Positions 1 through 64,000 of a DNA stretch of 64,000 nt are shown in pieces. Positions within the stretch are counted from its first letter, which is position 1, and each line of letters starts with the position of its first letter. A program made the translations under genes and the position numbers. The stretch covers positions 2,790,001 to 2,854,000 of the forward strand of contig NZ_CP049362.1 of assembly GCF_019343455.1 (NCBI RefSeq), given 5' to 3'. The notes beneath the pieces were generated by a model. It did no database searches, was not told the origin of the DNA, and saw only the letters and a list, made by a program, of their open reading frames with translations. This stretch comes from Alcaligenes ammonioxydans. GTDB lineage: Bacteria > Pseudomonadota > Gammaproteobacteria > Burkholderiales > Burkholderiaceae_B.

Positions 1-574
1 GACCGGCGATCTGGAGCAGCGTGACCGCGACGAAATTCTGGTGCAGTTCTCCAACCAGAGCTGCGCTGTACTGGTAGCCACCGACGTGGCCTCGCGCGGT
101 CTGGATATTCAGAATCTAGGCGCTGTCATCAACGTGGACGTTACCAAAGACAGCGAAGTGCATATCCACCGTGTGGGCCGTGTGGGTCGTGGTGATCAGA
201 AAGGCCTGGCCCTGAATCTGGTCTCGCGCAGCGAACAGCGCTGGGTGAAGTTGATCGAGGAGTTTCAGGGCAGCGAAGTCAAATGGAGCAACCTGAAAGG
301 CTTGCGCCCTCAGTCCAAAGAGCCGTTACGCGCGCCCATGATGACGCTGGAAATTCAGGGCGGCAAAAAAGACAAGTTGCGCCCCGGCGACCTGCTCGGT
401 GCCTTGACCCGCGATGTGGGGCTGAAAGGTGAGCAAGTCGGCAAGATTGCGATTACCGATGCCCGTTCCTACGTGGCGCTGGATCGCCGGATTGCCCGAC
501 AATACTTTGATCGGATCGCCGAAACGAATATCAAGGGCCGCCGCTTCCGCATGCGCTTTGTGGAAGATAAGTAA
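1..574 (+). CDS. dbpA: ATP-dependent RNA helicase DbpA, C-terminal part (5' truncated by window edge)
   Basis: The open frame runs in from the window edge (first full codon at base 2), so only about the last 190 residues are present. They contain the end of helicase domain 2, with VATDVASRGLD (motif V) and HRVGRVGR (motif VI). A linker and a C-terminal RNA-binding domain of about 75 residues follow, the type DbpA uses to bind hairpin 92 of 23S rRNA. The known role of the family is an RNA helicase in assembly of the 50S subunit. Motif VI reads HRVGRVGR rather than the common HRxGRxGR with T, a conservative difference. A strong terminator follows the stop codon. Confidence 0.9.
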   Translation, partial: TGDLEQRDRDEILVQFSNQSCAVLVATDVASRGLDIQNLGAVINVDVTKDSEVHIHRVGRVGRGDQKGLALNLVSRSEQRWVKLIEEFQGSEVKWSNLKGLRPQSKEPLRAPMMTLEIQGGKKDKLRPGDLLGALTRDVGLKGEQVGKIAITDARSYVALDRRIARQYFDRIAETNIKGRRFRMRFVEDK

Positions 575-608
575 GTCGTCCCCACTCAGCGATCCCGCCA
601 CACTGAGG

Positions 609-632
609 CAGCCCCCGAATGGGGGCTGTTTT
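609..632 (+). terminator. Rho-independent terminator after dbpA
   Basis: Perfect 8-bp stem CAGCCCCC/GGGGGCTG with a GAAT tetraloop, followed by TTTT. It starts 34 nt after the dbpA stop and lies before the convergent end of hcaR. Confidence 0.85.
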
Positions 633-706
633 CATGCCCAAAGCCATGCTGGGAAGGCTGCGACGCCCCGCCACAGCCAGACAGAAACTCGGCCCCTCAA
701 GGCCTT

Positions 707-1660
707 TCACAGACAGGCGATCTTGCTGGGTGCCTGTTTCAAATGACTGGCTGCTGACGGCCCCGAACCATGCCAGCGTGCCAGCTCCCGTATGCGTTCT
801 ATCAGGCTGACAGCCGCCTCGCTCATGCAGCCTGTCTCACGAGGGTAAGCCATAAAAAGTTCACACCGCGGCCCGCCACCAATCAAGGGGCGTGACACCA
901 CGTTCTTGGGCATGAAGTATTCCGCGTACGTGGGCAACAAGGTATAACCCAGCCCGGCCGCCACCAGATTAATGCTCATCAAGGGGTTGGCCGAGTTGTA
1001 GGTATGCTCGGGCACCACTTTATGGTGAGCCAGGTAGCGGGCCAGCACATCATGCATGGACCGACCGTAAGAGCGGTCAACGGCGATCATGGGCAGACGA
1101 TTCAAGCGGGCGGGAGGTATCAGGCTGTAGGCTTCCAGGCGGTGCCCTTTGGGCAAATAGACCCGCAAGGGCTCATCCAGAACGACCTCGCTACAGACAT
1201 TGGTGGCGCGCACCGGCCCGCGCATAAAACCCAGATCCAGCTCTCCCCGGGCCAGGGCTCCTTCCTGCTCATTGGAGGTCAGGCTGCGCAACACCACATC
1301 CACTTGTGGAAAGGCGGCCCGAAAGGCAGGCAGAACAGAGGGGAAGATACGCACCTCTGCAGCAGGCACAAAGCCTATCGTCAGCACTTCCCGAGCCTGT
1401 GAAGCCACCCTGCCCGCACGTACCAGAGCCTGCTCCACTTTATGCAAGATCTCGCGCGCATCCTCCAGGAAAACCACCCCGGCTTCCGTCAACTCAACTT
1501 TGCGCCGCGTACGGTTCAGCAAGGGGTAACCGATCTCCTCTTCCAGATTGCGGATCTGCTCACTCAAAGAGGGCTGAGAAGTGTAGAGCCGTTCCGCAGC
1601 ACGGGTGAAATTCAACTCTTCCGCGACGGCAACGAAATAACGCAAGTGTCGCAATTCCAA
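707..1660 (-). CDS. hcaR: HcaR, LysR-type regulator of phenylpropionate degradation
   Basis: A LysR-type regulator of 317 residues. It opens MELRHLRYFVAVAEELNFTR, very close to E. coli HcaR, with a winged helix-turn-helix at residues 1-60 (AAERLYTSQPSLSEQIRNLE) and then a periplasmic-binding-protein-like effector domain. The start is a TTG. I accept it because AGGAG lies six bases upstream and the N-terminus matches the family. It diverges from hcaE across about 385 bp, the usual arrangement for a regulator that controls its neighbour and itself. The probable inducers are 3-phenylpropionate or cinnamate; that is inferred from the target operon. Confidence 0.9.
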   Translation of the reverse strand: MELRHLRYFVAVAEELNFTRAAERLYTSQPSLSEQIRNLEEEIGYPLLNRTRRKVELTEAGVVFLEDAREILHKVEQALVRAGRVASQAREVLTIGFVPAAEVRIFPSVLPAFRAAFPQVDVVLRSLTSNEQEGALARGELDLGFMRGPVRATNVCSEVVLDEPLRVYLPKGHRLEAYSLIPPARLNRLPMIAVDRSYGRSMHDVLARYLAHHKVVPEHTYNSANPLMSINLVAAGLGYTLLPTYAEYFMPKNVVSRPLIGGGPRCELFMAYPRETGCMSEAAVSLIERIRELARWHGSGPSAASHLKQAPSKIACL

Positions 1661-1803
1661 GTTTGTCTCCTGTCAAATTGATCACGCCTGCCCGGCTCAA
1701 ACCCGAACAGGGTCTGGTCCGGCCAGCAGTTCTCCCACCGGGCCAGCCCGTCTTGCAAGCCCTATTGTCGCTGCTCTACGGCCTTCAAAATCAGCCCCCA
1801 GGT

Positions 1804-1826
1804 TGAATGCTGCATCGCAGCATTCA
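1804..1826. promoter_or_regulatory. Candidate HcaR operator (23-bp palindrome)
   Basis: Perfect inverted repeat TGAATGCTGC, ATC, GCAGCATTCA (half-sites 1804-1813 and 1817-1826). It sits 144 bp from the hcaR start and 220 bp from hcaE. LysR-family proteins bind interrupted dyads, so this is the best operator candidate. Assignment to HcaR is inference. Confidence 0.45.
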
Positions 1827-1880
1827 TGCCTATCGTAAACCCTAACCCCTATCAAACCCGCATCAATACTGGACTTCGCC

Positions 1881-1910
1881 CTTAGACCCTACCCAAACCA
1901 GGGTCTTAAG
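1881..1910. repeat. Inverted repeat in the hcaE leader
   Basis: AGACCCT (1884-1890) and AGGGTCT (1900-1906) form a stem around a 9-base loop, with near-matching CTT/AAG flanks. No T-tract follows, so it is not a simple terminator. It may be a second regulator site or a leader hairpin. Confidence 0.35.
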
Positions 1911-2045
1911 CCGGACTTATCGGCTTTGCCGATCACCCGATCTAAAGCAAGTATTGGTCGGATTCATTTCAAGCTTCTACATTTTGCCCTTGGCGACAAA
2001 AACCTGTTTTGCAAAAGCACGCATTGCAATAGCGAGGAGCAAGCG

Positions 2046-3404
2046 ATGGGAATCAACCCTGAAAAAATCGAAGCCTTGGTCGATGCGCGTAATGGACGCG
2101 TTACCCCTTCCATTTACACCGACCCGGATATTTATGAGCTGGAGCTGGAACGCATCTTTGGCCGTACCTGGCTGTTTTTGTGTCATACCAGCCAGATTCC
2201 CAAAGCGGGAGATTTCTTCAATACCTATATGGGTGAAGACCCGATTATCGTGGTCCGTCAAAAAGACGGCTCGATCAAGGCCTTCCTGAACCAATGCCGA
2301 CACCGCTCGATGCGCGTGTCCTATGCCGACTCGGGCAATACCAAAGCCTTTACCTGTCCCTACCACGGCTGGAGCTATGGCACCAACGGCGATCTGGTGG
2401 ATGTACCGCTGGAGCCGCGCGCCTATCCGCAAGGCTTGTGCAAGGAAAAGTGGGGTCTGCAGGAAGTGACCCGCGTCAAAGTATACAAAGGCCTGGTCTT
2501 TGGCAATTGGGACGCCACCGCTCCCGATCTGGAAGAGTACATGGGCGACATTGCCTGGTACCTGGACGGAGTGCTGGACCGGCGCGAAGGCGGTACCGAA
2601 ATCATCGGTGGTGTTCAGAAATGGACCATCGAGTGCAACTGGAAGTTCCCCGCTGAACAGTTCGCATCCGACCAGTATCACGCCTTGTTCTCGCACGCTT
2701 CTGCCGTGCAAGTGCTGGGCCAGAAACCGGGTGACGAGGATAAAGCGCTGGGTGCCGGCCAAACCGCACGCCCGGTGTGGGAAACCGCCAAGGACGCCGT
2801 TCAATATGGCCAACGCGGCCATGGCAGTGGCTTTTTCTTTACCGAGCAGCCCGATGCCAACGTATGGGTGGACGGTGAAGTGTCGCAGTACTTTCGCGAC
2901 ACTTATGCCGAAGCCCACGAGCGCCTGGGCGAGGTGCGTGCCCTGCGTCTGGCCGGTCACAACAATATGTTCCCCACCCTGAGCTGGCTGAACGGCACGG
3001 CGACGCTGCGCGTCTGGCATCCACGTGGCCCGAACCAGGTGGAAGTCTGGGCATTTTGCATTGCCGATGCCGCTGCACCCGACGATGTGAAGGCCGCCTT
3101 TGAGCGCAGCGCCACCCGCGCCTTTGGCCCCGCCGGTTTCCTGGAGCAGGACGACTCCGAGAACTGGGCTGAAATTCAGAAAATCCTGCGCGGCAAGCGC
3201 GCACGCAACACCCAGCTGTGCATGGAAATGGGCCTGGGCAACGAAGGTCTGCGCAGCGATGGCGTGCCGGGCGTCACCAACTACATCTTCTCTGAAACAG
3301 CCGCTCGCGGTCTGTACAAGTACTGGGCCGACCTGATGGTGTCCGAGACCTGGGATGAAGTGCTGGAGCGCAGCCGTGTCTATGAAGAGGAGCTGGTGAA
3401 ATGA
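2046..3404 (+). CDS. hcaE: 3-phenylpropionate/cinnamate dioxygenase, alpha (large) subunit HcaE
   Basis: Terminal oxygenase alpha subunit, 452 residues, the usual HcaE length. It adds O2 to the ring of 3-phenylpropionate or cinnamate to give a cis-dihydrodiol. The N-terminal Rieske 2Fe-2S site is visible as C84-x-H86 and C104-x2-H107. The catalytic domain has the mononuclear-iron pattern around D209, H212 and H217 ([11 protein letters not shown]). ATG 2046 is preceded by GAGGAG at a 6-base spacing. It is the first gene of a long operon, and its TGA overlaps the hcaF ATG. The closest alternatives are biphenyl- or benzene-type dioxygenases. The hca/mhp order downstream supports phenylpropionate. 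Confidence 0.92.
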
Positions 3405-3949
3405 GCGCCGTCATTGAAGAACCGACCCAAACCGCCATCGTCGACATGCACGTGCATCACGAAATTGCCGACTTCCTTTACATGGAAGCCGAACTGCTGG
3501 ACGACTGGCAATTTCGCGACTGGCTGGATCTGCTGTCCGAGGACGTGCATTACCACATGCGCAGCACCACCAATGCGCAAACCCGTGACCGCCGTCGCAG
3601 CGTACAGCCGCCCACCACCTGGATTTTCAACGACAACAAATTCCAGCTGGAACGCCGCGTCGCTCGTCTGGAAACCGGGATGGCCTGGGCGGAGGAGCCG
3701 CCCTCGCGCACCCGCCACTTTGTCAGCAATCTGCGTATCCGGCCCACCGCTGACGGGCAGGGTTACCAGATCCGCAGCAACTACATCCTGTACCGCGCCC
3801 AGAAAGAAAAGGACGAAACCTGGTACGCCGGCAAGCGCCTGGATTATGTACGTCGCGCAGACAACCGCTTTGGCTGGGAACTGTATGAACGCGAGATCGT
3901 TCTGGATCAAGTCGTCATCACATCCCACAACCTGAGCGTGCTGTTCTGA
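3401..3949 (+). CDS. hcaF: 3-phenylpropionate/cinnamate dioxygenase, beta (small) subunit HcaF
   Basis: Beta subunit of the ring-hydroxylating dioxygenase, 182 residues (E. coli HcaF is about 172), of the NTF2/cystatin-like fold that stabilises the alpha3-beta3 hexamer. Recognisable family segments are [30 protein letters not shown] cut short here as [17 protein letters not shown], and [11 protein letters not shown] and SNYILYR in the middle. There are no catalytic residues in this family. Translation is coupled to hcaE by an ATGA overlap. Confidence 0.9.
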
Positions 3950-3977
3950 CCCCGCTCACCTTCCGATGTTGATTGAT

Positions 3978-4298
3978 ATGACACGCATTACCGCATGTGA
4001 AACCGGTGCCCTGGCCGATGGCGAGGCACTGAAGATAGACACCCCCGACCGCCAGATTGCCTTGTTCAATATTAATGGCACCTTCTATGCGACGGATGAC
4101 CGTTGCACACACGGCAACGCGTCCATGTCCGAAGGCTATATCGAGGACGACGGCACCGTGGAGTGCCCGCTGCACGCTGCCCGTTTCTGTCTGAAAACGG
4201 GCGCTGCCCTGTGCCAGCCGGCCACCGAAGCATTACGCACTTATCCGGTGATCATCAGCGAAGGCATGGTTTATATCGATCTGGAGGCCCAGGCATGA
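3978..4298 (+). CDS. hcaC: Rieske-type ferredoxin of phenylpropionate dioxygenase HcaC
   Basis: Small Rieske ferredoxin, 106 residues, exactly the E. coli HcaC length. It carries electrons from HcaD to HcaE. The 2Fe-2S ligands are C43-x-H45 and C63-x2-H66. I chose the ATG at 3978 over an in-frame ATG at 3966 because MTRITAC aligns with the family N-terminus. Neither ATG has a strong Shine-Dalgarno sequence, so the start is uncertain by four codons. The stop overlaps hcaB (ATGA). Confidence 0.9.
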
Positions 4299-5110
4299 AC
4301 GGCTGGCTGCAAAACGAGGTGGCCCTGATCACCGGCGGCGGCTCCGGCCTGGGTCTGGCATTGGTAGAGCGCTTTCTGAAAGAAGGCGCATCCGTGGCCG
4401 TGCTGGAGCGCTCGGCAGAAAAATGCGCCGATCTGGAACAGAAATTCGGCGGCAAGGTGCTGGCCGTCCAGGGTGATGTGTGCAGCGCAGCCGACAACCA
4501 GAACGCCGTGAAGGCCACGGTGGCCCGCTTTGGCAAGCTGGACTGCTTTATTGGCAATGCTGCGGTCTGGGACCACGGCGCACGGCTGATCAACACCAGT
4601 ATGGAGCAACTGGACAAAGGCTTTGACGAGCTCTTTGCCATCAACGTCAAAGGCTACCTGCTCGGTGCCAAGGCCGCTGCCGACGAACTGGTCAAATCCT
4701 GCGGCAGCATGATTTTCACCTTGAGCAATTCGGCTTTTTACGCCGAAGGCGGTGGCCCGCTTTATACCGCCAGCAAACATGCCGCGGTCGGTCTGATCCG
4801 CGAACTGGCTTTTGAACTGGCCCCTAAAGTTCGTGTGAATGGCGTAGGCCCTTGCGGTATGAAAACCGATCTGCGTGGCCCCCAAGCCTTGGGCCAGCAA
4901 GATACCCGCATCATGGACTCGCGCTCGCCCGAGGCCATCAAAGCGATCCTGCCCCTGCAATTCTTTCCTGAACCTGAAGAATTTACCGGCCCCTTTGTGC
5001 TACTGGCCTCGCGCCAGAACAACCAGACACTGACCGGCGTCATGATCAATGCCGACGCAGGTCTGGGAGTACGCGGCATACGCAATGTGGCCGGTGGACT
5101 GGAGCTGTGA
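4295..5110 (+). CDS. hcaB: cis-dihydrodiol dehydrogenase HcaB
   Basis: Short-chain dehydrogenase, 271 residues (HcaB about 270). It oxidises the phenylpropionate or cinnamate cis-dihydrodiol to 2,3-dihydroxyphenylpropionate or its cinnamate analogue with NAD+. Visible features are the TGGGSGLG nucleotide loop near residue 13, the structural GNAAVW motif near 87, and the catalytic Ser followed by YTASKHAA with the Tyr-x3-Lys pair. ATG 4295 overlaps the hcaC stop. A longer reading from 4103 only runs over hcaC in another frame. The stop overlaps the hcaD ATG by one base. Confidence 0.92.
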
Positions 5111-6405
5111 TGCAGACACCTCATATTGTAATTGTGGGCGGGGGACAGGCCGGTGCCACGGCTGCTGCTGAACTGCGCCGCCGAGAATTTGCCGGACAGA
5201 TCACCCTGGTCGGTGAGGAACCTCACTTACCTTACGAGCGCCCACCCCTGTCAAAAGACGCCTTGCTGGAGCCGGACAATGTGCAGCTGAACCTGCATCC
5301 GGCCAGCTTTTACAGCGAACAGAACATCAGCCTGAAATTGGGTATCCGTGCCGAAGCGATTGACGCTCAGCAAGGCTGCATCACCCTGTCCAACGGCGAA
5401 ACCCTGCGATACGACAGCCTCTTGCTGGCGACTGGGGCACAAGCCCGACGCCTGCCCGAACTGGACGCGTTGGGGTCGGTGTCGCATGTTCTGCGCACCC
5501 TGGACGATGCCCACCGCATTCGCGCTCAGCTCAAACCTGGCAGCCATGTGCTGGTGGTCGGTGCCGGTGTCATTGGCCTGGAACTGGCATCCAGCCTGGT
5601 CGCTTTGGGTGCCACGGTGGAACTGATCGATCCGGCCAGCCGCATCATGTCGCGCAACGCGCCCGAAGTCCTCAGTCAGTATCTACAGTCCGTGCATGAG
5701 GCTCGCGGCGTGCGCTTTCACCTCGGTGCCCACGTCCACAACGCCCGACTGAACGATCAGCAGCGCGTGGTACTGACGCTGGACAATGGCGAACAACTGC
5801 AAGGTGAGCTGCTGATTTATGGCGTGGGCGTGAGCATTGACACCCGTCTGGCCGACAGTGCGCGATTGCACACCGAGCAGGGTGCAATCGTGATTGACGA
5901 GCATGGTCGAAGCTCTCAGCCCAATATCTATGCGGCGGGCGACACTACGGTGCAAATCGGTCTGGATGGCCGCTGGCAAAGACAGGAGACCTGGGAAAAC
6001 GCCAATCGGCAGGCCAGCATGGCCGTTTGCCACATGCTGAACCAGGAACCCGCCAAGTCCTGCCCTGCCTGGTTCTGGACCGATCAGTGCGACCTGAACA
6101 TTCAGTTTGCCGGAGACATGGCCGCTGCCCACTGGGTGTTGCGCGGCACACTGGACATGCCCCCCTTTGTCCTGATTGGCCTGGACCCGGAAGGTGCCAT
6201 CTGCGGCGCCATCACCGTCAACCAAGGCCGCGACATGCGCCCGCTCAAAGAGCTGATCGAACACCGCGCCGTCCTCCCATTGGAGGTCTGGAACAACACT
6301 GCCCAGAACCTGCGCCATCTGGCCAAACAAATCACGCAGACCACACGCAGCCAAGCCACCAATGTCGCCTTGACGGACGAGGCGGCTGCCCCTGCACACC
6401 CATAA
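5110..6405 (+). CDS. hcaD: Ferredoxin-NAD(+) reductase of phenylpropionate dioxygenase HcaD
   Basis: FAD-dependent ferredoxin reductase, 431 residues, somewhat longer than E. coli HcaD (about 400); the extra part is at the C-terminus. It passes electrons from NADH to HcaC. Two Rossmann motifs are clear: VGGGQAGATAA near residue 9 (FAD) and VGAGVIGLELA near 150 (NADH). The late FAD motif NIYAAGD is present. ATG 5110 shares its A with the hcaB TGA. A GTG one codon upstream is less likely. Confidence 0.9.
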   Translation: MQTPHIVIVGGGQAGATAAAELRRREFAGQITLVGEEPHLPYERPPLSKDALLEPDNVQLNLHPASFYSEQNISLKLGIRAEAIDAQQGCITLSNGETLRYDSLLLATGAQARRLPELDALGSVSHVLRTLDDAHRIRAQLKPGSHVLVVGAGVIGLELASSLVALGATVELIDPASRIMSRNAPEVLSQYLQSVHEARGVRFHLGAHVHNARLNDQQRVVLTLDNGEQLQGELLIYGVGVSIDTRLADSARLHTEQGAIVIDEHGRSSQPNIYAAGDTTVQIGLDGRWQRQETWENANRQASMAVCHMLNQEPAKSCPAWFWTDQCDLNIQFAGDMAAAHWVLRGTLDMPPFVLIGLDPEGAICGAITVNQGRDMRPLKELIEHRAVLPLEVWNNTAQNLRHLAKQITQTTRSQATNVALTDEAAAPAHP

Positions 6406-6424
6406 TCAGAATCAGGAGACTGAC

Positions 6425-7372
6425 ATGCTGGCACACCTGGAGTGTCTTTCACACACGCCTTTGCTGGGTCATCACGATCCGGCCCAAGCCGTCCTAGACG
6501 AAGTGTTTGCGGTACAAAAAGCGGCCCGCGAACGGGTCGCTGCCTTCAAGCCTGATCTGATCGTGTTGTTCACCCCTGATCATTTCAACGGCTTTTTCTA
6601 CAACGTCATGCCCAGCTTTTGCATCGGCACCGGCGCGCATGCGATTGGCGACTTTGACAGCATGGCCGGACGCCTGGACGTGCCCTTCGAGCTGGCCACG
6701 GAATGTGCCACCCATGTCATCCATAGCGGCGTGGACGTAGCCATTTCACACGATATGCAGTTGGATCATGGTGCCGCCTACCCGCTGGAACATCTGGTGG
6801 GCAGTCTGGACCATTACCCGGTCATTCCCGTTTTCATTAACGCGGTGGCAGCCCCCTTGCCCACCTTCAAACGTGCCCGTTTGCTGGGCGAGGCCATCGG
6901 CCAATGGGCCCGCTCCACGGGCAAGCGTGTGCTGTGGATCGGTTCGGGCGGCTTGTCGCATCAACCTCCCGTCCCCGTCTACGCCGAAGCCCCCGATGCC
7001 GTGCGACGCTCGCTGGATGGCGAAGGCTACACGCTCTCGCCCGAAGCCCGTGCCGCCCGCACACAACGCACGATCGATGCTGGCAGAGCCTTCACCCGGG
7101 ACCCTTCTGTTCTGCATCCGCTCAACCCCGAATGGGACCAGAACTTTCTGGATCTGCTGCAAACGCAAAGCTATGCCCAGCTCGATGAGGTCGCCAACGA
7201 CGACGTGTCCGCCCTGGCAGGCCGCAGCGCCCACGAAGTCAAGACCTGGGTGGCTGCTTTCGCGGGTCTGTCGGCCTATGGCCCCTATGAAGCGGCGCAC
7301 CGCTATTACCGAGAAATTCCCGAGTGGATTGCCGGCTTTGGCGGCTTGTCCGCCCATCCGCGCAAGAACTGA
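6425..7372 (+). CDS. mhpB: 2,3-dihydroxyphenylpropionate 1,2-dioxygenase MhpB
   Basis: Class III extradiol dioxygenase, 315 residues (E. coli MhpB 314). It cleaves the ring of 2,3-dihydroxyphenylpropionate or 2,3-dihydroxycinnamate next to the hydroxyls, using Fe(II). Both acid/base histidines of the family fall at the E. coli positions: H115 in QLDHG and H179 in GGLSHQ. It follows hcaD by 19 bp with AGGAG upstream of the ATG, so the upper (hca) and lower (mhp) pathways are in one transcription unit here. Confidence 0.93.
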
Positions 7373-7404
7373 AATCCACCACCCAAAAATACCAGGAGAT
7401 TGTC

Positions 7405-8259
7405 ATGAGTCTGAATGAATCTGATTACAGCCGTTTCGCGACCGTGGTCGAGGAAGGCAAGGAACTGCGCATCCATTACAACGATCTGGGTCAGGGCGAA
7501 CAGACGGTTGTCATGCTGCACGGCTCGGGCCCCGGTGCTACCGGCTGGGCCAACTTCAATCGCAATATTGAGCCGCTGACCCAGGCTGGCTACCGCGTTT
7601 TGCTGATCGACTGTCCTGGTTGGGGCAAGAGCGATTCCATCGTCAACAGCGGCTCGCGCTCCGACCTGAACGCCCGTGTGGTGAAAAGTATTATTGACCA
7701 GCTGGGCATAGACAAAATTCACATGCTGGGCAATTCCATGGGCGGCCATAGCTCGGTGGCCTTTGCCCTGACCTGGCCCGAGCGCGTGGCCAAGCTGGTA
7801 CTGATGGGCGGCGGCACAGGTGGCATGAGCCTGTTTACCCCCATGCCCAGCGAGGGCATCAAGCTGCTGAACGGTCTGTACCGCGAACCCACGCTGGAGA
7901 ACCTGAAGCGCTTTAACAATGTGTTCGTATTCGACGCCAGCGTGCTGACCGACGAGCTGCTGCAGGCCCGTCTGAACAATATGCTCAGCCGCAAGGACCA
8001 CCTGGACAACTTCCTGAAGTCCCTGGAAGCCAATCCCCGCCAGTTCCCCGACTTCAGCCCTCGTCTACCCAGCATCACCGCCCCTACCCTGATCATCTGG
8101 GGCCGTCAGGACCGGGTTGTACCTTTCGATACCGGCCTGCGTCTGCTGGCAGGCATTCCCAACTCCGAGCTGCACGTCTACAACCAGTGCGGTCACTGGG
8201 CGCAGTGGGAGCATGCCGAGAAATTCAACCAGCTGGTTCTGGATTTCCTGGAGCGTTGA
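7405..8259 (+). CDS. mhpC: 2-hydroxy-6-oxonona-2,4-dienedioate hydrolase MhpC
   Basis: Alpha/beta hydrolase of 284 residues. It cuts the C-C bond of the ring-fission product, releasing succinate (or fumarate from cinnamate) and 2-hydroxypenta-2,4-dienoate. The catalytic triad is visible as S111 (GNSMGG), D236 (GRQDRVVP) and H264 (CGHWAQ), and the [10 protein letters not shown] oxyanion segment is near residue 39. Start ATG 7405 has CAGGAG upstream. An upstream in-frame extension runs into mhpB and is rejected. Confidence 0.93.
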
Positions 8260-8260
8260 G

Positions 8261-9058
8261 ATGAACAAGGCATCCAGCGATCTGCTCGATACCCTGGCCA
8301 GCCGTCTGCGCCAGGCCGAGAGCAGCAATCAGTCCATAGACCCGATTCGCAGCCTGATTGGTGAAGATAATGCCGAGGCAGCCTACACCATACAACGCAT
8401 CAACATTGCCCGTGGACTAGCCCAAGGTCGTCGCCTGACGGGCCGCAAGATCGGCCTGACCAACCCCAAGGTCCAGCAGCAACTAGGCGTGTCGCAACCC
8501 GACTTTGGCGCCCTGTTTGCCGACATGGCCTATGGCGATGGCGAGACTGTCCCCATTGAACGTGTGCTGCAACCCAAGATTGAAGCCGAAATTGCTCTGG
8601 TGCTGGAGCGCGATCTGCCCCACGCCGACACCGGCTTTGGCGATGTCGCCGCGGCCGTAGGCTGGGTCATGCCCTCCCTGGAGATCGTGGGCAGCCGCAT
8701 TGCCAACTGGGATATCCGCTTTGTGGATACCGTGGCCGACAACGCCTCCAGCGGCCTGTACGTGCTGGGCGGCCCTGCCCGTCGCCTGAACGGTCTGGAC
8801 CTGCGCGCCGCGCGCATGAGCCTGCATCGCAATGGCGAGCTGGCCTCCAGCGGCAGTGGCGCCGAGTGCCTGGGGCATCCCTTCAACGCCGCCGCCTGGC
8901 TGGCCCGCACCATGGCCAAGCTGGGCGAACCGCTACGGGCCGGCGATCTGATTCTGACCGGAGCCCTGGGCCCGATGGCCCCCGTCGCCCCCGGTGATCA
9001 CATTGAAGCCGTGATCGAGGGCCTGGGCTCGGTATCCGTCACCTTCAGCGCAGGCTAA
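8261..9058 (+). CDS. mhpD: 2-keto-4-pentenoate hydratase MhpD
   Basis: Hydratase of the fumarylacetoacetate-hydrolase-like family, 265 residues (MhpD about 269). It adds water to 2-hydroxypenta-2,4-dienoate to give 4-hydroxy-2-oxovalerate. The metal-binding acidic cluster shows in [16 protein letters not shown] (near residue 108), and the GRKIGLTN motif is near 63. The ATG lies one base after the mhpC stop, so translation is probably coupled. The C-terminal segment [12 protein letters not shown] is typical. Confidence 0.92.
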
Positions 9059-9083
9059 GTCCTCTTTGTACGGAGTAACACAC

Positions 9084-10031
9084 ATGACAAACCCCAACGG
9101 CATTGCCGTCGCCATCATTGGCTCGGGCAATATCGGCACCGACCTGATGATCAAGGTGATGCGCCAAAGCAAACACCTGAAAATGGGCGCGATGGTCGGA
9201 ATCGACCCCGCCTCCGATGGTCTGGCCCGTGCGGCCCGCCTGGGCGTGCCCACCACCCACGAAGGACTGGATGGGCTGTTGAAGCTGCCCAACTTCAAGG
9301 ACATTCGCATCGTATTTGATGCGACCAGCGCGGGGGCACACGCCCGTCACAATGCCGTCCTGCAGGCGCACGGCATTCAGGTCATTGACCTGACACCGGC
9401 GGCTATCGGCCCCTACACCATCCCGGTGGTGAACCTGGACGACAATCTGGACGCCTCCAACATCAATATGGTCACCTGTGGCGGACAAGCCACCGTGCCC
9501 ATTATTGCGGCAGTCTCGCAGGTCACCCCCGTGCACTATGCCGAGATCATTGCCTCGATCTCGTCCAAATCAGCCGGTCCCGGAACCCGTGCCAATATTG
9601 ACGAATTTACCGAGACCACCAGCAAAGCCATGCAGGTGGTGGGCGGCGCCACCGTGGGCAAGGCCATCATTGTGCTCAACCCGGCCGAGCCACCTTTGCT
9701 GATGCGCGATACCGTCTACACCCTCAGCGATCCGGGCAAAGAAGCGGAAATCGAACAGTCCATTGAGCGCATGGCCGCCAAGGTTCAGGCCTATGTGCCT
9801 GGCTACCGCCTCAAGCAAAAAGTGCAGTTCGATGTGATCCCCGAGGACAAGCCCATCAATGTGCCTGGCCTCGGATGGCGTTCGGGTCTGAAAACCTCGG
9901 TGTTTATCGAGGTAGAAGGCGCGGCTCACTATCTGCCCGCCTATGCCGGCAACCTGGACATCATGACCAGCGCCGCGCTGGCCTGCGCCGAGCGTCTGGC
10001 TCAAACCCGCCTGCTGACGCAAACCGCATGA
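9084..10031 (+). CDS. mhpF: Acetaldehyde dehydrogenase (acylating) MhpF
   Basis: Acylating acetaldehyde dehydrogenase, 315 residues (MhpF 316). It converts the acetaldehyde produced by MhpE into acetyl-CoA using NAD+ and CoA. The Rossmann motif [11 protein letters not shown] is near residue 11, and the catalytic cysteine is C132 in MVTCGGQAT, the position used by DmpF-type enzymes. Members form a channelling complex with the adjacent aldolase. CGGAG precedes ATG 9084. Its stop overlaps an upstream candidate start of mhpE. Confidence 0.93.
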
Positions 10032-10048
10032 CACGCAAGGACATCACA

Positions 10049-11083
10049 ATGGCACACGATCCCAACAAAAAGCTCTTTATTTCCGACGTGACGCTGCGCG
10101 ACGGCAGCCACGCCGTACGCCACCAATACAGCGTGCAAAACGCCATGGATATTGCCCGTGCCCTGGATCAGGCCAAGGTCGATTCCATCGAGGTCGCCCA
10201 CGGCGATGGGCTGTGTGGCTCCAGCTTCAACTACGGTTTTGGCGCACACACCGATCTGGAATGGATTGAGGCGGTGGCCTCGGTTGTCACCCATGCCAGG
10301 ATTGCCACCTTGCTGCTGCCAGGCATTGGCACCATCCACGATCTGAAAGCCGCTTATGACGCCGGTGCCCGCATTGTGCGGGTGGCCACACACTGTACCG
10401 AGGCTGACGTCAGCAAGCAGTACATCGAATATGCCCGCAATCTGGGGATGGATACGGTGGGCTTTCTGATGATGAGCCACATGACCACGCCTCAACATCT
10501 GGCCGAACAAGCCAAGCTGATGGAAAGCTACGGGGCCACCTGCTGCTACGTGGTCGACTCGGGCGGGGCCTTGAACATGAATGATGTGCGCGACCGTTTC
10601 CGCGCTTTCAAGGATGTGCTCAAGCCCGAAACCGAAACCGGCATTCACGCCCACCACAATCTGTCCCTGGGTGTGGCCAACAGCATTGTGGCCGTGGAAG
10701 AAGGCTGCGACCGCATTGATGCCAGCCTGGCGGGCATGGGTGCCGGAGCCGGCAATGCGCCGCTGGAAGTGTTTATTGCTGCCGCCGCACGCATGGGCTG
10801 GAACCATGGCACGGATCTGTACACCCTGATGGACGCAGCGGACGACATTGTGCGCCCCTTGCAGGATCGCCCGGTGCGCGTAGACCGCGAAACCCTGGCC
10901 CTGGGCTATGCCGGTGTGTACAGCAGCTTCTTGCGTCACAGCGAAGTAGCCGCCCAGAAATACGGTCTGAAAACCGTGGACATTCTGGTCGAGCTGGGCA
11001 AGCGTCGCATGGTTGGCGGCCAGGAAGACATGATTGTGGACGTGGCTATGGACTTGCTGCAACGACAAGCCGCGACGGCCTGA
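10049..11083 (+). CDS. mhpE: 4-hydroxy-2-oxovalerate aldolase MhpE
   Basis: Mn2+-dependent class II aldolase of 344 residues. It splits 4-hydroxy-2-oxovalerate into pyruvate and acetaldehyde. The HMGL-like TIM barrel shows [15 protein letters not shown] near the N-terminus (catalytic Arg and metal Asp) and the metal histidines in [12 protein letters not shown] chose ATG 10049, with AAGGA eight bases upstream and the length of DmpG-type enzymes. An alternative ATG at 10028 overlaps the mhpF stop. It forms the aldolase-dehydrogenase pair with MhpF. Confidence 0.92.
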
Positions 11084-11116
11084 TTCCAAAAAATCGAAAA
11101 AAAAGCTCTACCCCGA

Positions 11117-11143
11117 CTCACCGCCGCTTTAGCGCGCGGTGAG
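11117..11143 (+). repeat. Hairpin between mhpE and mhpT
   Basis: CTCACCGC (11117-11124) and GCGGTGAG (11136-11143) pair around a smaller inner stem. No T-tract follows. It could protect the 3' end of the upstream message or reduce read-through into mhpT. It is a weak terminator at best. Confidence 0.4.
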
Positions 11144-11225
11144 CGGATTTCTGCGCCCTGAATTCGGGGCGGGCAGGTCGCAGAAGCAATAAAAAAACGT
11201 CCCGGTCAACCGAGGAGACATTGCA

Positions 11226-12470
11226 ATGACACAAACCCATGGCCGCAAGCATGCGGTCCTTACCGTAGCGATCTGCTTTCTGATCGCTGTTATCGAAGGC
11301 ATGGACATTCAGGCCGCCGGCATCGCCGTGAAAGGCGTGGCAGCGGAGTTCGGACTGGATAAAACCTATCAGGGCTACTTTCTGAGTGCAGGCATTCTGG
11401 GGCTGCTGCCCGGTTCACTGATGGGCGGGCGCTGGGCAGATAAATACGGGCGCAAAGCCGTGCTGATTGCCTCGGTCGCCGTATTTGCCCTGTTTACCCT
11501 GTTCACTGCCTGGGTCAACAGCCTGGCTATCCTCCTGATGGTACGTTTTCTGGCCGGGGCTGGCCTGGGCGCAGCCATGCCCAACCTGATCACTCTGGCC
11601 GCCGAGTCGGTCAAGCCCGAACACCGTGCCCGTGCGGTAGGCATGATGTATGCGGGCATGCCGGTGGGGGCAGCCATTTTGTCGCTGGTCGCTGCCTCCA
11701 ACTTCGGGGAAAACTGGAAAAACATCTTTTATCTGGGCGGTCTGCTGCCCCTGCTGGTCATCCCTGTCATGGTGTGGCTGTTGCCTGAATCACGCGAGTT
11801 TCTGCAGGCACGAGAAAGCCGAACCGCAGTTCAGGGACGCTTCCAAGATCTGTTCAGCAATGGTTTGGCCACCCGCACCCTGCTCTTGTGGGTCAGCTAT
11901 TTTTTCACGCTGATGGTGGTGTATCTGATGCTGAGCTGGCTGCCTTCGCTGTTTCAGGAGCTGGGCTTTAGCCGCAAACAAGGCAGCACCGCCCAATTCT
12001 GGTTCATGGTCAGCGCAACCTTGGGTACGGTCCTGCTGGGCTATCTGACCGACCGCTGGAAAAAGGCGCTGGTCATTGCGCTGATGTACGGTGGCATTCT
12101 GGCTGGCCTGTTAAGTCTGAACGGAGCATCGGGCTTGGGACAGATGTATTGGGCCGCCGCCTTGACGGGTGCGTTTGTCATTGGTTGCCAAGGCGTCCTG
12201 TATGCTTTTGGCGGCATTGTCTACCCCACCGCCGTGCGTGCCACAGGGGTCGGCACCGCCGCTGCAGTAGGCCGCATCGGTGCCACCTTGGGTCCGACCA
12301 TTGCAGGCATGCTGCTCAGCCAGGGCTATGGTGCTGCGGGCGTAATCAGCTCGGCCATTCCCTGCATTATCGTCTCGGCGCTGTGCATGTTGCTGGTGGT
12401 GCGTCAGATCAATCAGGAGCAGGCGCAGTCAATCAAGCGCCCAGCCCTGTCAGCCGTCAGCAAGGCCTGA
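11226..12470 (+). CDS. mhpT: MFS transporter for (hydroxy)phenylpropionate, MhpT-like
   Basis: Major facilitator of the aromatic acid:H+ symporter family, 414 residues and about 12 membrane segments. The opening region with EGMDIQAAGIAVKGVAAEFG, the loop 2-3 motif GGRWADKYGRKAV, and the PTAVRATGVGTAAAVGRIGA segment near helix 11 are typical of MhpT. It imports the pathway substrate across the inner membrane. GAGGAG precedes the ATG. It is 142 bp after mhpE, with a hairpin between, and ends the operon at a clear terminator. It resembles MhpT more than the unrelated HcaT carrier. Confidence 0.87.
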   Translation: MTQTHGRKHAVLTVAICFLIAVIEGMDIQAAGIAVKGVAAEFGLDKTYQGYFLSAGILGLLPGSLMGGRWADKYGRKAVLIASVAVFALFTLFTAWVNSLAILLMVRFLAGAGLGAAMPNLITLAAESVKPEHRARAVGMMYAGMPVGAAILSLVAASNFGENWKNIFYLGGLLPLLVIPVMVWLLPESREFLQARESRTAVQGRFQDLFSNGLATRTLLLWVSYFFTLMVVYLMLSWLPSLFQELGFSRKQGSTAQFWFMVSATLGTVLLGYLTDRWKKALVIALMYGGILAGLLSLNGASGLGQMYWAAALTGAFVIGCQGVLYAFGGIVYPTAVRATGVGTAAAVGRIGATLGPTIAGMLLSQGYGAAGVISSAIPCIIVSALCMLLVVRQINQEQAQSIKRPALSAVSKA

Positions 12471-12570
12471 ACACAAACAGGACGGCCTCAGGGCAGAAGT
12501 GCAATCAGCAGGCAGCATCAGCCTCATTACCGGCCTGCGTGACTACAGATCTCTGACAGCAATACCACAA

Positions 12571-12601
12571 AGCGCCCCCTATCAATGAGGGCGCTTTTTT
12601 A
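12571..12601 (+). terminator. Rho-independent terminator of the hca-mhp operon
   Basis: Stem AGCGCCC (12571-12577) with GGGCGCT (12589-12595), followed directly by a run of T. It lies 100 bp after the mhpT stop. Confidence 0.85.
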
Positions 12602-12792
12602 TGAGGCCAAGCGGGACGAACCAAGCTCTTATCCTGGCCTTTACTCTGGTCAATCCTCAGAGAATGGAAACAAGGATAAAGAATGACGATATACAATGGC
12701 CGACTCTTCTTGGCAGAAGTTTTCTATAGACCAGGCTTTCCCACCGCCAGGAAACGCAACAAGACGCCTGGCTCTGAACGGACACTCTAAAG

Positions 12793-13410
12793 ATGGACAC
12801 GGTATTACTTCTTCTGGCCGCCGCCATTGCTTTGCACTTGCTGCGGGCACGCTATCAACGCGGGCGCATTATCTTGCTGGGCCGCCACTTGAGCAGTTTC
12901 CAGCTGGAGCGTCACATGGAAACGCTGACAGAAGGCTATGCCCGCGCTATCGGTGAACAGGACCCCTCGCGCCAGCGTCAGGTTCTGGAAATGTTTGCGC
13001 AGACGGAAAATGCCGTAGCAAGCCAGGTTCAATCGTTGGCAGATCTACTGCAAAAGGAACCGGCCGAAAGCACCCGAATGGGCATGCTGCCTTTCTGTGT
13101 GCCTTATGTCGAACGCCTTCTCCCCTCCATGACACGGGACTTTCGTCAGCTTTTGCAGATTCATGCCGCCGGACTGCGCCATGTGGCAGACAATGGGGAG
13201 CAGTGGGACCCCAAAAGCCGGGCATTTCATCTGTCCGCAGAACTGTACCTGTTCCAACACAGTTGCCACTGGTTCTGCAAATCTCGCACAGTGGCCGATG
13301 CGCGTTTGCTGGCACGCCATAAAGTCACGCATCAAAAGGTTCTGGAGTCCGTCTGTGCACAGACCCGTAATGCGTATCTGCGCTGGCAGCAAAACACGAG
13401 CACGCCATAA
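12793..13410 (+). CDS. Membrane-anchored hypothetical protein
   Basis: A 205-residue protein I do not recognise. It starts with a single hydrophobic segment (MDTVLLLLAAAIALHLL), suggesting an N-terminal inner-membrane anchor. A mostly helical, charged cytoplasmic domain follows with many Gln, Glu and Arg, and a Cys/His/Trp-rich patch near residues 155-162 (QHSCHWFCKS). Codon use resembles the flanking genes and the frame is uninterrupted, so it is probably real. It stands alone between two terminators. No function is assigned. Confidence 0.6.
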   Translation: MDTVLLLLAAAIALHLLRARYQRGRIILLGRHLSSFQLERHMETLTEGYARAIGEQDPSRQRQVLEMFAQTENAVASQVQSLADLLQKEPAESTRMGMLPFCVPYVERLLPSMTRDFRQLLQIHAAGLRHVADNGEQWDPKSRAFHLSAELYLFQHSCHWFCKSRTVADARLLARHKVTHQKVLESVCAQTRNAYLRWQQNTSTP

Positions 13411-13542
13411 ACCCTCTTCTGTCCGCTGGAAAACCCTAGTGTTTTTCACGGCCGGGATTTTGTAGATTAAATAAGCAGACACCTGAGTCTGCCAAAACAG
13501 ATGCATGCGCTGCCAAAGTTGCCAGCGACATGCAGGCAATAA

Positions 13543-13582
13543 AGCCTCACTCCCTTTGCACAAGGGGTGGGGCTTTTTTTGT
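13543..13582 (+). terminator. Rho-independent terminator before the amidase genes
   Basis: A stem of about 11 bp with two G-U pairs (AGCCTCACTCC against GGGGTGGGGCT), then TTTTTTT. It is 130 nt after the upstream hypothetical gene and 50 nt before the small amidase partner. It may therefore end the former or act as an attenuator of the latter. Confidence 0.65.
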
Positions 13583-13631
13583 GCGCGTCATTTGCGCATG
13601 CACGGTTTTGACAACGATAAGGAGAGGACAA

Positions 13632-13814
13632 ATGACTGTAAGTGTCAAAGACACCCTGGCTGCAAAAGGGATACACCCAAGCCCCGAACATCTGGCCAAG
13701 CTGGAGACCAAATGGCGTGAAATTCAGGCCATGAAGGGCAATCTGGAAGGGATCGCCATCGACGATGCAGACCTCGCGATCAAGCATCTGGCCGGAGGGG
13801 ACCACCATGAATAA
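13632..13814 (+). CDS. Small amidase-associated protein (60 aa)
   Basis: A 60-residue, mainly helical protein (MTVSVKDTLAAKGIHPSPEH at its start) whose stop codon overlaps the start of the following amidase. AAGGAGAGG lies just upstream of its ATG. Small GatC- or AtzG-like partners often precede amidase-signature enzymes and are needed for their folding. The size, position and coupling suggest that role. The sequence itself is not one I can place firmly in either family, so the function is inference. Confidence 0.6.
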   Translation: MTVSVKDTLAAKGIHPSPEHLAKLETKWREIQAMKGNLEGIAIDDADLAIKHLAGGDHHE

Positions 13815-15219
13815 GGAACTGCTTGAACTCAGCGTGATTGAACTGGCGGATAAACTGCGCACCAAGGCGGTCTCCCCTGTCGAAGTCACTGACAACCTGC
13901 TGGCCTACATCGATCAGTCGAACCCGCAGACCAACGCCTACATTTCCATCACCGCCGAGCAGGCGCGCCAAAGCGCCCGTCAAGCCGAGCAAGACATCAT
14001 GGCCGGCAAGTACAAGGGCGTATTTCATGGCGTGCCGCTGGCCCTGAAAGACAATATCTACTTTGCCAACGAGGTCACCACCATGGCCTCCAAAATCCAC
14101 AAGGATTTCGTCTCCAAGGACGACGCAACAGTTGCCACCAAGCTGCGCGATGCCGGCGTAATTTTTACCGGCAAGCTGAACATGCACGAGTACGCCTGGG
14201 GCATCGACAACAACAACCCTCACTTTGGCCCCGTGCATAACCCCTGGAATCCAGACCGTGCGCCCGGTGGCTCCAGCGGTGGTTCGGGCGCTGCCGTGGC
14301 CTCACACAGTTCCTACAACACCCTGGGCACTGATACGGCCGGCTCCATCCGTATCCCCTCCGCCGCATGCGGTATCGTCGGTCTGAAGCCCACCCACGGG
14401 CGTGTGAGCAAGTTCGGCGTCTACCCGCTGGCCTGGACCCTGGACCACGTCGGCCCCATGTCCAAAACCGTGGCCGACGCCGCTGCCATGCTGGAAGTGA
14501 TTGCTGGCTTTGATCCGCGCGACCCAACCTGCGCCAACGTCCCGGTCGGCTCCTACCTGAGCGCCCTGAACGGTGAGGTCAAAGGCCTGCGCATCGGTAT
14601 CATTGAGGACTACTTCTTCAAAAACGTCGACTCGGGCATTGAAAAAGTCATCCGCGAGCGCCTGGCCGACCTGGAAAAACAGGGCGCCAAAGTCATCCCT
14701 CTGACCGTGCCTGCCCTGCGTTATTCCGAATGGGCCGAGCTGGCCGTCAGCCTGACCGAGGCTGCGACCATCCACCACCAGGACCTGATCAAACGTCCCA
14801 ACGATTTCGGCGGTGACATTCGCTTCCTGTTTGAACTCGGTGAGCTGTTTAGCGGCATCGATTATTTGCAAGCCCAGCAAGTACGCCGCGCCCTTAAACA
14901 GCAATTTACCGGCACCTTCAGCGACGTAGACGTCATCATCGCTCCCACCCTGCCTTGCCAGGTGCCCGACATTGGCGTCGATACCGTCAACATTAATGGA
15001 AAAACGCTGGACTTCATCGACGAAGGCATCCGCTTTACCGGCCCCAGCAACCTGACTGGTCTACCGGCCGTCACGGTGCCCGCCGGTATCGCCAACGGTA
15101 TGCCCGTAGGACTGCAAATCATCGGCCCCGCCTTTGAAGAAGCACGCATCCTGAATGTTGCCTACGCCGTGGAATCGATGAAACCCATGGCCGGACACCA
15201 GCCCGTTCTGAAGCCTTAA
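13807..15219 (+). CDS. Amidase-signature family hydrolase
   Basis: A 470-residue amidase-signature enzyme with the complete Ser-cisSer-Lys triad: K81 (LALKDNIYF), S156 (APGGSSGGSGAA) and S180 (GTDTAGSIRIPS). The family hydrolyses amide bonds of varied substrates, including GatA (Gln-tRNA amidotransferase) and AtzE-type carboxybiuret hydrolases. The start at 13807 overlaps the stop of the 60-residue gene, and a longer in-frame reading only covers that gene. The substrate cannot be read from the sequence. The coupled small protein argues for a two-subunit amidase. No gatB is nearby, which argues against a tRNA amidotransferase. Confidence 0.85.
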   Translation: MNKELLELSVIELADKLRTKAVSPVEVTDNLLAYIDQSNPQTNAYISITAEQARQSARQAEQDIMAGKYKGVFHGVPLALKDNIYFANEVTTMASKIHKDFVSKDDATVATKLRDAGVIFTGKLNMHEYAWGIDNNNPHFGPVHNPWNPDRAPGGSSGGSGAAVASHSSYNTLGTDTAGSIRIPSAACGIVGLKPTHGRVSKFGVYPLAWTLDHVGPMSKTVADAAAMLEVIAGFDPRDPTCANVPVGSYLSALNGEVKGLRIGIIEDYFFKNVDSGIEKVIRERLADLEKQGAKVIPLTVPALRYSEWAELAVSLTEAATIHHQDLIKRPNDFGGDIRFLFELGELFSGIDYLQAQQVRRALKQQFTGTFSDVDVIIAPTLPCQVPDIGVDTVNINGKTLDFIDEGIRFTGPSNLTGLPAVTVPAGIANGMPVGLQIIGPAFEEARILNVAYAVESMKPMAGHQPVLKP

Positions 15220-15226
15220 GCTGCCC

Positions 15227-15267
15227 CCTGCCCCCTCTGTACGCCTGGTCAGACGGGGCAGGGTTTT
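15227..15267 (+). terminator. Terminator after the amidase
   Basis: CCTGCCCC (15227-15234) pairs with GGGGCAGG (15255-15262), followed by TTTT, eight bases after the amidase stop. Confidence 0.65.
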
Positions 15268-15400
15268 CACACCAGCACGCCGGTATCAGCAGACCCCCTG
15301 TGCTCTCCAGCCGCTGAATGACGCCGGTCAACTCCGGCAGATCTGGATGTCGCCATCCTGACCAGCAAGACCCTCCTAAGCGGCCGGCCTGCAGGCCCAA

Positions 15401-15440
15401 AAGAAAGACCGGCGCCCAGTCACGGGCGCCGGTCTTTCTT
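15401..15440. terminator. Bidirectional rho-independent terminator
   Basis: A perfect 17-bp stem (15401-15417 with 15424-15440, core GACCGGCGCCC) around a 6-base loop, with A- and T-rich ends on both sides. It sits in the 363-bp gap between the convergent amidase and the DUF3141/pha genes. I see no other feature in that gap. Confidence 0.85.
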
Positions 15441-15582
15441 TCATCAGCAAACATTGTTTTGCGCCACCTAACACACCGTGGCAGCGATAACACGCAACGC
15501 CGCACCCCTCATCCACACAGCACGGCCAGAGCATGAATGTTTCATACTCGGCACTCCGTCACAATGTCATGCGCACCCGGTT

Positions 15583-18189
15583 TCAGGATTTGCGCGTCCG
15601 TCCTTTGGCCGTGCTGCGACCCGTGGCAGCGGACTTGCCCGCCACCTTTCCGGGTGCTGCGGTCCGGGTAGCACGGCTGGCAGTTTGCGGCGTCGTTTTG
15701 GTCGCGCTCCTGGGGGCCGCGGAAGCTCTCGCTTCAGGCGCGGGTTTGGCGACAACTGCAGCAGCCACTTCAGGACCAGACTGGGCAGCCGCGGGCGCAG
15801 CCACTTCAGGCGCCAGTTTGGTGCCCGCTGCGGTCTTTTTCACCGGAATACCTGCCCCAGTTTGAGCCAGTGGTGTCGACACAGCACCGGGCGGGGACCC
15901 GGGCACTGTCTCGCTCGTCGCCTTCGCTACCGGCGTGGCTGCTGTCCTTGCAAGCGGTGTGCTTTCAAGCGGTACGGACTGTTCTGCCTGCTCCCGCTGC
16001 CGGGCCGCCGTCTCGAACAAATCCAGCACCTCTTGCGAGGCCTTGGCCACCGCCGCAGGTGCCGCATCCTGCTCATCAATCGCACTGATCAGCTTCTTGA
16101 TCAGGGACGCCACCAGACGAATTTCCTCCGGCGTATGTCTGCTCAGCAAGTGCGGAATCGCTTCCACCGCCTTATGGCCATGATGGGCCAGCACCAAGGC
16201 CTGCTCGCGAATCGCGGCACGCATTTTTTCAATATCAAACTTGCCGGCATCGTACTGCTCGCGCAAGCGCATGGCGGCATGGTGATAACGCTCGTCCACA
16301 CTATTGCGCTGTTTGGCAATATGGAACAAACCGCGCAGCGCGGCTTCCAGCAAACCGCCTTCATTGAGCAGACCGTCCAGTCTGTGCATTTGCTCACGGA
16401 CAAAAGCCAGATGCTCGGGTGAACTACCCGGATGCGGGCGCGCCGGCGTCGAATCACCGGGGGCGTGACCGGCCAGGGCCAGCAGCAAAGGCGAACCATA
16501 CACCGTGTCAAACCAGATCTGATAGATGCTGTCACGACGATCGCGGTAGTTATCCAGAGCCCGTTCCATGGCCTGCGAGAAATTCTCTTGCGCTTGCAGC
16601 AGGGGGTTGTCCTGGTCCACCGCCTGACGCTGCTGGGCAATATTCTCGGCCCACTTATGAATCGTGTCCGCCCAAGGGTGAGCGCTGGTCCAGGACTCGT
16701 AAGACAGGCGCATAGGATGCAAGGCCTCCAGCAAGGCGGCGCTATACGGCGTGGACAGAGCCTTGACCCAAGGCTGCAAGGTGCTCTTGTAGAAAGCCAG
16801 ATTAATCTCGGACAGACGCGCAGCAGCGGCAAAACGACGGTCCGACTCGGGGTCCGGCTGCACAATCTGCGCGATTTCAGCCAGACCACTCTGGCGCACT
16901 GACATCAGATACGGATCATTCAGCAAGGTGTCGTCGCCCGGAGTTTCCTCTACCGTGGCCCGGTAAATGCCAGCGGGCAACAGATCAATCTGATCGATGG
17001 TGCTGGCAAACTTGCGGTGTTCTTTGCTGCCCACACTGCCCGATACAAAAATGCCCAGGTGGCCGATACGATCATGCGTGGTGAACACGATGGTCTGGTC
17101 ATGGCTGCGCACATCGTCATCGTCCAGATACAGGTCCGTGATCCAGCCCAGTGCCTGGGCCGGTGGCGTGATGTTGTCGCCAAAGGAGCTGAACACCACA
17201 ATGGGCGAACGGATATTGCGCAGATCGATGCGAATGCCGTCCGAGGTCAGAAGCTGAGCCGTGGACAGTTTGTTGCCGATAAACAAGTTGTCCACGATGT
17301 ACTGCATTTCCACATCATTCAGAAACACATAACCGCCCCAGTATTTCTCAAAGCCGATGTAGCGCTCAGCCTCCGTGTCCGCCTTGGCGTAAACGCGGTA
17401 CTGCTTGGTCCACAAGGTATTGGCAGGGTCCAGATTCTCAAAATTCTTGACCAGCCACGCACCATCAAAACGGCCATGCCCCACATCACTGGTCAGGGCG
17501 GTCAGCCAACTGCCCCCGAGCAAACCGCCGGCATAGCGCATGGGATTGCGCCCCGCCCAATAAGACAGCGGGGCGCCAGCCAGAATCAACGGTCCAAACA
17601 GATCCGGCCAGACCGCGGCGGCCATCATGACCTGCCATCCAGCCTGACAATTGCCAATGACCACCGGCTTACCCTGGCTGTCGGGGTGCAGCTCGGCTGC
17701 CTTGCTGACGAAGGCGGCGTGTGCGCGCATCACATCCTCGACCGTCTGGCCAGGGACAGGGTCAGGTAAAAAGCCCACAAAATAGCAAGGGTGCCCCGCT
17801 TTGAGCGCAGCACCAATTTCGCTGTCGGATTTGAATCCACCGATACCCGGCCCATGCCCGGCCCGGGGGTCCACCACCAGAAACGGGCGCTTGCCAGGGA
17901 CGGTAGGCTGATCGTCGGGCGGCACAATCCGTACCATCAGATAGTTGACGGGTCGGGGAAGCGTCAGCCCCGACATGACCAGTTCCGCCGGAAAATTCAG
18001 CACATTGGGCACGTTCATCTTACGTTGGGCCTGGTACTGGTCCCCGACCTGACGTTCGATATCGGCATACAAAATGGCGCGCTGCCAGGCATCCACCCAG
18101 TACGAGGAGACGGTCTGACCCAGGTTCCAGGGATTCATCATCCAAGGGGACCACGCCGTGCTGTCGTCACGAGACTTATCTGTCATCAT
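15583..18189 (-). CDS. DUF3141-type PHA-synthase-like alpha/beta hydrolase with basic Ala/Pro/Lys tail
   Basis: An 868-residue protein. Residues 1-560 resemble the DUF3141 group, distant relatives of PHA synthase: a lipase-like box with Cys (GNCQAGW, C181), an Asp segment (SSFGDNITPP) and a His segment (TTHDRIGHLGIF) give a possible Cys-Asp-His triad. Residues from about 710 are low in complexity and rich in Ala, Thr, Pro and Lys, ending in a strongly basic stretch (GRSTAKGRTRKS) like the histone-like tails of some granule-associated proteins. It is the last gene after phaP-phaB-phaA on the minus strand. A role at the PHA granule is inferred from context; the activity of DUF3141 proteins is not established. 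Confidence 0.75.
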   Translation of the reverse strand: MMTDKSRDDSTAWSPWMMNPWNLGQTVSSYWVDAWQRAILYADIERQVGDQYQAQRKMNVPNVLNFPAELVMSGLTLPRPVNYLMVRIVPPDDQPTVPGKRPFLVVDPRAGHGPGIGGFKSDSEIGAALKAGHPCYFVGFLPDPVPGQTVEDVMRAHAAFVSKAAELHPDSQGKPVVIGNCQAGWQVMMAAAVWPDLFGPLILAGAPLSYWAGRNPMRYAGGLLGGSWLTALTSDVGHGRFDGAWLVKNFENLDPANTLWTKQYRVYAKADTEAERYIGFEKYWGGYVFLNDVEMQYIVDNLFIGNKLSTAQLLTSDGIRIDLRNIRSPIVVFSSFGDNITPPAQALGWITDLYLDDDDVRSHDQTIVFTTHDRIGHLGIFVSGSVGSKEHRKFASTIDQIDLLPAGIYRATVEETPGDDTLLNDPYLMSVRQSGLAEIAQIVQPDPESDRRFAAAARLSEINLAFYKSTLQPWVKALSTPYSAALLEALHPMRLSYESWTSAHPWADTIHKWAENIAQQRQAVDQDNPLLQAQENFSQAMERALDNYRDRRDSIYQIWFDTVYGSPLLLALAGHAPGDSTPARPHPGSSPEHLAFVREQMHRLDGLLNEGGLLEAALRGLFHIAKQRNSVDERYHHAAMRLREQYDAGKFDIEKMRAAIREQALVLAHHGHKAVEAIPHLLSRHTPEEIRLVASLIKKLISAIDEQDAAPAAVAKASQEVLDLFETAARQREQAEQSVPLESTPLARTAATPVAKATSETVPGSPPGAVSTPLAQTGAGIPVKKTAAGTKLAPEVAAPAAAQSGPEVAAAVVAKPAPEARASAAPRSATKTTPQTASRATRTAAPGKVAGKSAATGRSTAKGRTRKS

Positions 18190-18214
18190 CTTCTCCCTTC
18201 ATTCTGCTACCGGT

Positions 18215-19405
18215 TCATGCGGCCTCAATAGCGATAGCCACACCTTGACCGCCGCCAATGCACAAGGTGGCAAGCCCCTTACGCGCACCGCGACGACGCA
18301 TTTCATGAACCAAGGTGACCAGCACACGGGCGCCCGATGCACCAATGGGGTGACCTAAAGCGATGGCCCCACCATTGACATTGACCTTGTTCATGTCCCA
18401 CTGCAAATCCTTGGCCACGGCGAGCGATTGGGCGGCAAAGGCTTCATTGGCCTCGATCAGGTCCAGCTCGTTCAGGTCCCAGCCTACCTGCTTCAAGACC
18501 TTGCGGCTGGCCGACACAGGGCCAATCCCCATGATGGCTGGATCTACCCCGGTGCTGGCCCAGCCCCGAACCCATGCCAATACGGGCAGGCCCAATGCCT
18601 TGGCCTTGTCGGCGCTGGCCAGCAAAAGCACGGCGGCACCGTCATTGATGCTTGAGGCGTTGCCCGCCGTGACAGTGCCCTCTTTCTTGAAGGCAGGGCG
18701 CAATTTGGCCAACGACTCCAGCGTGGTTTGCGCACGAGGTTGCTCATCGGTCTCCACACGCAGCGGGTCACCCTTACGCTGAGGCACCTCAATCGGGGTG
18801 ATTTCTTCCTTGAAACGTCCCGCTTGCAGGGCAGCCACGGCTCTGCGCTGGGACTCAAGAGCAAACGCATCTTGCTGCTCGCGGCTGATGCCGTAACGCT
18901 CGGCCAGATTTTCTGCCGTAATGCCCATATGATAGTTGTGAAACGCGTCTGTCAAACCATCACGCAGCAAGGTGTCATCCATCATGGCATGGCCCAGGCC
19001 CAAACCTGTACGCGCCTTGTGAACGGCAAACGGGGCCAGACTCATGCTTTCCTGTCCACCGGCCAGAACCAGATCGGCGTCACCTGCAGCAATGGCCTGC
19101 GCCGCCAGATGGACCGCCTTCAAGCCCGAACCACACAGCTTGTTGAGCGACATGGAGGGCACCTCGTAGGGCAGACCCGCATTCACGGCAGCCTGACGGG
19201 CCGGATTCTGGCCTGCGCCGGCGGTCAGGACCTGGCCCAGAATGACCTCGTCAATCTGATCGGCGGCTACGCCCGTCGCCTGGAGCACGGCACGAATCAA
19301 TTGGGCGCTCAAATCGTGGGCGGGCACCGTGGACAGCCCCCCCTGAAAACGGCCGATGGGGGTACGGGTCGCGGCAAGAATCGCGATATCTTTGTGCATA
19401 TCCAT
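18215..19405 (-). CDS. phaA: Acetyl-CoA C-acetyltransferase (beta-ketothiolase) PhaA
   Basis: Thiolase of 396 residues. It condenses two acetyl-CoA into acetoacetyl-CoA, the first step of polyhydroxybutyrate synthesis. The nucleophile is C91 ([10 protein letters not shown]). The active-site His is H352 ([14 protein letters not shown]) and the second Cys is C382 (LCIGGGQG). It lies between phaB and the DUF3141 gene on the minus strand with short gaps, consistent with one operon. AtoB-type degradation enzymes look alike; the neighbours favour the biosynthetic role. Confidence 0.9.
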
Positions 19406-19470
19406 TCCTTTCCTAAGTCACAGGCCCGACAAGCGGGCCCCCTACAGGCAGCCAGTGGTCAGCGTCAGGA

Positions 19471-20217
19471 TCAGTACATATGCTGGCCGCCATTCATGGC
19501 GACGTTACTGCCTGTCATAAAACCAGCCGCTTCGCTGGCAATAAAGGTCACCAACGCGGCAATTTCCTCGGGCTGTCCCAAACGGCCCACCGGAATGCCC
19601 GCGATAATGCTGTTGCGCACATCCTCGGGCACCGCCATGACCATCTTCGTGGCCAGATAGCCGGGAGAGACGGTGTTGACGGTCACACCCTTGCGTGCCA
19701 CTTCCTGTGCCAGCGCCTTGGTAAAACCATGCATGCCCGCCTTGGCAGCCGAATAATTGGTCTGGCCAAACTGTCCCTTGCTGCCGTTGATGGAGGAGAT
19801 GTTGATCACCCGGCCCCAGCCGCGCTCGAGCATGCCATCGATAAAGGGCTTGGTCACGTTAAACACCGAGTCCAGATTGACCCGCAAGACCTCGTCCCAC
19901 TTGTCCTTGCTCAGCTTGCGAAAAGTGCCGTCACGGGTAATGCCGGCATTGTTGATGAGGATGTCAACGTGCTGGCCGTCCTTTTCAATGGCCTGGGCCA
20001 TCTGCTGGCAAGACTCGAAATCGGCAACATCAACGTGATAGCCCTGAAACTCATAACCGGCCTCGGCCTGTTCCTTGAGCCAGACCTGGGCATCGGCCTC
20101 GCTGCGCGAGTGGGTCACCAGTACCCGATGACCCGCATCATGCAGGGCACGGGCGATCTCTTGACCCAGACCGCCCATCCCTCCCGTCACCAACGCCGTG
20201 CGTTTAACCGTAGACAT
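19471..20217 (-). CDS. phaB: NADPH-dependent acetoacetyl-CoA reductase PhaB
   Basis: Short-chain dehydrogenase of 248 residues. It reduces acetoacetyl-CoA to (R)-3-hydroxybutyryl-CoA, the monomer for PhaC. Seen: TGGMGGLG cofactor loop near residue 11, NNAG near 89, the catalytic Ser in NISSINGSKGQFG, and YSAAKAG with Tyr-x3-Lys. The C-terminal NGGQHMY is characteristic of PhaB. Its start is six bases from the phasin stop. Confidence 0.92.
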   Translation of the reverse strand: MSTVKRTALVTGGMGGLGQEIARALHDAGHRVLVTHSRSEADAQVWLKEQAEAGYEFQGYHVDVADFESCQQMAQAIEKDGQHVDILINNAGITRDGTFRKLSKDKWDEVLRVNLDSVFNVTKPFIDGMLERGWGRVINISSINGSKGQFGQTNYSAAKAGMHGFTKALAQEVARKGVTVNTVSPGYLATKMVMAVPEDVRNSIIAGIPVGRLGQPEEIAALVTFIASEAAGFMTGSNVAMNGGQHMY

Positions 20218-20222
20218 ACCGC

Positions 20223-20669
20223 TTATGCTCCCTTTTGAGTGTCAGAGGCGCTGGCAGCATTTGCCCAAGGCGCGCCCCACTGCTTGAAAATATCCATGAC
20301 CGGTACTGCAGCACTGGTCTCGCTGACCACGGCCAGCACCGACTTTTGCCAGGCTTCCAGCGCTTCTTGCAAACCGGAGGTGAACTTGGTCTGGTTCTCA
20401 ATAGCCAGCTGGTTGATGGCCTGGCTGTCATTGACCCCGTGCTGGAACAGACGCCAGAACGTGTCGGCCGGCAGAGTTGCCAACGACTGCCAGTTGCCGG
20501 TTTGCAGCAAGTTCTCAATCTCAGCCGTGGTCTGCTCCACGCTTCTCAGGCTGCTTTTCTGTACGGACTCCAGCCAGCGGTGACCGCCCTCCTGCAACAG
20601 GCGCGTGATACGCAATTGCAGCTCGACATTGGCCTTGTACAGGTCCAGGGGAAGTGTCTCCATGCTCAT
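20223..20669 (-). CDS. phaP: Phasin family protein PhaP
   Basis: A 148-residue protein with no signal sequence and long amphipathic helices (for example LDLYKANVELQLRITRLLQE near the start). It matches the phasin family, which coats PHB granules in the cytoplasm. It is the first pha gene after the exporter genes and is followed closely by phaB. An alternative start is the Met two codons in. Confidence 0.8.
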   Translation of the reverse strand: MSMETLPLDLYKANVELQLRITRLLQEGGHRWLESVQKSSLRSVEQTTAEIENLLQTGNWQSLATLPADTFWRLFQHGVNDSQAINQLAIENQTKFTSGLQEALEAWQKSVLAVVSETSAAVPVMDIFKQWGAPWANAASASDTQKGA

Positions 20670-20717
20670 CGAAATCTCCTTAAAGGAAAAAAGTGCCCCC
20701 TGACGGGGCCCAGTCCA

Positions 20718-21842
20718 TCAAGCCATCTGAGAGATGGTGTTACGAAAACGCCGTAGCGACAGAACGAACAAAACCGTCCCGATCACCAACAGGGCCAAAA
20801 AGGGTTGCCACACCGTTTCAATACCGGCACCACGGAACAAAATGGCCTGCCCTAACGACACAAAATGCGTGGTGGGGGCAAGCTGCATCAGATGCTGCAC
20901 AATTTCAGGCATGCTTTCACGGGGCGTGCGCCCGCCCGAGAGCAGGTTCATGGGCAGCAGGGTCAGCATCAGCAACAGGCCAAACTGGGGCATGCTGCGC
21001 GACAAGGTCGCCAGATAGATACCCATGGAAGTCATGGCAAACAGACACAGCACTGCGCCGCACAGAAACAGCGCAATGGAACCTTCAATCGGCACACCCA
21101 GCAGACCTTGCACCACAAACTTGAGCGATGCAGCCGTGGCGATCAGAACCACCAGCCCCATGGCCGTCACTTTGGAGGCCATAATCTCGCCCGGCGTGAC
21201 GGGCATCACCAGCAAGTGTTCAATGGTGCCGTGCTCGCGCTCTCTGATCAGGGCAGCCCCGGTAAGAATAATGGACAGCATGGCAACCGAGTTGATGACT
21301 TCGGCAATACTGCCAAACCAGGCTTTTTCCAACGTGGGGTTAAAGCGGACACGCAAGGCCAGGTCCACCGGCAAGGTGTCAACGCTGCGGTAGCGCCGCA
21401 CGAATTCGTTGACCTCACCCATTACCACCTGCTGGATATAGTTATTGCCGGTAAAGGCCTGGCTCATGCGAGTGGCATCAATATTGAGCTGCACCTCGGG
21501 GCTACGCCCCGCCAGGACATCGCGCTGAAAATTGGGAGGAATGTTCAACACAAAAGTGAACTGCCCAGTGTCCATACCCGAATCCATTTCGCCGTATTCG
21601 ATCATGTGCGGGCGAATGAACTCCGGCGGATAAAAGGCCGACGCAATACGGGCCGACAAGGGGCTCTGGTCCTGATCCACAATTGCGATAGGCGCATTGT
21701 TCAAGGTTTCCGGCTGGGCAGTGGCCGAGGTGTAAATCGAGACCGAGAACACGTACACAATCAGCAGCAGCATCATGGGATCACGCCATAGACTCCAGAG
21801 CTCCTTGCGACCCAGCAACAGTACATTCTTGAGTTTTCTCAT
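20718..21842 (-). CDS. ABC-2 type exporter permease (YhhJ-like)
   Basis: A 374-residue integral membrane protein, the same length as E. coli YhhJ. One membrane helix near the N-terminus (MMLLLIVYVFSVSIYTSA) and five near the C-terminus flank a large extracytoplasmic domain of about 140 residues, the ABC2_membrane_3 layout. The motif EREHGTIEHLLVMPVTPGEIMASK is typical of the coupling helix region. I chose the internal ATG at 21842, one base from the stop of the ATPase gene; a longer reading from 21926 only overlaps that gene. It works with the ATPase/permease, HlyD and outer-membrane proteins upstream. Confidence 0.88.
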   Translation of the reverse strand: MRKLKNVLLLGRKELWSLWRDPMMLLLIVYVFSVSIYTSATAQPETLNNAPIAIVDQDQSPLSARIASAFYPPEFIRPHMIEYGEMDSGMDTGQFTFVLNIPPNFQRDVLAGRSPEVQLNIDATRMSQAFTGNNYIQQVVMGEVNEFVRRYRSVDTLPVDLALRVRFNPTLEKAWFGSIAEVINSVAMLSIILTGAALIREREHGTIEHLLVMPVTPGEIMASKVTAMGLVVLIATAASLKFVVQGLLGVPIEGSIALFLCGAVLCLFAMTSMGIYLATLSRSMPQFGLLLMLTLLPMNLLSGGRTPRESMPEIVQHLMQLAPTTHFVSLGQAILFRGAGIETVWQPFLALLVIGTVLFVLSLRRFRNTISQMA

Positions 21843-21843
21843 C

Positions 21844-24585
21844 TCAGCTCTCCTGCTTTCTGAGCAGCATGACCGCAGCGCCCAACACCACCGGGATGGC
21901 CAGCAACAAGGCAAACAGGGCGCCATGCAGGTCTGAGAAGGTCAAGGCCTTGTTAAACACCCCACGACTGATGTTGAACATATGCGTGGCAGGGTAAAGC
22001 TCGCCCGCCCAGCGACTGAGACCTTGCATAGAGGACACCGGATTCAGCAAGCCGGACAGTTGGGTGGCGGGCAGCATGGTGCCAATCATGGCAAAAAACA
22101 TGGCGGCAATCTGACTGCGAGTCACGGTAGAAGCCAGCAGCCCCATGCCGGTCGAAATCACGCAAAACATCAAGGTCGCCAGACTCAGGGTTAGAAAGCT
22201 GCCCTTGATGGGTACATCGAATATCGTGATGGCCAGCAAGCACATGCACAAAAAGTTGACCATCGCCAGGCCAATATAGGGAATCTGCTTGCCCAGCAGG
22301 AATTCCACGCGCGTAACCGGGGTCACGTAGAGATTGATGATGGAGCCCAGCTCTTTTTCACGTACCACAGACAGCGCGGTCAGCATGGCCGGCAACATCA
22401 ACAAGAGCACAGGAATGACGGCCGGAACCATCGCAGGAAGGCTCTTGACATCGGGGTTGTAACGGTAGCGGTCCTGGATACTGGCGGGCGTCACCAGCGC
22501 CGCTGCTCCCAAACGTTCTTTGGCCTGCGTAATCAGCCACTGCTGATGCATGGCTTTCACATAGCCCTGGATGGTCTCAGCACGGGTGGGCATGGAGCCA
22601 TCCACCCAGGCGGCAATTTCAGGATTGCTGCCACGCAACACATCGCGACCAAAGCCCGGCGGAATCTCAATGGCCAGGGCAATCTTGCCGCGTCGCATTC
22701 TATCGTCCAGATCCTGATAATCCGTCAGCGGCGGCTGCTCCAGAAAATAGCGCGACCCTGACAGATTCAAGGCGTAGTTCTGACTGATGCTGGTCTGATC
22801 ACGGTCCAGTACCGCATAGCGCAAATCCTCCACGTCCAGAGTAATGCCAAAACCCATCACAAACAGAAGAATCAGGGAACCGGCCAGAGCCAGGGTTGCC
22901 CGCACCGGATCACGGCGCAGCTCCAGCGTTTCGCGCCAGGTGTAACTCAACAGACGCTGCAGACTGAAACGCTCCTGATGCTCCTGCTGCTCGGGCGCTT
23001 CGACAAGCGTCGTCTGTTCGGTCGCGGGCTCGGCCTGCGGCTCGGGGCCACTGGCCTCGAGCAGGTAGCCGATAAAAGCCTCCTCCAGCGTGGCCGCTCC
23101 CCGTTTTTTCACCAGATTGGCGGGCGTGTCGCTATCGAGCACTTTACCGGCATGCATCATGGACATGCGGTCACAACGCTCGGCCTCGTTCATGAAGTGG
23201 GTGGAAATAAAAATGGTGACCTTGTCCCGTCGGGACAGCTCGATCAGCAAACGCCAGAAATTGTCGCGAGCCACCGGGTCCACCCCCGAAGTTGGCTCAT
23301 CCAGAATCAGTAGCTCGGGCTTGTGGACCATCGCCACCGCCAGAGACAGGCGCTGACGCATGCCCAACGGAATGGCATCGGGCAGGCGATCCAGAATCTG
23401 GCCCAGCTCAAAGCGCTCCACCATTTCAGCGACACGCGCTTGCACCTGGTCATCAGGAACGTGGAAAAGCTGGGCATGCAGCACCAGGTTTTGTCGAACC
23501 GTCAGCTCGCCGTACAGGGAGAACGCCTGCGACATGTAACCCACACGACGGCGGGTATCGATGTCTTTGGGATTGACTTCGTGACCAAACAGCCAGGCCT
23601 GACCCTCTGAAGCCGGCAGCAGGCCCGTCAGCATCTTCATGGTGGTGGACTTGCCGCAACCATTCGAGCCCAGAAAACCAAAAATCTCGCCACGCCGGAT
23701 GCGAAACGATACATGGTCCACGGCGGTAAAGTCGCCGAAACGGATGGTCAGTCCTTCGGCCTCAATGGCGATATCGTTCGCATCCACATCCAGTGGTGGT
23801 ATCACAACCTCCTGGTGGCCCTGACGCTTGTCCTCGGGCAAAAGGCGAATAAAAGCCTGCTCCAGATTTTTGCTCTGTGTGCGTTCCAGCAATTCCCGGG
23901 GTGAACCCGTTGCCAGAATCCGCCCATCATCCATGGCCACCAGCCAGTCAAAGCGCTGAGCCTCATCCATATAGGCGGTGGCCACAATCACGCTCATGCC
24001 TGGGCGCTCACGTCGTATGCGCTCGATCAGGTCCCAGAACTGTTTGCGGGCCAGGGGGTCCACGCCGGTGGTGGGCTCGTCCAGCAGCAAGAAATCCGGG
24101 TCATGAATCAGCGCGCAACACAGCCCCAACTTTTGCTTCATGCCACCCGAGAGCTTGCCAGCCGGGCGCGTCAAAAAAGGATACAGTCCCGTGCTGCGTG
24201 TCAGATCGTCAATCCGGCGGCGGCGCTCGGCGGCATTGTGCCCAAACAAACGGCCAAAAAACTGCAGGTTCTCTTCCACCGACAAGGTGGGGTACAAATT
24301 TTTGCCCAGCCCCTGGGGCATGTAGGCGATGCGCGGGCAAATCTTATCGCGATGGCTTTTATCTGCCATATCGCCGCCCAGTACCTCAATGTGGCCTTCC
24401 TGAATCACGCGTGCGCCGGCCAGCAAGGACAGCAAGCTGGACTTGCCCACACCATCCGGACCAATCAGTCCGACCATGCAAGCGGCAGGAACATCCAGGC
24501 TTAAACGGTCCAGGGCGAGCGTATCGCCATAACGCTGACTGAGCTCCGTTACACGAGCAACAGCCGTCGCTTGCTGCTTGGGCAT
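21844..24585 (-). CDS. RbbA-like double ATPase-permease ABC protein
   Basis: A 913-residue fusion: ABC ATPase 1 (about 5-235; Walker [10 protein letters not shown], signature LSGGMKQKL, Walker B LLLDEPT), ABC ATPase 2 (about 275-505; Walker [10 protein letters not shown], Walker [14 protein letters not shown]), then an ABC-2 permease domain with six membrane segments (about 545-913). The second signature is degenerate (PLGMRQRLS), as is usual in the RbbA/YhiH group. E. coli RbbA is described as ribosome-associated. The company of HlyD and an outer-membrane factor here points instead to a tripartite exporter. The substrate is unknown. Confidence 0.88.
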
Positions 24586-24588
24586 GGT

Positions 24589-25668
24589 TTACTCCGTCAG
24601 GGTGGAAGTCAGCGACTCAGGCCAGCTGGCATTGGGGTCCAGCTTCACCCAGGCCACCCCAGGCAGGCCTGTCTTGACTTGCTCCAGGTGTTTTTTCAAG
24701 AGCTCTGGAGCAATCTGAGCCTTGACACGAAACATCAGTTTTTGACGTTCTGACGCCGTCTCGACACTCTTGGGCGTGAACTGGGCCGAGCTGGCAACAA
24801 ACGACACGGTGGCAGGAACAGGCATATCGGGGATCGCATCGAGCACCAGACGCACTTCGGAGCCCAGGGCCACCTTGCCCGCCACTTCACTAGGCAGAAA
24901 GAAGGTCATGTACACATCGGACAAATCCAGCACATTGAGCACCCGTCCCCCGGCCCCCAGCACCTCACCAGGCTGGGCAACCCGAAACTGCACCCGTCCA
25001 TCGCGCGGACTGACCAGCTCACTGTCGCGCAGGTCCGCTTCGATGCGGGCAACCGCGGCATGGGCGGCCTCAACCGCAGACTGGGCGCCGATCAACTGGG
25101 CCTTGGCCGCATTGATGGCAGCAACCGCCGCATTGGCTTGCGCTTGACTGGCAGCAACAGCTGCCTGAGCGCCCCGCACGCGGGCGCGGTCATCGTCCAG
25201 TTCCTGCACCGACGCGGCCCCTTCTTTGGACAAGGTGGTGGAACGAGCCAGACGACGCTGGGCAGCATCCAGTTCGGACTCACGCTGCCCGACCATCGCC
25301 TTGGCGGCAATCGCATCGCTTTCACGCAGTGCCACCTGGGCCTGCGCAACGGCCACATTGTTCTCAGCCTGCCGCAAACCGGCAACAGCCTCATCACGAG
25401 CAGCCTCCAGACTGTCTTGCTGCATGACAGCCAGCACTTCGCCTTTCTTCACAAAGTCGCCTTCGCGGGCCTCAATGCTCTGGATACGGCCGGCAAACTT
25501 GGTGGAGATATCAATCTCGGTCGCCTCGATACGACCATTACCGCTGACAAAGCCGTCACCCGGACCGGTATTGGACATTTTCTGCCATGCCCACCAACCC
25601 AGGCCTAGAACCCCGGCAACAATCAGGACAGGAACAATGTTTTTTTTCAAGGTAGAGGGTGTGCTCAT
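24589..25668 (-). CDS. HlyD-family periplasmic adaptor (YhiI-like)
   Basis: A 359-residue membrane-fusion protein. It has an N-terminal membrane anchor (residues 8-30), a biotinyl-lipoyl half starting GRIEATEIDISTKFAGRI, a long alanine-rich coiled-coil hairpin (about 75-190) and a beta-barrel (LVLDAIPDMPVPATVSF). It links the ABC permeases to the outer-membrane channel. Its ATG overlaps the stop of the outer-membrane gene, and its stop lies three bases before the ATPase start, so all four exporter genes are coupled. Confidence 0.88.
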   Translation of the reverse strand: MSTPSTLKKNIVPVLIVAGVLGLGWWAWQKMSNTGPGDGFVSGNGRIEATEIDISTKFAGRIQSIEAREGDFVKKGEVLAVMQQDSLEAARDEAVAGLRQAENNVAVAQAQVALRESDAIAAKAMVGQRESELDAAQRRLARSTTLSKEGAASVQELDDDRARVRGAQAAVAASQAQANAAVAAINAAKAQLIGAQSAVEAAHAAVARIEADLRDSELVSPRDGRVQFRVAQPGEVLGAGGRVLNVLDLSDVYMTFFLPSEVAGKVALGSEVRLVLDAIPDMPVPATVSFVASSAQFTPKSVETASERQKLMFRVKAQIAPELLKKHLEQVKTGLPGVAWVKLDPNASWPESLTSTLTE

Positions 25669-27170
25669 AACTGGCTCGAAGATGAATCCGATTGAGAAGG
25701 GATAGAAATGTTTGTCAGGGTGTCGGCGGGGTCCAAGCCACCGCCCAGGGCGCTGTACAGCGCAATCTGACTGGCTAGCAGTGCGCGGCGCGTTTGCACC
25801 ACCTGCTGCTCCACATCCAGCAAGTCTCGTTGCGCATCCAGCACTTCCAGATAAGCAGCCGACCCATTGTCGTAGCGCATCTGCGCTAAACGGGCGCGCT
25901 CGGTCTGGGCCTGACGGGCGACCAATTGGACCTCCAGCTGCTGACTTAACCAGCGACGCGCCGACAAGGCGTCCGAGACTTCACGAAAGGCACTCTGAAT
26001 GGCTTTCTCGTACTCCGCCACTCGTATGTCACGGCGTACATAAGCCGCATCCAGGTTGGCACTGCGGCGGCCGCCATCAAAAATAGGCAGGGAAATGGTA
26101 GGAGCGAATGTCCAGGCCTTGCTGCCGGAATCGAACAAACCGTCCAACTCAGCGCTGGCCGTGCCGAAACTGCCCGTCAAGGCAATGCGTGGGAAAAAGG
26201 CCGCACGCGCCGCTCCAATGTTGGCATTGGCGGCGCGCAATGTATGCTCCGCGGCAATAATATCCGGCCGCCACAGCATCAGGTCCGAAGGTAAACCAGG
26301 GGCCAGCTCGGCCAACATCACGTTCTCGTTGAGCGGAGCGCCGCTCAGGGGGACGCCCGGGTCCGCGCCCAGAAGTTGCTGCAGGGCATGCACTTGTACC
26401 GCCCGCTGCTGCTCCAGTTGAGCCAGTAGCGACTGAGCCTGTGTCAGCAAGGTTTGCACCTGGGTGACATCCAGCCTGGAGGTGGCCCCCACCTCGTAGC
26501 GGCGGGAAAAGATACGATAGGACTCCTGACGGCTCTCGACACTTTTGCGGGCAATCTGTACGCGTTCATCCAGTTCGCGCACGACCAGATAGTTATTGGC
26601 TACTTGCGAGACCAAGGCCACATGCACCGCCTGACGACCCGCCTCACTTGCCAGCCAGCCCTGCAACGCTGCATCTTCCAGGCTGCGCACCCGTCCCCAT
26701 AAGTCCAGCTCCCACGTGGTCAAACCGATCTGCGCACGGTAATCCCCGCCTGTAACGGCCTGCCCGGAGGGATTCATATCGCCCGGCACACGCGACCGGG
26801 CTGTCTGACCGCCCACCGTAAACGCCGGAAAACGCTCGCTACGCTGCAAGTTCAGCGCGGCGCGCGCTTCCTCAACCCGTAACACGGCCACTCGCATATC
26901 GCGGTTATTGGCCAATGCGGTTTCAATCAGCTTGCTCAGAACCGGATCTTTAAAGTACTGACGCCACCCCAGGTCCCGCGCCCGCACCGCCTCGGCCTGC
27001 CCTGCGGACAGATCCGGATAGGCGTGCGGAACAGGGGATGCGGGCTGAACATAATCGGGCGCCATCGAGGTACAACCTGCCAGCGTGACCAGCAAGGCAG
27101 CCAGCGCGAAATAAGGACGACGCGCAACGCTTTGATGCTTGATACTCACATCGTGGGTCTGTGGAGCCAT
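25665..27170 (-). CDS. Outer-membrane efflux lipoprotein (NodT/OprM family)
   Basis: A 501-residue TolC-like channel with a lipoprotein signal (LLVTLAGC, Cys at 33) and two repeated OEP domains rich in long helices. The residues before the hydrophobic core are unusually many for a lipoprotein; an in-frame GTG seven codons in would shorten them. It is the first gene of the exporter set, 137 bp after phaC. This gap contains hairpins, so it may be transcribed with phaC or separately. Confidence 0.85.
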   Translation of the reverse strand: MAPQTHDVSIKHQSVARRPYFALAALLVTLAGCTSMAPDYVQPASPVPHAYPDLSAGQAEAVRARDLGWRQYFKDPVLSKLIETALANNRDMRVAVLRVEEARAALNLQRSERFPAFTVGGQTARSRVPGDMNPSGQAVTGGDYRAQIGLTTWELDLWGRVRSLEDAALQGWLASEAGRQAVHVALVSQVANNYLVVRELDERVQIARKSVESRQESYRIFSRRYEVGATSRLDVTQVQTLLTQAQSLLAQLEQQRAVQVHALQQLLGADPGVPLSGAPLNENVMLAELAPGLPSDLMLWRPDIIAAEHTLRAANANIGAARAAFFPRIALTGSFGTASAELDGLFDSGSKAWTFAPTISLPIFDGGRRSANLDAAYVRRDIRVAEYEKAIQSAFREVSDALSARRWLSQQLEVQLVARQAQTERARLAQMRYDNGSAAYLEVLDAQRDLLDVEQQVVQTRRALLASQIALYSALGGGLDPADTLTNISIPSQSDSSSSQL

Positions 27171-27181
27171 TTGGAAACATG

Positions 27182-27251
27182 CCTAATGAGAAAAAAGAAA
27201 ACTGCCGTCAAGGCAATACAGCATGTCAGCAACTGGCGTTGCGCCGGTTGC
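27182..27251 (-). terminator. Hairpins between phaC and the exporter genes
   Basis: On the minus strand GCAAC-C-GGCG, CAA, CGCC-A-GTTGC (27229-27251) forms a strong interrupted hairpin. A small TGCC/GGCA hairpin and a T-rich tract follow. Together they could partly end transcription after phaC. Weak evidence. Confidence 0.35.
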
Positions 27252-27307
27252 CGACCTGGAACAAAGCGGCAAGCTCACTGTTGTGCAAGCTTGTATGACC
27301 AGACTGC

Positions 27308-29068
27308 TTACTTCACCAATACGTATTGACCGGGCGCGGGGCCTAGAGGGGCGTAACCCTGCTTGGCGGCACCCATCTGCGGTGGCTTTTTTGTTTGCGC
27401 GCCCGAGCGCGCTTTCAGCCATGCACTCCAAGCGGGCCACCAGGAACCTGAATGCGAAGCGGCTTGTGCCTGCCACTCGTCCACCAAAACAGGCGCTGTG
27501 CCTGCTGCACGGGTATGAATCTGATAATGACGGCGCGGATGGCCCGGTTCGCTGACGATTCCGGCGTTATGACCGCCTGTGGTCAAAACAAACGTGATCT
27601 CGGCAGGCACCAGATAATGCAGCTTATAAACAGAGCGCCAGGGGGCAACATGATCAGAAACAGTGCCGACGCAAAAAATAGGCAAATTAATGTGCGCAAG
27701 AGAAACGATACGACCTTCCACCGGATAACGGTTTTGACTTAAATCATTATTCAAATACATGCGCCGCAAATATTGCGAATGCATGGTGGCAGGCATACGG
27801 GTAGCGTCCGCATTCCAGGCCATCAGATCGTTAAGCGGACGGCGTTCACCCAATAAATACTTATTGACCAAAGGCGCCCATACCAAATCCGCGGAACGTA
27901 GAAGCTGAAAGGCCACTTCCATCTGATTGGCGCGTAAATACCCTTCATCGGCCATCTGGGCTTCCAGCAGACTGACCTGGCTTTCGTCGATGAACAAGGA
28001 CAAATCGCCCGGCTCTGAAAAGTCCGTCTGCGCAGCAAAGAAGGTCAGGGAAGCGAGGCGCTCATCGCCATCCCGTGCCATGGCGGCTGCCGCGATCGCC
28101 AGCAGGGTGCCGCCCAGGCAATAGCCCGTAGCATGAATTTTCTGGCCGGGGACAATCGCGTTGATCGCATCAAGGCTGGCTTTCCAGCCCAGACGAATGT
28201 AATCGTCCATGCCAAAAGCATGATCCTGGGCCTGGGGGTTCTTCCAGGACACGCAAAATACGGTATGGCCTTGATCTACCAAGTATTTAATCAGGGAGTT
28301 ATGGGCCGACAGGTCTAGAATGTAGTACTTCATGATCCAGGCCGGAACAATCAAAACGGGTTCCGGGTGGACCTGCTTGCTGCTGGGCGCATACTGAATC
28401 AGCTCGGCCAGCTCGTTGCGCAACACCACCTTGCCGGGTGTAGCGGCCACATCCTTTCCTACCTGAAAATCCTCGGTCCCGACAGGCGGCTCACCCGCTA
28501 GTTGGGCCTGCATATCCTGCTGCCAGTTCTCCAGACCGCGACTGAAATTCGCGCCCTGCTCGGCCAGGGTTCTGTCCCATACCAGGGGGTTGGTCCAGGC
28601 AAAATTGCTGGGACTCAGCATGTTCAGCCATTGCTCGGCACCAAAAGCGACCAGCTTTTGATGATGCGGCTCAACGCCAGCCACTCCTTCAGTGGCACTT
28701 TGCCACCATTGCTGCTGCGCCTGATAGGTCTGTCGCAATAAATTGAATGGCCAACGGTCCCATGCAGGATCAGAAAACCGACGGTCGGCAACAGCAGCAG
28801 ACGACGGGGTCTGAACAGAGGCGTGAGCAGGAAGTTGAGCCGCCGCTGCCAGCTCTTGGCTCCATTCGCGAAACAACTGCTCCCACTGGCGTTGAGCCAG
28901 TTGTCTGAGCTGCTCCTGTTTACCTGGGCTCAAACCCAGATGGCGTATCCAGTCCATCCAGGCTAGAAACTGCGATTCAGGAGAGAGCGAGCTCCAGATA
29001 CGAGCCCAAGCGGCTCGTGCGGATGCGTCCAGATGCTCAGTCTGATCAGGGGACTGCCTACTCACCAT
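27308..29068 (-). CDS. phaC: Class I poly(3-hydroxyalkanoate) polymerase PhaC
   Basis: PHA synthase of 586 residues. It polymerises (R)-3-hydroxyacyl-CoA into PHB at the granule surface. The lipase-like box GYCLGG holds the nucleophile C317, with D472 (GTVSDHVAPW) and H500 (TGGHNAGI) completing the triad. The N-terminal domain is divergent and rich in Trp and Gln, as in other class I enzymes. I prefer the ATG at 29068, with GGAG five bases upstream, over the GTG two codons earlier that overlaps this site. Unlike the classical phaCAB operon, four exporter genes separate it from phaP, phaB and phaA. Confidence 0.92.
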   Translation of the reverse strand: MVSRQSPDQTEHLDASARAAWARIWSSLSPESQFLAWMDWIRHLGLSPGKQEQLRQLAQRQWEQLFREWSQELAAAAQLPAHASVQTPSSAAVADRRFSDPAWDRWPFNLLRQTYQAQQQWWQSATEGVAGVEPHHQKLVAFGAEQWLNMLSPSNFAWTNPLVWDRTLAEQGANFSRGLENWQQDMQAQLAGEPPVGTEDFQVGKDVAATPGKVVLRNELAELIQYAPSSKQVHPEPVLIVPAWIMKYYILDLSAHNSLIKYLVDQGHTVFCVSWKNPQAQDHAFGMDDYIRLGWKASLDAINAIVPGQKIHATGYCLGGTLLAIAAAAMARDGDERLASLTFFAAQTDFSEPGDLSLFIDESQVSLLEAQMADEGYLRANQMEVAFQLLRSADLVWAPLVNKYLLGERRPLNDLMAWNADATRMPATMHSQYLRRMYLNNDLSQNRYPVEGRIVSLAHINLPIFCVGTVSDHVAPWRSVYKLHYLVPAEITFVLTTGGHNAGIVSEPGHPRRHYQIHTRAAGTAPVLVDEWQAQAASHSGSWWPAWSAWLKARSGAQTKKPPQMGAAKQGYAPLGPAPGQYVLVK

Positions 29069-29521
29069 TGTCACTCCGCAAAAAGTACATCCAAAGAAAA
29101 AGCAGATACGACCGCTTAGTCTTTTTGATAATACACCAGTTTACATCTAAACTTTTTGCATGCAGTCCTTTTAACAAAAACCTATAAAAAACCTTTGCGT
29201 TAGATCAAGCTCATGACACATAAAAACACAACATCCAAGCTGCACTTGTTGTTATACCGTGCCTGAAATGAAATAGGGAAATAAAACGGAAATGAAAATA
29301 AATAAACCTTCCCTAAAAAGGGAAGAAACCTAAAAGAAAAACCAATGAAATCTATTGAAACAAATACGGTTTTAAAGTCAGGACAGAACTATTATTTCTG
29401 CCGCCATATGACAAAACAAGCATGTGCCCAGGACACGCTTACCTTCTGGCAAACCGGGGCCCGAAACTGACGGCCTGATATACTGCAAGCCCCCATCTCT
29501 TGCCCATCCCTACAGGATGAC
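29069..29521. promoter_or_regulatory. AT-rich divergent region between phaC and the TetR gene
   Basis: About 450 bp, much AT-richer than its surroundings. It holds a 7-bp inverted repeat CTTCCCT, AAAA, AGGGAAG (29308-29325) and a wider pair GCAAAAAGT (about 29078) and ACTTTTTGC (about 29151). No open frame of note. It must contain the promoters for phaC (minus) and the TetR gene (plus). Several A/T-rich hexamers fit a -10, so I do not pick one. Confidence 0.5.
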
Positions 29522-30184
29522 ATGACAGACTCACCTAGCAATAAATCGACAAAAAACGAAAGCACAAACAAGCGACGCTACCTGTCCTCGGCCGAGCGCA
29601 AACGCGAAATTCTGAGCGCCGCCTTTGAAGAGTTTTCTCACCGGGGATTTCTGGGTACCTCGCTGGAACGCATCGCGGCCCGCGCCGGCATTTCCAAGTC
29701 CGGAATTTACGCGCACTACAGCAGCAAAGACGAGGTATTCGAGGACATGCTTCGCCACACTCTGCTGCCTGCTCAAGGCCATGCCTTCGAACTATCGGAT
29801 TCTTACCAGGCCGATACTTTGTCCTGTATCGTGGACGAGTATCTCAAGCAACTGTATGAACGTCTGTCCAGCCCGGATGTGCAAGCCATGTTCAGGCTAT
29901 TGATGACAGAAAGCGGTCGAGTGCCTGATCTGGCGCATTACTGGGGCAAGCAGCTCCTGAGCCAGAACTACATGGCTAACCAGGCTTTCTTTGAAGCGGG
30001 AATACAGCGTGGGCTCATCCGCCCCGATGTCAGCGCCTCGGACTACACGCTGGCTGCCTCGCCCTCCCTGATGTGGCTGATGGTCCTGCTGGTCCTGGGA
30101 CCGGAAAACTCGCCCGTGGCCTTTGAAGAAGTCCGTCTGTTGCACAAGCGCCTGCTGATGGAACAACTGCAACCCACCGCTTAA
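29522..30184 (+). CDS. TetR/AcrR-family transcriptional regulator
   Basis: A 220-residue TetR-type regulator. The helix-turn-helix is at about 28-72 (ILSAAFEEFSHRGFLGTSLE, then AARAGISKSGIYAHYSSKDE). A helical ligand domain of the AcrR C-terminal kind follows. A charged 20-residue N-terminal extension precedes the DNA-binding domain. It is transcribed away from phaC across a shared 450-bp region, so phaC (and perhaps the exporter) is a plausible target. That is inference. AGGA precedes the ATG. Confidence 0.85.
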   Translation: MTDSPSNKSTKNESTNKRRYLSSAERKREILSAAFEEFSHRGFLGTSLERIAARAGISKSGIYAHYSSKDEVFEDMLRHTLLPAQGHAFELSDSYQADTLSCIVDEYLKQLYERLSSPDVQAMFRLLMTESGRVPDLAHYWGKQLLSQNYMANQAFFEAGIQRGLIRPDVSASDYTLAASPSLMWLMVLLVLGPENSPVAFEEVRLLHKRLLMEQLQPTA

Positions 30185-30386
30185 ATGGGATCGGTCAGCC
30201 CAGCCCCAGGCGCCGGGCTGCTGCAAACCGCAAGCGGGGGTGCAATCGCCCCACTCCTGCGTTGAGTCATAAGCCTTATCAAGCCAGACATATAAGGCGG
30301 TCGGGCGCCCACGCTACACTGGCGACCGGTACACATTCCCTCAAACCGCAACTGCCCGTACAATAGTTGGTTGAAGTCCATTTTCA

Positions 30387-30417
30387 ATGGGTTCCCTCAC
30401 CCCATCCACCAAAAAGG
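30387..30417 (+). promoter_or_regulatory. preQ1-I riboswitch controlling yhhQ-queC
   Basis: Stem ATGGG (30387-30391) with CCCAT (30401-30405), a 9-base loop TTCCCTCAC, then an A-rich tail CCACCAAAAAGG. Loop CCT (30395-30397) can pair with tail AGG (30415-30417), giving the H-type pseudoknot of preQ1-I aptamers with the conserved loop UUC. The tail GG is also the Shine-Dalgarno sequence, 7 bases before the ATG, so preQ1 binding should block translation. Such elements are known upstream of yhhQ/COG1738 genes, which fits exactly. Confidence 0.8.
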
Positions 30418-30424
30418 TTCAGAC

Positions 30425-31099
30425 ATGATTCTGCCCGCTATGCCGTCTTCACGGCTGTCGCTGTATGTGCGACTTCTCATTGCCTTTCACGTATTCATCG
30501 TGATCGCCAGCAATTATCTGGTTCAACTTCCTATTGAGCTGTTTGGCTTTCATAGCACCTGGGGCGCTTTCAGCTTTCCTTTTGTGTTTCTGGCAACCGA
30601 CCTGACCGTGCGCCTGATGGGTAAATCGCAGGCACGACGCGTCATCACCCGCGCCATGTTTCCGGCCCTGATCGCCTCCTATGTCGTCTCCGTGCTGTTC
30701 CATGAAGGCCAGTTCAATGGCTTGCAGGCACTGGGCGAGTTCAACAGCTTTGTCTTTCGTATTGCACTGGCCAGTTTCGCGGCCTATGTGCTGGGACAGT
30801 TGCTGGACGTACAGGTCTTTGACCGCATCCGCCGCGATTACACGCAGTGGTGGATCGCCCCGGCCGCCGCCTCAGTTTTTGGGCAGGCACTGGATACTCT
30901 GGCCTTTTTCGGCATCGCCTTCTGGCGCAGCAGCAATCCTTTCATGGCGGAGCACTGGGGCGAAATCGCGCTCGTCGATTACGTCATCAAGCTGGGGGTG
31001 AGCCTGTTGCTGTTTGTTCCTATGTACGGTGTCTTGCTCAACTCGCTGATCAGCACCATGAAACGCCGCGCCCTGAGCCCTGCGCAGGTCAAAGCATGA
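30425..31099 (+). CDS. yhhQ: Queuosine precursor transporter YhhQ
   Basis: A 224-residue inner-membrane protein of the COG1738 family, about six helices. It imports 7-cyano-7-deazaguanine (preQ0) or preQ1 for queuosine in tRNA. Typical segments are [22 protein letters not shown] and [21 protein letters not shown] 30425 is favoured over the upstream in-frame TTG because the riboswitch places AAGG seven bases before it. Its stop overlaps the queC start (ATGA). Confidence 0.88.
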
Positions 31100-31824
31100 A
31101 GCCGCAGCTTGCCCGTCGTCGAGCCCTGGTCCTATTTTCGGGGGGACAGGATTCGGCCACTTGTCTGGCATGGGCTCTGGATCGTTTTGCGTTTGTGGAG
31201 ACCGTGGGCTTTGACTACGGCCAGCGAAACCATGCGGAACTGCAATGTCGCCAGACGTTGCGAGAAAATCTGTGCCGACACTTTCCACATTGGGCAGAGC
31301 GCCTGGGCGAAGATCATGTGCTTGACGCCGGTGTTCTGGGACAGATAGGCGGCAGCGCCATGACTGAGCCTATGCGCATTGCGGTGCAGGACGATGGCCT
31401 GCCCAATACCTTCGTGCCCGGTCGCAACCTGCTGTTCTTTACTTTGGCCGCTGCCTTGGCCTACCGTCGCGGGCTGGATACGCTGGTAGGCGGCATGTCT
31501 GAAACTGACTACTCAGGCTACCCGGACTGCCGGGACAACACCCTTAAAGCTTTGCAAGTCGCCCTGAGTCTGGGCATAGAGCGTCCCCTAACCATAGAGA
31601 CGCCCCTCATGTGGCTGGACAAGGCTGATACTTGGGAGATGGCCGACCAACTGGGCTCAGATGCTCTGGTCAGGCTGATCCAGCAAGACAGCCATACCTG
31701 TTACCAGAATGAGCGGGAAGCGCTGCATGACTGGGGATATGGCTGCGGACGCTGCCCCGCTTGCGAACTGCGCGCCAAAGGATATGCAAACTGGAGCAGG
31801 CGGCGTGCCGATCCCGGTCATTGA
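31096..31824 (+). CDS. queC: 7-cyano-7-deazaguanine synthase QueC
   Basis: A 242-residue ATP-dependent enzyme. It converts 7-carboxy-7-deazaguanine and ammonia into preQ0 in queuosine synthesis. It carries the PP-loop [12 protein letters not shown] near residue 15, the [13 protein letters not shown] segment, and the C-terminal zinc cysteines in CGRCPAC plus an upstream Cys (SHTCYQN). A longer frame from 30847 overlaps yhhQ and is rejected. Its end overlaps the convergent hypothetical gene by 7 bp. Confidence 0.93.
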
Positions 31825-32633
31825 GCATTTCGGCAGGGATGCAGGATTCGATGCAAACGCAATGCGGTGGACAAAGAGTGGCTTTTCAATAGCAGCAGAA
31901 CAGAACACCACATCAGAAAAATCAGGATGGGCGCACTGAAATAACGCTGGAATTTCACCGTTGAGTGTAAGCTGGAAAAATAATCTCCTGACTTGACCGC
32001 CGCACAAACCCACTCCCTTTCATCCTCAAGAAAAGGAACAGTCTGGGCTTGTTTCGGTAGTGAGCAATCGGAAAGATCATAAACCCATTTTTTATCTCCT
32101 GACGCCAGGAAAGAGCGCAAGCCCTTCTCGCCCTGCCATGCCCAAACCTCGCTTTCTTTAAATTTAATAATCGCATCGGGACGGATGACTAAAGTCGCGA
32201 AAATCGCGATCAAAAAAGTGATCAAAACCCAAAAAATCGGCAGCACCACCCGTTGCACAGCCTTGGGTTTCTCTACTCTTTGCTCTTTCCAGTTGACCCA
32301 GACCCCTGCTTTGCCCAGTGTTCTCAGAGCAATGGCGCTGGAGTGCGCCCATTTCACCGCGCGATGTGTGTCTTTCACTGTCTGAATATCATCAACGCGG
32401 TGGAGCCCGAACATGATCTTGAAACGCTCTACATCCAGCGATTTTTCTCGCTCGGCATCCAAATAAGCATCATAAAATTTGTCGCGATGAAAGAAAGACC
32501 ATAGCTTATTGAAAAATATGAAATACGCCCCCCTTAAGAACAGGTAGAGCAAGCCCGCCAACACGCTCAGAAAGATAAATAAACTAAAAGCGGCAGAAAA
32601 ATAAGAAAAAAGACTTGAGATAGTATTCATCAT
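31818..32633 (-). CDS. Membrane hypothetical protein, AT-rich
   Basis: About 271 residues, family not recognised. One or two hydrophobic segments near the N-terminus ([20 protein letters not shown]), one near 135 ([20 protein letters not shown]) and one near the C-terminus ([16 protein letters not shown]) make it an inner-membrane protein. The sequence is visibly AT-richer than its neighbours, suggesting recent acquisition. The first ATG (32633) directly follows the T-tract of the upstream terminator and has no Shine-Dalgarno sequence. A TTG at 32672 would read through that terminator. The start is therefore doubtful. Confidence 0.5.
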
Positions 32634-32662
32634 AAAAAAACCCAACCACCGAAGTGGCTGGG
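32634..32662 (-). terminator. Rho-independent terminator after glyA
   Basis: On the minus strand CCCAGCCAC, a TTCG tetraloop and GTGGTTGGG form a 9-bp stem (one G-U), followed by seven T. It ends the serC-glyA unit. Confidence 0.88.
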
Positions 32663-32684
32663 TCCTTATCAACAGAATGACACA

Positions 32685-33974
32685 TTACAGCTGGGCTGGT
32701 TCCGTTTGTACCTGATACACCGGGTACGTACGACACAAGGTAACGATCTTCTCACGAATATCGTGCTTGACGGCCTCCAGCGTGCCCGCCTCATAAGCAT
32801 CGAGCACATCGCACAAGTAATGCGCCAGTTGCTCGCAATCGGCCACGGTAAAGCCCCGTGTCGTCACGGCAGGCGTTCCGATACGGATACCCGAGGTCAC
32901 CATGGGCGAGCGCGGATCGTTGGGCACTGAGTTTTTGTTGACGGTGATGTAAGCATCCGCCAGGGCATCACTGGCTTCTTGCCCGGTATAAGGCTTGGTC
33001 GACAGGTTAATCAGCATCATGTGGTTATCCGTACCCCCAGACACGATGGTATGGCCACGCTGAATCAGTATCGCTGCCATCGCTCGGGCATTACGCACCA
33101 CATTTTGCTGATAGGTACGGAACTCGGGTTGCAAGGCTTCCTTGAAGGCAACGGCTTTGGCTGCAATAAGATGCATCAAGGGCCCCCCTTGCACGCCGGG
33201 GAACACCGCTGAATTCAAACGTTTGTAGAAATCGTCGCTTTGCCCTTTAGCCATGATCACGCCACCACGTGGGCCGCGCAGGGTTTTGTGCGTGGTGCTG
33301 GTAACCACATGTGCGTATGGCAAGGGGCTGGGGTACTCACCCGCCGCCACCAGGCCGGCCACATGAGCCATATCGACCCAGAACCAGGCACCCACCTTGT
33401 CAGCGATCTGGCGCATACGCGCCCAATCCTTCACGCGTGAATAGGCAGAGAAACCGCCGATCAACATCTTGGGCTTGGTCTCGATAGCAATCCGCTCCAT
33501 TTCGTCGTAATCGATCAGCCCGGTTTGGGTATCGACGCCGTAAGGAACAATGTTGTAAAGACGCCCCGAAATATTGATGGGATTACCGTGCGTCAGGTGC
33601 CCGCCCTGCGCCAGATTCATCCCCATTACCGTATCGCCAGGTTTGAGCAGGGCCAGAAACACGGCGGTATTGGCTTGTGCTCCGGCATGAGGCTGCACGT
33701 TGGCATAATCGCAATCGAATAGGGCCTTCAGGCGCTCGATGGCCAAACGCTCGGCCACGTCCACAAACTCGCAACCGGCGTAATAGCGCTTGTCCGGATA
33801 ACCCTCAGCGTACTTGTTGGTGAAAACGGAGTTCTGAACCTGCATGACCAAGGGGCTGGCATAGTTCTCCGAGGCAATCAGTTCTACATGATCTTCCTGA
33901 CGGCTTTGTTCACCAGCCATGGCCTGGGCCAGTTCCTTGTCGAATTCAGCCAGAGTGAGTGTGTTGTCGTACAT
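32685..33974 (-). CDS. glyA: Serine hydroxymethyltransferase GlyA
   Basis: PLP enzyme of 429 residues. It interconverts serine plus tetrahydrofolate with glycine plus methylene-THF. The Schiff-base lysine is present, K230 in [13 protein letters not shown], with ELIASENY (catalytic Glu, near 31), HAGAQAN and [12 protein letters not shown] (PLP-ring His and Asp) and the carboxylate Arg in [14 protein letters not shown]. It lies 72 bp after the serC-like gene in the same direction, at the edge of the dnf cluster, so it may serve that cluster rather than be the housekeeping copy. In the published dnfT1RT2ABCD naming it could be an accessory gene; I cannot tell. Confidence 0.9.
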
Positions 33975-34046
33975 CGCTTTTCCTTAAAAAATCTTAGGTC
34001 AAATCGCAGCCACCTGCCTGGCCGCTCTGAGAGGCGGGCATCGCCC

Positions 34047-35129
34047 TTAACCGTGCGTGCGCGCGAATTCGCGCATGAACAGCGCCAGCTCCTGTACCGC
34101 ATCCAGGGTGACGGCGTTATAAATGCTGGCGCGCAAGCCCCCAGTCGACTGATGGCCCTTCAAACCATGAAATCCGTTTTCCTGCGCTTCCCGAACAAAT
34201 AGATCCTCCAAATTTCTTTCGGAAATATGAAAAGGAACATTATTGATAGATCGATAATCAGGCAAAACATGATTGATATAGAAACCATTACTGCCATCAA
34301 TCACGTTATAAAGATGGCGTGACTTTTTCTTATTGATTTCATGCAGCACTTCTATTCCACCCGTACGTTCAATCCACTCCATCATCAAGCCCATCACATA
34401 CCAGGAAAACGTGGAAGGAGTATTTAACAGGGACTGCTTTTTTGCCTGAATGGAAAAATCCAACGCCTGTGGCGTTGCAGCCAAAGGCTTGTCTAAAATA
34501 GCAGGATTGAGCAATACGAGCGTGACACCGGCAATACCCATATTTTTCTGGGCTGAGGCATAAACCAAATCATGTGCGGCAATGTCAATCGGCTTGGACA
34601 TCAGGCTGGAGCAGGCATCACACACTAATGGAATAGACGAAATGGGTGGTTTTGAAAATTGCAAGCCCTGTGCAGTTTCATTCTCCGTGTAATGCAAATA
34701 AGCCGCATCCAGATTAATATGAGATTCATTAATTTCAGGAACACGATCAAATCCAGTTTCATGAGAACTGGCAATGGTTCGCACAATCCCATATTGCCTG
34801 GCGGCATTAGCCGCTTGCTCCGACCACAAGCCCGTGTGTATATAGTCCGCTGTGTTTGTTTTATGAAACAGGTTCATCGGAATTTGAGAAAACTGCAGAT
34901 ACGACCCCCCTTGCAGGAGCAACACGTGATAGTCCGATGGAACTGCCAGAACGCGACGCACCGCGGCGTCAGTCGCGTGGGCAAAATCCATAAAGGGCTG
35001 GGAGCGATGGCTGATTTCCATCACGGATACCCCCGTGCCGGCAAAATCGAGCAGTTCATCGCGCACTTGCAAGAGAACATCGATCGGCAAGGCGCTGGGC
35101 CCTGCGCTGAAATTAAAGGGTCGGGACAT
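34047..35129 (-). CDS. serC: SerC-like phosphoserine aminotransferase of the dnf cluster (probable dnfT1 by position)
   Basis: A class V aminotransferase of 360 residues close to SerC: RPFNFSAGPSALP at the start, QKNMGIAG with the PLP lysine K195, NTPSTFSWYVMGL and GGLRASIYNA. Known SerC enzymes convert 3-phosphohydroxypyruvate and glutamate to phosphoserine. One difference stands out: the usual His-Arg just before the GGxRASIYN motif is His-Gln (KGHQSTGG). The ATG at 35129 matches the family start. A TTG seven codons upstream is less likely. It diverges from dnfR over a palindromic DnfR-type site, so it should be co-regulated with the dnf genes. Confidence 0.82.
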   Translation of the reverse strand: MSRPFNFSAGPSALPIDVLLQVRDELLDFAGTGVSVMEISHRSQPFMDFAHATDAAVRRVLAVPSDYHVLLLQGGSYLQFSQIPMNLFHKTNTADYIHTGLWSEQAANAARQYGIVRTIASSHETGFDRVPEINESHINLDAAYLHYTENETAQGLQFSKPPISSIPLVCDACSSLMSKPIDIAAHDLVYASAQKNMGIAGVTLVLLNPAILDKPLAATPQALDFSIQAKKQSLLNTPSTFSWYVMGLMMEWIERTGGIEVLHEINKKKSRHLYNVIDGSNGFYINHVLPDYRSINNVPFHISERNLEDLFVREAQENGFHGLKGHQSTGGLRASIYNAVTLDAVQELALFMREFARTHG

Positions 35130-35209
35130 ACTTGCTGAGATCCTGTACAAACCTGAACGCCGGAACAGGCCCCCCCTATTTCGGCAACGACAATCAAGTC
35201 TACGAGCAC

Positions 35210-35233
35210 AATGGTCTGACTAGTCAGACCATT
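35210..35233. promoter_or_regulatory. Palindromic DnfR-type operator between serC and dnfR
   Basis: A perfect 24-bp palindrome: AATGGTCTGA, CTAG, TCAGACCATT. Each arm contains TGGTCTG, seven of the eight bases of the reported DnfR site. It lies 22 bp upstream of the dnfR ATG and about 80 bp from serC, so it can serve both genes and autoregulation. The dnfR Shine-Dalgarno GGAG is at 35244-35247. Confidence 0.7.
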
Positions 35234-35255
35234 AATCTTCTCTGGAGCAGACCGC

Positions 35256-36761
35256 ATGACGCGTTCGTTTGAACTGGACACCTTGAAAATGCGTCTTAAC
35301 GATGACGAACTTCAATCCCTGGATCTTCACCAGCGTATTCAACGTGCCCTACGGGCGCTGATTCTGGATGGCGCTCTGGGTCCCGGAGTCAAGCTGCCTG
35401 CCACGCGCTCACTGGCCAAATCATTGAGCATGGCGCGCGATACCGTCGAGAACGCCTATGTCCAACTCCACCGCGACGGCTTTATCGTGCGACGTGAAGG
35501 TTCGGGCAGTTATGTCTCTGAATCCGTGGGAACCGAGCTGCGAGGCAGCGCCTACCGGCGCATCAAGGCCCAGGATCTGAAACGCAGCGTCATGGAACCG
35601 GGTACCGGCTTGAGCCGCCGGGGCCGCGCCGTATTTGAAAGTGGCGGTATTGCCGATCAGCAAACCATCAAGGCCTTTGCCACCGGCTTGCCTGAAACCC
35701 GCAACTTTCCGACCGATGTCTGGGAGCGCCTGCAGCGTCAGGCCATGAAGGACTTTCGCGCCAACATCCTGCTACATGGTGATCCCCAGGGCACCGAGTC
35801 CTTGCGCAAAGCGATTGCCGTATACCTGAATCTGGAACGAGGCGCCAAGGTATCCGCGGATCAGATTCTGATTTTGAGCAGTACGCGCCAAGCTCTGTTC
35901 CTGTGTGCGCAACTGCTGGTCGATGCGGGCAAGCCCATTCTGGTTGAGAATCCAGGTTACTTCGGCGCGCGCAAGGCTTTTGAAGCGGCCGAAGCCCGTG
36001 TCGTACCTATTGGGGTGGACGAACAGGGCCTGCGCACCGAGCTTTTGCATGAAGACCGCAGCGGTGCAAACTGCATTTATGTCACCCCCTCCCATCAGTA
36101 CCCAACAGGGGCGACCCTTTCACTGGAACGTCGCCTGGAACTGATACGCTGGGCGGCCGAAAATGGCCGCTGGATTCTGGAAGACGACTACGACAGCGAG
36201 TTTCATTATGACGGCCTGCCCACCGCCTGCGTGCAGGGTCTGGACAAGTATCAGCGTACGATTTACCTGGGCACGTTCAGCAAAACGCTCTATCCGGGGC
36301 TGCGCATGGGGTATATGGCTCTGCCGCCGGAGCTGGTCAAACCCTTTACACAAGCCCGCAGCATCATGGATGGGCACACTCCCCAGATACTGCAGCTGAC
36401 CCTGGCGCGTTTCATGGAAGACGGCCACTACAACTCGCACATCCGGGCCATGCGCAAGCTGTACACGGGGCGTCGGGAGATCATGCTGGAGGCCATTGAA
36501 CAACATCTTCAAGGTATTGTGCGCGCCGCCAGACCTGAGGGCGGCTTGCAGATACCCTGTTTCCTTGAGCCAGGCTGGTCGGAAGAACACACCTTGCGCC
36601 GCGCCCTAAGCGCTGGCGTACAGCTACCCGGTTTGAGCCGGCTGTATATTGGTGAGGAAAAACAACAGGGGTGGCTACTGGGCTATGCATCCTTGACGGC
36701 CTACGAGATTGAATCCGCCATGTTGCGTCTGGCCAACGCCTTGCGTCAGGGCAAGGGTTGA
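35256..36761 (+). CDS. dnfR: DnfR, MocR-family PLP-type activator of the Dirammox genes
   Basis: A 501-residue MocR/GntR-type regulator. A GntR winged helix spans about 20-90 (IQRALRALILDGALGPGVKL, TRSLAKSLSMARDTVENAYV), then a linker, then a fold type I aminotransferase-like domain (about 130-500) that keeps the PLP lysine K343 (LGTFSKTLYPGLRMGY) and the DDYDSEFHYDG segment. In Alcaligenes, DnfR is reported to activate dnfABC through TGGTCTGT sites, and such sites are present upstream of dnfA and dnfR. The retained lysine suggests that PLP or an amino-acid aldimine is the effector. It converges with dnfT2, 12 bp between the stops. Confidence 0.9.
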   Translation: MTRSFELDTLKMRLNDDELQSLDLHQRIQRALRALILDGALGPGVKLPATRSLAKSLSMARDTVENAYVQLHRDGFIVRREGSGSYVSESVGTELRGSAYRRIKAQDLKRSVMEPGTGLSRRGRAVFESGGIADQQTIKAFATGLPETRNFPTDVWERLQRQAMKDFRANILLHGDPQGTESLRKAIAVYLNLERGAKVSADQILILSSTRQALFLCAQLLVDAGKPILVENPGYFGARKAFEAAEARVVPIGVDEQGLRTELLHEDRSGANCIYVTPSHQYPTGATLSLERRLELIRWAAENGRWILEDDYDSEFHYDGLPTACVQGLDKYQRTIYLGTFSKTLYPGLRMGYMALPPELVKPFTQARSIMDGHTPQILQLTLARFMEDGHYNSHIRAMRKLYTGRREIMLEAIEQHLQGIVRAARPEGGLQIPCFLEPGWSEEHTLRRALSAGVQLPGLSRLYIGEEKQQGWLLGYASLTAYEIESAMLRLANALRQGKG

Positions 36762-36773
36762 GCCAGGCTGCAG

Positions 36774-38069
36774 TCAATATGCAAGGGGATATCGCCGGTT
36801 CAGATCGGCTACCCCTTCTAAAATGGCATTTTCGGTGCGCGCGCTGCGAGCACCGCTGCGCACGCCGCCCAGCAACGCCAGAATCATGTCGCCAATTTCC
36901 TTGAAGTCATCCTCCCCCAGCCCCCGGGTCGTACAGGCGCCGCTCCCCACCCGTATGCCGGAATAGGCCGCATGAGCCTGCTCATACGGCACACGATGTT
37001 TGCTCAAGCTGATACCCAACTGCGCCAAGGCCCGTTCTACCAAGGGCCCGGACAACTCCCAGGGGCGCAGATCCACCACGCCAAAGTGGCAGTCCGTGCC
37101 TCCCGACACCACAGTCAGGCCACCTTCAGCCAATCGGCGGCACAAACTGCGCGCATTGATGATGACCGCCTGTGCATAGGCTTTATAGGCAGGGCTCATT
37201 GCCTCTCCCAGTGCCACTGCCTTGGCCGCCATAATGTTCAGCAAAGGCCCACCCTGCAGGCCCGGATACACAGCCTGACTCAGACGCTCCGCCAACTTGG
37301 GCTCATTACATAAAATGATGCCACCTCGGGGACCGCGTAAAGTGCCATGCGTGGAAAAAGTGGTCACATGGGCATGCGGTACGGGCGACGCCATCAAGCC
37401 CGCCGCCACCAGTCCGGCGCTATGAGCCAGATCCACCATCAGATATGCATTGACCTCGTTGGCAATCGTTCTGAACTCGGCAAAATCGGGCGTCCGTGAA
37501 TAGGAGGAGCCACCCGCGATGATCAGGCGAGGACGCTCCTTGTGAGCCAAAGCACGCACCTCGTCCATGTCCACCCACTGGGTCTGGCGATCCACACCAT
37601 AAGAACAGGTCTGAAACCAGCGCCCCGAAACATTCACATGCGAGCCGTGACTGATATGGCCGCCGGCACTTTGATCCAGCGCCAAAATAGTATCACCCGG
37701 CGAGAGCAGGGCCAGATAGACCGCCAGATTGGCCTGGCTGCCCGAGTGGGCCTGGACATTGGCAAACGCCGCCCCGAACACCGACTTGGCCCGCTCGATA
37801 GCCAGCTCTTCGGTTTGGTCGGCCTGTTCGCACCCGCCATAAATCCGTTGCCCTGGGTATCCCTGCGCCTGCTTGTTGCTCAGCAAGGACCCCTGTACGT
37901 CCAGAACGGATCGGCTCAGGTAATTCTCCGAAGCAATCAGCTCAATGGTGTGCTGCTGTCGGCGTCGCTCGGCCTCGATGATGTCCCAAAGATTGCGATC
38001 GCTTTGCTGTAGAAATTGCGAACCCACCACAGGCAGGTGGGAGGTGTCGCCACCGGCAAGACTCTTCAT
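36774..38069 (-). CDS. dnfT2: DnfT2, serine hydroxymethyltransferase paralogue lacking the PLP lysine
   Basis: A 431-residue SHMT-like protein. The fold motifs remain: ELIASENY near 43, AHSGSQAN near 107, [12 protein letters not shown] near 213, and RGPRGG. The Schiff-base lysine of the [11 protein letters not shown] motif is replaced by glycine: [13 protein letters not shown]242. The codon is GGC, read directly from the minus strand. Without this lysine no internal aldimine can form, so ordinary SHMT turnover is unlikely. The C-terminal half is also divergent ([13 protein letters not shown] for [13 protein letters not shown]). Its position between dnfR and dnfA matches dnfT2. It diverges from dnfA and probably shares its control region. 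Confidence 0.88.
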
Positions 38070-38364
38070 GGGAGTTCCTGTTTAGATATAAGCCCCTTGA
38101 CGGTCGCGACCGTTTTTCAGTCACGAGACAAAAGGGCAAGCCCGGGTATGTCGTTTTCCAGGGCGAAAGATAAACATCCTATTCTGTTTATCGCCCAATC
38201 AAACAGTCCATTAAAAATTAATTCACCAGAACACTTTTAATCATTATTGTCCGGATAAACATTCAAGGCATAAAGAATTAAAAATCCCTTGAAACACAGC
38301 AAGAAAGCCAATCCCGATTATTTCAGTCAAGAATTAAAACAGAAATCAAATTTTTATTCTTAAG

Positions 38365-38395
38365 TGGTCTGTTAAATAGCCTGAAAATGGTCTGT
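38365..38395 (+). promoter_or_regulatory. Two direct DnfR binding sites upstream of dnfA
   Basis: Exact TGGTCTGT at 38365-38372 and again at 38388-38395, same strand, 23 bp apart start to start. This octamer is the reported DnfR motif in Alcaligenes faecalis. Direct repeats are usual for MocR activators. Confidence 0.85.
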
Positions 38396-38422
38396 CATTT
38401 ATTGTCATAGGATCATTAGAAT
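38394..38422 (+). promoter_or_regulatory. Candidate dnfA promoter
   Basis: Weak -35 TGTCAT (38394-38399), a 17-bp spacer and -10 TAGAAT (38417-38422). The -35 abuts the second DnfR site, as expected for activator-dependent initiation. The transcript would carry a leader of about 300 nt. Confidence 0.45.
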
Positions 38423-38581
38423 GCAGCCAACGAATACTCAATGCCCATACTTCTAAACGCTCAAACAGATTATCACTCTTTTCAATCTGCGCATTAAAAC
38501 CATCCCCAGTTTTCCCATAACCACAGGAAACGCCATTGCTTTAACGGCAGTTCAACCGCGCTGATCTTGCAAGGTTCCTAA

Positions 38582-38613
38582 AGACCCGGTAACGGGCTTT
38601 TTTTGAAACCGGG
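38582..38613 (+). promoter_or_regulatory. Possible transcription attenuator in the dnfA leader
   Basis: AG(a)CCCG, GTAA, CGGGCT (38582-38598) forms a hairpin followed by seven T (38598-38604), a terminator shape about 130 bp before dnfA. Just downstream, ACCGGG (38608-38613) can instead pair with CCCGGT (38585-38590), which would disrupt the hairpin. Confidence 0.45.
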
Positions 38614-38733
38614 CTGAAAGAGCAGCAAATCCTTTTAAGCCTGCGAATTTCCATTCGGAAATAGAGACAGGTGGAATAACAAAACGATCTGTTCATTTCG
38701 AACGGATCGCAACCAACAGCAAGGAAGTTTGAA

Positions 38734-39687
38734 ATGACTATCAAAAGCTACGAAACCGATGATGCTGTACGTAATATGCTGCAAAAGCTGTCTGTACTTT
38801 GGAAAAACCGGGCGGCGGTCAATCAGGAGCTGCCGGACTACAACAATTTGGCATTCGATCCGAACAAGGCCGATTTCAGCGAATGTCTGCTGCCTTTCCG
38901 TGAGCACCAGGCCTGGCTGGAAGCACCTGAGGAATTGAAATCGCAGTGTCTGTCTTACGCTTGGGGGATCTACAACCTCAAGACCATTTATGTGGAGTGC
39001 AACGTCGTCACTCCGTCCTGCGAAGACATCATCAAGACGCCGCCACCGAGCGCCAACCGCAATCTGCTGCAGGATGTGATGTCCCAGGCCTTGCTGGATG
39101 AAGCCCTGCACACCCGCATGTCCATCATGGCATGCAACTACATCTATTCCATGCGCGGTCTGCAACCTTTGGATTTCACCAACTTCAACCTGGTGCAATG
39201 GCGCAACGACATCCTGAGCCAGTGCAGTTCTGAATCCGAGCGTCGCCTGACCCGCTTTGCCATTGCCTGCGCGTCCGAAACCCTGATTACCGACTACCTC
39301 AAGACCATGGCTGAGGACAAGAGCATCCAGACTATCTGCCATGAAGTGACCCGCACGCACGCCATGGACGAGTGGAGCCACTCCAGCGTGTTCAGCTTTG
39401 TCGCCTCGGACATCATTCACGGTCTGAGCCAGAAAGAGCGTGAGCATATGCGTGCCGTTATCCTGCGCACCGTGGAAATGTTCGCCAACAACGAAATGGG
39501 CGCCTGGGAAAAAGTGTTCTCCATGGTGAACTTCCCCAATGCACGCGACATTTTGCACGACACCGGCGATTCCAACGAAATTGGCGTGTACACCGGTTCG
39601 GTTGAAAGCCTGATCGAGCGCATTGGCTTGAACAGCAAATCGGGGCAGGCACAGGCCCAAGACGAGCAACAGGAGGCGCTGCAATGA
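38734..39687 (+). CDS. dnfA: DnfA, AurF-like diiron oxygenase of Dirammox
   Basis: A 317-residue soluble helical protein of the AurF-type diiron N-oxygenase family. All seven expected ligands are visible with AurF spacing: E88, E123, H126 (LDEALH), E182 (CASETL), H209, E213 and H216 (THAMDEWSH). In Alcaligenes, DnfA is the enzyme that oxidises hydroxylamine to N2 with O2 and electrons from NADH via a flavin reductase. AAGGAAG precedes the ATG. The stop overlaps the dnfB ATG. It is unrelated to copper ammonia monooxygenase and to multihaem hydroxylamine oxidoreductase. Confidence 0.93.
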   Translation: MTIKSYETDDAVRNMLQKLSVLWKNRAAVNQELPDYNNLAFDPNKADFSECLLPFREHQAWLEAPEELKSQCLSYAWGIYNLKTIYVECNVVTPSCEDIIKTPPPSANRNLLQDVMSQALLDEALHTRMSIMACNYIYSMRGLQPLDFTNFNLVQWRNDILSQCSSESERRLTRFAIACASETLITDYLKTMAEDKSIQTICHEVTRTHAMDEWSHSSVFSFVASDIIHGLSQKEREHMRAVILRTVEMFANNEMGAWEKVFSMVNFPNARDILHDTGDSNEIGVYTGSVESLIERIGLNSKSGQAQAQDEQQEALQ

Positions 39688-40736
39688 CAGCCATGATTCA
39701 GGCGCGCTGCGAGACCGTTCGCCCCGAGGCCGGAAACGTCAAAGTGTTCACCTTGCGCGTGCAAAGTAAGCATTTCGATTTTCTGAGCGCCTTGCGGGCC
39801 GGCAAGCATGTCGCCCTGAGCTACCCCGATACCGGTGGCACGATTCAACAGCGTATGTATTCGATCACTCGCGTGGCCGATCCAGACCTGATTGAAATTG
39901 CTGTCAAAGGTTCGGGCCGCAATAGCGTCTCCGATCATTTGCACGCCACGTTGCGCGAGGGCATGAGCGTGCCCCTGCAGTATGTGGCAGGCGAGATTTC
40001 GGTAGATTCTATTGTCGGTTATGAGCGTATCGCCATGATCGCTGGCGGCATTGGCATTACCCTGCCCATTGCCTTGCTGCGTGAACTGGCGGCGCGAGCC
40101 CAGGACGGCTTGCCAGTACCACAAGTACATTTGCTGCTCAGTATTGCCCGTATTGCCGACATTCCCTTTTTGCATGAACTATTGCAACTGGATCTGACCA
40201 GCAGCTGGTTCACGCTGACGGTGTTTGTCACGCAGGAAAAAATCCGTGAAAGCGCTCATTTCAAGGTGGGACGCCCCTCCTTTGAAAATATGGAGCAACT
40301 AAAAGATCCGCAGGCCGTCGTCATTTGCGGCAGCCACGGCTTTGCTCAAGCCCTGCGCGAATACACCAAACAGGCACACCCCATCTCGCATATGTTGATC
40401 GAGGCGTTCTCCCCGCCGGCCAGCTCGGCCGCAGAGATCCAGCCTGCAGCTGGCAGCGCCCCCTTGCAGATCAATGTACGCAGTACCGGACAAACACTCT
40501 CGCCCGAACCGGGCAGCAGCCTGCTGGAAATGCTGGAAGCAGCCGATGTACCCATTCGCAGCCAATGTAGGTCGGGCATTTGCGGCGCGTGCCGGGTACA
40601 GATCTCGGAGGGCGAATACCGCTCTGAACCTGACTTTTGCCTGAGCGATCAGGACAAGGCGCAGGGCCATGCTCTGGCATGTTGCACCTTCCCGCTATCG
40701 GGTGCCATGAATGTAGACATCGGCACCACGAGCTGA
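39684..40736 (+). CDS. dnfB: DnfB, flavin/2Fe-2S oxidoreductase partner of DnfA
   Basis: A 350-residue reductase. An FNR-type flavin domain (about 1-110) carries the RMYSITR flavin motif. An NAD(P)H domain (about 112-225) carries AGGIGITLPIALL and ICGSHGF. A C-terminal plant-type 2Fe-2S domain (about 262-350) has C295, C300, C303 and C333. This order is that of phthalate-dioxygenase-type reductases. It should pass electrons from NADH to the diiron centre of DnfA. It is coupled to dnfA by an ATGA overlap. Confidence 0.92.
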   Translation: MTAMIQARCETVRPEAGNVKVFTLRVQSKHFDFLSALRAGKHVALSYPDTGGTIQQRMYSITRVADPDLIEIAVKGSGRNSVSDHLHATLREGMSVPLQYVAGEISVDSIVGYERIAMIAGGIGITLPIALLRELAARAQDGLPVPQVHLLLSIARIADIPFLHELLQLDLTSSWFTLTVFVTQEKIRESAHFKVGRPSFENMEQLKDPQAVVICGSHGFAQALREYTKQAHPISHMLIEAFSPPASSAAEIQPAAGSAPLQINVRSTGQTLSPEPGSSLLEMLEAADVPIRSQCRSGICGACRVQISEGEYRSEPDFCLSDQDKAQGHALACCTFPLSGAMNVDIGTTS

Positions 40737-40768
40737 CATCCTTACCCTCTGGACTGAAAGAAAACCTT

Positions 40769-41491
40769 ATGAAGAAAGTCATCGCACTGCGTCATATTCA
40801 TTTTGAGGACTTGGGCACGCTGGAGCCTGTTCTGATCGAGCAGGGCTACCAAGTTCACTATATTGACCCTTCCGTCGAGTCTGTGCGTCACTTGGGAGCA
40901 CAGGATGCGGACCTGCTGGTGGTATTGGGCGGGCCGATCGGCGCTTACGACGAAAAAATCTACCCCTTCCTGAGCGATGAGCTGGAACTGATCCACAAGT
41001 TCCTGCTGGCTGGCAAGCCCCTGCTGGGCATTTGCCTGGGCGCACAATTGATTGCGCGCGCGCTGGGCGCCAATGTCTACCCGCTAGGTGTCAAGGAAAT
41101 CGGTTTCTCTCCTCTGAAACTGAGCGAGGCAGGCAAGGAGTCGCCTTTGGCCGCCATCAGTGGCATTCCCGTTTTGCACTGGCATGGGGATCAGTTCGAC
41201 ATTCCGGATGGCGCCGTTCATCTGGCCAGTACCGATGTAGGCCAGAACCAGGCCTTTTCCTTCGGCACTCAAGTCCTGGGCCTGCAATTTCACCTGGAAG
41301 CCGACACCAGCAAGCTGGAGCGCTGGCTGGTCGGTCATGCCAATGAGCTAGGACACGCTGACATCGATCCGCAAATGCTGCGCCTGGAGGCCATGGCAGT
41401 ACAGAAACGCCTGCATGCCGCTGCCGCTACGGTTCTCAACAGCTGGCTCAGCCAACTCAAGCAAGCCGACAAAGCCGATTGTGCTGCATGA
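40769..41491 (+). CDS. dnfC: DnfC, class I glutamine amidotransferase-like protein
   Basis: A 240-residue stand-alone class I glutaminase domain. The triad is complete: C89 (GICLGAQL), H175 and E177 (LQFHLEAD). The oxyanion segment LGGPIGAYDE is near residue 53. Known relatives free ammonia from glutamine for a partner enzyme. In Dirammox, dnfC is required together with dnfA and dnfB for ammonia to N2. No synthetase domain is fused. ATG 40769 follows dnfB by 32 bp, and the stop overlaps the dnfD start. Confidence 0.9.
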   Translation: MKKVIALRHIHFEDLGTLEPVLIEQGYQVHYIDPSVESVRHLGAQDADLLVVLGGPIGAYDEKIYPFLSDELELIHKFLLAGKPLLGICLGAQLIARALGANVYPLGVKEIGFSPLKLSEAGKESPLAAISGIPVLHWHGDQFDIPDGAVHLASTDVGQNQAFSFGTQVLGLQFHLEADTSKLERWLVGHANELGHADIDPQMLRLEAMAVQKRLHAAAATVLNSWLSQLKQADKADCAA

Positions 41492-42354
41492 ACAATGCGG
41501 TAACGTTTGTTGATCGGGAACGACATCCCTACCATGTGGATGTCGTTTCCATTCAGTCCCAAGTGGTTTACGGTCGGGTGGGCAACAATGTTGCTGGCCC
41601 GACCTTGCGCCGATACGGCTTTAAGGTGGCGACCGTTCCGACTGTGCTCCTGAGCAATAATCCCCAGTATCCAACCGTCCATGGCGGCGCCGTGCCCGAC
41701 GAGTGGCTGGAAGGATTCTTGAACGACCTGGTGTTACGCGGTGCTCTGGACCAGGTGCGCGCGGTCCTGATCGGCTATCTGGGCAGTGCCCAACAGGCCG
41801 TCATCATTGCGCACTGGCTCCAAACCTTGCTGCGCCAACACCCGGATGTACTCGTCATCGTCGACCCTGTCATGGGCGACCTGGATGTGGGCGTCTATGT
41901 GGACCCGGCACTAATCGACAGCTACCACGACACCTTGCTGCCACTGGCCAATGGTCTGACCCCGAATAACTACGAACTGTCCCTGTTGGCCCAACAGCCC
42001 TGCGATACCGTTCAGGCCAGCTCCAGCGCCGCGCACAAACTGCTTAACGGTCGCACGGAGTGGGTCATTGCCACCAGTGCTGCTCCCCAATCCTGGCAGG
42101 ATGGGCAGATCAAACTGTTAATGGCCCGCAAAGAGCCCCGCGCCGACACCTTGCTGGGTCACCCCCGCGTCGACTGCGCCGCCAAAGGCACCGGCGATCT
42201 GTTTGCCTCGACCTTGCTCGCCCATCTGATCCTGGGCGCAGACCTGCATTCGGCCGTGCATACAGCCAGCGCCAGTGTGCTGCATCAGCTGGAGTTGACC
42301 CGGCAGGCCGGACACCAGGAACTCATTTTGCCAATAGATCCTTTCCGACCCTGA
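41488..42354 (+). CDS. dnfD: DnfD, PdxY-like pyridoxal kinase
   Basis: A 288-residue ribokinase-fold kinase close to PdxY: VVSIQSQVVYGRVGNN (near 20), TVLLSNNPQYPT, IGYLGSAQQ, VDPVMGD and the anion-hole GTGDLFAS with the catalytic Asp. It phosphorylates pyridoxal to PLP. About 15 residues precede the normal family start. The ATG overlaps the dnfC stop, so it is the fourth cistron of the operon. A PLP-making kinase fits a cluster with SerC, two SHMT-type proteins and a PLP-dependent regulator. Confidence 0.88.
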   Translation: MNNAVTFVDRERHPYHVDVVSIQSQVVYGRVGNNVAGPTLRRYGFKVATVPTVLLSNNPQYPTVHGGAVPDEWLEGFLNDLVLRGALDQVRAVLIGYLGSAQQAVIIAHWLQTLLRQHPDVLVIVDPVMGDLDVGVYVDPALIDSYHDTLLPLANGLTPNNYELSLLAQQPCDTVQASSSAAHKLLNGRTEWVIATSAAPQSWQDGQIKLLMARKEPRADTLLGHPRVDCAAKGTGDLFASTLLAHLILGADLHSAVHTASASVLHQLELTRQAGHQELILPIDPFRP

Positions 42355-42439
42355 GCAAATATTTCCTAATCTAACAAACCTTTCAAGCGGCAGTCGTTCT
42401 CGTTAAGCTGTGCCCTCTTAGTTACAAACGGAGCATGAC

Positions 42440-44431
42440 ATGGGGCTGCCTTTTAAAAGCACGCTACATCCACGGGTGTTCTGGGGATCGACCTTTATCG
42501 TCCTGATCTTCTTGCTGATCGGAATTATTTTCCCTAAAGACGCCGCACTTATTTTTGAACAGCTACAAAACTGGGTCATTAAAAGTTTCGGCTGGTTTTA
42601 TATCCTGGCTGTGGCCCTGTTTTTCTTTGCCGTGGTCTACCTGGCCTTGAGCCGGTATGGCAATCTGAAATTGGGGCCGGATGATTCGGAACCCGACTAC
42701 CCGTACCTGACCTGGATGGCCATGCTGTTTGCAGCAGGCATGGGCATTGGCCTGATGTTCTTTGCCGTGGCCGAGCCGCTGCAACACTTCTCGGCCCCAC
42801 CCTCGGGCCTGGCCAGCACCGTCGAGGCGGCACATCAGGCGCAGATCATCACCTTTTTTCACTGGGGCGTTCATGCATGGGCCGTTTACGCAGTCGTGGG
42901 TTTATCCCTGGCCTATTTCTGCTTTCGCTATAACCTGCCCCTGACCATTCGCTCGGGACTCTATCCCTTGTTTGGCAAACGCATTGAGGGCTGGATTGGC
43001 GACAGCGTCGATATCTTTGCCGTCTGCGGCACCTTGTTCGGTATCGCAACGTCCATGGGCCTTGGGGTGCTGCAAATCAACGCTGGCCTGGAACATTTAT
43101 TTGGCTGGCCTCAGGAAACCTGGCTGCAAATTGTTCTGATTGTGGTGGTTACCGCCTTGGCCACCCTGTCCGTTGTCAGTGGACTGGATGTAGGTATACG
43201 CCGGCTCTCTGAATTGAATCTGCTGGTTGCCGTTGCCCTGATGCTGTTTGTGCTCTTTGTGGGCCCGACGGCCTTTTTGATGAATGCTTTTGTACAGAAT
43301 ATCGGCGGTTATCTCGATAACTTTTTTGCGCGCTCATTCAGTACACAAGCATTCCGCGGGCAAAGCTGGATGAAGGCCTGGACCCTGTTTTACTGGGCCT
43401 GGTGGATTGCGTGGTCACCCTTTGTAGGCATGTTTATCGCCCGTATTTCCCGTGGTCGTACAGTCCGCGAATTCGTGCTGGGCGTACTGCTGGTGCCCAC
43501 GGTGTTTACCTTCTTCTGGATGACCGTCTTTGGTAATACCGCCATCTTTCTGGACATGGGTGTGGCCGCTGGCCAGCTGGCCCAGGATGCTGCTGCAAAT
43601 GCCTCAGTGGCCCTGTTCGAGTTTCTGGAATACCTGCCCTGGTCCAATGTCACCTCGACCTTGGCAATTATTCTGGTAGCTATTTTCTTTGTGACCTCAG
43701 CCGACTCGGGCTCCCTGGTTATCGACACTCTGGCCGCCGGTGGGGTGGAAGATGCCCCCGTCTGGCAACGCATTTACTGGTGCGCCCTGGAAGGCACCGC
43801 CGCTTCCCTGCTCTTGCTGGCTGGTGGTCTGACCGCTTTGCAAACCGTGACTCTGGTCAGTGCCCTGCCTTTTGCCATCATCATGTTCCTGTTGATTTTG
43901 GGGCTGTTCAAAGGCATGAAGGCGGATATGTCCCGGCTACGTCGTCAAGGCCCACTGTCCGGCCCGGCGCCTGGCTCGGAGGTGTCCTGGCGACGGCGCC
44001 TTTCCACCATCCTGCACACCCCTAATCAGCGCGACGCCCGTCGTTTTCTGGCTGACACTGTCATTCCCGCCTTGCAGGCTGTGGCAGAGGAACTGGGCAA
44101 GCGAAACCTGAATGTCAACCTGGAAACCGGCGAAGCAGACACGGCCCAGTTGACGATTCAGGCCGATAACCAGCGCAACTTCGTCTATGGGGTGGAACTG
44201 CGTGCGCGCCGCGTCGCCAGTTTCACCGCGGCGGCCGCCCGTAACGAGCAGACCCGCCCTCAGGAATGGCAGGTGCGCACGGTGTTTGCCGATGGCAGTC
44301 GGGGTTACGACCTGATGGGGCTGTCTTCCAGCCAGGTCATCAACGATATCCTGAACCACTTCGAGCGCTACCAGGCCCTGGTTACCTCGGAGGCAACGGC
44401 GCTTTACGCGCAGTCGCCCGACCCGAGCTAA
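42440..44431 (+). CDS. BCCT-family transporter (choline/betaine type, BetT-like)
   Basis: A 663-residue carrier with about 12 membrane helices and a cytoplasmic C-terminal extension from about 500 on, as in BetT-type members. The substrate-binding helix is present as [28 protein letters not shown] (shown here as [19 protein letters not shown]). It takes up choline or related quaternary amines, or serves osmotic adaptation. It starts 85 bp after dnfD with CGGAG before the ATG. I see no strong terminator between them, so read-through from dnf is possible. It converges with soxR, overlapping 4 bp. Confidence 0.88.
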
Positions 44432-44904
44432 GACGCTACGCCGGTCTCCAGCTTTCTTTCCAGAATCTGGGGACCGGGCCCTTGCTGGCCCAAAATGTCA
44501 GCCGGATTGCGCAACGGGCATTCATTCATCGACAGGCACCCACAGCCAATGCAATGCATCAGCTCATCTCGCAGACGCGTCAACTGTTCAATACGCTCAT
44601 TCAAACTGTCTTTCCAGCGGCGCGACATGGCTTGCCATTGCTGTGCGTTGGGCTTGCTGCCCGCCGGCAAGCCACGCAAGGCATCGCGGATTTCGTCCAG
44701 CGGAATGCCGGTGCGCTGGGCGACTTTGATAATCGCAATATAGCGCAGCACCACTGAATCAAAGCGGCGCTGGTTTCCACTGTTGCGCGTGCTGGCAATC
44801 AAGCCCTTAGACTCGTAAAAATGCACGGTGGAGACAGGCACGCCGCTGCGTCTGGCCACTTCCCCCACCGTCAGGGTACGGCTGGGATCGACTGTTTTTT
44901 CCAT
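44428..44904 (-). CDS. soxR: Redox-sensing regulator SoxR
   Basis: MerR-family protein of 158 residues. The helix-turn-helix is at about 11-50 ([20 protein letters not shown]), a dimerisation helix follows, and the 2Fe-2S cluster cysteines are C118, C121, C123 and C129 ([12 protein letters not shown]). SoxR responds to redox-active compounds by distorting promoters that have a 19-bp spacer. Its own promoter region contains a perfect SoxR box facing the RND efflux operon. No soxS is nearby, as is usual outside enterobacteria. Confidence 0.93.
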
Positions 44905-44914
44905 TTCGGCCCCC

Positions 44915-44945
44915 TTGACCTCAAGTTAACTTGAGGTTTTATAGT
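44915..44945 (+). promoter_or_regulatory. SoxR-regulated promoter of the RND operon
   Basis: -35 TTGACC (44915-44920) and -10 TATAGT (44940-44945) are 19 bp apart. The perfect palindrome CCTCAAGTTAACTTGAGG (44919-44936) lies between them, identical to the classical SoxR box. The overlong spacer is the hallmark of MerR/SoxR activation. Confidence 0.92.
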
Positions 44946-45005
44946 CCAGGTCCCTAGTTAAGGCAAGCCATGTCGGCTGCCTTTTTGTCGTCACAGGAAC
45001 CTGCC

Positions 45006-45239
45006 ATGTTTTCCCTTTTCTGGACTCTGTTTGCCAGACCGTTAGTCTGCATGCGGCCCGGCATGTCTACGCTAAGCGCGCTCATTGCCATCGTGTTCTC
45101 CCCGCCCTGCAAACCGCTTGTGCGCGCCACCTCTTTCAAACCCGAGGACTGGGCACAACGGGACCAACGATCCGGACGGACGCATCCACCCAGACAGCCG
45201 CTGTGGCGGGAGCACCAGGCAGGAGGGCAAAGCGCATGA
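45006..45239 (+). CDS. Possible small leader protein of the RND operon
   Basis: A 77-codon frame with AGGA seven bases before the ATG. The N-terminal 35 residues are hydrophobic and Cys-containing (MFSLFWTLFARPLVCMRPG), the rest basic and polar. Its stop overlaps the start of the adaptor gene (ATGA), which would couple translation. It does not resemble MexG. It may be a real small membrane protein or only a leader frame. Confidence 0.35.
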   Translation: MFSLFWTLFARPLVCMRPGMSTLSALIAIVFSPPCKPLVRATSFKPEDWAQRDQRSGRTHPPRQPLWREHQAGGQSA

Positions 45240-46309
45240 GTTCACGTCGCATCGGAATCATGATTGTCGTTCTAACCAGCCTGGGGGTATTGAGCTGGCG
45301 GCTGCTCCCAGCCACGGAACAAACCCAGTCTACCGGGGGCTACCCGCCTGCCGTCGTCGAACTGTCCAGCGTGCAATCCCAGATCCCCCCTCGTCTTTTA
45401 CATGCAGTCGGTACGCTGGAAGCCTGGCAACAAGTGTTGCTCAGTGCACAGACCAGCGGACGCATCCGCAAGATTGAATTCGCCTCAGGACAAGCGGTTC
45501 AGACAGGTCAGCCCTTGCTCCTGCTCGATGATGAGCTCGAACAGGCCGGTGTGCATCGTGAGCAGGCAAAGGTCAAACAGACCGCGATCCAGCTCATGCG
45601 AGTGCGCAAGCTGAAAGAGCAGCAGGCGGCCACCCAGGAACAACTGGACCAGGCGCAGGCAGATCATGCGATGGCACAGGCACAGTTGCAGTACCAACAA
45701 GCCGCTTTGGGTTTGAAGCAGGTCAATGCTCCGTTTTCGGGCCAGATAGGCATTACCCACTTGCATCAGGGCCATTATCTGCAACCTGGCCAGCCTATCG
45801 CCAGCCTGGTCGACGATAGCCGCTTGCGAATCAACCTGACGGTTCCGGAACACAGCCTGCCTGACTTGAGCGTCGGCCAACAACTTCAGGTGCAGCTTGA
45901 TGCCTGGCCGGGCGAACACTTCCAGGCGCAAATCAGCGCCATCGACCCGCTGATCGGCGACTCGCGCACGGTGCGCTTGCAAGCACTGCTGCCCAATCCA
46001 GAGCGGCGCCTCAAGGCAGGGATGTATGCCCGAGTACAACTGAAGCGCCCCGCGCCGTCTTCCGTGCTGACCGTGCCTGAAACAGCGCTGACCTATACGG
46101 CCTACGGTCAGACCGTTTTTGTCGCCTCCCCGGCCAGCCAAGGCTTGTGGCAAGTCAAACGTGTGGCAGTGCAAACTGGCGAGCAATGGGATGAGCGCGT
46201 CGAGATCACGGATGGTCTGAAAGAAGGTGATCGGGTGGTGAGCGCCGGACAGATCAAGATCCAGGACGGCTCCACGGTACAAACTGCCCAGCGCAAGGAG
46301 CCTGTATGA
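45236..46309 (+). CDS. RND efflux periplasmic adaptor subunit
   Basis: A 357-residue membrane-fusion protein: N-terminal membrane anchor or signal (residues 5-25), lipoyl domain halves (LSAQTSGRIRKIEFASGQAV and VNAPFSGQIGITHLHQGHYL), a coiled-coil hairpin between them (about 100-150), then a beta-barrel and membrane-proximal domain (VPETALTYTAYGQTVFV). AGGAGGG precedes the ATG. A longer in-frame start at 45203 is less likely. Its stop overlaps the RND gene. Control by SoxR is indicated by the promoter about 290 bp upstream. Confidence 0.9.
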   Translation: MSSRRIGIMIVVLTSLGVLSWRLLPATEQTQSTGGYPPAVVELSSVQSQIPPRLLHAVGTLEAWQQVLLSAQTSGRIRKIEFASGQAVQTGQPLLLLDDELEQAGVHREQAKVKQTAIQLMRVRKLKEQQAATQEQLDQAQADHAMAQAQLQYQQAALGLKQVNAPFSGQIGITHLHQGHYLQPGQPIASLVDDSRLRINLTVPEHSLPDLSVGQQLQVQLDAWPGEHFQAQISAIDPLIGDSRTVRLQALLPNPERRLKAGMYARVQLKRPAPSSVLTVPETALTYTAYGQTVFVASPASQGLWQVKRVAVQTGEQWDERVEITDGLKEGDRVVSAGQIKIQDGSTVQTAQRKEPV

Positions 46310-49300
46310 ATACCGCTTCCCGTCCCGGTTTTACCGATTTGTTCGTGCGGCGCCCGGTCCTGGCCCTGGTGGTCAGCGCTTTGCTGTTGATGGTGGGTCT
46401 GTTCTCCCTGAACAAGCTGCCGATCCGGCAGTATCCCCTGCTGGAGAACTCCACCATCACGATTACCACCGAATACCCTGGCGCCTCTGCGCAGCTGATG
46501 CAAGGCTTTATCACGCAACCAATTGCCCAGGCCCTGGCCTCGGTCGAAGGGGTCGATTATCTGTCCTCCAGCTCCGTGCAAAGCCGCAGTGTCGTGAGCT
46601 TGCGCATGGCACTGAATCGCGATTCCACCCAAGCTCTCACAGAAGTCATGAGTAAAGTCAGCCAGGTACGTTATCGCTTGCCCGAAGGGGCGTATGACCC
46701 GGTTATCGAGCGCTCCTCCGGCGACTCCACCGCCGTCGCATATGTGGGCTTTTCCACAACCTCACTCTCCATCCCGGAACTGAACGATTATCTGTCTCGC
46801 GTGGTGGAACCCATGTTCTCCACCATTGACGGGGTGGCCAAAATTCAGACCTTTGGTGGTCAGAAACTGGCCATGCGCCTGTGGCTGAACTCGGACCGCA
46901 TGGCTGGCTATGGCCTGACGGCGGCCGATATTGCCCAGGCCGTGCGTGCCAACAACTATCAGGCCGCCCCCGGCATGGTCAAAGGTCAACATGTGCTCAG
47001 CACCATCCAGCTCAACTCCGACCTGACCAGCGTGGCCGAATTTCAGGACCTGATCGTGCGTGAGGACGGCACCTCCTTGGTGCGACTGCGCGATGTGGGC
47101 ACGGTGGAACTGGGCGCGGCGACACGCGAAACCAGCGCCCTGATGGATGGCCTGCCGGCGGTTCACCTGGGTTTGTTCCCGACGCCCGGCGGCAACCCCC
47201 TGCGCATTGTGGACGGCATTCGAGAGCGTCTGCCTGCCATTGAAGCCACCTTGCCGCCGGGCGTGGAAGTGGCCCTGGCGTTTGAAACAGCACGCTTTAT
47301 TCAGGCCTCTATTGATGAGGTACTCAAAACCCTGACGGAAGCCATGCTGATCGTGGTGTTGGTGATTTACCTGTGCCTGGGCTCCTTGCGAAGCGTGCTG
47401 ATTCCGCTGGCCACCATTCCTCTGTCCATGTTGGGGGCCGCTGCTCTGATGCTGGCGTTTGGCTTTAGCCTCAACCTGCTGACCTTGCTGGCCATGGTAC
47501 TGGCTATTGGCCTTGTGGTGGACGATGCCATTGTGGTGGTGGAAAACGTACACCGACATATTGCGGCGGGACGCTCGCCCGTAGTGGCCGCCCTGCTGGG
47601 CGCGCGTGAAGTTGCGGGCCCGGTCATTGCCATGACCCTGACGCTGGCCGCCGTCTATGCCCCGATTGGCCTGATGGGCGGATTGACTGGCGCACTTTTC
47701 AAAGAGTTCGCCCTGACCCTGGCGGGCGCAGTGCTGGTGTCCGGGGTAGTGGCCTTGACCCTGTCCCCGGTCATGAGCTCTTTACTGCTACCCGCGCAAC
47801 AAGAGGAAGGCCGCATGGCCCATCTGGCCGCACGATTTTTCAACGCCCTATCGGTCCGGTATGGCCGTTTATTAGCGTATTCCTTACGTCACCGCTGGCT
47901 TAGCGTGACCGTCGCCCTGGTGATCTTCATCAGCCTGCCGGTGCTCTATCAAATGACGCACAGCGAACTGGCGCCGGTTGAGGATCAGGCCAGCGTGCTC
48001 ACCGCTGTCAAAGCCCCCCAGAACGCCAACCTGGCTTATGCCCAGCGCGATGGTAAACAGCTGGATGACATTTATCGTGACATCGCCGAAACCGAGAGCA
48101 CGTGGCTGATTATGGGAACAGACGGCCCAGCCGCCAGCTTTGGCGGAATCAACCTGAAAGACTGGGGCGCACGCGAACGCAATGCCAACGAGGTTCAGGA
48201 AGAACTGCAAGCTCGCGTCAGCCAGATTGCAGGCAGCAGTATCTTCGCGTTCCAGCTCGCCCCCCTGCCCGGTTCCAGCGGCGGTCTGCCGGTGCAGCTG
48301 GTATTGCGCAGTCCCGGCGACTACCGCACGGTGTACGACACGATGGAATGGGTGAAGCAGCAAGCCCGTGACAGTGGCCTGTTCGTCGTGGTCGATAGCG
48401 ACCTGGACTATAACAAGCCGGTTGCCCGTCTCGAAATCGATCGTAGCAAGGCGGCCAGCATGGGCATCAGCCTGCGTGACATTGCCGACTCGCTGGCCGT
48501 GCTGGTCGGCGAAAACTACCTAAATCGCTTCTCGCTGGATGGCCGCTCGTACGACGTCATTCCGCAAAGCCAGCGTGAACTGCGCCTGACGGCTCAAGCC
48601 CTGACACGCCAGTTTGTACGCAGTGCCAATGGCGAGCTGGTGCCCTTGTCGACCATGGTTCAAATCCAAAGCGAAGTGGAACCGAACAGCCTGCGCCAGT
48701 TCAACCAGCAAAACTCGGCCACACTGCAGGCCATTCCAGCCCCTGGCGTCACCCTGGGGCAGGCAGTCGCGTACCTGGACGACCTTGCACGCCAACTACC
48801 CGCCGGCTTTACGCATGACTGGCAATCGGAATCACGCCAATTCACCCAGGAAAGCCAGTCGTTGGCCTGGGCCTTTCTGGCCGCGCTACTTGTGATTTAT
48901 CTGGTGCTGGCCGCGCAGTACGAAAGCCTGTTGGACCCCATCCTCATTCTGGTGACAGTGCCCTTGTCCCTGTGCGGGGCCCTGCTGCCTTTGGCCCTGG
49001 GATTGGGCACGCTCAATATCTATACGCAGATCGGTCTGCTCACACTAGTGGGGCTGATCAGCAAGCACGGCATTCTGATGGTGGAGTTTGCCAATGAGCT
49101 GCAATCCCGAAAAGGGCTGACCAAACCCGATGCCATCTTGCAGGCGGCCCGCATTCGCTTGCGCCCTGTGCTGATGACGACCGCAGCCATGGTCTTTGGC
49201 TTGATACCCCTGCTCTTTGCCTCCGGGGCGGGGGCGAACAGCCGCTTTAGTCTGGGTGTGGTACTGGTCTCAGGCATGTTGATCGGCACCGTATTTACCC

Positions 49301-49422
49301 TGTTTATTTTGCCTACCTTATATACCTTGCTGGCGCGCAATCACGCTCATCAGGCCGACACTCCTCGGGCACGTGAGCTGGCCCAGGCGCTACGCTCTTG
49401 CACCGGAGAACAGGCATCATGA
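46306..49422 (+). CDS. RND efflux pump inner-membrane transporter (HAE-1, MexI-like)
   Basis: A 1038-residue RND pump with two repeats: one helix (VLALVVSALLLMVGLFSL), a large periplasmic loop, and five helices each. The proton-relay acidic pair is visible in AMVLAIGLVVDDAIVVVENVHRH cut here as IGLVVDDAIVVVENVHRH (helix 4). It exports drugs or redox-active small molecules with the adaptor and outer-membrane proteins on either side, both coupled by ATGA overlaps. In Pseudomonas, SoxR drives the related mexGHI-opmD pump. Confidence 0.92.
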   Translation: MNTASRPGFTDLFVRRPVLALVVSALLLMVGLFSLNKLPIRQYPLLENSTITITTEYPGASAQLMQGFITQPIAQALASVEGVDYLSSSSVQSRSVVSLRMALNRDSTQALTEVMSKVSQVRYRLPEGAYDPVIERSSGDSTAVAYVGFSTTSLSIPELNDYLSRVVEPMFSTIDGVAKIQTFGGQKLAMRLWLNSDRMAGYGLTAADIAQAVRANNYQAAPGMVKGQHVLSTIQLNSDLTSVAEFQDLIVREDGTSLVRLRDVGTVELGAATRETSALMDGLPAVHLGLFPTPGGNPLRIVDGIRERLPAIEATLPPGVEVALAFETARFIQASIDEVLKTLTEAMLIVVLVIYLCLGSLRSVLIPLATIPLSMLGAAALMLAFGFSLNLLTLLAMVLAIGLVVDDAIVVVENVHRHIAAGRSPVVAALLGAREVAGPVIAMTLTLAAVYAPIGLMGGLTGALFKEFALTLAGAVLVSGVVALTLSPVMSSLLLPAQQEEGRMAHLAARFFNALSVRYGRLLAYSLRHRWLSVTVALVIFISLPVLYQMTHSELAPVEDQASVLTAVKAPQNANLAYAQRDGKQLDDIYRDIAETESTWLIMGTDGPAASFGGINLKDWGARERNANEVQEELQARVSQIAGSSIFAFQLAPLPGSSGGLPVQLVLRSPGDYRTVYDTMEWVKQQARDSGLFVVVDSDLDYNKPVARLEIDRSKAASMGISLRDIADSLAVLVGENYLNRFSLDGRSYDVIPQSQRELRLTAQALTRQFVRSANGELVPLSTMVQIQSEVEPNSLRQFNQQNSATLQAIPAPGVTLGQAVAYLDDLARQLPAGFTHDWQSESRQFTQESQSLAWAFLAALLVIYLVLAAQYESLLDPILILVTVPLSLCGALLPLALGLGTLNIYTQIGLLTLVGLISKHGILMVEFANELQSRKGLTKPDAILQAARIRLRPVLMTTAAMVFGLIPLLFASGAGANSRFSLGVVLVSGMLIGTVFTLFILPTLYTLLARNHAHQADTPRARELAQALRSCTGEQAS

Positions 49423-50855
49423 CGCGCCTCACTTTACGCCAGTCGCTTGCCCCTTTGACGCGTGCTCTACAGTGGATGATCCCCTGCCTGATGCTCAGTG
49501 CTTGCGCCGTGGGGCTGGACTCCTCCATTCCCGCCACCCCTCAGCTGGACGCCACCATCTGGAGCGGCCAGTTTGCCAATCCCGCCAGCCAGGACAAGAA
49601 CTGGTGGACGCTGTTGCAGGACCCGCAACTGGATGCCCTGATCGCCCAGGCCCTGGATCACAATCTGGATATTGCCCAGGCGCAGGCTCGCTGGCGAGCC
49701 TCCCGCGCCCTGATCGATGAACGTCAGCACGACCGTCTGCCGGCCGTCACGGCTCACGCTAACTATCACCGTAGCGGTTCGCAGTTTGCTGCACCAGACG
49801 GGTCGATTGATCATGGCGTTCAGGAAAATTGGCGACTGGGCATGCAGACCTCCTGGGAGATTGACGTTTTCGGCCGCCTGGAACAATTGGCCCGTTCTGC
49901 CCAGGCTCGCAGCCAAGCCAGCGCGGCGCAGTTGGACCTGACGCGCCAGGCCATTGCGGCTGAGCTGGCCCGCCAGTATGTGCAGGCCCAAGGTTTGCAA
50001 CGACGGCTGGCGCTGGCCGAGGACGATGTACGCAGCTGGGAACAGACCATCAGGCTGGTAGAAGCTGGCGTGTCACTGGGCCGGGAGTTGCCCGAGAATC
50101 TGGACAATGCCCAGGCCAGTCTGGAGCGTGCAAACGCCGTGGTGCCCCAACTGCGAAGCGAGCTCGAACGAGCCCGTTTGCGCATGCAGGTGCTAAGCGG
50201 TGGAAAAGCTCAGGCTCTTGATGCGCCGCTGCCCAGTGCGCAAGCCCCGTTGGCCGCCGCCCTGCCGTTGGGGGATGTGAATGCGCTGCTGTTTAACCGG
50301 CCTGACGTACGGGCCGCCCGACAGGAGATTCTGGCCAGCTCGCACGACGTGGCCGCAGCAACAGCAGAGCTGTATCCACGTCTGGATCTGGCAGGCTTTA
50401 TCGGGTTTTTCGCTCTGCGGGGCAGTGATCTGGGTCATGCCGCCCGGGCCTTTGATGTCTCGCCCGCCCTGCAATGGCCTGCCTTGCGTCTGGGCCATGC
50501 CAAAGCTCGTTTGCGCGGCATGCGCGCTCTTGCAGACGAGTCCCGTCTGCACTATCAACAAGTCCTGCTGCAGGCTCAGGAAGAAATTCAGGGGGCTTTG
50601 CACCATCTGACTCAACACCAGAAAAGCCTGCTTGGTCTGACCCGCGCCGCGCGTCATCTGGAACAAGCACACGCCCGTGCCGTAACACGCTACGAGATCG
50701 GCGCGGGAGCCTATCAGGATGTGCTGGAAAATCAGCGCGACTTAAACCAGACCCGACAGGAGCTGGCGCTGGCAGAAACCGGGTCTTATCTGAACGTGAT
50801 TGCCTTGTATCAGGCGCTAGGCTGGGGCGTCGCGACCTCACCGATAAGGGAGTAG
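49419..50855 (+). CDS. Outer-membrane efflux lipoprotein of the RND pump
   Basis: A 478-residue TolC/OprM-type channel with a lipoprotein signal (MIPCLMLSACA, Cys 29) and two outer-membrane efflux repeats (NWWTLLQDPQLDALIAQALD early, FNRPDVRAARQEI in the second). ATG 49419 overlaps the RND stop. It forms the exit duct of the pump. The operon ends at a hairpin 24 bp later. Confidence 0.9.
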   Translation: MTRLTLRQSLAPLTRALQWMIPCLMLSACAVGLDSSIPATPQLDATIWSGQFANPASQDKNWWTLLQDPQLDALIAQALDHNLDIAQAQARWRASRALIDERQHDRLPAVTAHANYHRSGSQFAAPDGSIDHGVQENWRLGMQTSWEIDVFGRLEQLARSAQARSQASAAQLDLTRQAIAAELARQYVQAQGLQRRLALAEDDVRSWEQTIRLVEAGVSLGRELPENLDNAQASLERANAVVPQLRSELERARLRMQVLSGGKAQALDAPLPSAQAPLAAALPLGDVNALLFNRPDVRAARQEILASSHDVAAATAELYPRLDLAGFIGFFALRGSDLGHAARAFDVSPALQWPALRLGHAKARLRGMRALADESRLHYQQVLLQAQEEIQGALHHLTQHQKSLLGLTRAARHLEQAHARAVTRYEIGAGAYQDVLENQRDLNQTRQELALAETGSYLNVIALYQALGWGVATSPIRE

Positions 50856-50878
50856 TGGCAGACCGGATCGGTCCAGGA

Positions 50879-50908
50879 GCGGTCTGTCTCAAGGACAGAC
50901 CGCCCTTT
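50879..50908 (+). terminator. Terminator of the RND operon
   Basis: A perfect 10-bp stem GCGGTCTGTC, loop TCAAG, GACAGACCGC, followed by CCTTTGT. The T-tract is short. Nothing else is recognised between here and amiR. Confidence 0.65.
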
Positions 50909-51128
50909 GTCTGTGTGCAGTGCGTCTGCCTGGGGAAACTCGTCCTGCTGCGCACGGCTGTTTTGCATCAGCCGATTCGGGCGCTTGCCGCTCACACACC
51001 ACACAAGGGCAGGTAAAACAACACCCGCAAACAGGGCTGCGCTTGTCCCACTCCTTGAGGCTTCCCGCCCCCCTGAACAACCTTAGGCAAGGACACCGGA
51101 CAGGAAGAAGCAGAAGGAAAACATCCGC

Positions 51129-51818
51129 CTAGCTCCCCCGCCAGGGCGCTCCCTGCTGTCCCAGAGAAAGCACTTCACTGGCATTTACAATGGCAATCGA
51201 AATATCTTCAATCGTGCTGCGCTTGTTCATCGCCTGCTCGCGGATCAAATCGTAGGCCTGATCCTCGGACACCTGATGAGTTCGCATCAGGATTGTCTTG
51301 GCCTGCGCTACATGCCGCTGCCCCATCAGCTTGGTCTGCAGTTTGCTGATCAGGCGACGCTGCTGGCGCAGTTCCTTGTGGTATTTTCGGGCCAGCACCA
51401 CCGTGGAGAGTAAGCCGAAGGACCGGATCGGCGAAGGCAGAATGGCCTGAATATTCAGATCCAGCACGGCAGAGACAATCGTGGGGTTTTCGTAATTGAC
51501 CACCGCGATAATGGTGGGCGCATCCTGCTCGCACACCCAGTCAAGACGCAGATGCAGCAGATCGGGCTGCACGGCCAGAAAGACCAGATCCGTTCCGCAG
51601 GGCAGATTTTGCGTCGGTGGCCAGATTGTCTGGACGGAACACCCCATGCGCTGCAGTTGTTGGGTCAGCAATCGGCCGTCACTGTCGTCCGGATGCATGA
51701 CCACCATTGTCAGCTGCCGCAGTTCCTTGAGCTGCGGCGAGGTGGCATGCGGAAAACGATTTCGTGCTCGCAAGGGCTTGTTTGCCGGCTCATCACCGTA
51801 GGAAGAGGAGTTGGCCAC
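51129..51818 (-). CDS. amiR: AmiR-like ANTAR antiterminator
   Basis: A 229-residue protein with a receiver-like N-terminal domain that lacks the usual phospho-acceptor pattern, a coiled-coil (KYHKELRQQRRLISKLQTKL) and a C-terminal ANTAR domain (about 165-220; AKTILMRTHQVSEDQAYDLI). AmiR binds hairpins in nascent RNA and prevents termination; AmiC holds it inactive until amide binds. The start is a GTG with GGAGA eight bases upstream, four bases after the amiC stop. A 30-residue N-terminal extension compared with P. aeruginosa AmiR is present. Confidence 0.85.
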   Translation of the reverse strand: MANSSSYGDEPANKPLRARNRFPHATSPQLKELRQLTMVVMHPDDSDGRLLTQQLQRMGCSVQTIWPPTQNLPCGTDLVFLAVQPDLLHLRLDWVCEQDAPTIIAVVNYENPTIVSAVLDLNIQAILPSPIRSFGLLSTVVLARKYHKELRQQRRLISKLQTKLMGQRHVAQAKTILMRTHQVSEDQAYDLIREQAMNKRSTIEDISIAIVNASEVLSLGQQGAPWRGS

Positions 51819-51821
51819 GCT

Positions 51822-52997
51822 TTATGTCTCCAAAGTATCCAGCTTGGCAGTCCAGTCACCCAAGGAGTGGGTGACCAGATAGGGGTCGGGCGAGACGGGA
51901 CGGGTTGCCTGACGCACAATCGTAAAATTGCCCTCGGCGTTGATGCGCCCGATTCGTGGATAGAGCCAGGTGTGATGATTGGAGGGATCGATTTTGATCC
52001 GCCCCTGCGGGGCATCCAGCTCACTGCCCAGCAGATAGGGCAGCAAGTCCCCAATGGCATCACTGGCCGATTGTCGATAGGCATTGGCGAACAAATGCAT
52101 CTGTGAATAGGCGGCCTCCCAACACAGATTAGGGTGACAATCCGCCCCAAAACGCTTGCGCAAACTGGCCAGGCAGCGTGCATTGACCTCGGACTCGATG
52201 GATTGGAAATACGGCGCCGCCGTGAAGTGTCCACAGGCAATGTGCGCCCCCATCTGGGCAACTTCGGCCTCGGAGGTCGTCAGGCTGGCAATGGGCATGG
52301 TCTGCGGGTTAAAGCCGGCATGGGCATAGGCGCGGTACAGACTGGCCGTGGAGTCCCCCACTACGGTGGAGAAAATAAAGTCCGGCTGCTTCTGCCGTAT
52401 ATCATCCATAATCAGGCTGTAATCGCTCTCGCTAGCATCCAGGGGCAGATAGTGTTCGCCCAGCACCTTGCTATCGGGATGCTGCATGACCAGCTCGCGC
52501 ATGATCCGATTGGACTCGTAAGGGTAGATATAATCCGAGCCGATCATATAGACCCGCGCGCCAAAATTGCTGGTCATGAAATGCGCCAGCTGGACACTAT
52601 TCTGATTGGGTGCGGCCCCCGTATAGATGACATTGCCCGAAAACTCAAAACCCTCATACAAGGTGGGATAGAACAGCAGCTTGTTCCACTTTTCCACAAT
52701 CGGGATGACAGCTTTGCGGCTGCTGGACATGTAGCAACCGAAAATCACGTTGACACGATCCTGCACGATCAGCCGCTCGGCCTGCTGTGCGTAGCACGCT
52801 GGCCGGGAGGCCGGATCGTAGCAAACGGCCACCAGTTCGCGTCCCAGCAGGCCGCCAGCTTCGTTGATCTCCTCTATCGCCAGTTTGGTCCCCTGCCATT
52901 GCGACTGACCAATTGTCGAGGTCATGCCGGTTGCCGAATAAAGAACGCCGACGCGTACGGGGTCGTTGTGAGCCAAAGTCCATCTCCTGTCTAGCAT
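51822..52997 (-). CDS. amiC: AmiC-like amide-binding sensor
   Basis: A periplasmic-binding-protein fold without a signal peptide, so cytoplasmic, about 391 residues, very close to P. aeruginosa AmiC: GCYMSSSRKAVIP, FYPTLYEGFEFS, GAAPNQNS, IGSDYIYPYESN and IASLTTSEAEVA. It senses short amides (or urea-like ligands) and controls AmiR. The ATG at 52997 lacks a ribosome site; a TTG at 52976 has AGGAG at good spacing and may be the real start. It lies between amiS and amiR. Confidence 0.88.
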   Translation of the reverse strand: MLDRRWTLAHNDPVRVGVLYSATGMTSTIGQSQWQGTKLAIEEINEAGGLLGRELVAVCYDPASRPACYAQQAERLIVQDRVNVIFGCYMSSSRKAVIPIVEKWNKLLFYPTLYEGFEFSGNVIYTGAAPNQNSVQLAHFMTSNFGARVYMIGSDYIYPYESNRIMRELVMQHPDSKVLGEHYLPLDASESDYSLIMDDIRQKQPDFIFSTVVGDSTASLYRAYAHAGFNPQTMPIASLTTSEAEVAQMGAHIACGHFTAAPYFQSIESEVNARCLASLRKRFGADCHPNLCWEAAYSQMHLFANAYRQSASDAIGDLLPYLLGSELDAPQGRIKIDPSNHHTWLYPRIGRINAEGNFTIVRQATRPVSPDPYLVTHSLGDWTAKLDTLET

Positions 52998-53110
52998 GGT
53001 AGGGCAGCAGGTCTACAAACCGGCCGGTGAACACTACGAGCGAGCATCAGGTTACTCCAAAGAAACAGCATGCCTGCGGCCTCTCCTCCCGGCCGGTCTG
53101 CCCAGCCGCA

Positions 53111-53593
53111 CTACCAGGCATCCATCAACATCAGGGTACCGGGCAACCAGCAGGTCAGTACCCCGATCAGGACGGTGTACAGGGGCAAGATGCGCAAGGA
53201 CCGGCCCAGCCCCAAGGACAGAAAGAACAAAAACCACAGGCTGGACCACAAAAGCCACAAAGTGACCAGGCGTGGATCACTGGCAGTCCAGGCAAAGGCC
53301 AGAGCGCTGATGGCCACAAACAGGCAATACCAGCCAAAACCCACGCCCTTCAAGCCATACCACTGCACGACGGCCAGATACAGATAAGTGAAAGCAAACA
53401 GCAGTCCACCGGCAACGGCAAAATAATCTGCCATGTGCTCGCCGCGCTGCAATCCCAGCAAATTGATGAACAGCGCCAGCAAGCCCACCAGCAAATTGAA
53501 GGGGGCCAGGTCCCGACTTTCAATACGCCCGGTCAACCCCACGCCATTCACCATCAGCACGGCCCCAATAAAGAAAAGCGCAACACCCAACAT
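53111..53593 (-). CDS. amiS: AmiS/UreI-family amide or urea channel
   Basis: A 160-residue protein, six or seven membrane helices, of the AmiS/UreI family (LLFAFTYLYLAVVQWYGLKG and GFGWYCLFVAISALA in the middle). It lets short amides or urea cross the inner membrane. I chose the ATG at 53593, with GGAGG eight bases upstream; a TTG five codons earlier is in frame. It is first in amiS-amiC-amiR, whereas in P. aeruginosa amiS comes last after amiE-B-C-R. No amidase gene is in this window near it. Confidence 0.88.
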   Translation of the reverse strand: MLGVALFFIGAVLMVNGVGLTGRIESRDLAPFNLLVGLLALFINLLGLQRGEHMADYFAVAGGLLFAFTYLYLAVVQWYGLKGVGFGWYCLFVAISALAFAWTASDPRLVTLWLLWSSLWFLFFLSLGLGRSLRILPLYTVLIGVLTCWLPGTLMLMDAW

Positions 53594-54105
53594 GGCATAA
53601 GCCTCCAAAACAAGGTGACGATTCCGGCCTGGCTGGCGTCAGACCGTGCTGACGCTGCGTGAGCTCTGTGTCTCGCGATGACATACTGCCGCGAAGCAGG
53701 GCCTCAATTAGTTTGCGACCTAACTACAAAGTCGGATCTATTTGAGGCAAACGAAAAGGCCCAGACGGATTCAAGCATTGAACCAGTCTGGGCCTTTTTG
53801 CCCAACACCCACGCTGGCATCATTGGCAGCGGATGTCGTCTCTATTCGAACATATAGCAGCGATCTGAAATCGCGATCGAAGCAATTCTTACATAGCCTG
53901 CACCATCGTCTGTACTAGCGATTACCCTAGCGGCTGATTATGTGTGGCCTAACACTACGCTGTGTCAGTGCGCTTAATCCTTTTAACGATTTGTTTGCGC
54001 TCATCCCTGAGCAGAACACCATGACCCTGTGCCGACGATTCCGGGCGATTTATGCCGCCCCTGGCTATTTCAGAAATGACGGACTGTCAGCCGATGGGGC
54101 AGGTT
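53594..54105. other. amiS leader and gap to the LysR gene
   Basis: About 510 bp without a credible gene. A terminator (next entry) and a 7-bp hairpin GCGTCAG, ACCGTG, CTGACGC (53636-53655) are present. A frame at 53940-54203 has atypical composition and no ribosome site, and I do not call it. Confidence 0.5.
53754..53799. terminator. Terminator hairpin upstream of amiS
   Basis: A 13-bp stem AAAAGGCCCAGAC with GTCTGGGCCTTTT and T-rich ends in both directions. It lies 160 bp upstream of amiS. It may end the LysR transcript 300 bp away, or be the leader terminator that AmiR overrides. Confidence 0.7.
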
Positions 54106-55029
54106 TCAGAGCCTTGACTCGCTCTCGAGCACACGAAGGAAATAATCCACAATCGCATGGGCCCGCCTGTCCTTGCGCATGGCCAGCGATAAGGGAATCG
54201 TAAATCGGCGTTGCTGCGGGTCCACGGCAATCATCTGCTCTTTTTCCACCCAGCGCGCGGCGACGTGCTCAGGCAAGAAACCAATGTATTGCCCCGTCAG
54301 AATCAAAAAAGCAATTCCTTCCCGATCACTGGCCGTGGCGACACAGTTCAAATCCTGGTGCTGTCCAATCGCCTCCGGGCTCATCCGGTAGGTAGGCGCA
54401 ATCGCTGCCGCCCGACACAGGGACTGTGCAGAGACCTCCCCCTGTTGTGCTTGCTCAAACAGTGGGTGCTCCCAGGAACAGTACAGAAAATAGGGCTCAT
54501 CATAAAGCCTGCGGTATTCCAACCCACTGAGCGCATTGGTTTCGGGCAGGACCCCCATGTGCAAACGGCCTTCCAGCAAACCGCGCTCGATCTCTCCCGG
54601 CGTACTCATGCTGATGTGTACACGTACCGCCTCACTGTTCTGACGCAAGGTGCGCAAGGCCGAAGTGATGTGCATATGTGGCTGGGAAATCAGACTGTTC
54701 ATCAAGCCTATGTTCAAATCCCCCCGCAAGCTGGAATGCAGCTGATTGACCTCGCTACGGAAATTTTCTACTGCCGCCATCAGCGTTTCACTGGCCTGCA
54801 ACACCTGTCGTCCCTCTTCGGTCAAGGCAAAACCAGCCCTGCCACGCTGGCACAGCCGCATGCCACCCAGACGTTTTTCCAGATCACTCATATGCAAGCT
54901 GATGGCCGAGCGTGTAATCCCCAACACGCCCTCCGCCGCCGAAAAGCTGCCCACCTGCGCCACCGTTCTGAACACACGCAACAGGCGCAAATCAAAATCG
55001 GAAACCTGCAAGAGTCCTTTCAGTTGCAT
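54106..55029 (-). CDS. LysR-family transcriptional regulator
   Basis: A 307-residue LysR-type regulator: winged helix-turn-helix in residues 10-68 (SDFDLRLLRVFRTVAQVGSF, then LGITRSAISLHMSDLEKRLG) and an effector domain. I start it at the internal ATG 55029, which gives the standard length; a GTG 21 codons upstream would add an odd hydrophobic stretch. It diverges from the aminotransferase gene at 55130 across 100 bp and probably controls it in response to an amino acid such as beta-alanine. Confidence 0.85.
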   Translation of the reverse strand: MQLKGLLQVSDFDLRLLRVFRTVAQVGSFSAAEGVLGITRSAISLHMSDLEKRLGGMRLCQRGRAGFALTEEGRQVLQASETLMAAVENFRSEVNQLHSSLRGDLNIGLMNSLISQPHMHITSALRTLRQNSEAVRVHISMSTPGEIERGLLEGRLHMGVLPETNALSGLEYRRLYDEPYFLYCSWEHPLFEQAQQGEVSAQSLCRAAAIAPTYRMSPEAIGQHQDLNCVATASDREGIAFLILTGQYIGFLPEHVAARWVEKEQMIAVDPQQRRFTIPLSLAMRKDRRAHAIVDYFLRVLESESRL

Positions 55030-55129
55030 ATAGGTGAGTAAAACAATAAGTGAAGTTAAATAAAAACGTATTTTACTCAACAACTTAGCCACCTACACTG
55101 GGGGTATTCACCGCCTTGAGGAGACCGCT

Positions 55130-56476
55130 ATGAACTCACCCTACTTTGCGCCACAGCAGATTGCCAGTGAACTCAATCTCCAGTCCCACTGGATGCCCTT
55201 TACGGCGAACCGGCACTTCCAGCAAGACCCGCGCCTGGTCGTCAAGGCGGAAGGAAACTGGCTCTACGATCAGGAAGGCCGCCAGATTTTTGACAGTCTG
55301 TCCGGGCTTTGGACTTGTGGTGCCGGACACGCTCGCCATGAAATCCAGGCAGCCGTACATCGTCAACTCGGGCAACTGGACTACTCTCCCGCCTTTCAGT
55401 TTGGACACCCCGCCGCATTTCAACTGGCCGACAAGCTGACCCAGCACACCCCCGACGGTCTGGATCATGTTTTCTTCACGAACTCCGGTTCGGAATGTAC
55501 CGATACCGTCGTCAAGATGGTACGGGCCTACTGGCGTATCAAAGGCCAGGCCAGCAAAACCCGTCTGATTGGCCGTGCTCGTGGCTACCACGGCGTGAAC
55601 GTGGCCGGCACCAGCCTGGGCGGCATAGGCGGTAACCGCAAAATGTTCGGCCAGTTGATGGATGCCGACCACCTGCCCCACGTACTGCAGGCAGACTGCG
55701 CCTTCACGCGCGGCCAGCCCGAAACAGGGGGCCCTGCCCTGGCCGACGAACTGTTGAAACTGATCGAACTGCACGACGCCAGCACCATCGCTGCCGTGTT
55801 TGTCGAACCCGTTTCGGGCTCGGCAGGCGTGCTGGTGCCACCTGCCGGCTACCTGCAGCGCCTGCGCCAGATTTGCGATCAACACAACATCCTGCTCGTC
55901 TTTGATGAAGTCATCACCGGCCTGGGCCGCCTGGGCACCTACACCGGGGCCGAATACTTTGGTGTCACCCCCGACATCATGACCATGGCCAAGCAGTTGA
56001 CCAACGGCGCCATCCCCATGGGCGCAGTCGTTGCCAGCCAAGAAATCTACCAAACCTTCATGGGCCAGGACTTGCCCCTGCACGCCGTGGAATTCAGCCA
56101 CGGTCACACCTATTCTGCCCACCCCGTCGCCTGCGCCGCCGGACTGGCTGCCCTGCAGTTGCTGGAACAAGACAATCTGCTGCAACGCTCCGCCGAACTG
56201 GCACCGCATTTTGAGCAGGCACTGCATCAACTGCGCGATAGCCCGAATGTGATCGACATTCGCAACTGCGGCCTGGCAGGCGCCATCCAGCTGGCCCCCC
56301 GTAACGGCGACCCAGCCATCCGCCCCTTTGAAGCGGGCCTGCAACTGTGGAAACAGGGCTTTTACGTACGCTTTGGTGGCGACACACTGCAGTTTGGTCC
56401 CACCTTCACCAGTACACCTGCTCAGCTTGATTCACTCTTTGATGCCGTCGGTGGCGTCTTGAAGCAACTGGCCTAA
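55130..56476 (+). CDS. Omega-amino acid (beta-alanine):pyruvate aminotransferase
   Basis: Class III PLP aminotransferase of 448 residues. It moves the amino group of beta-alanine or other omega-amino acids to pyruvate. PLP lysine K288 (MTMAKQLTNGAIPMG) is at the same position as in Pseudomonas omega-APT. The DEVITGLGRLG (PLP Asp) and SGSECTD (phosphate loop) segments are clear, as is FSHGHTYSAHPVACAA. GAGGAG precedes the ATG. The neighbouring LysR gene is its likely regulator. Confidence 0.9.
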   Translation: MNSPYFAPQQIASELNLQSHWMPFTANRHFQQDPRLVVKAEGNWLYDQEGRQIFDSLSGLWTCGAGHARHEIQAAVHRQLGQLDYSPAFQFGHPAAFQLADKLTQHTPDGLDHVFFTNSGSECTDTVVKMVRAYWRIKGQASKTRLIGRARGYHGVNVAGTSLGGIGGNRKMFGQLMDADHLPHVLQADCAFTRGQPETGGPALADELLKLIELHDASTIAAVFVEPVSGSAGVLVPPAGYLQRLRQICDQHNILLVFDEVITGLGRLGTYTGAEYFGVTPDIMTMAKQLTNGAIPMGAVVASQEIYQTFMGQDLPLHAVEFSHGHTYSAHPVACAAGLAALQLLEQDNLLQRSAELAPHFEQALHQLRDSPNVIDIRNCGLAGAIQLAPRNGDPAIRPFEAGLQLWKQGFYVRFGGDTLQFGPTFTSTPAQLDSLFDAVGGVLKQLA

Positions 56477-56480
56477 GCAC

Positions 56481-56508
56481 AAAAAGGGCGGCCTGCCCTG
56501 GGCCGCCC
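56481..56508. terminator. Hairpin after the aminotransferase gene
   Basis: GGGCGGC and GCCGCCC form a strong stem 9 bp after the stop codon. The T-tract exists only for the minus strand, so it is a better terminator for antisense transcription. On the plus strand it may still stabilise the 3' end. Confidence 0.45.
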
Positions 56509-56633
56509 CAAACCACGCCCAGTCGTAGCAACTGGAAACCTTAACTTTCTTCCCAAGCAGCCCCCACAGCCTGCTCCAAACCCCACAAACGCGCCATAAT
56601 ACGAGCTTTGCTCCACAAGAAACGTTCAGTGCC

Positions 56634-57470
56634 ATGAGTTCACCCATCCCGCCCCCCTTGGCTCAGGCCCCGATCGGCCTGTTTGACTCGGGCGTGGGCG
56701 GCCTGTCCATCTGGCGGGCCCTGCGTCAATCCTTGCCCCAGGAAAATCTGCTGTATCTGGCCGACTCACAATGCGCCCCTTACGGTGACCGCTCCCCGGC
56801 ATGGATCATTGAGCGCACCCAGCGCATGGCACAACTGCTGGTTGACCACGGCTGCAAAGCACTGGTCATCGCCTGCAACACGGCTACCCTGGTCGCCGCC
56901 CCGACCCTGCGCGCCACGCTGAACCTTCCCATCATCGCCATCGAACCGGCCATCAAACCCGCTGCCGCACTGAGCCGCAGCCGTAGCGTTGCCCTGATGG
57001 CTACCAGTCGCACCCTGGACAGCAAAGGCCTGCAAAGCCTGATCGACCGCTACGCCAGCGACATTGAAATTATCCGCATTCCCTGCCCCGGACTGGCTGA
57101 CCGCGTTGAAGCCCTGCAACTGAGCGGCCCGCAAATCGAGGCGGAACTACGCGAGCGCCTGGCCCCCGCCCTGCAAAGCCGGGCCGATACACTCGTGCTG
57201 GGTTGCACCCACTACCCCTTCCTGCGCCCCACTATCGACGCCATCAGTGGTTCGCGCTTCCATATCCTGGAACCTTCCTTCGCCGTTGCCGCTCAAGTCC
57301 ATCGGCGCCTGCAACAAGCCAACTGCCTGAACCCTCAAACACTGGCGGGCACCAGCGCTTTCATCAGCAGCGCCCCCATGGACCAAGCCCAAAAAGTCAT
57401 CCAAGCACTGACAGGGCTGGCCGAACCCACCATGCTGGCGTTCCCGACGCAACCGCTACACGCGCTGTAA
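56634..57470 (+). CDS. murI: Glutamate racemase MurI
   Basis: A 278-residue cofactor-independent racemase. It makes D-glutamate for peptidoglycan. The two catalytic cysteines are C81 (IACNTATL) and C191 (LGCTHYPF), and the N-terminal GLFDSGVGGLS with its acid residue is intact. It stands alone. The start follows a purine-poor leader without a clear ribosome site, but the N-terminus matches the family. Confidence 0.92.
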   Translation: MSSPIPPPLAQAPIGLFDSGVGGLSIWRALRQSLPQENLLYLADSQCAPYGDRSPAWIIERTQRMAQLLVDHGCKALVIACNTATLVAAPTLRATLNLPIIAIEPAIKPAAALSRSRSVALMATSRTLDSKGLQSLIDRYASDIEIIRIPCPGLADRVEALQLSGPQIEAELRERLAPALQSRADTLVLGCTHYPFLRPTIDAISGSRFHILEPSFAVAAQVHRRLQQANCLNPQTLAGTSAFISSAPMDQAQKVIQALTGLAEPTMLAFPTQPLHAL

Positions 57471-58116
57471 AACCGGCTGCACTCCATCTCCCGATGCATC
57501 CAATCAAGAGCAGCCTGAATTGGCTGCTCGACCCGAGTGAGCACCACCTTCTGCCGCCCAACTACAGCTTCACTCATTCATCGTCTACGCCCCACTCCGC
57601 GTCCACACCGCCGCCGTGCCTTTAAACCAGCCATCGGCCCAAGCAAAGATTCCAGACATTATTCCTTAGGCCCTTGAGCACTGTTCCAGGTGCATGCACA
57701 GGAGGCACAGGCACGTTCGGGCTGCGCCCCGATTGTCACTTTGCCAAGGGTGCCGACGCGCGGCGTCGGCAAGGGGACCGCTGCGCCCCATCCGGCCATC
57801 CAACAACAACGTTGAGCCTAGAGCACAAAAACTCGCTCAAAACTCACGCGCCTTCTTCCCCTGTAACAAACCATCCATCAAACCGCCACATCCCCGCCGA
57901 GCCGCGGCCCGTCACCACTCCCCGCCCTTCCTATCTGCCCTGAACAAGCCAACCGCATAAAACACAATCCAATCATCGGCGGATTTGCTGATCCGTTCAC
58001 AGCGCAGTCATACGCCCTTCCTACACTGCCCGCAGTCCTGATCCGATGCCGACTGGGCAGCCCACCCCCACGCACAGTCCGGCCTCTCTTTTTACCTCCT
58101 CTTCTTGAGTGGCTGT
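57471..58116. promoter_or_regulatory. Gap between murI and the phosphatase-like gene
   Basis: About 645 bp without a credible gene. A GC-rich inverted repeat GCCGACGCGCG/CGTCGGC lies near 57750-57770, and the putative PhoB promoter is near the right end (next entry). Several long frames here have no ribosome site or recognisable product. Confidence 0.5.
57994..58027 (+). promoter_or_regulatory. Candidate PhoB box and promoter
   Basis: CGTTCAC, AGCG, CAGTCAT (57994-58011) fits the 7-4-7 Pho-box pattern (5/7 and 6/7 matches to CTGTCAC/CTGTCAT). A -10-like TACACT follows at 58022-58027 with a 10-bp gap, the correct distance. The downstream genes are phosphatase-like and phospholipase C, typical phosphate-starvation functions. 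Confidence 0.45.
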
Positions 58117-60195
58117 ATGACCTTCACCTCACGTCCCCAAAAATCTCCTACCGTGCAACGCCTGCAACAGGCGGGGCTCTCCCTGTCACTGGCACTGCTC
58201 CTGACGGCTTGCGGTAGCGGCTCCGGCACCAATGATGGTGCAGCAAACCCCGATGTCAATCCCGAGCCCCCCACTGTAGAGCCAGGCGATAAACCCCAGG
58301 CATTGGGTGGTAAAAAAGCCCTGATTGTCACTATCGACGGTCTGAGCTACGACGCACTGCAGCAAGCCCGCCAAGCGGGTCAGCATCCTGCGCTGAAAAA
58401 CCTGACTATTGCCCCGGCGCAAACCGGCGGCTATACCGGCACCCCCAGTGAACAACGTACCCTGCCCCTGCCGGGCTGGGCCTCCCTGATCACGGGCGTC
58501 TGGGCCGATCAACACGGCCTGCGTGGCGTCGGCCAGGAACCGGTACAACTCAAGAGCCCCACTCTGGTTGCGCTGGCCTCCGAGCCAACACCGGCCGCCC
58601 TGGCCGTAAGCACAGCAGACTACCGCACGCTGTGGGCGCCAGACCTGCAAGAAGGCCGGATCATTGAAGCCGCCAACTGTACCGACTCGGACAGTTGCGT
58701 CAGTGAGCAGACCCAGAAATACCTGCAAGAGGGCAAATCCCTGATTCTGGCCCAGATCCAGGCGCCGGCTCGTGCGGCCTCACAAACCGGATTGGGCAGC
58801 CCCCAATATCAGGAAGCGGTTCAAGAGTCGCTGGCTTCCCTGGACAAGCTGCTGGCCCTGATTGAGAAGCGCAAGCAGGCTGATGCGTCCGAAGACTGGT
58901 TGCTGATCCTGACGAGCAGCTACGGCATGGACGAGTTCGGCAGCGCCACCGGCTCGCAGTTCAACCGCAACAAAACCAGCTTTATCGCCACCAACAAGAC
59001 CCTGGCGTCCTTGCCTGCCATCGATGGCCAGGTCACCAGCAGCACCGACATGAACACGCTGGCCGCCGTGATCGATATCGCTCCCACTGTTCTGTCCCAT
59101 CTGGGCGTACAGGGTGAGCAATACGCCTTTCGCGGTTCGCCTTTGCAAGCCCAGACCCGTATCCGCAACCTGAGCTTCAACAAGCCAGCCGATAAAAACA
59201 TGGTGGACCTCAACTGGGTTCTGGACGGCGATGCCTCGCAGGAAATCCAGATCATGCGTGATGGCAAACTGATTGCCACCCTGCCCGCAGGCTCGACCCA
59301 GTACTCCGACCCGCTACCTGTCTCGGAGAACGCCCAAGTCTACTCGCTGAGCTACTCGGTCAAAACGGGTCAGGCTGCCTCCACCTTGCAAGCTGAAGCA
59401 GGCTACCAGCCTCCTCCAAAACTGGCCGATACCCTGAGAGACGGCCTGCGCAGCTATTACACCTTCAGTGCTCAGCCTTTTACCGACAGCAAGGGCGGCA
59501 GCAGCCTGCAACCAGCCAGCCCGGGCGTTCCAGCCGGCGAACTGCTGGCAGCCGACTTCCTGGACCCTACCCAGCCCCAAGGTGGCTTGCGTCTGCTCGG
59601 CAGCAAGGCCGATGCCAATGGCAACCGGGGCTATCGCCTGGCCTTGAGCCGCGAACTGTTGGGAACCGGTGGTGCACAAAAACTGACGATCGGCTTCTGG
59701 TTCCGCACCCCGGACAACTGTCACGGCTATGGCGCCTCCATCATGGCCAACAAAAACTACGACTCGGGCAACAACCCCGGCTTTGCGCTCGGCCTGTTTA
59801 ACGCCAACGGTTGCGACATCCGCTTTAACACCGGTTATGGCGGTGGTCGCAATGAAAGTCAGGGCTACAACATCACCCCTGACCAGTGGGCCTATGTGGC
59901 CGTGGTGATCGACAAATCCAAGGGAATCATGCGTGGACATGTCTTCGACACTAAAAAAGGTGCGCAGTTTGGATCGGTCGCCCTGGAAGCCCGCACCATT
60001 GCCGCGCTGGGCGGAACCGGCACCAGCGAGCTGGGGCTGAACGAAGACGTCACCGGCCAGTACTACAAACGCTGGGGCCGCAGCGACATCAATATGGACT
60101 TTGGCGAACTGGCCATCTGGGACCGCGATTTGAGCACGGACGAGCTGACCAGTATTTATGAATCGCGCAAGCCCCTGTCCAGCCTCCAACCCTGA
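58117..60195 (+). CDS. Alkaline-phosphatase-superfamily-like lipoprotein with LamG-type C-terminal domain
   Basis: A 692-residue lipoprotein (LALLLTAC, Cys 32) with a Pro/Glu-rich linker. Residues about 67-355 resemble type I phosphodiesterase/alkaline phosphatase folds: VTIDGLSYDAL near the start (metal Asp), PGWASLITGVWADQHGL, and SEDWLLILTSSYGMDEFG. Where active members have the metal pair Asp-His (SDHG), this has Ser-Tyr (SSYG), so activity is doubtful. Residues about 440-690 look like a laminin-G/concanavalin domain (LTIGFWFRTPDN, WAYVAVVIDKSKG, ELAIWDRDLS). ATG 58117 is preferred over a TTG four codons earlier. It is located outside the inner membrane. Confidence 0.7.
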   Translation: MTFTSRPQKSPTVQRLQQAGLSLSLALLLTACGSGSGTNDGAANPDVNPEPPTVEPGDKPQALGGKKALIVTIDGLSYDALQQARQAGQHPALKNLTIAPAQTGGYTGTPSEQRTLPLPGWASLITGVWADQHGLRGVGQEPVQLKSPTLVALASEPTPAALAVSTADYRTLWAPDLQEGRIIEAANCTDSDSCVSEQTQKYLQEGKSLILAQIQAPARAASQTGLGSPQYQEAVQESLASLDKLLALIEKRKQADASEDWLLILTSSYGMDEFGSATGSQFNRNKTSFIATNKTLASLPAIDGQVTSSTDMNTLAAVIDIAPTVLSHLGVQGEQYAFRGSPLQAQTRIRNLSFNKPADKNMVDLNWVLDGDASQEIQIMRDGKLIATLPAGSTQYSDPLPVSENAQVYSLSYSVKTGQAASTLQAEAGYQPPPKLADTLRDGLRSYYTFSAQPFTDSKGGSSLQPASPGVPAGELLAADFLDPTQPQGGLRLLGSKADANGNRGYRLALSRELLGTGGAQKLTIGFWFRTPDNCHGYGASIMANKNYDSGNNPGFALGLFNANGCDIRFNTGYGGGRNESQGYNITPDQWAYVAVVIDKSKGIMRGHVFDTKKGAQFGSVALEARTIAALGGTGTSELGLNEDVTGQYYKRWGRSDINMDFGELAIWDRDLSTDELTSIYESRKPLSSLQP

Positions 60196-60216
60196 TTGCA
60201 CAACCAAGGATTTTTC

Positions 60217-60414
60217 ATGACCCCAACACACCCTTCCATCACCGTTGAGCGCCTTAAACGCGCATCCGTCCTGCTGATGCTCTGCGGCCTACTGGCTGCT
60301 TGCGGTGGCGGCAGCGACACGGACAGTTCGGGTGGCTCCGGCTCGACAGAAGAGCCGACAGAGCCGGGCAAACCCACTCCCGAACCCGCAGCACAACTCA
60401 AATGCGCCCCTTAA
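60217..60414 (+). CDS. Small lipoprotein (65 aa)
   Basis: A 65-residue protein with a lipoprotein signal (LLMLCGLLAACGGGS, Cys about 29) and a tail of Gly, Ser, Glu and Pro ending LKCAP. AAGGA is six bases before the ATG. The head and Pro/Glu tail echo the N-terminus of the preceding gene. It sits between the phosphatase-like and phospholipase genes with short gaps, so it is probably co-transcribed. No function is known. Confidence 0.6.
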   Translation: MTPTHPSITVERLKRASVLLMLCGLLAACGGGSDTDSSGGSGSTEEPTEPGKPTPEPAAQLKCAP

Positions 60415-60435
60415 TTGTTGACGAGATCACGAACA

Positions 60436-62613
60436 ATGACTTCACGCCGTACCTTCCTACGTAACGTCACTGGCGCCGGCCTGGCTGCCGGATCACTGGC
60501 TGCCTTTCCCCCCAGCATTCGCAAGGCCTTGGCCATTCCTGCCAACAACAAGACAGGCACCATCAAGGACGTGGAACACATTGTGGTTCTGATGCAGGAG
60601 AACCGCTCCTTTGACCACTACTTTGGCACCCTGAAAGGGGTACGCGGGTTTGGTGACCGATTCACCATTCCCCTGCCCAATGGCCGCAATGTCTGGCAGC
60701 AAAACGTCAGCTCGAACGAAACCGTCCTGCCCTATCACCTGGATGCCACCAAAGGCAATGCCCAGCGCGTGAACGGTACGCCCCACTCCTGGTCAGACGG
60801 TCAGGCCGCCTGGGACCACGGTCGCATGGATTTCTGGCCCAAGCACAAGAACCGTCACTCCATGGGCTATTACCGCGAAGCCGAGGTGCCGTTCCAGTTC
60901 GCAATGGCCAACGCCTTCACCATCTGTGACGCCTATCATTGCTCCATGCACACCGGCACGAACTCCAACCGCATGTTCTTGTGGACGGGTACCAACGGTC
61001 CGACCGGCTCGGGCGAATGTACCGTCAACAACGCCTGGGACAGCCTGCGGCCCTCAAGCGTTGGCGGCTACACCTGGAAAACCTACCCTGAGCGTCTGGA
61101 AGAAGCCGGAATCAGCTGGAAGGTCTACCAGAACCTGCCCGACAACTTCACCGACAACTCGCTGGCGGGCTTTTTGCAATACCGCATTGCCAACGAGCAA
61201 TCGGGCAAACCCACCAACACTCCTTACGAACCTTCGGACGATATTGGCAACCCGCTGTACAAGGGCATTGCCAACACCATGCCCGACGGAGGCTTTCTGG
61301 AGCAAATCCGCAAGGATGTCGAAGCTGGCACGCTGCCGCAGATTTCCTGGGTCGTGGCCCCAGCCAACTACTCTGAGCACCCCGGCCCATCAAGCCCGGT
61401 ACAAGGTGCCTGGTACACCCAGGAGCTGCTCGATGCCCTGACGGCCAACCCCGAGGTCTGGAGCAAGACCGTTCTGTTCGTCAACTTCGACGAAAACGAT
61501 GGTTTCTTTGACCACGTCCCCTCGCCCTCGGCCCCTTCGATTGACCCGGTCACCGGCAAACCGGCCGGCAAGACGACCCTGAGCAAGGAAGAGCTGGCTT
61601 TCGAGTACTACAACTACCCCAGCCCTCAGGGTCTGGCCGGCCAGCCCCCGCAAGACGGCAAGGTCTTTGGCCCCGGTGTACGGGTTCCCATGTATGTCAT
61701 CTCCCCCTGGAGCCGTGGCGGCTGGGTGAACTCGCAGGTGTTTGACCACACCTCTGTCATCCGTTTCATGGAAGAGCGCTTTGGCGTGATGGAACCGAAC
61801 ATCAGCCCCTACCGCCGCGCGGTGTGTGGCGATCTGACCTCGGCCTTTAACTTCGCCAGCCCGAACGATGAGCCACTGCCCACCTTGAATGGCCGACGCA
61901 GCCGTCAGGATGCCGATGCCATTCGCAGTGCCCAGGAGCGTCTGGCTCAGGTACCCCAGCCCGTGGACAACCAGCGTATTCCCGTCCAGCAAACGGGTGT
62001 GCGTCCATCCCGCGCCCTGCCTTATGAACTGCACGTCAGTGCCCGCTGCGATAGCGAGAAAGGCGTTCAGCTGCTGTTTTCCAACACCGGCAAAGCGGCC
62101 GCTGTATTCCACGTTTATGACAAGCTCAACCTGGATCGCATCCCACGCCGCTACATGGTCGAACCCGGCCAGATGCTCGATGATGTCTGGGACGCGCAGG
62201 CAAACAACCTGGGACACTACGATCTGTGGGTACTGGGTCCGAACGGCTTTCACCGCCACTTCCGTGGTGATGTCAGCGTGCTGGGCCAGGCCGAGGCCGC
62301 CCGCCCCGAGATTCGTGTCTGCTACGAAATCACCAAAGGCGATATCTATCTGGAAATGATGAACGGTGGCCAGTCCGCCTGCACCTTCACCATCCAGTCC
62401 ATGGCCTATCGTGAAGACGGTCCATGGGAAGTCACGGTGGAACCCGGCCAGCAGTCCAAACAATCCTGGGCCTTGAAATCCAGCGGTCATTGGTACGACT
62501 TCGTGGTTCGCAGCAACAGCGACCCCAGCTACTACCGCCGCTTCGCAGGCCGGGTGGAGTTTGGCGCGCACGGCGTCAGCGATCCAGCCCTGGGGATTCC
62601 CGCCTACCTGTAA
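60436..62613 (+). CDS. plcN: Phosphocholine-type phospholipase C, Tat-exported
   Basis: A 725-residue acid-phosphatase/phospholipase C family enzyme. A twin-arginine signal opens it (MTSRRTFLRNVTGAGLAAGS), followed by the active-site region HIVVLMQENRSFDHYFGTL, DAYHCSMHTGTNSNR and VNFDENDGFFDHV (metal and nucleophile segments). Two C-terminal beta domains of the phospholipase C type follow (about 535-725). It hydrolyses phosphatidylcholine-type lipids outside the cell and can supply phosphate and choline. The PlcH or PlcN subtype cannot be told by eye, so the symbol is provisional. Two tandem terminators follow. Confidence 0.85.
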   Translation: MTSRRTFLRNVTGAGLAAGSLAAFPPSIRKALAIPANNKTGTIKDVEHIVVLMQENRSFDHYFGTLKGVRGFGDRFTIPLPNGRNVWQQNVSSNETVLPYHLDATKGNAQRVNGTPHSWSDGQAAWDHGRMDFWPKHKNRHSMGYYREAEVPFQFAMANAFTICDAYHCSMHTGTNSNRMFLWTGTNGPTGSGECTVNNAWDSLRPSSVGGYTWKTYPERLEEAGISWKVYQNLPDNFTDNSLAGFLQYRIANEQSGKPTNTPYEPSDDIGNPLYKGIANTMPDGGFLEQIRKDVEAGTLPQISWVVAPANYSEHPGPSSPVQGAWYTQELLDALTANPEVWSKTVLFVNFDENDGFFDHVPSPSAPSIDPVTGKPAGKTTLSKEELAFEYYNYPSPQGLAGQPPQDGKVFGPGVRVPMYVISPWSRGGWVNSQVFDHTSVIRFMEERFGVMEPNISPYRRAVCGDLTSAFNFASPNDEPLPTLNGRRSRQDADAIRSAQERLAQVPQPVDNQRIPVQQTGVRPSRALPYELHVSARCDSEKGVQLLFSNTGKAAAVFHVYDKLNLDRIPRRYMVEPGQMLDDVWDAQANNLGHYDLWVLGPNGFHRHFRGDVSVLGQAEAARPEIRVCYEITKGDIYLEMMNGGQSACTFTIQSMAYREDGPWEVTVEPGQQSKQSWALKSSGHWYDFVVRSNSDPSYYRRFAGRVEFGAHGVSDPALGIPAYL

Positions 62614-62653
62614 GACTTCAAGGCGCTGAATCTATCGTTCTATTGTCTGACTA

Positions 62654-62682
62654 AGTGTGCGTGCGCACCACGCACACTTTTT
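62654..62682 (+). terminator. Terminator 1 after phospholipase C
   Basis: A perfect 10-bp stem AGTGTGCGTG, CGCAC, CACGCACACT, then TTTT. Confidence 0.8.
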
Positions 62683-62684
62683 AC

Positions 62685-62717
62685 CCCGATGCCAAATACA
62701 GGCATCGGGTTTTTTTT
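62685..62717 (+). terminator. Terminator 2 after phospholipase C
   Basis: CCCGATGCC, AAATACA, GGCATCGGG, then eight T, directly after terminator 1. I see nothing in the remaining 270 bp before gspF. Confidence 0.88.
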
Positions 62718-62991
62718 ACGCATCCGTAGTAGCAACGGCAGGTACCCACGCATGGGGCTGCCATCAGTGAGCTATGCCTGGCAAACGGGCACACCGCCTC
62801 AAGGAATGTGAAGTCTCTGTACCTGACCCGCATAGACAAACGGGCAATGCAAAAGCCAAGCACAGGCTACGGGCTGAACACGCCGCGCCCTACTGACTGC
62901 CCCCAGGCGATGGGGCAGGCCCAGCACGGCATGCTGCATCAGGATGAACCGCTCTGCGCCTTTCGCCTTGCATGTGTATTGCCACACCCGC

Positions 62992-64000
62992 TTACTGCAC
63001 CAACTGATTCATCTCAATAATGGGCAACATGACGGCCAGCACGATCAGCAGTACCAGGCCGCCCATCAGCAAGATCATCAACGGCTCCAGCAAGGCAGTC
63101 ATGGTCAGGGCCTTGCGCTCCAGCTCGGTCGACAAAGTCCTTGCCGCCCGGTCCAGCATGGGAGCCAGTTCACCGGTTTTTTCTCCACTGGCAATCAATT
63201 GCACCAGTAAGGGCGGAAACAGGCCACTGCGTTGCAATGCGCTCGCCAAAGGCAGACCCTCACGCACATGGACCGCTGCCTGATTGACGGCGTCACGCAA
63301 GGCCAGATTGGACACCGTGCGTCCGGCAGCTTCCAGAGCAGTCAGCAAGGCCACATTACTGCCAGCCAAAATCGCCAGCGTGGCAGCAAAACGAGCAGTG
63401 TCCACCCCCAGCAAATAGCTGCCCAGAATCGGCGCCCCTAACAAGCGTCGGTGAAAGGCCTGCTTCAAGGCCGGTTGTCGCAATAGAAACGCCACCAGGG
63501 CGCCCCCCAGCAACAACACAAGAAACAGAACCCCTCCCCATTCACGCAGCAAATCGCTGGCGCTGATCATTACACGGGTCAGCAAAGGCAACTGCTGCTT
63601 GGCCTGAGTAAACGCGCCCACCACTTGCGGGACCACATAGCTGAGCAAGAACACCACCATCGCCACGGAGATCAGGCTGACGATGGCGGGATAAATAAAG
63701 GCCGTCAAGACCTTGCCTCGCAGGGCACCGCTCTCTTCGATAAAACTGGCCAAGCGGTCCAGCACCTGCTCCAGCTCTCCGGACTGCTCGCCCGCCCGCA
63801 CCAGTGCCCGATAAATTTCCGGGAAGTCGCGCGGGTGACTGGCCAAGGCATCACTCAGGCTATGACCGGCACGGATATCCGCACGCAGGGCTGCCAGCAG
63901 CTGGACCATCGGACGTCGGGTGGACTGCTCGATCACCACGCCCAGACTGGCTTCCAGAGACAGCCCAGCCGCCACCAGACTGGCCAGTTGACGGGTCAAC
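62992..64000 (-). CDS. gspF: Type II secretion inner-membrane platform protein GspF (5' end outside window)
   Basis: The last 335 or so residues of a GspF/PilC-type protein; the family is about 400 residues and the start lies beyond the right edge. Two repeated T2SSF domains are visible, each with an RAGEQSGELEQVLDRLA-type motif (GEQSGEL and GEKTGELAPMLDRAA) and long hydrophobic helices (ISVAMVVFLLSYVVPQVV; LMILLMGGLVLLIVLAVMLP). It is the membrane platform of a type II secretion system or related pseudopilus. Gsp is preferred over PilC by overall similarity only. Confidence 0.82.
   Translation of the reverse strand, partial: LTRQLASLVAAGLSLEASLGVVIEQSTRRPMVQLLAALRADIRAGHSLSDALASHPRDFPEIYRALVRAGEQSGELEQVLDRLASFIEESGALRGKVLTAFIYPAIVSLISVAMVVFLLSYVVPQVVGAFTQAKQQLPLLTRVMISASDLLREWGGVLFLVLLLGGALVAFLLRQPALKQAFHRRLLGAPILGSYLLGVDTARFAATLAILAGSNVALLTALEAAGRTVSNLALRDAVNQAAVHVREGLPLASALQRSGLFPPLLVQLIASGEKTGELAPMLDRAARTLSTELERKALTMTALLEPLMILLMGGLVLLIVLAVMLPIIEMNQLVQ

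Follow-up and report, generated by a model that had tools for sequence, protein, structure and literature searches.

A possible self-protective role against hydroxylamine for the pyridoxal-phosphate enzymes of the Dirammox (dnf) locus of Alcaligenes ammonioxydans

The dnf locus of Alcaligenes ammonioxydans sets genes for direct ammonia oxidation among genes for enzymes linked to pyridoxal phosphate (PLP), and this raises the question of whether these satellites belong to the chemistry of the pathway or protect the cell from its product, hydroxylamine. The window analysed here is the whole stretch of 64,000 nucleotides of contig NZ_CP049362.1 (positions 2,790,001 to 2,854,000), and coordinates are counted from its first letter. 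On the basis of profile matches and open reading frames, all the genes named by the earlier note were found within 32685-42354.

The run of four genes that the earlier note had described is present on the plus strand. It comprises dnfA, encoding an AurF-type diiron oxygenase (38734..39687; PF11583, 1.1e-50), followed by three genes identified by profile matches: dnfB, a FAD/NAD reductase with a 2Fe-2S domain (39684..40736), dnfC, a class-I glutamine amidotransferase (40769..41491), and dnfD, a pyridoxal kinase (41488..42354) that is the only TIGR00687 match over the cut-off in the genome. ATGA overlaps join dnfA to dnfB and dnfC to dnfD. Seven positions of DnfA (E97, E123, H126, E182, H209, E213, and H216) are invariant in a 30-row alignment, and we take them to be metal ligands.

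The proposed flanking genes, a MocR regulator, two serine hydroxymethyltransferase (SHMT)-type genes and a SerC-type gene, are also there, with the qualification, absent from the earlier note, that the second SHMT-type product lacks the catalytic lysine. The outer SHMT (32685..33974, minus strand; profile match 2.9e-166) keeps it (TTHKTL). Then come dnfT1, a SerC-type phosphoserine transaminase also identified by a profile match (34047..35129, minus strand; the reading frame as listed extends to 35150, but the start codon that yields MSRPFNF lies at 35129), dnfR, with GntR and class I/II aminotransferase domains (35256..36761, plus strand), and dnfT2 (36774..38069, minus strand). The E-values for AurF and for both SHMT-type proteins are far from chance. 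Between dnfT1 and dnfR lies a 22-base perfect palindrome without strand, ATGGTCTGACTAGTCAGACCAT (35211..35232), a candidate DnfR operator whose 20-base core recurs nowhere else in the genome, even when as many as three mismatches are allowed. The dnfT2-dnfA gap carries two TGGTCTG half-sites on the plus strand (38365..38394; 38365-38371 and 38388-38394).

The genes T1, R, T2, A, B, C, and D stand in the order published for the dnfT1RT2ABCD cluster of Alcaligenes (PMC9136411), so that the description of a complete dnf locus holds. DnfA is 97-98% identical to that of three named Alcaligenes loci, and no difference was found in the core. The outer SHMT falls within dnfT1T2RT3 as counted by PMC11160463, when matched by gene number. 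As published, GlnA provides glutamine, DnfA and DnfB with DnfC give free hydroxylamine, and DnfR activates the cluster. The route from ammonia through hydroxylamine to N2, ascribed to dnfABC by the earlier note, is likewise published, as E. coli with dnfABC alone yields hydroxylamine and N2 (PMC9136411), but N2 formation by DnfA itself is contested, and the N2 may arise abiotically (PMC11160463). The core of the locus is thus already described, and the new points concern the PLP satellites.

Among these is DnfT2. The PF00464 profile covers it in full (1-399 of 399, 1.3e-140) and it is annotated as SHMT, but it reads STHGTL, with a glycine (GGC codon, 37344..37346, minus strand) at the PLP Schiff-base position, which is lysine in 57/57 other SHMT matches and in 9/9 outer-SHMT rows. 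Compared with SHMT, DnfT2 keeps the H126, D200, H228, and R235 positions, whereas it has Q at E57 and Y55, and I at Y64. E57 (E. coli numbering) is presumably the catalytic glutamate of SHMT, and this position is Q in all eight Alcaligenes rows that cover it, out of ten. Among the ten genomes of the genus searched, glycine replaces the lysine in all nine that bear dnfA. Ten Pseudomonas loci have alanine (eight) or threonine (two), and two metagenome relatives have glutamine and methionine. Delftia and P. oryzicola retain the T2 lysine although Delftia, and probably P. oryzicola, carries dnfA, an observation that runs against a protective role of the satellites.

On the DnfT2 tree, the loss of the lysine requires four changes. 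A single loss is excluded by the AU test, in which grouping all 27 lysine-less rows into one clade gave a p of 7.9e-11 (0.016 without row P0177); five fragments and 23 further near relatives, among both lysine-keeping and lysine-less rows, were left out of this test, and the alignment columns around ten eroded sites were removed. The five fragments (P0122, P0126, P0168, P0182, and P0189) were kept in the residue counts and left out of a further row analysis, while another row set omitted four of them and kept P0189. DnfT2 is not a decaying pseudogene, because it is full length and free of stops in the nine genomes of the genus that carry it and its dN/dS is 0.035 in Alcaligenes; the value for the Ala-type Pseudomonas is 0.087. 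For Pseudomonas and Delftia, the blocks' GlyA_out rows were discarded from this analysis, since T2 may be the best match wherever a locus ends before that gene. The available portions of the dnf-cluster literature hold no mention of the lysine loss. Judging from these residues, DnfT2 probably does not act as an ordinary SHMT, and its likeliest roles would be to bind PLP or PLP-oxime, or to partner the active outer SHMT.

Across 55 loci with a dnfA relative, the satellite sets vary by lineage, and the sole trait shared by their kinds (SHMT, SerC, ArgD, 5-aminolevulinate synthase, YggS, and PdxK) is PLP. Alcaligenes has SHMT, SerC, and PdxK; Pseudomonas (L011, L012, and L015-L022) has SHMT, ArgD, YggS, and SerC; Delftia (L009 and L010) has SHMT, ArgD, and YggS; Pokkaliibacter, Andreprevotia, Jeongeupia, and two MAGs have YggS, PdxK, and ArgD; and Xanthobacter has SHMT, YggS, PdxK, and 5-aminolevulinate synthase. 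Satellites were found at 30/42 loci with dnfC versus 0/13 without it, counts to be read knowing that for seven of the 13 the 10-kb flank is incomplete on at least one side, that two of the 30 (L053 and L057) are included solely for an incomplete SHMT at the edge of the locus, and that the loci are not independent (the ten Pseudomonas are close kin, and the satellite seeds were drawn from the same loci). MocR follows the same partition (31/42 versus 0/13, the L057 match being of 24%). The remaining 12 dnfC-bearing loci gave no seed satellite, which weighs against the protective reading. For eight of them, 59 of the 61 neighbours lying within 5 kb were scanned with Pfam; the 25 of 40 families listed included class I/II aminotransferase and GntR, with four matches each, as MocR would give, and one Pyridox_ox_2, but no other PLP-enzyme family. 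The lysine is present at the pattern position in 13/13 SerC and 21/21 ArgD-type proteins; all 18 listed YggS stretches read VSKT, the YggS and MocR lysine patterns being too narrow to count.

Part of the set also seems to occur apart from ammonia oxidation. In genomes that are probably Achromobacter, DnfR (77-80%) stands with a T2 that keeps its lysine and with BenE, often beside SerC or YggS, and dnfA was detected in none of 15 genomes by a search run without internal positive control. A protective role does not explain BenE. The A. ammonioxydans genome has a second, dnf-type yggS, unlinked to dnf and 67% identical to the dnf-linked YggS of Pseudomonas. It is probably, by gene order near suf only, the counterpart of the A. 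faecalis yggS whose expression goes up roughly ten-fold along with that of the dnf genes (TPM 2028 versus 207; PMC8629993, Table 1), although the co-induced neighbour reported there ('cytoplasmic protein') was not recognised beside the copy found here. No exact TGGTCTG half-site lies upstream of this copy, and no dnf-type ArgD was found in the genome (best match 37%). Strict co-occurrence of dnf-type yggS with dnfA is broken by the dnf-less congener G002, which has a 62% copy and a MocR-BenE-SHMT block; these genes, too, speak against protection.

We read the genes present, their copy numbers and linkage, and the missing lysine as marks of a locus that both makes hydroxylamine and guards against it, in which the PLP satellites would shield the producer's B6 enzymes (a probability of roughly 0.6). 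Since hydroxylamine poisons PLP, forming PLP oximes and attacking the PLP-lysine aldimine of B6 enzymes, a producer would be expected to carry spare PLP enzymes and PLP-supply genes. Under DnfR, it would hold spare copies of essential enzymes, SHMT and SerC here and ArgD or 5-aminolevulinate synthase in other genera, while PdxK and YggS (unlinked here) would keep PLP supplied and buffered. Two of the three SHMT genes and one of the two SerC genes of the genome are inside the cluster, so that second copies of target-type enzymes adjoin the producer genes. HO-1 produces hydroxylamine and leaves Alcaligenes strains uninhibited (PMC9355588). In dnfA, dnfB, and dnfC mutants, the dnf-cluster proteins except DnfR drop (PMC12575085, section 7), as product induction would give; polar effects would fit too.

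The earlier note had instead suggested that the satellites make or recycle an amino-acid carrier, or tune the regulator. On the first view the carrier would be the compound oxidised by DnfA, and a biosynthetic interpretation is also discussed in PMC11160463, where the dnf aminotransferase and hydroxymethyltransferase genes rise with dnfABC; PMC11440038 argues that the direct substrate of DnfA is an unknown glutamine-derived compound. This carrier pathway is weakened, and was dropped as the leading reading, because dnfABC is enough in E. coli (PMC9136411), the satellite sets differ between genera with no common pathway, the module is present in genomes that gave no dnfA match, and the catalytic lysine is gone from DnfT2. 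We consider it rather unlikely, infer that self-protection is the better reading, and regard the earlier interpretation as a whole as partly supported.

The satellites could also tune a switch, if the level of a PLP ligand sensed by DnfR were governed by T2 along with other PLP proteins. Here T2 sits between dnfR and dnfA, each of the two divergent gaps carries TGGTCTG half-sites in Alcaligenes as well as in Pseudomonas and Delftia, and DnfR, T2, and BenE remain together without dnfA, but the ArgD, SerC, and 5-aminolevulinate synthase copies would be left unexplained, and we hold this improbable. Equally improbable is a compensating role, in which the satellites would not protect PLP but replenish serine, glycine, and one-carbon flow after hydroxylamine has drained carbonyls (pyruvate, glyoxylate, one-carbon units): SHMT and SerC supply those pools and genes for pyruvic-oxime dioxygenase show strong co-induction (PMC8629993), but such a role does not account for ArgD, 5-aminolevulinate synthase, PdxK, or YggS, nor for a DnfT2 that probably does not work as an ordinary SHMT.

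Within self-protection, DnfT2 would have originated as a spare SHMT and later become non-catalytic, with its PLP pocket largely kept, in at least two lineages of producers (Alcaligenes and most sampled Pseudomonas) and also in two other relatives. The loss of the lysine may let it capture PLP-oxime as an external-aldimine mimic. That it is a repeatedly evolved sponge or sensor of PLP-oxime or free PLP, in a DnfR-controlled hydroxylamine-defence regulon present also in non-producers, is a tentative and somewhat doubtful proposal.

If self-protection is true, the unexplained half of the Dirammox cluster gains a testable role, shielding B6 enzymes from the cell's own hydroxylamine, in agreement with the published proposal of hydroxylamine as a competitive weapon. 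It would also hint at which genera may tolerate hydroxylamine, with YggS, ArgD, SerC, SHMT, and PdxK beside dnfABC as a marker set for likely releasers, and PLP enzymology would gain a natural experiment in an SHMT that has repeatedly lost its lysine.

Antibiotic clusters can confer self-resistance through target duplication, and the dnf locus resembles them in that enzymes of the kinds hit by the poison are encoded in additional copies next to the genes that make it; it differs in that its targets are many enzymes sharing one cofactor, and its resistance is hypothetical. Likewise, SPTLC1-type subunits are lysine-less members of PLP enzymes maintained beside an active paralogue, as DnfT2 is, whereas the pairing of DnfT2 with the outer SHMT is hypothetical. 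For the core, the closest likeness is with TsnB7/TsnB9 of trichostatin biosynthesis, where AurF-type N-hydroxylation of the glutamine amide gives a hydroxamate that is then hydrolysed by an amidotransferase-like protein (cited in PMC11160463). There, hydroxylamine is passed to another carrier, whereas the dnf system sets it free (PMC11160463).

All eight genes that the earlier note had placed in the dnf locus were present at 32685-42354, where the dnfT1/dnfR and dnfT2/dnfA gaps are both divergent and ATGA overlaps join dnfA to dnfB and dnfC to dnfD. A DUF6216 protein gene (31818-32672) adjoins the outer SHMT and has a match in only L006 (32%) of three named Alcaligenes loci; downstream of dnfD lie a BetT-type BCCT transporter gene (42440-44431) and an RND efflux pair (HlyD-like and AcrB-like, 45203-49422). 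The genome holding the window is a single contig of 3,774,827 bases, 100% complete, with Alcaligenes as its closest named matches, and has eight SHMT, SerC, YggS and PdxK genes in total, so that about 0.04 would be expected by chance in 20 kb.

Then, we evaluated the satellites, the PLP-related genes near dnfA, across the 55 loci that a 30-row DnfA alignment picked out in a single scan of genome contigs. To classify the neighbours, tblastn with seeds was applied to every one of these loci, and Pfam or NCBIfam to chosen genes. Among the chosen neighbours, four ArgD, two YggS and one 5-aminolevulinate synthase protein scored above curated cut-offs, and YggS was the sole satellite found in the Herbaspirillum and Verminephrobacter loci. 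The Xanthobacter locus (L029), with 5-aminolevulinate synthase among its satellites, carries two DnfC-like genes. At least one satellite was found in 30/42 loci with dnfC versus 0/13 loci without it (Fisher p = 3.6e-6, which relatedness among loci makes descriptive only); of those 13, seven (L032, L034, L035, L038, L045, L048, and L056) lack the full 10-kb flank, and genes may lie past their ends.

DnfA (64-67%) and DnfB relatives without dnfC occur in Enterobacterales and Pseudomonas syringae-type genomes (L036, L038, L039, L042, L043, L032, L034, and L035). A Pfam scan of the dnfC-less loci (63/78 neighbours within 5 kb, 10/13 loci) gave 68 families, and no PLP-enzyme family was present among the 25 listed. 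The neighbours of these loci include genes for ATP-grasp, arylamine N-acetyltransferase, hydrolase (serine hydrolase), and MFS proteins. This suggests that these DnfA/DnfB relatives serve an apparently different N-oxidation pathway.

Judged from its sequence, DnfT2 is not a normal SHMT: in the window, the SHMT motif TTHK(T/S)L reads STHGTL. Using the best 120 of 7,923 protein-search matches, we built a T2 set of 80 rows (matches P0121-P0182 and P0189, plus 17 locus or window rows), in which the lysine column holds K 50, A 12, G 10, T 6, Q 1, and M 1. The lysine is kept in 57/57 of the remaining matches among those best 120 and in 9/9 outer SHMT rows. By name or locus, the T2 rows keeping it include Delftia, Achromobacter, Microvirgula, Bordetella bronchiseptica, Xenorhabdus, and P. 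oryzicola. No earlier report of the loss was found in the parts of the literature searched, which took in sections of dnf papers other than the Environ Microbiol one of 2021, the Appl Environ Microbiol one of 2022, and that of 2023.

In the alignment of T2 rows, further losses vary by lineage: Y55Q, E57Q, Y64I, and L121Q in Alcaligenes; S35A or S35T plus G260A in the Ala and Thr forms of Pseudomonas, the Thr forms also having Y55H, with H203E in two rows; Y55H and H203P in match P0169; and E57Q in match P0177. Positions 126, 200, 228, and 235 are H, D, H, and R in all rows with a letter there. Among the 144 columns invariant across 67 non-T2 SHMTs, 22 are lost in Alcaligenes T2 and 0 to 12 in 47 lysine-keeping T2 rows. 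The careful tree (58 rows) needs four changes between lysine and no lysine, and the quick tree three; a single common clade of lysine-less rows was rejected by the tree test. The dN/dS of T2 (0.035 in four Alcaligenes sequences, 0.087 in eight Ala-type Pseudomonas ones) is near that of DnfA (0.021 and 0.092, respectively), which indicates that DnfT2 is kept by selection. DnfA is present in nine of ten Alcaligenes-genus genomes (our own and, by a DnfA protein query, eight of nine others), and T2 with THGTL is present in exactly these nine.

Furthermore, T2-like proteins were found at 1e-145 in 24/268 genomes of the family: nine belong to Alcaligenes, and the other 15, all of which keep the lysine, to a second genus that is probably Achromobacter. 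In the short loci of the latter, a DnfR-like MocR gene and BenE adjoin T2 in 10/15, and neither does in five. Ten of the 15 were read across 15-20 kb: eight hold a 77-79% DnfR with T2 and BenE, two hold T2 alone, and none contains dnfA. Among the eight, SerC is present in six, YggS in three, and a DnfC-like gene in two. A DnfA profile search of the 15 genomes, run with no positive control of its own, gave no match; the protein query that matched 8/9 Alcaligenes congeners was a separate search. DnfC-like amidotransferases (49-51%) lie near YggS at L154:18377-19045 and L158:12205-12882, that of L158 checked with Pfam, in genomes that gave no dnfA match. The dnfA-less congener G002 groups MocR (49% to DnfR) with BenE and with an outer-type SHMT (75%) at L101:7886-11980, and its other yggS match carries two in-frame stops.

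TGGTCTG half-sites occur in both divergent gaps in 3/3 Alcaligenes loci, in the T2 and MocR gaps of Pseudomonas (10/10 and 9/10) and Delftia (3/3 and 2/2), and in just 1/8 dnfA-less modules; the seven-base motif also arises elsewhere by chance. The longer TGGTCTGWC was observed six times in the window versus 0.88 expected. A yggS co-induced with the dnf genes has been published (PMC8629993). The unlinked dnf-type yggS of our genome (L105:7673-9861) is divergent from a MocR gene whose product is 49% identical to the MocR adjoining dnfA in L013 and L024.

Hydroxylamine converts PLP to an oxime. A poison of this one chemistry would account for satellites that share a cofactor and no common pathway, for their tie to dnfC, whose amidotransferase is thought to release hydroxylamine, and for their common regulator in this cluster. 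It could likewise explain the yggS co-induction, and why a module without dnfA exists in organisms that might encounter hydroxylamine but not produce it. Self-protection predicts spare rather than novel enzymes, and the SerC and ArgD satellites do keep their lysine in a motif pattern check. DnfT2 is the exception, with the lysine present where dnfA was not found and in some producers, and absent in Alcaligenes and ten Pseudomonas loci. The chemistry would allow DnfT2 to bind PLP or PLP oxime; that it may instead pair with the outer SHMT is an equally simple reading.

The dnf cluster and its chemistry are already published, and thus the core of the finding is not new. The order dnfT1RT2ABCD was reported in 36 well-assembled Alcaligenes genomes, with T1 of SerC type, R of MocR type, T2 an SHMT, and D a kinase, and E. 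coli with dnfABC alone makes hydroxylamine and N2 (PMC9136411). PMC11160463 counts dnfT1T2RT3 upstream, which by gene number would include the outer SHMT. The cluster is reported to be under DnfR control, a dnfR point mutant making no hydroxylamine, and glutamine is described as an intermediate (PMC11440038). According to PMC11160463, N2 arises mainly abiotically and the main product is hydroxylamine, perhaps a competitive agent.
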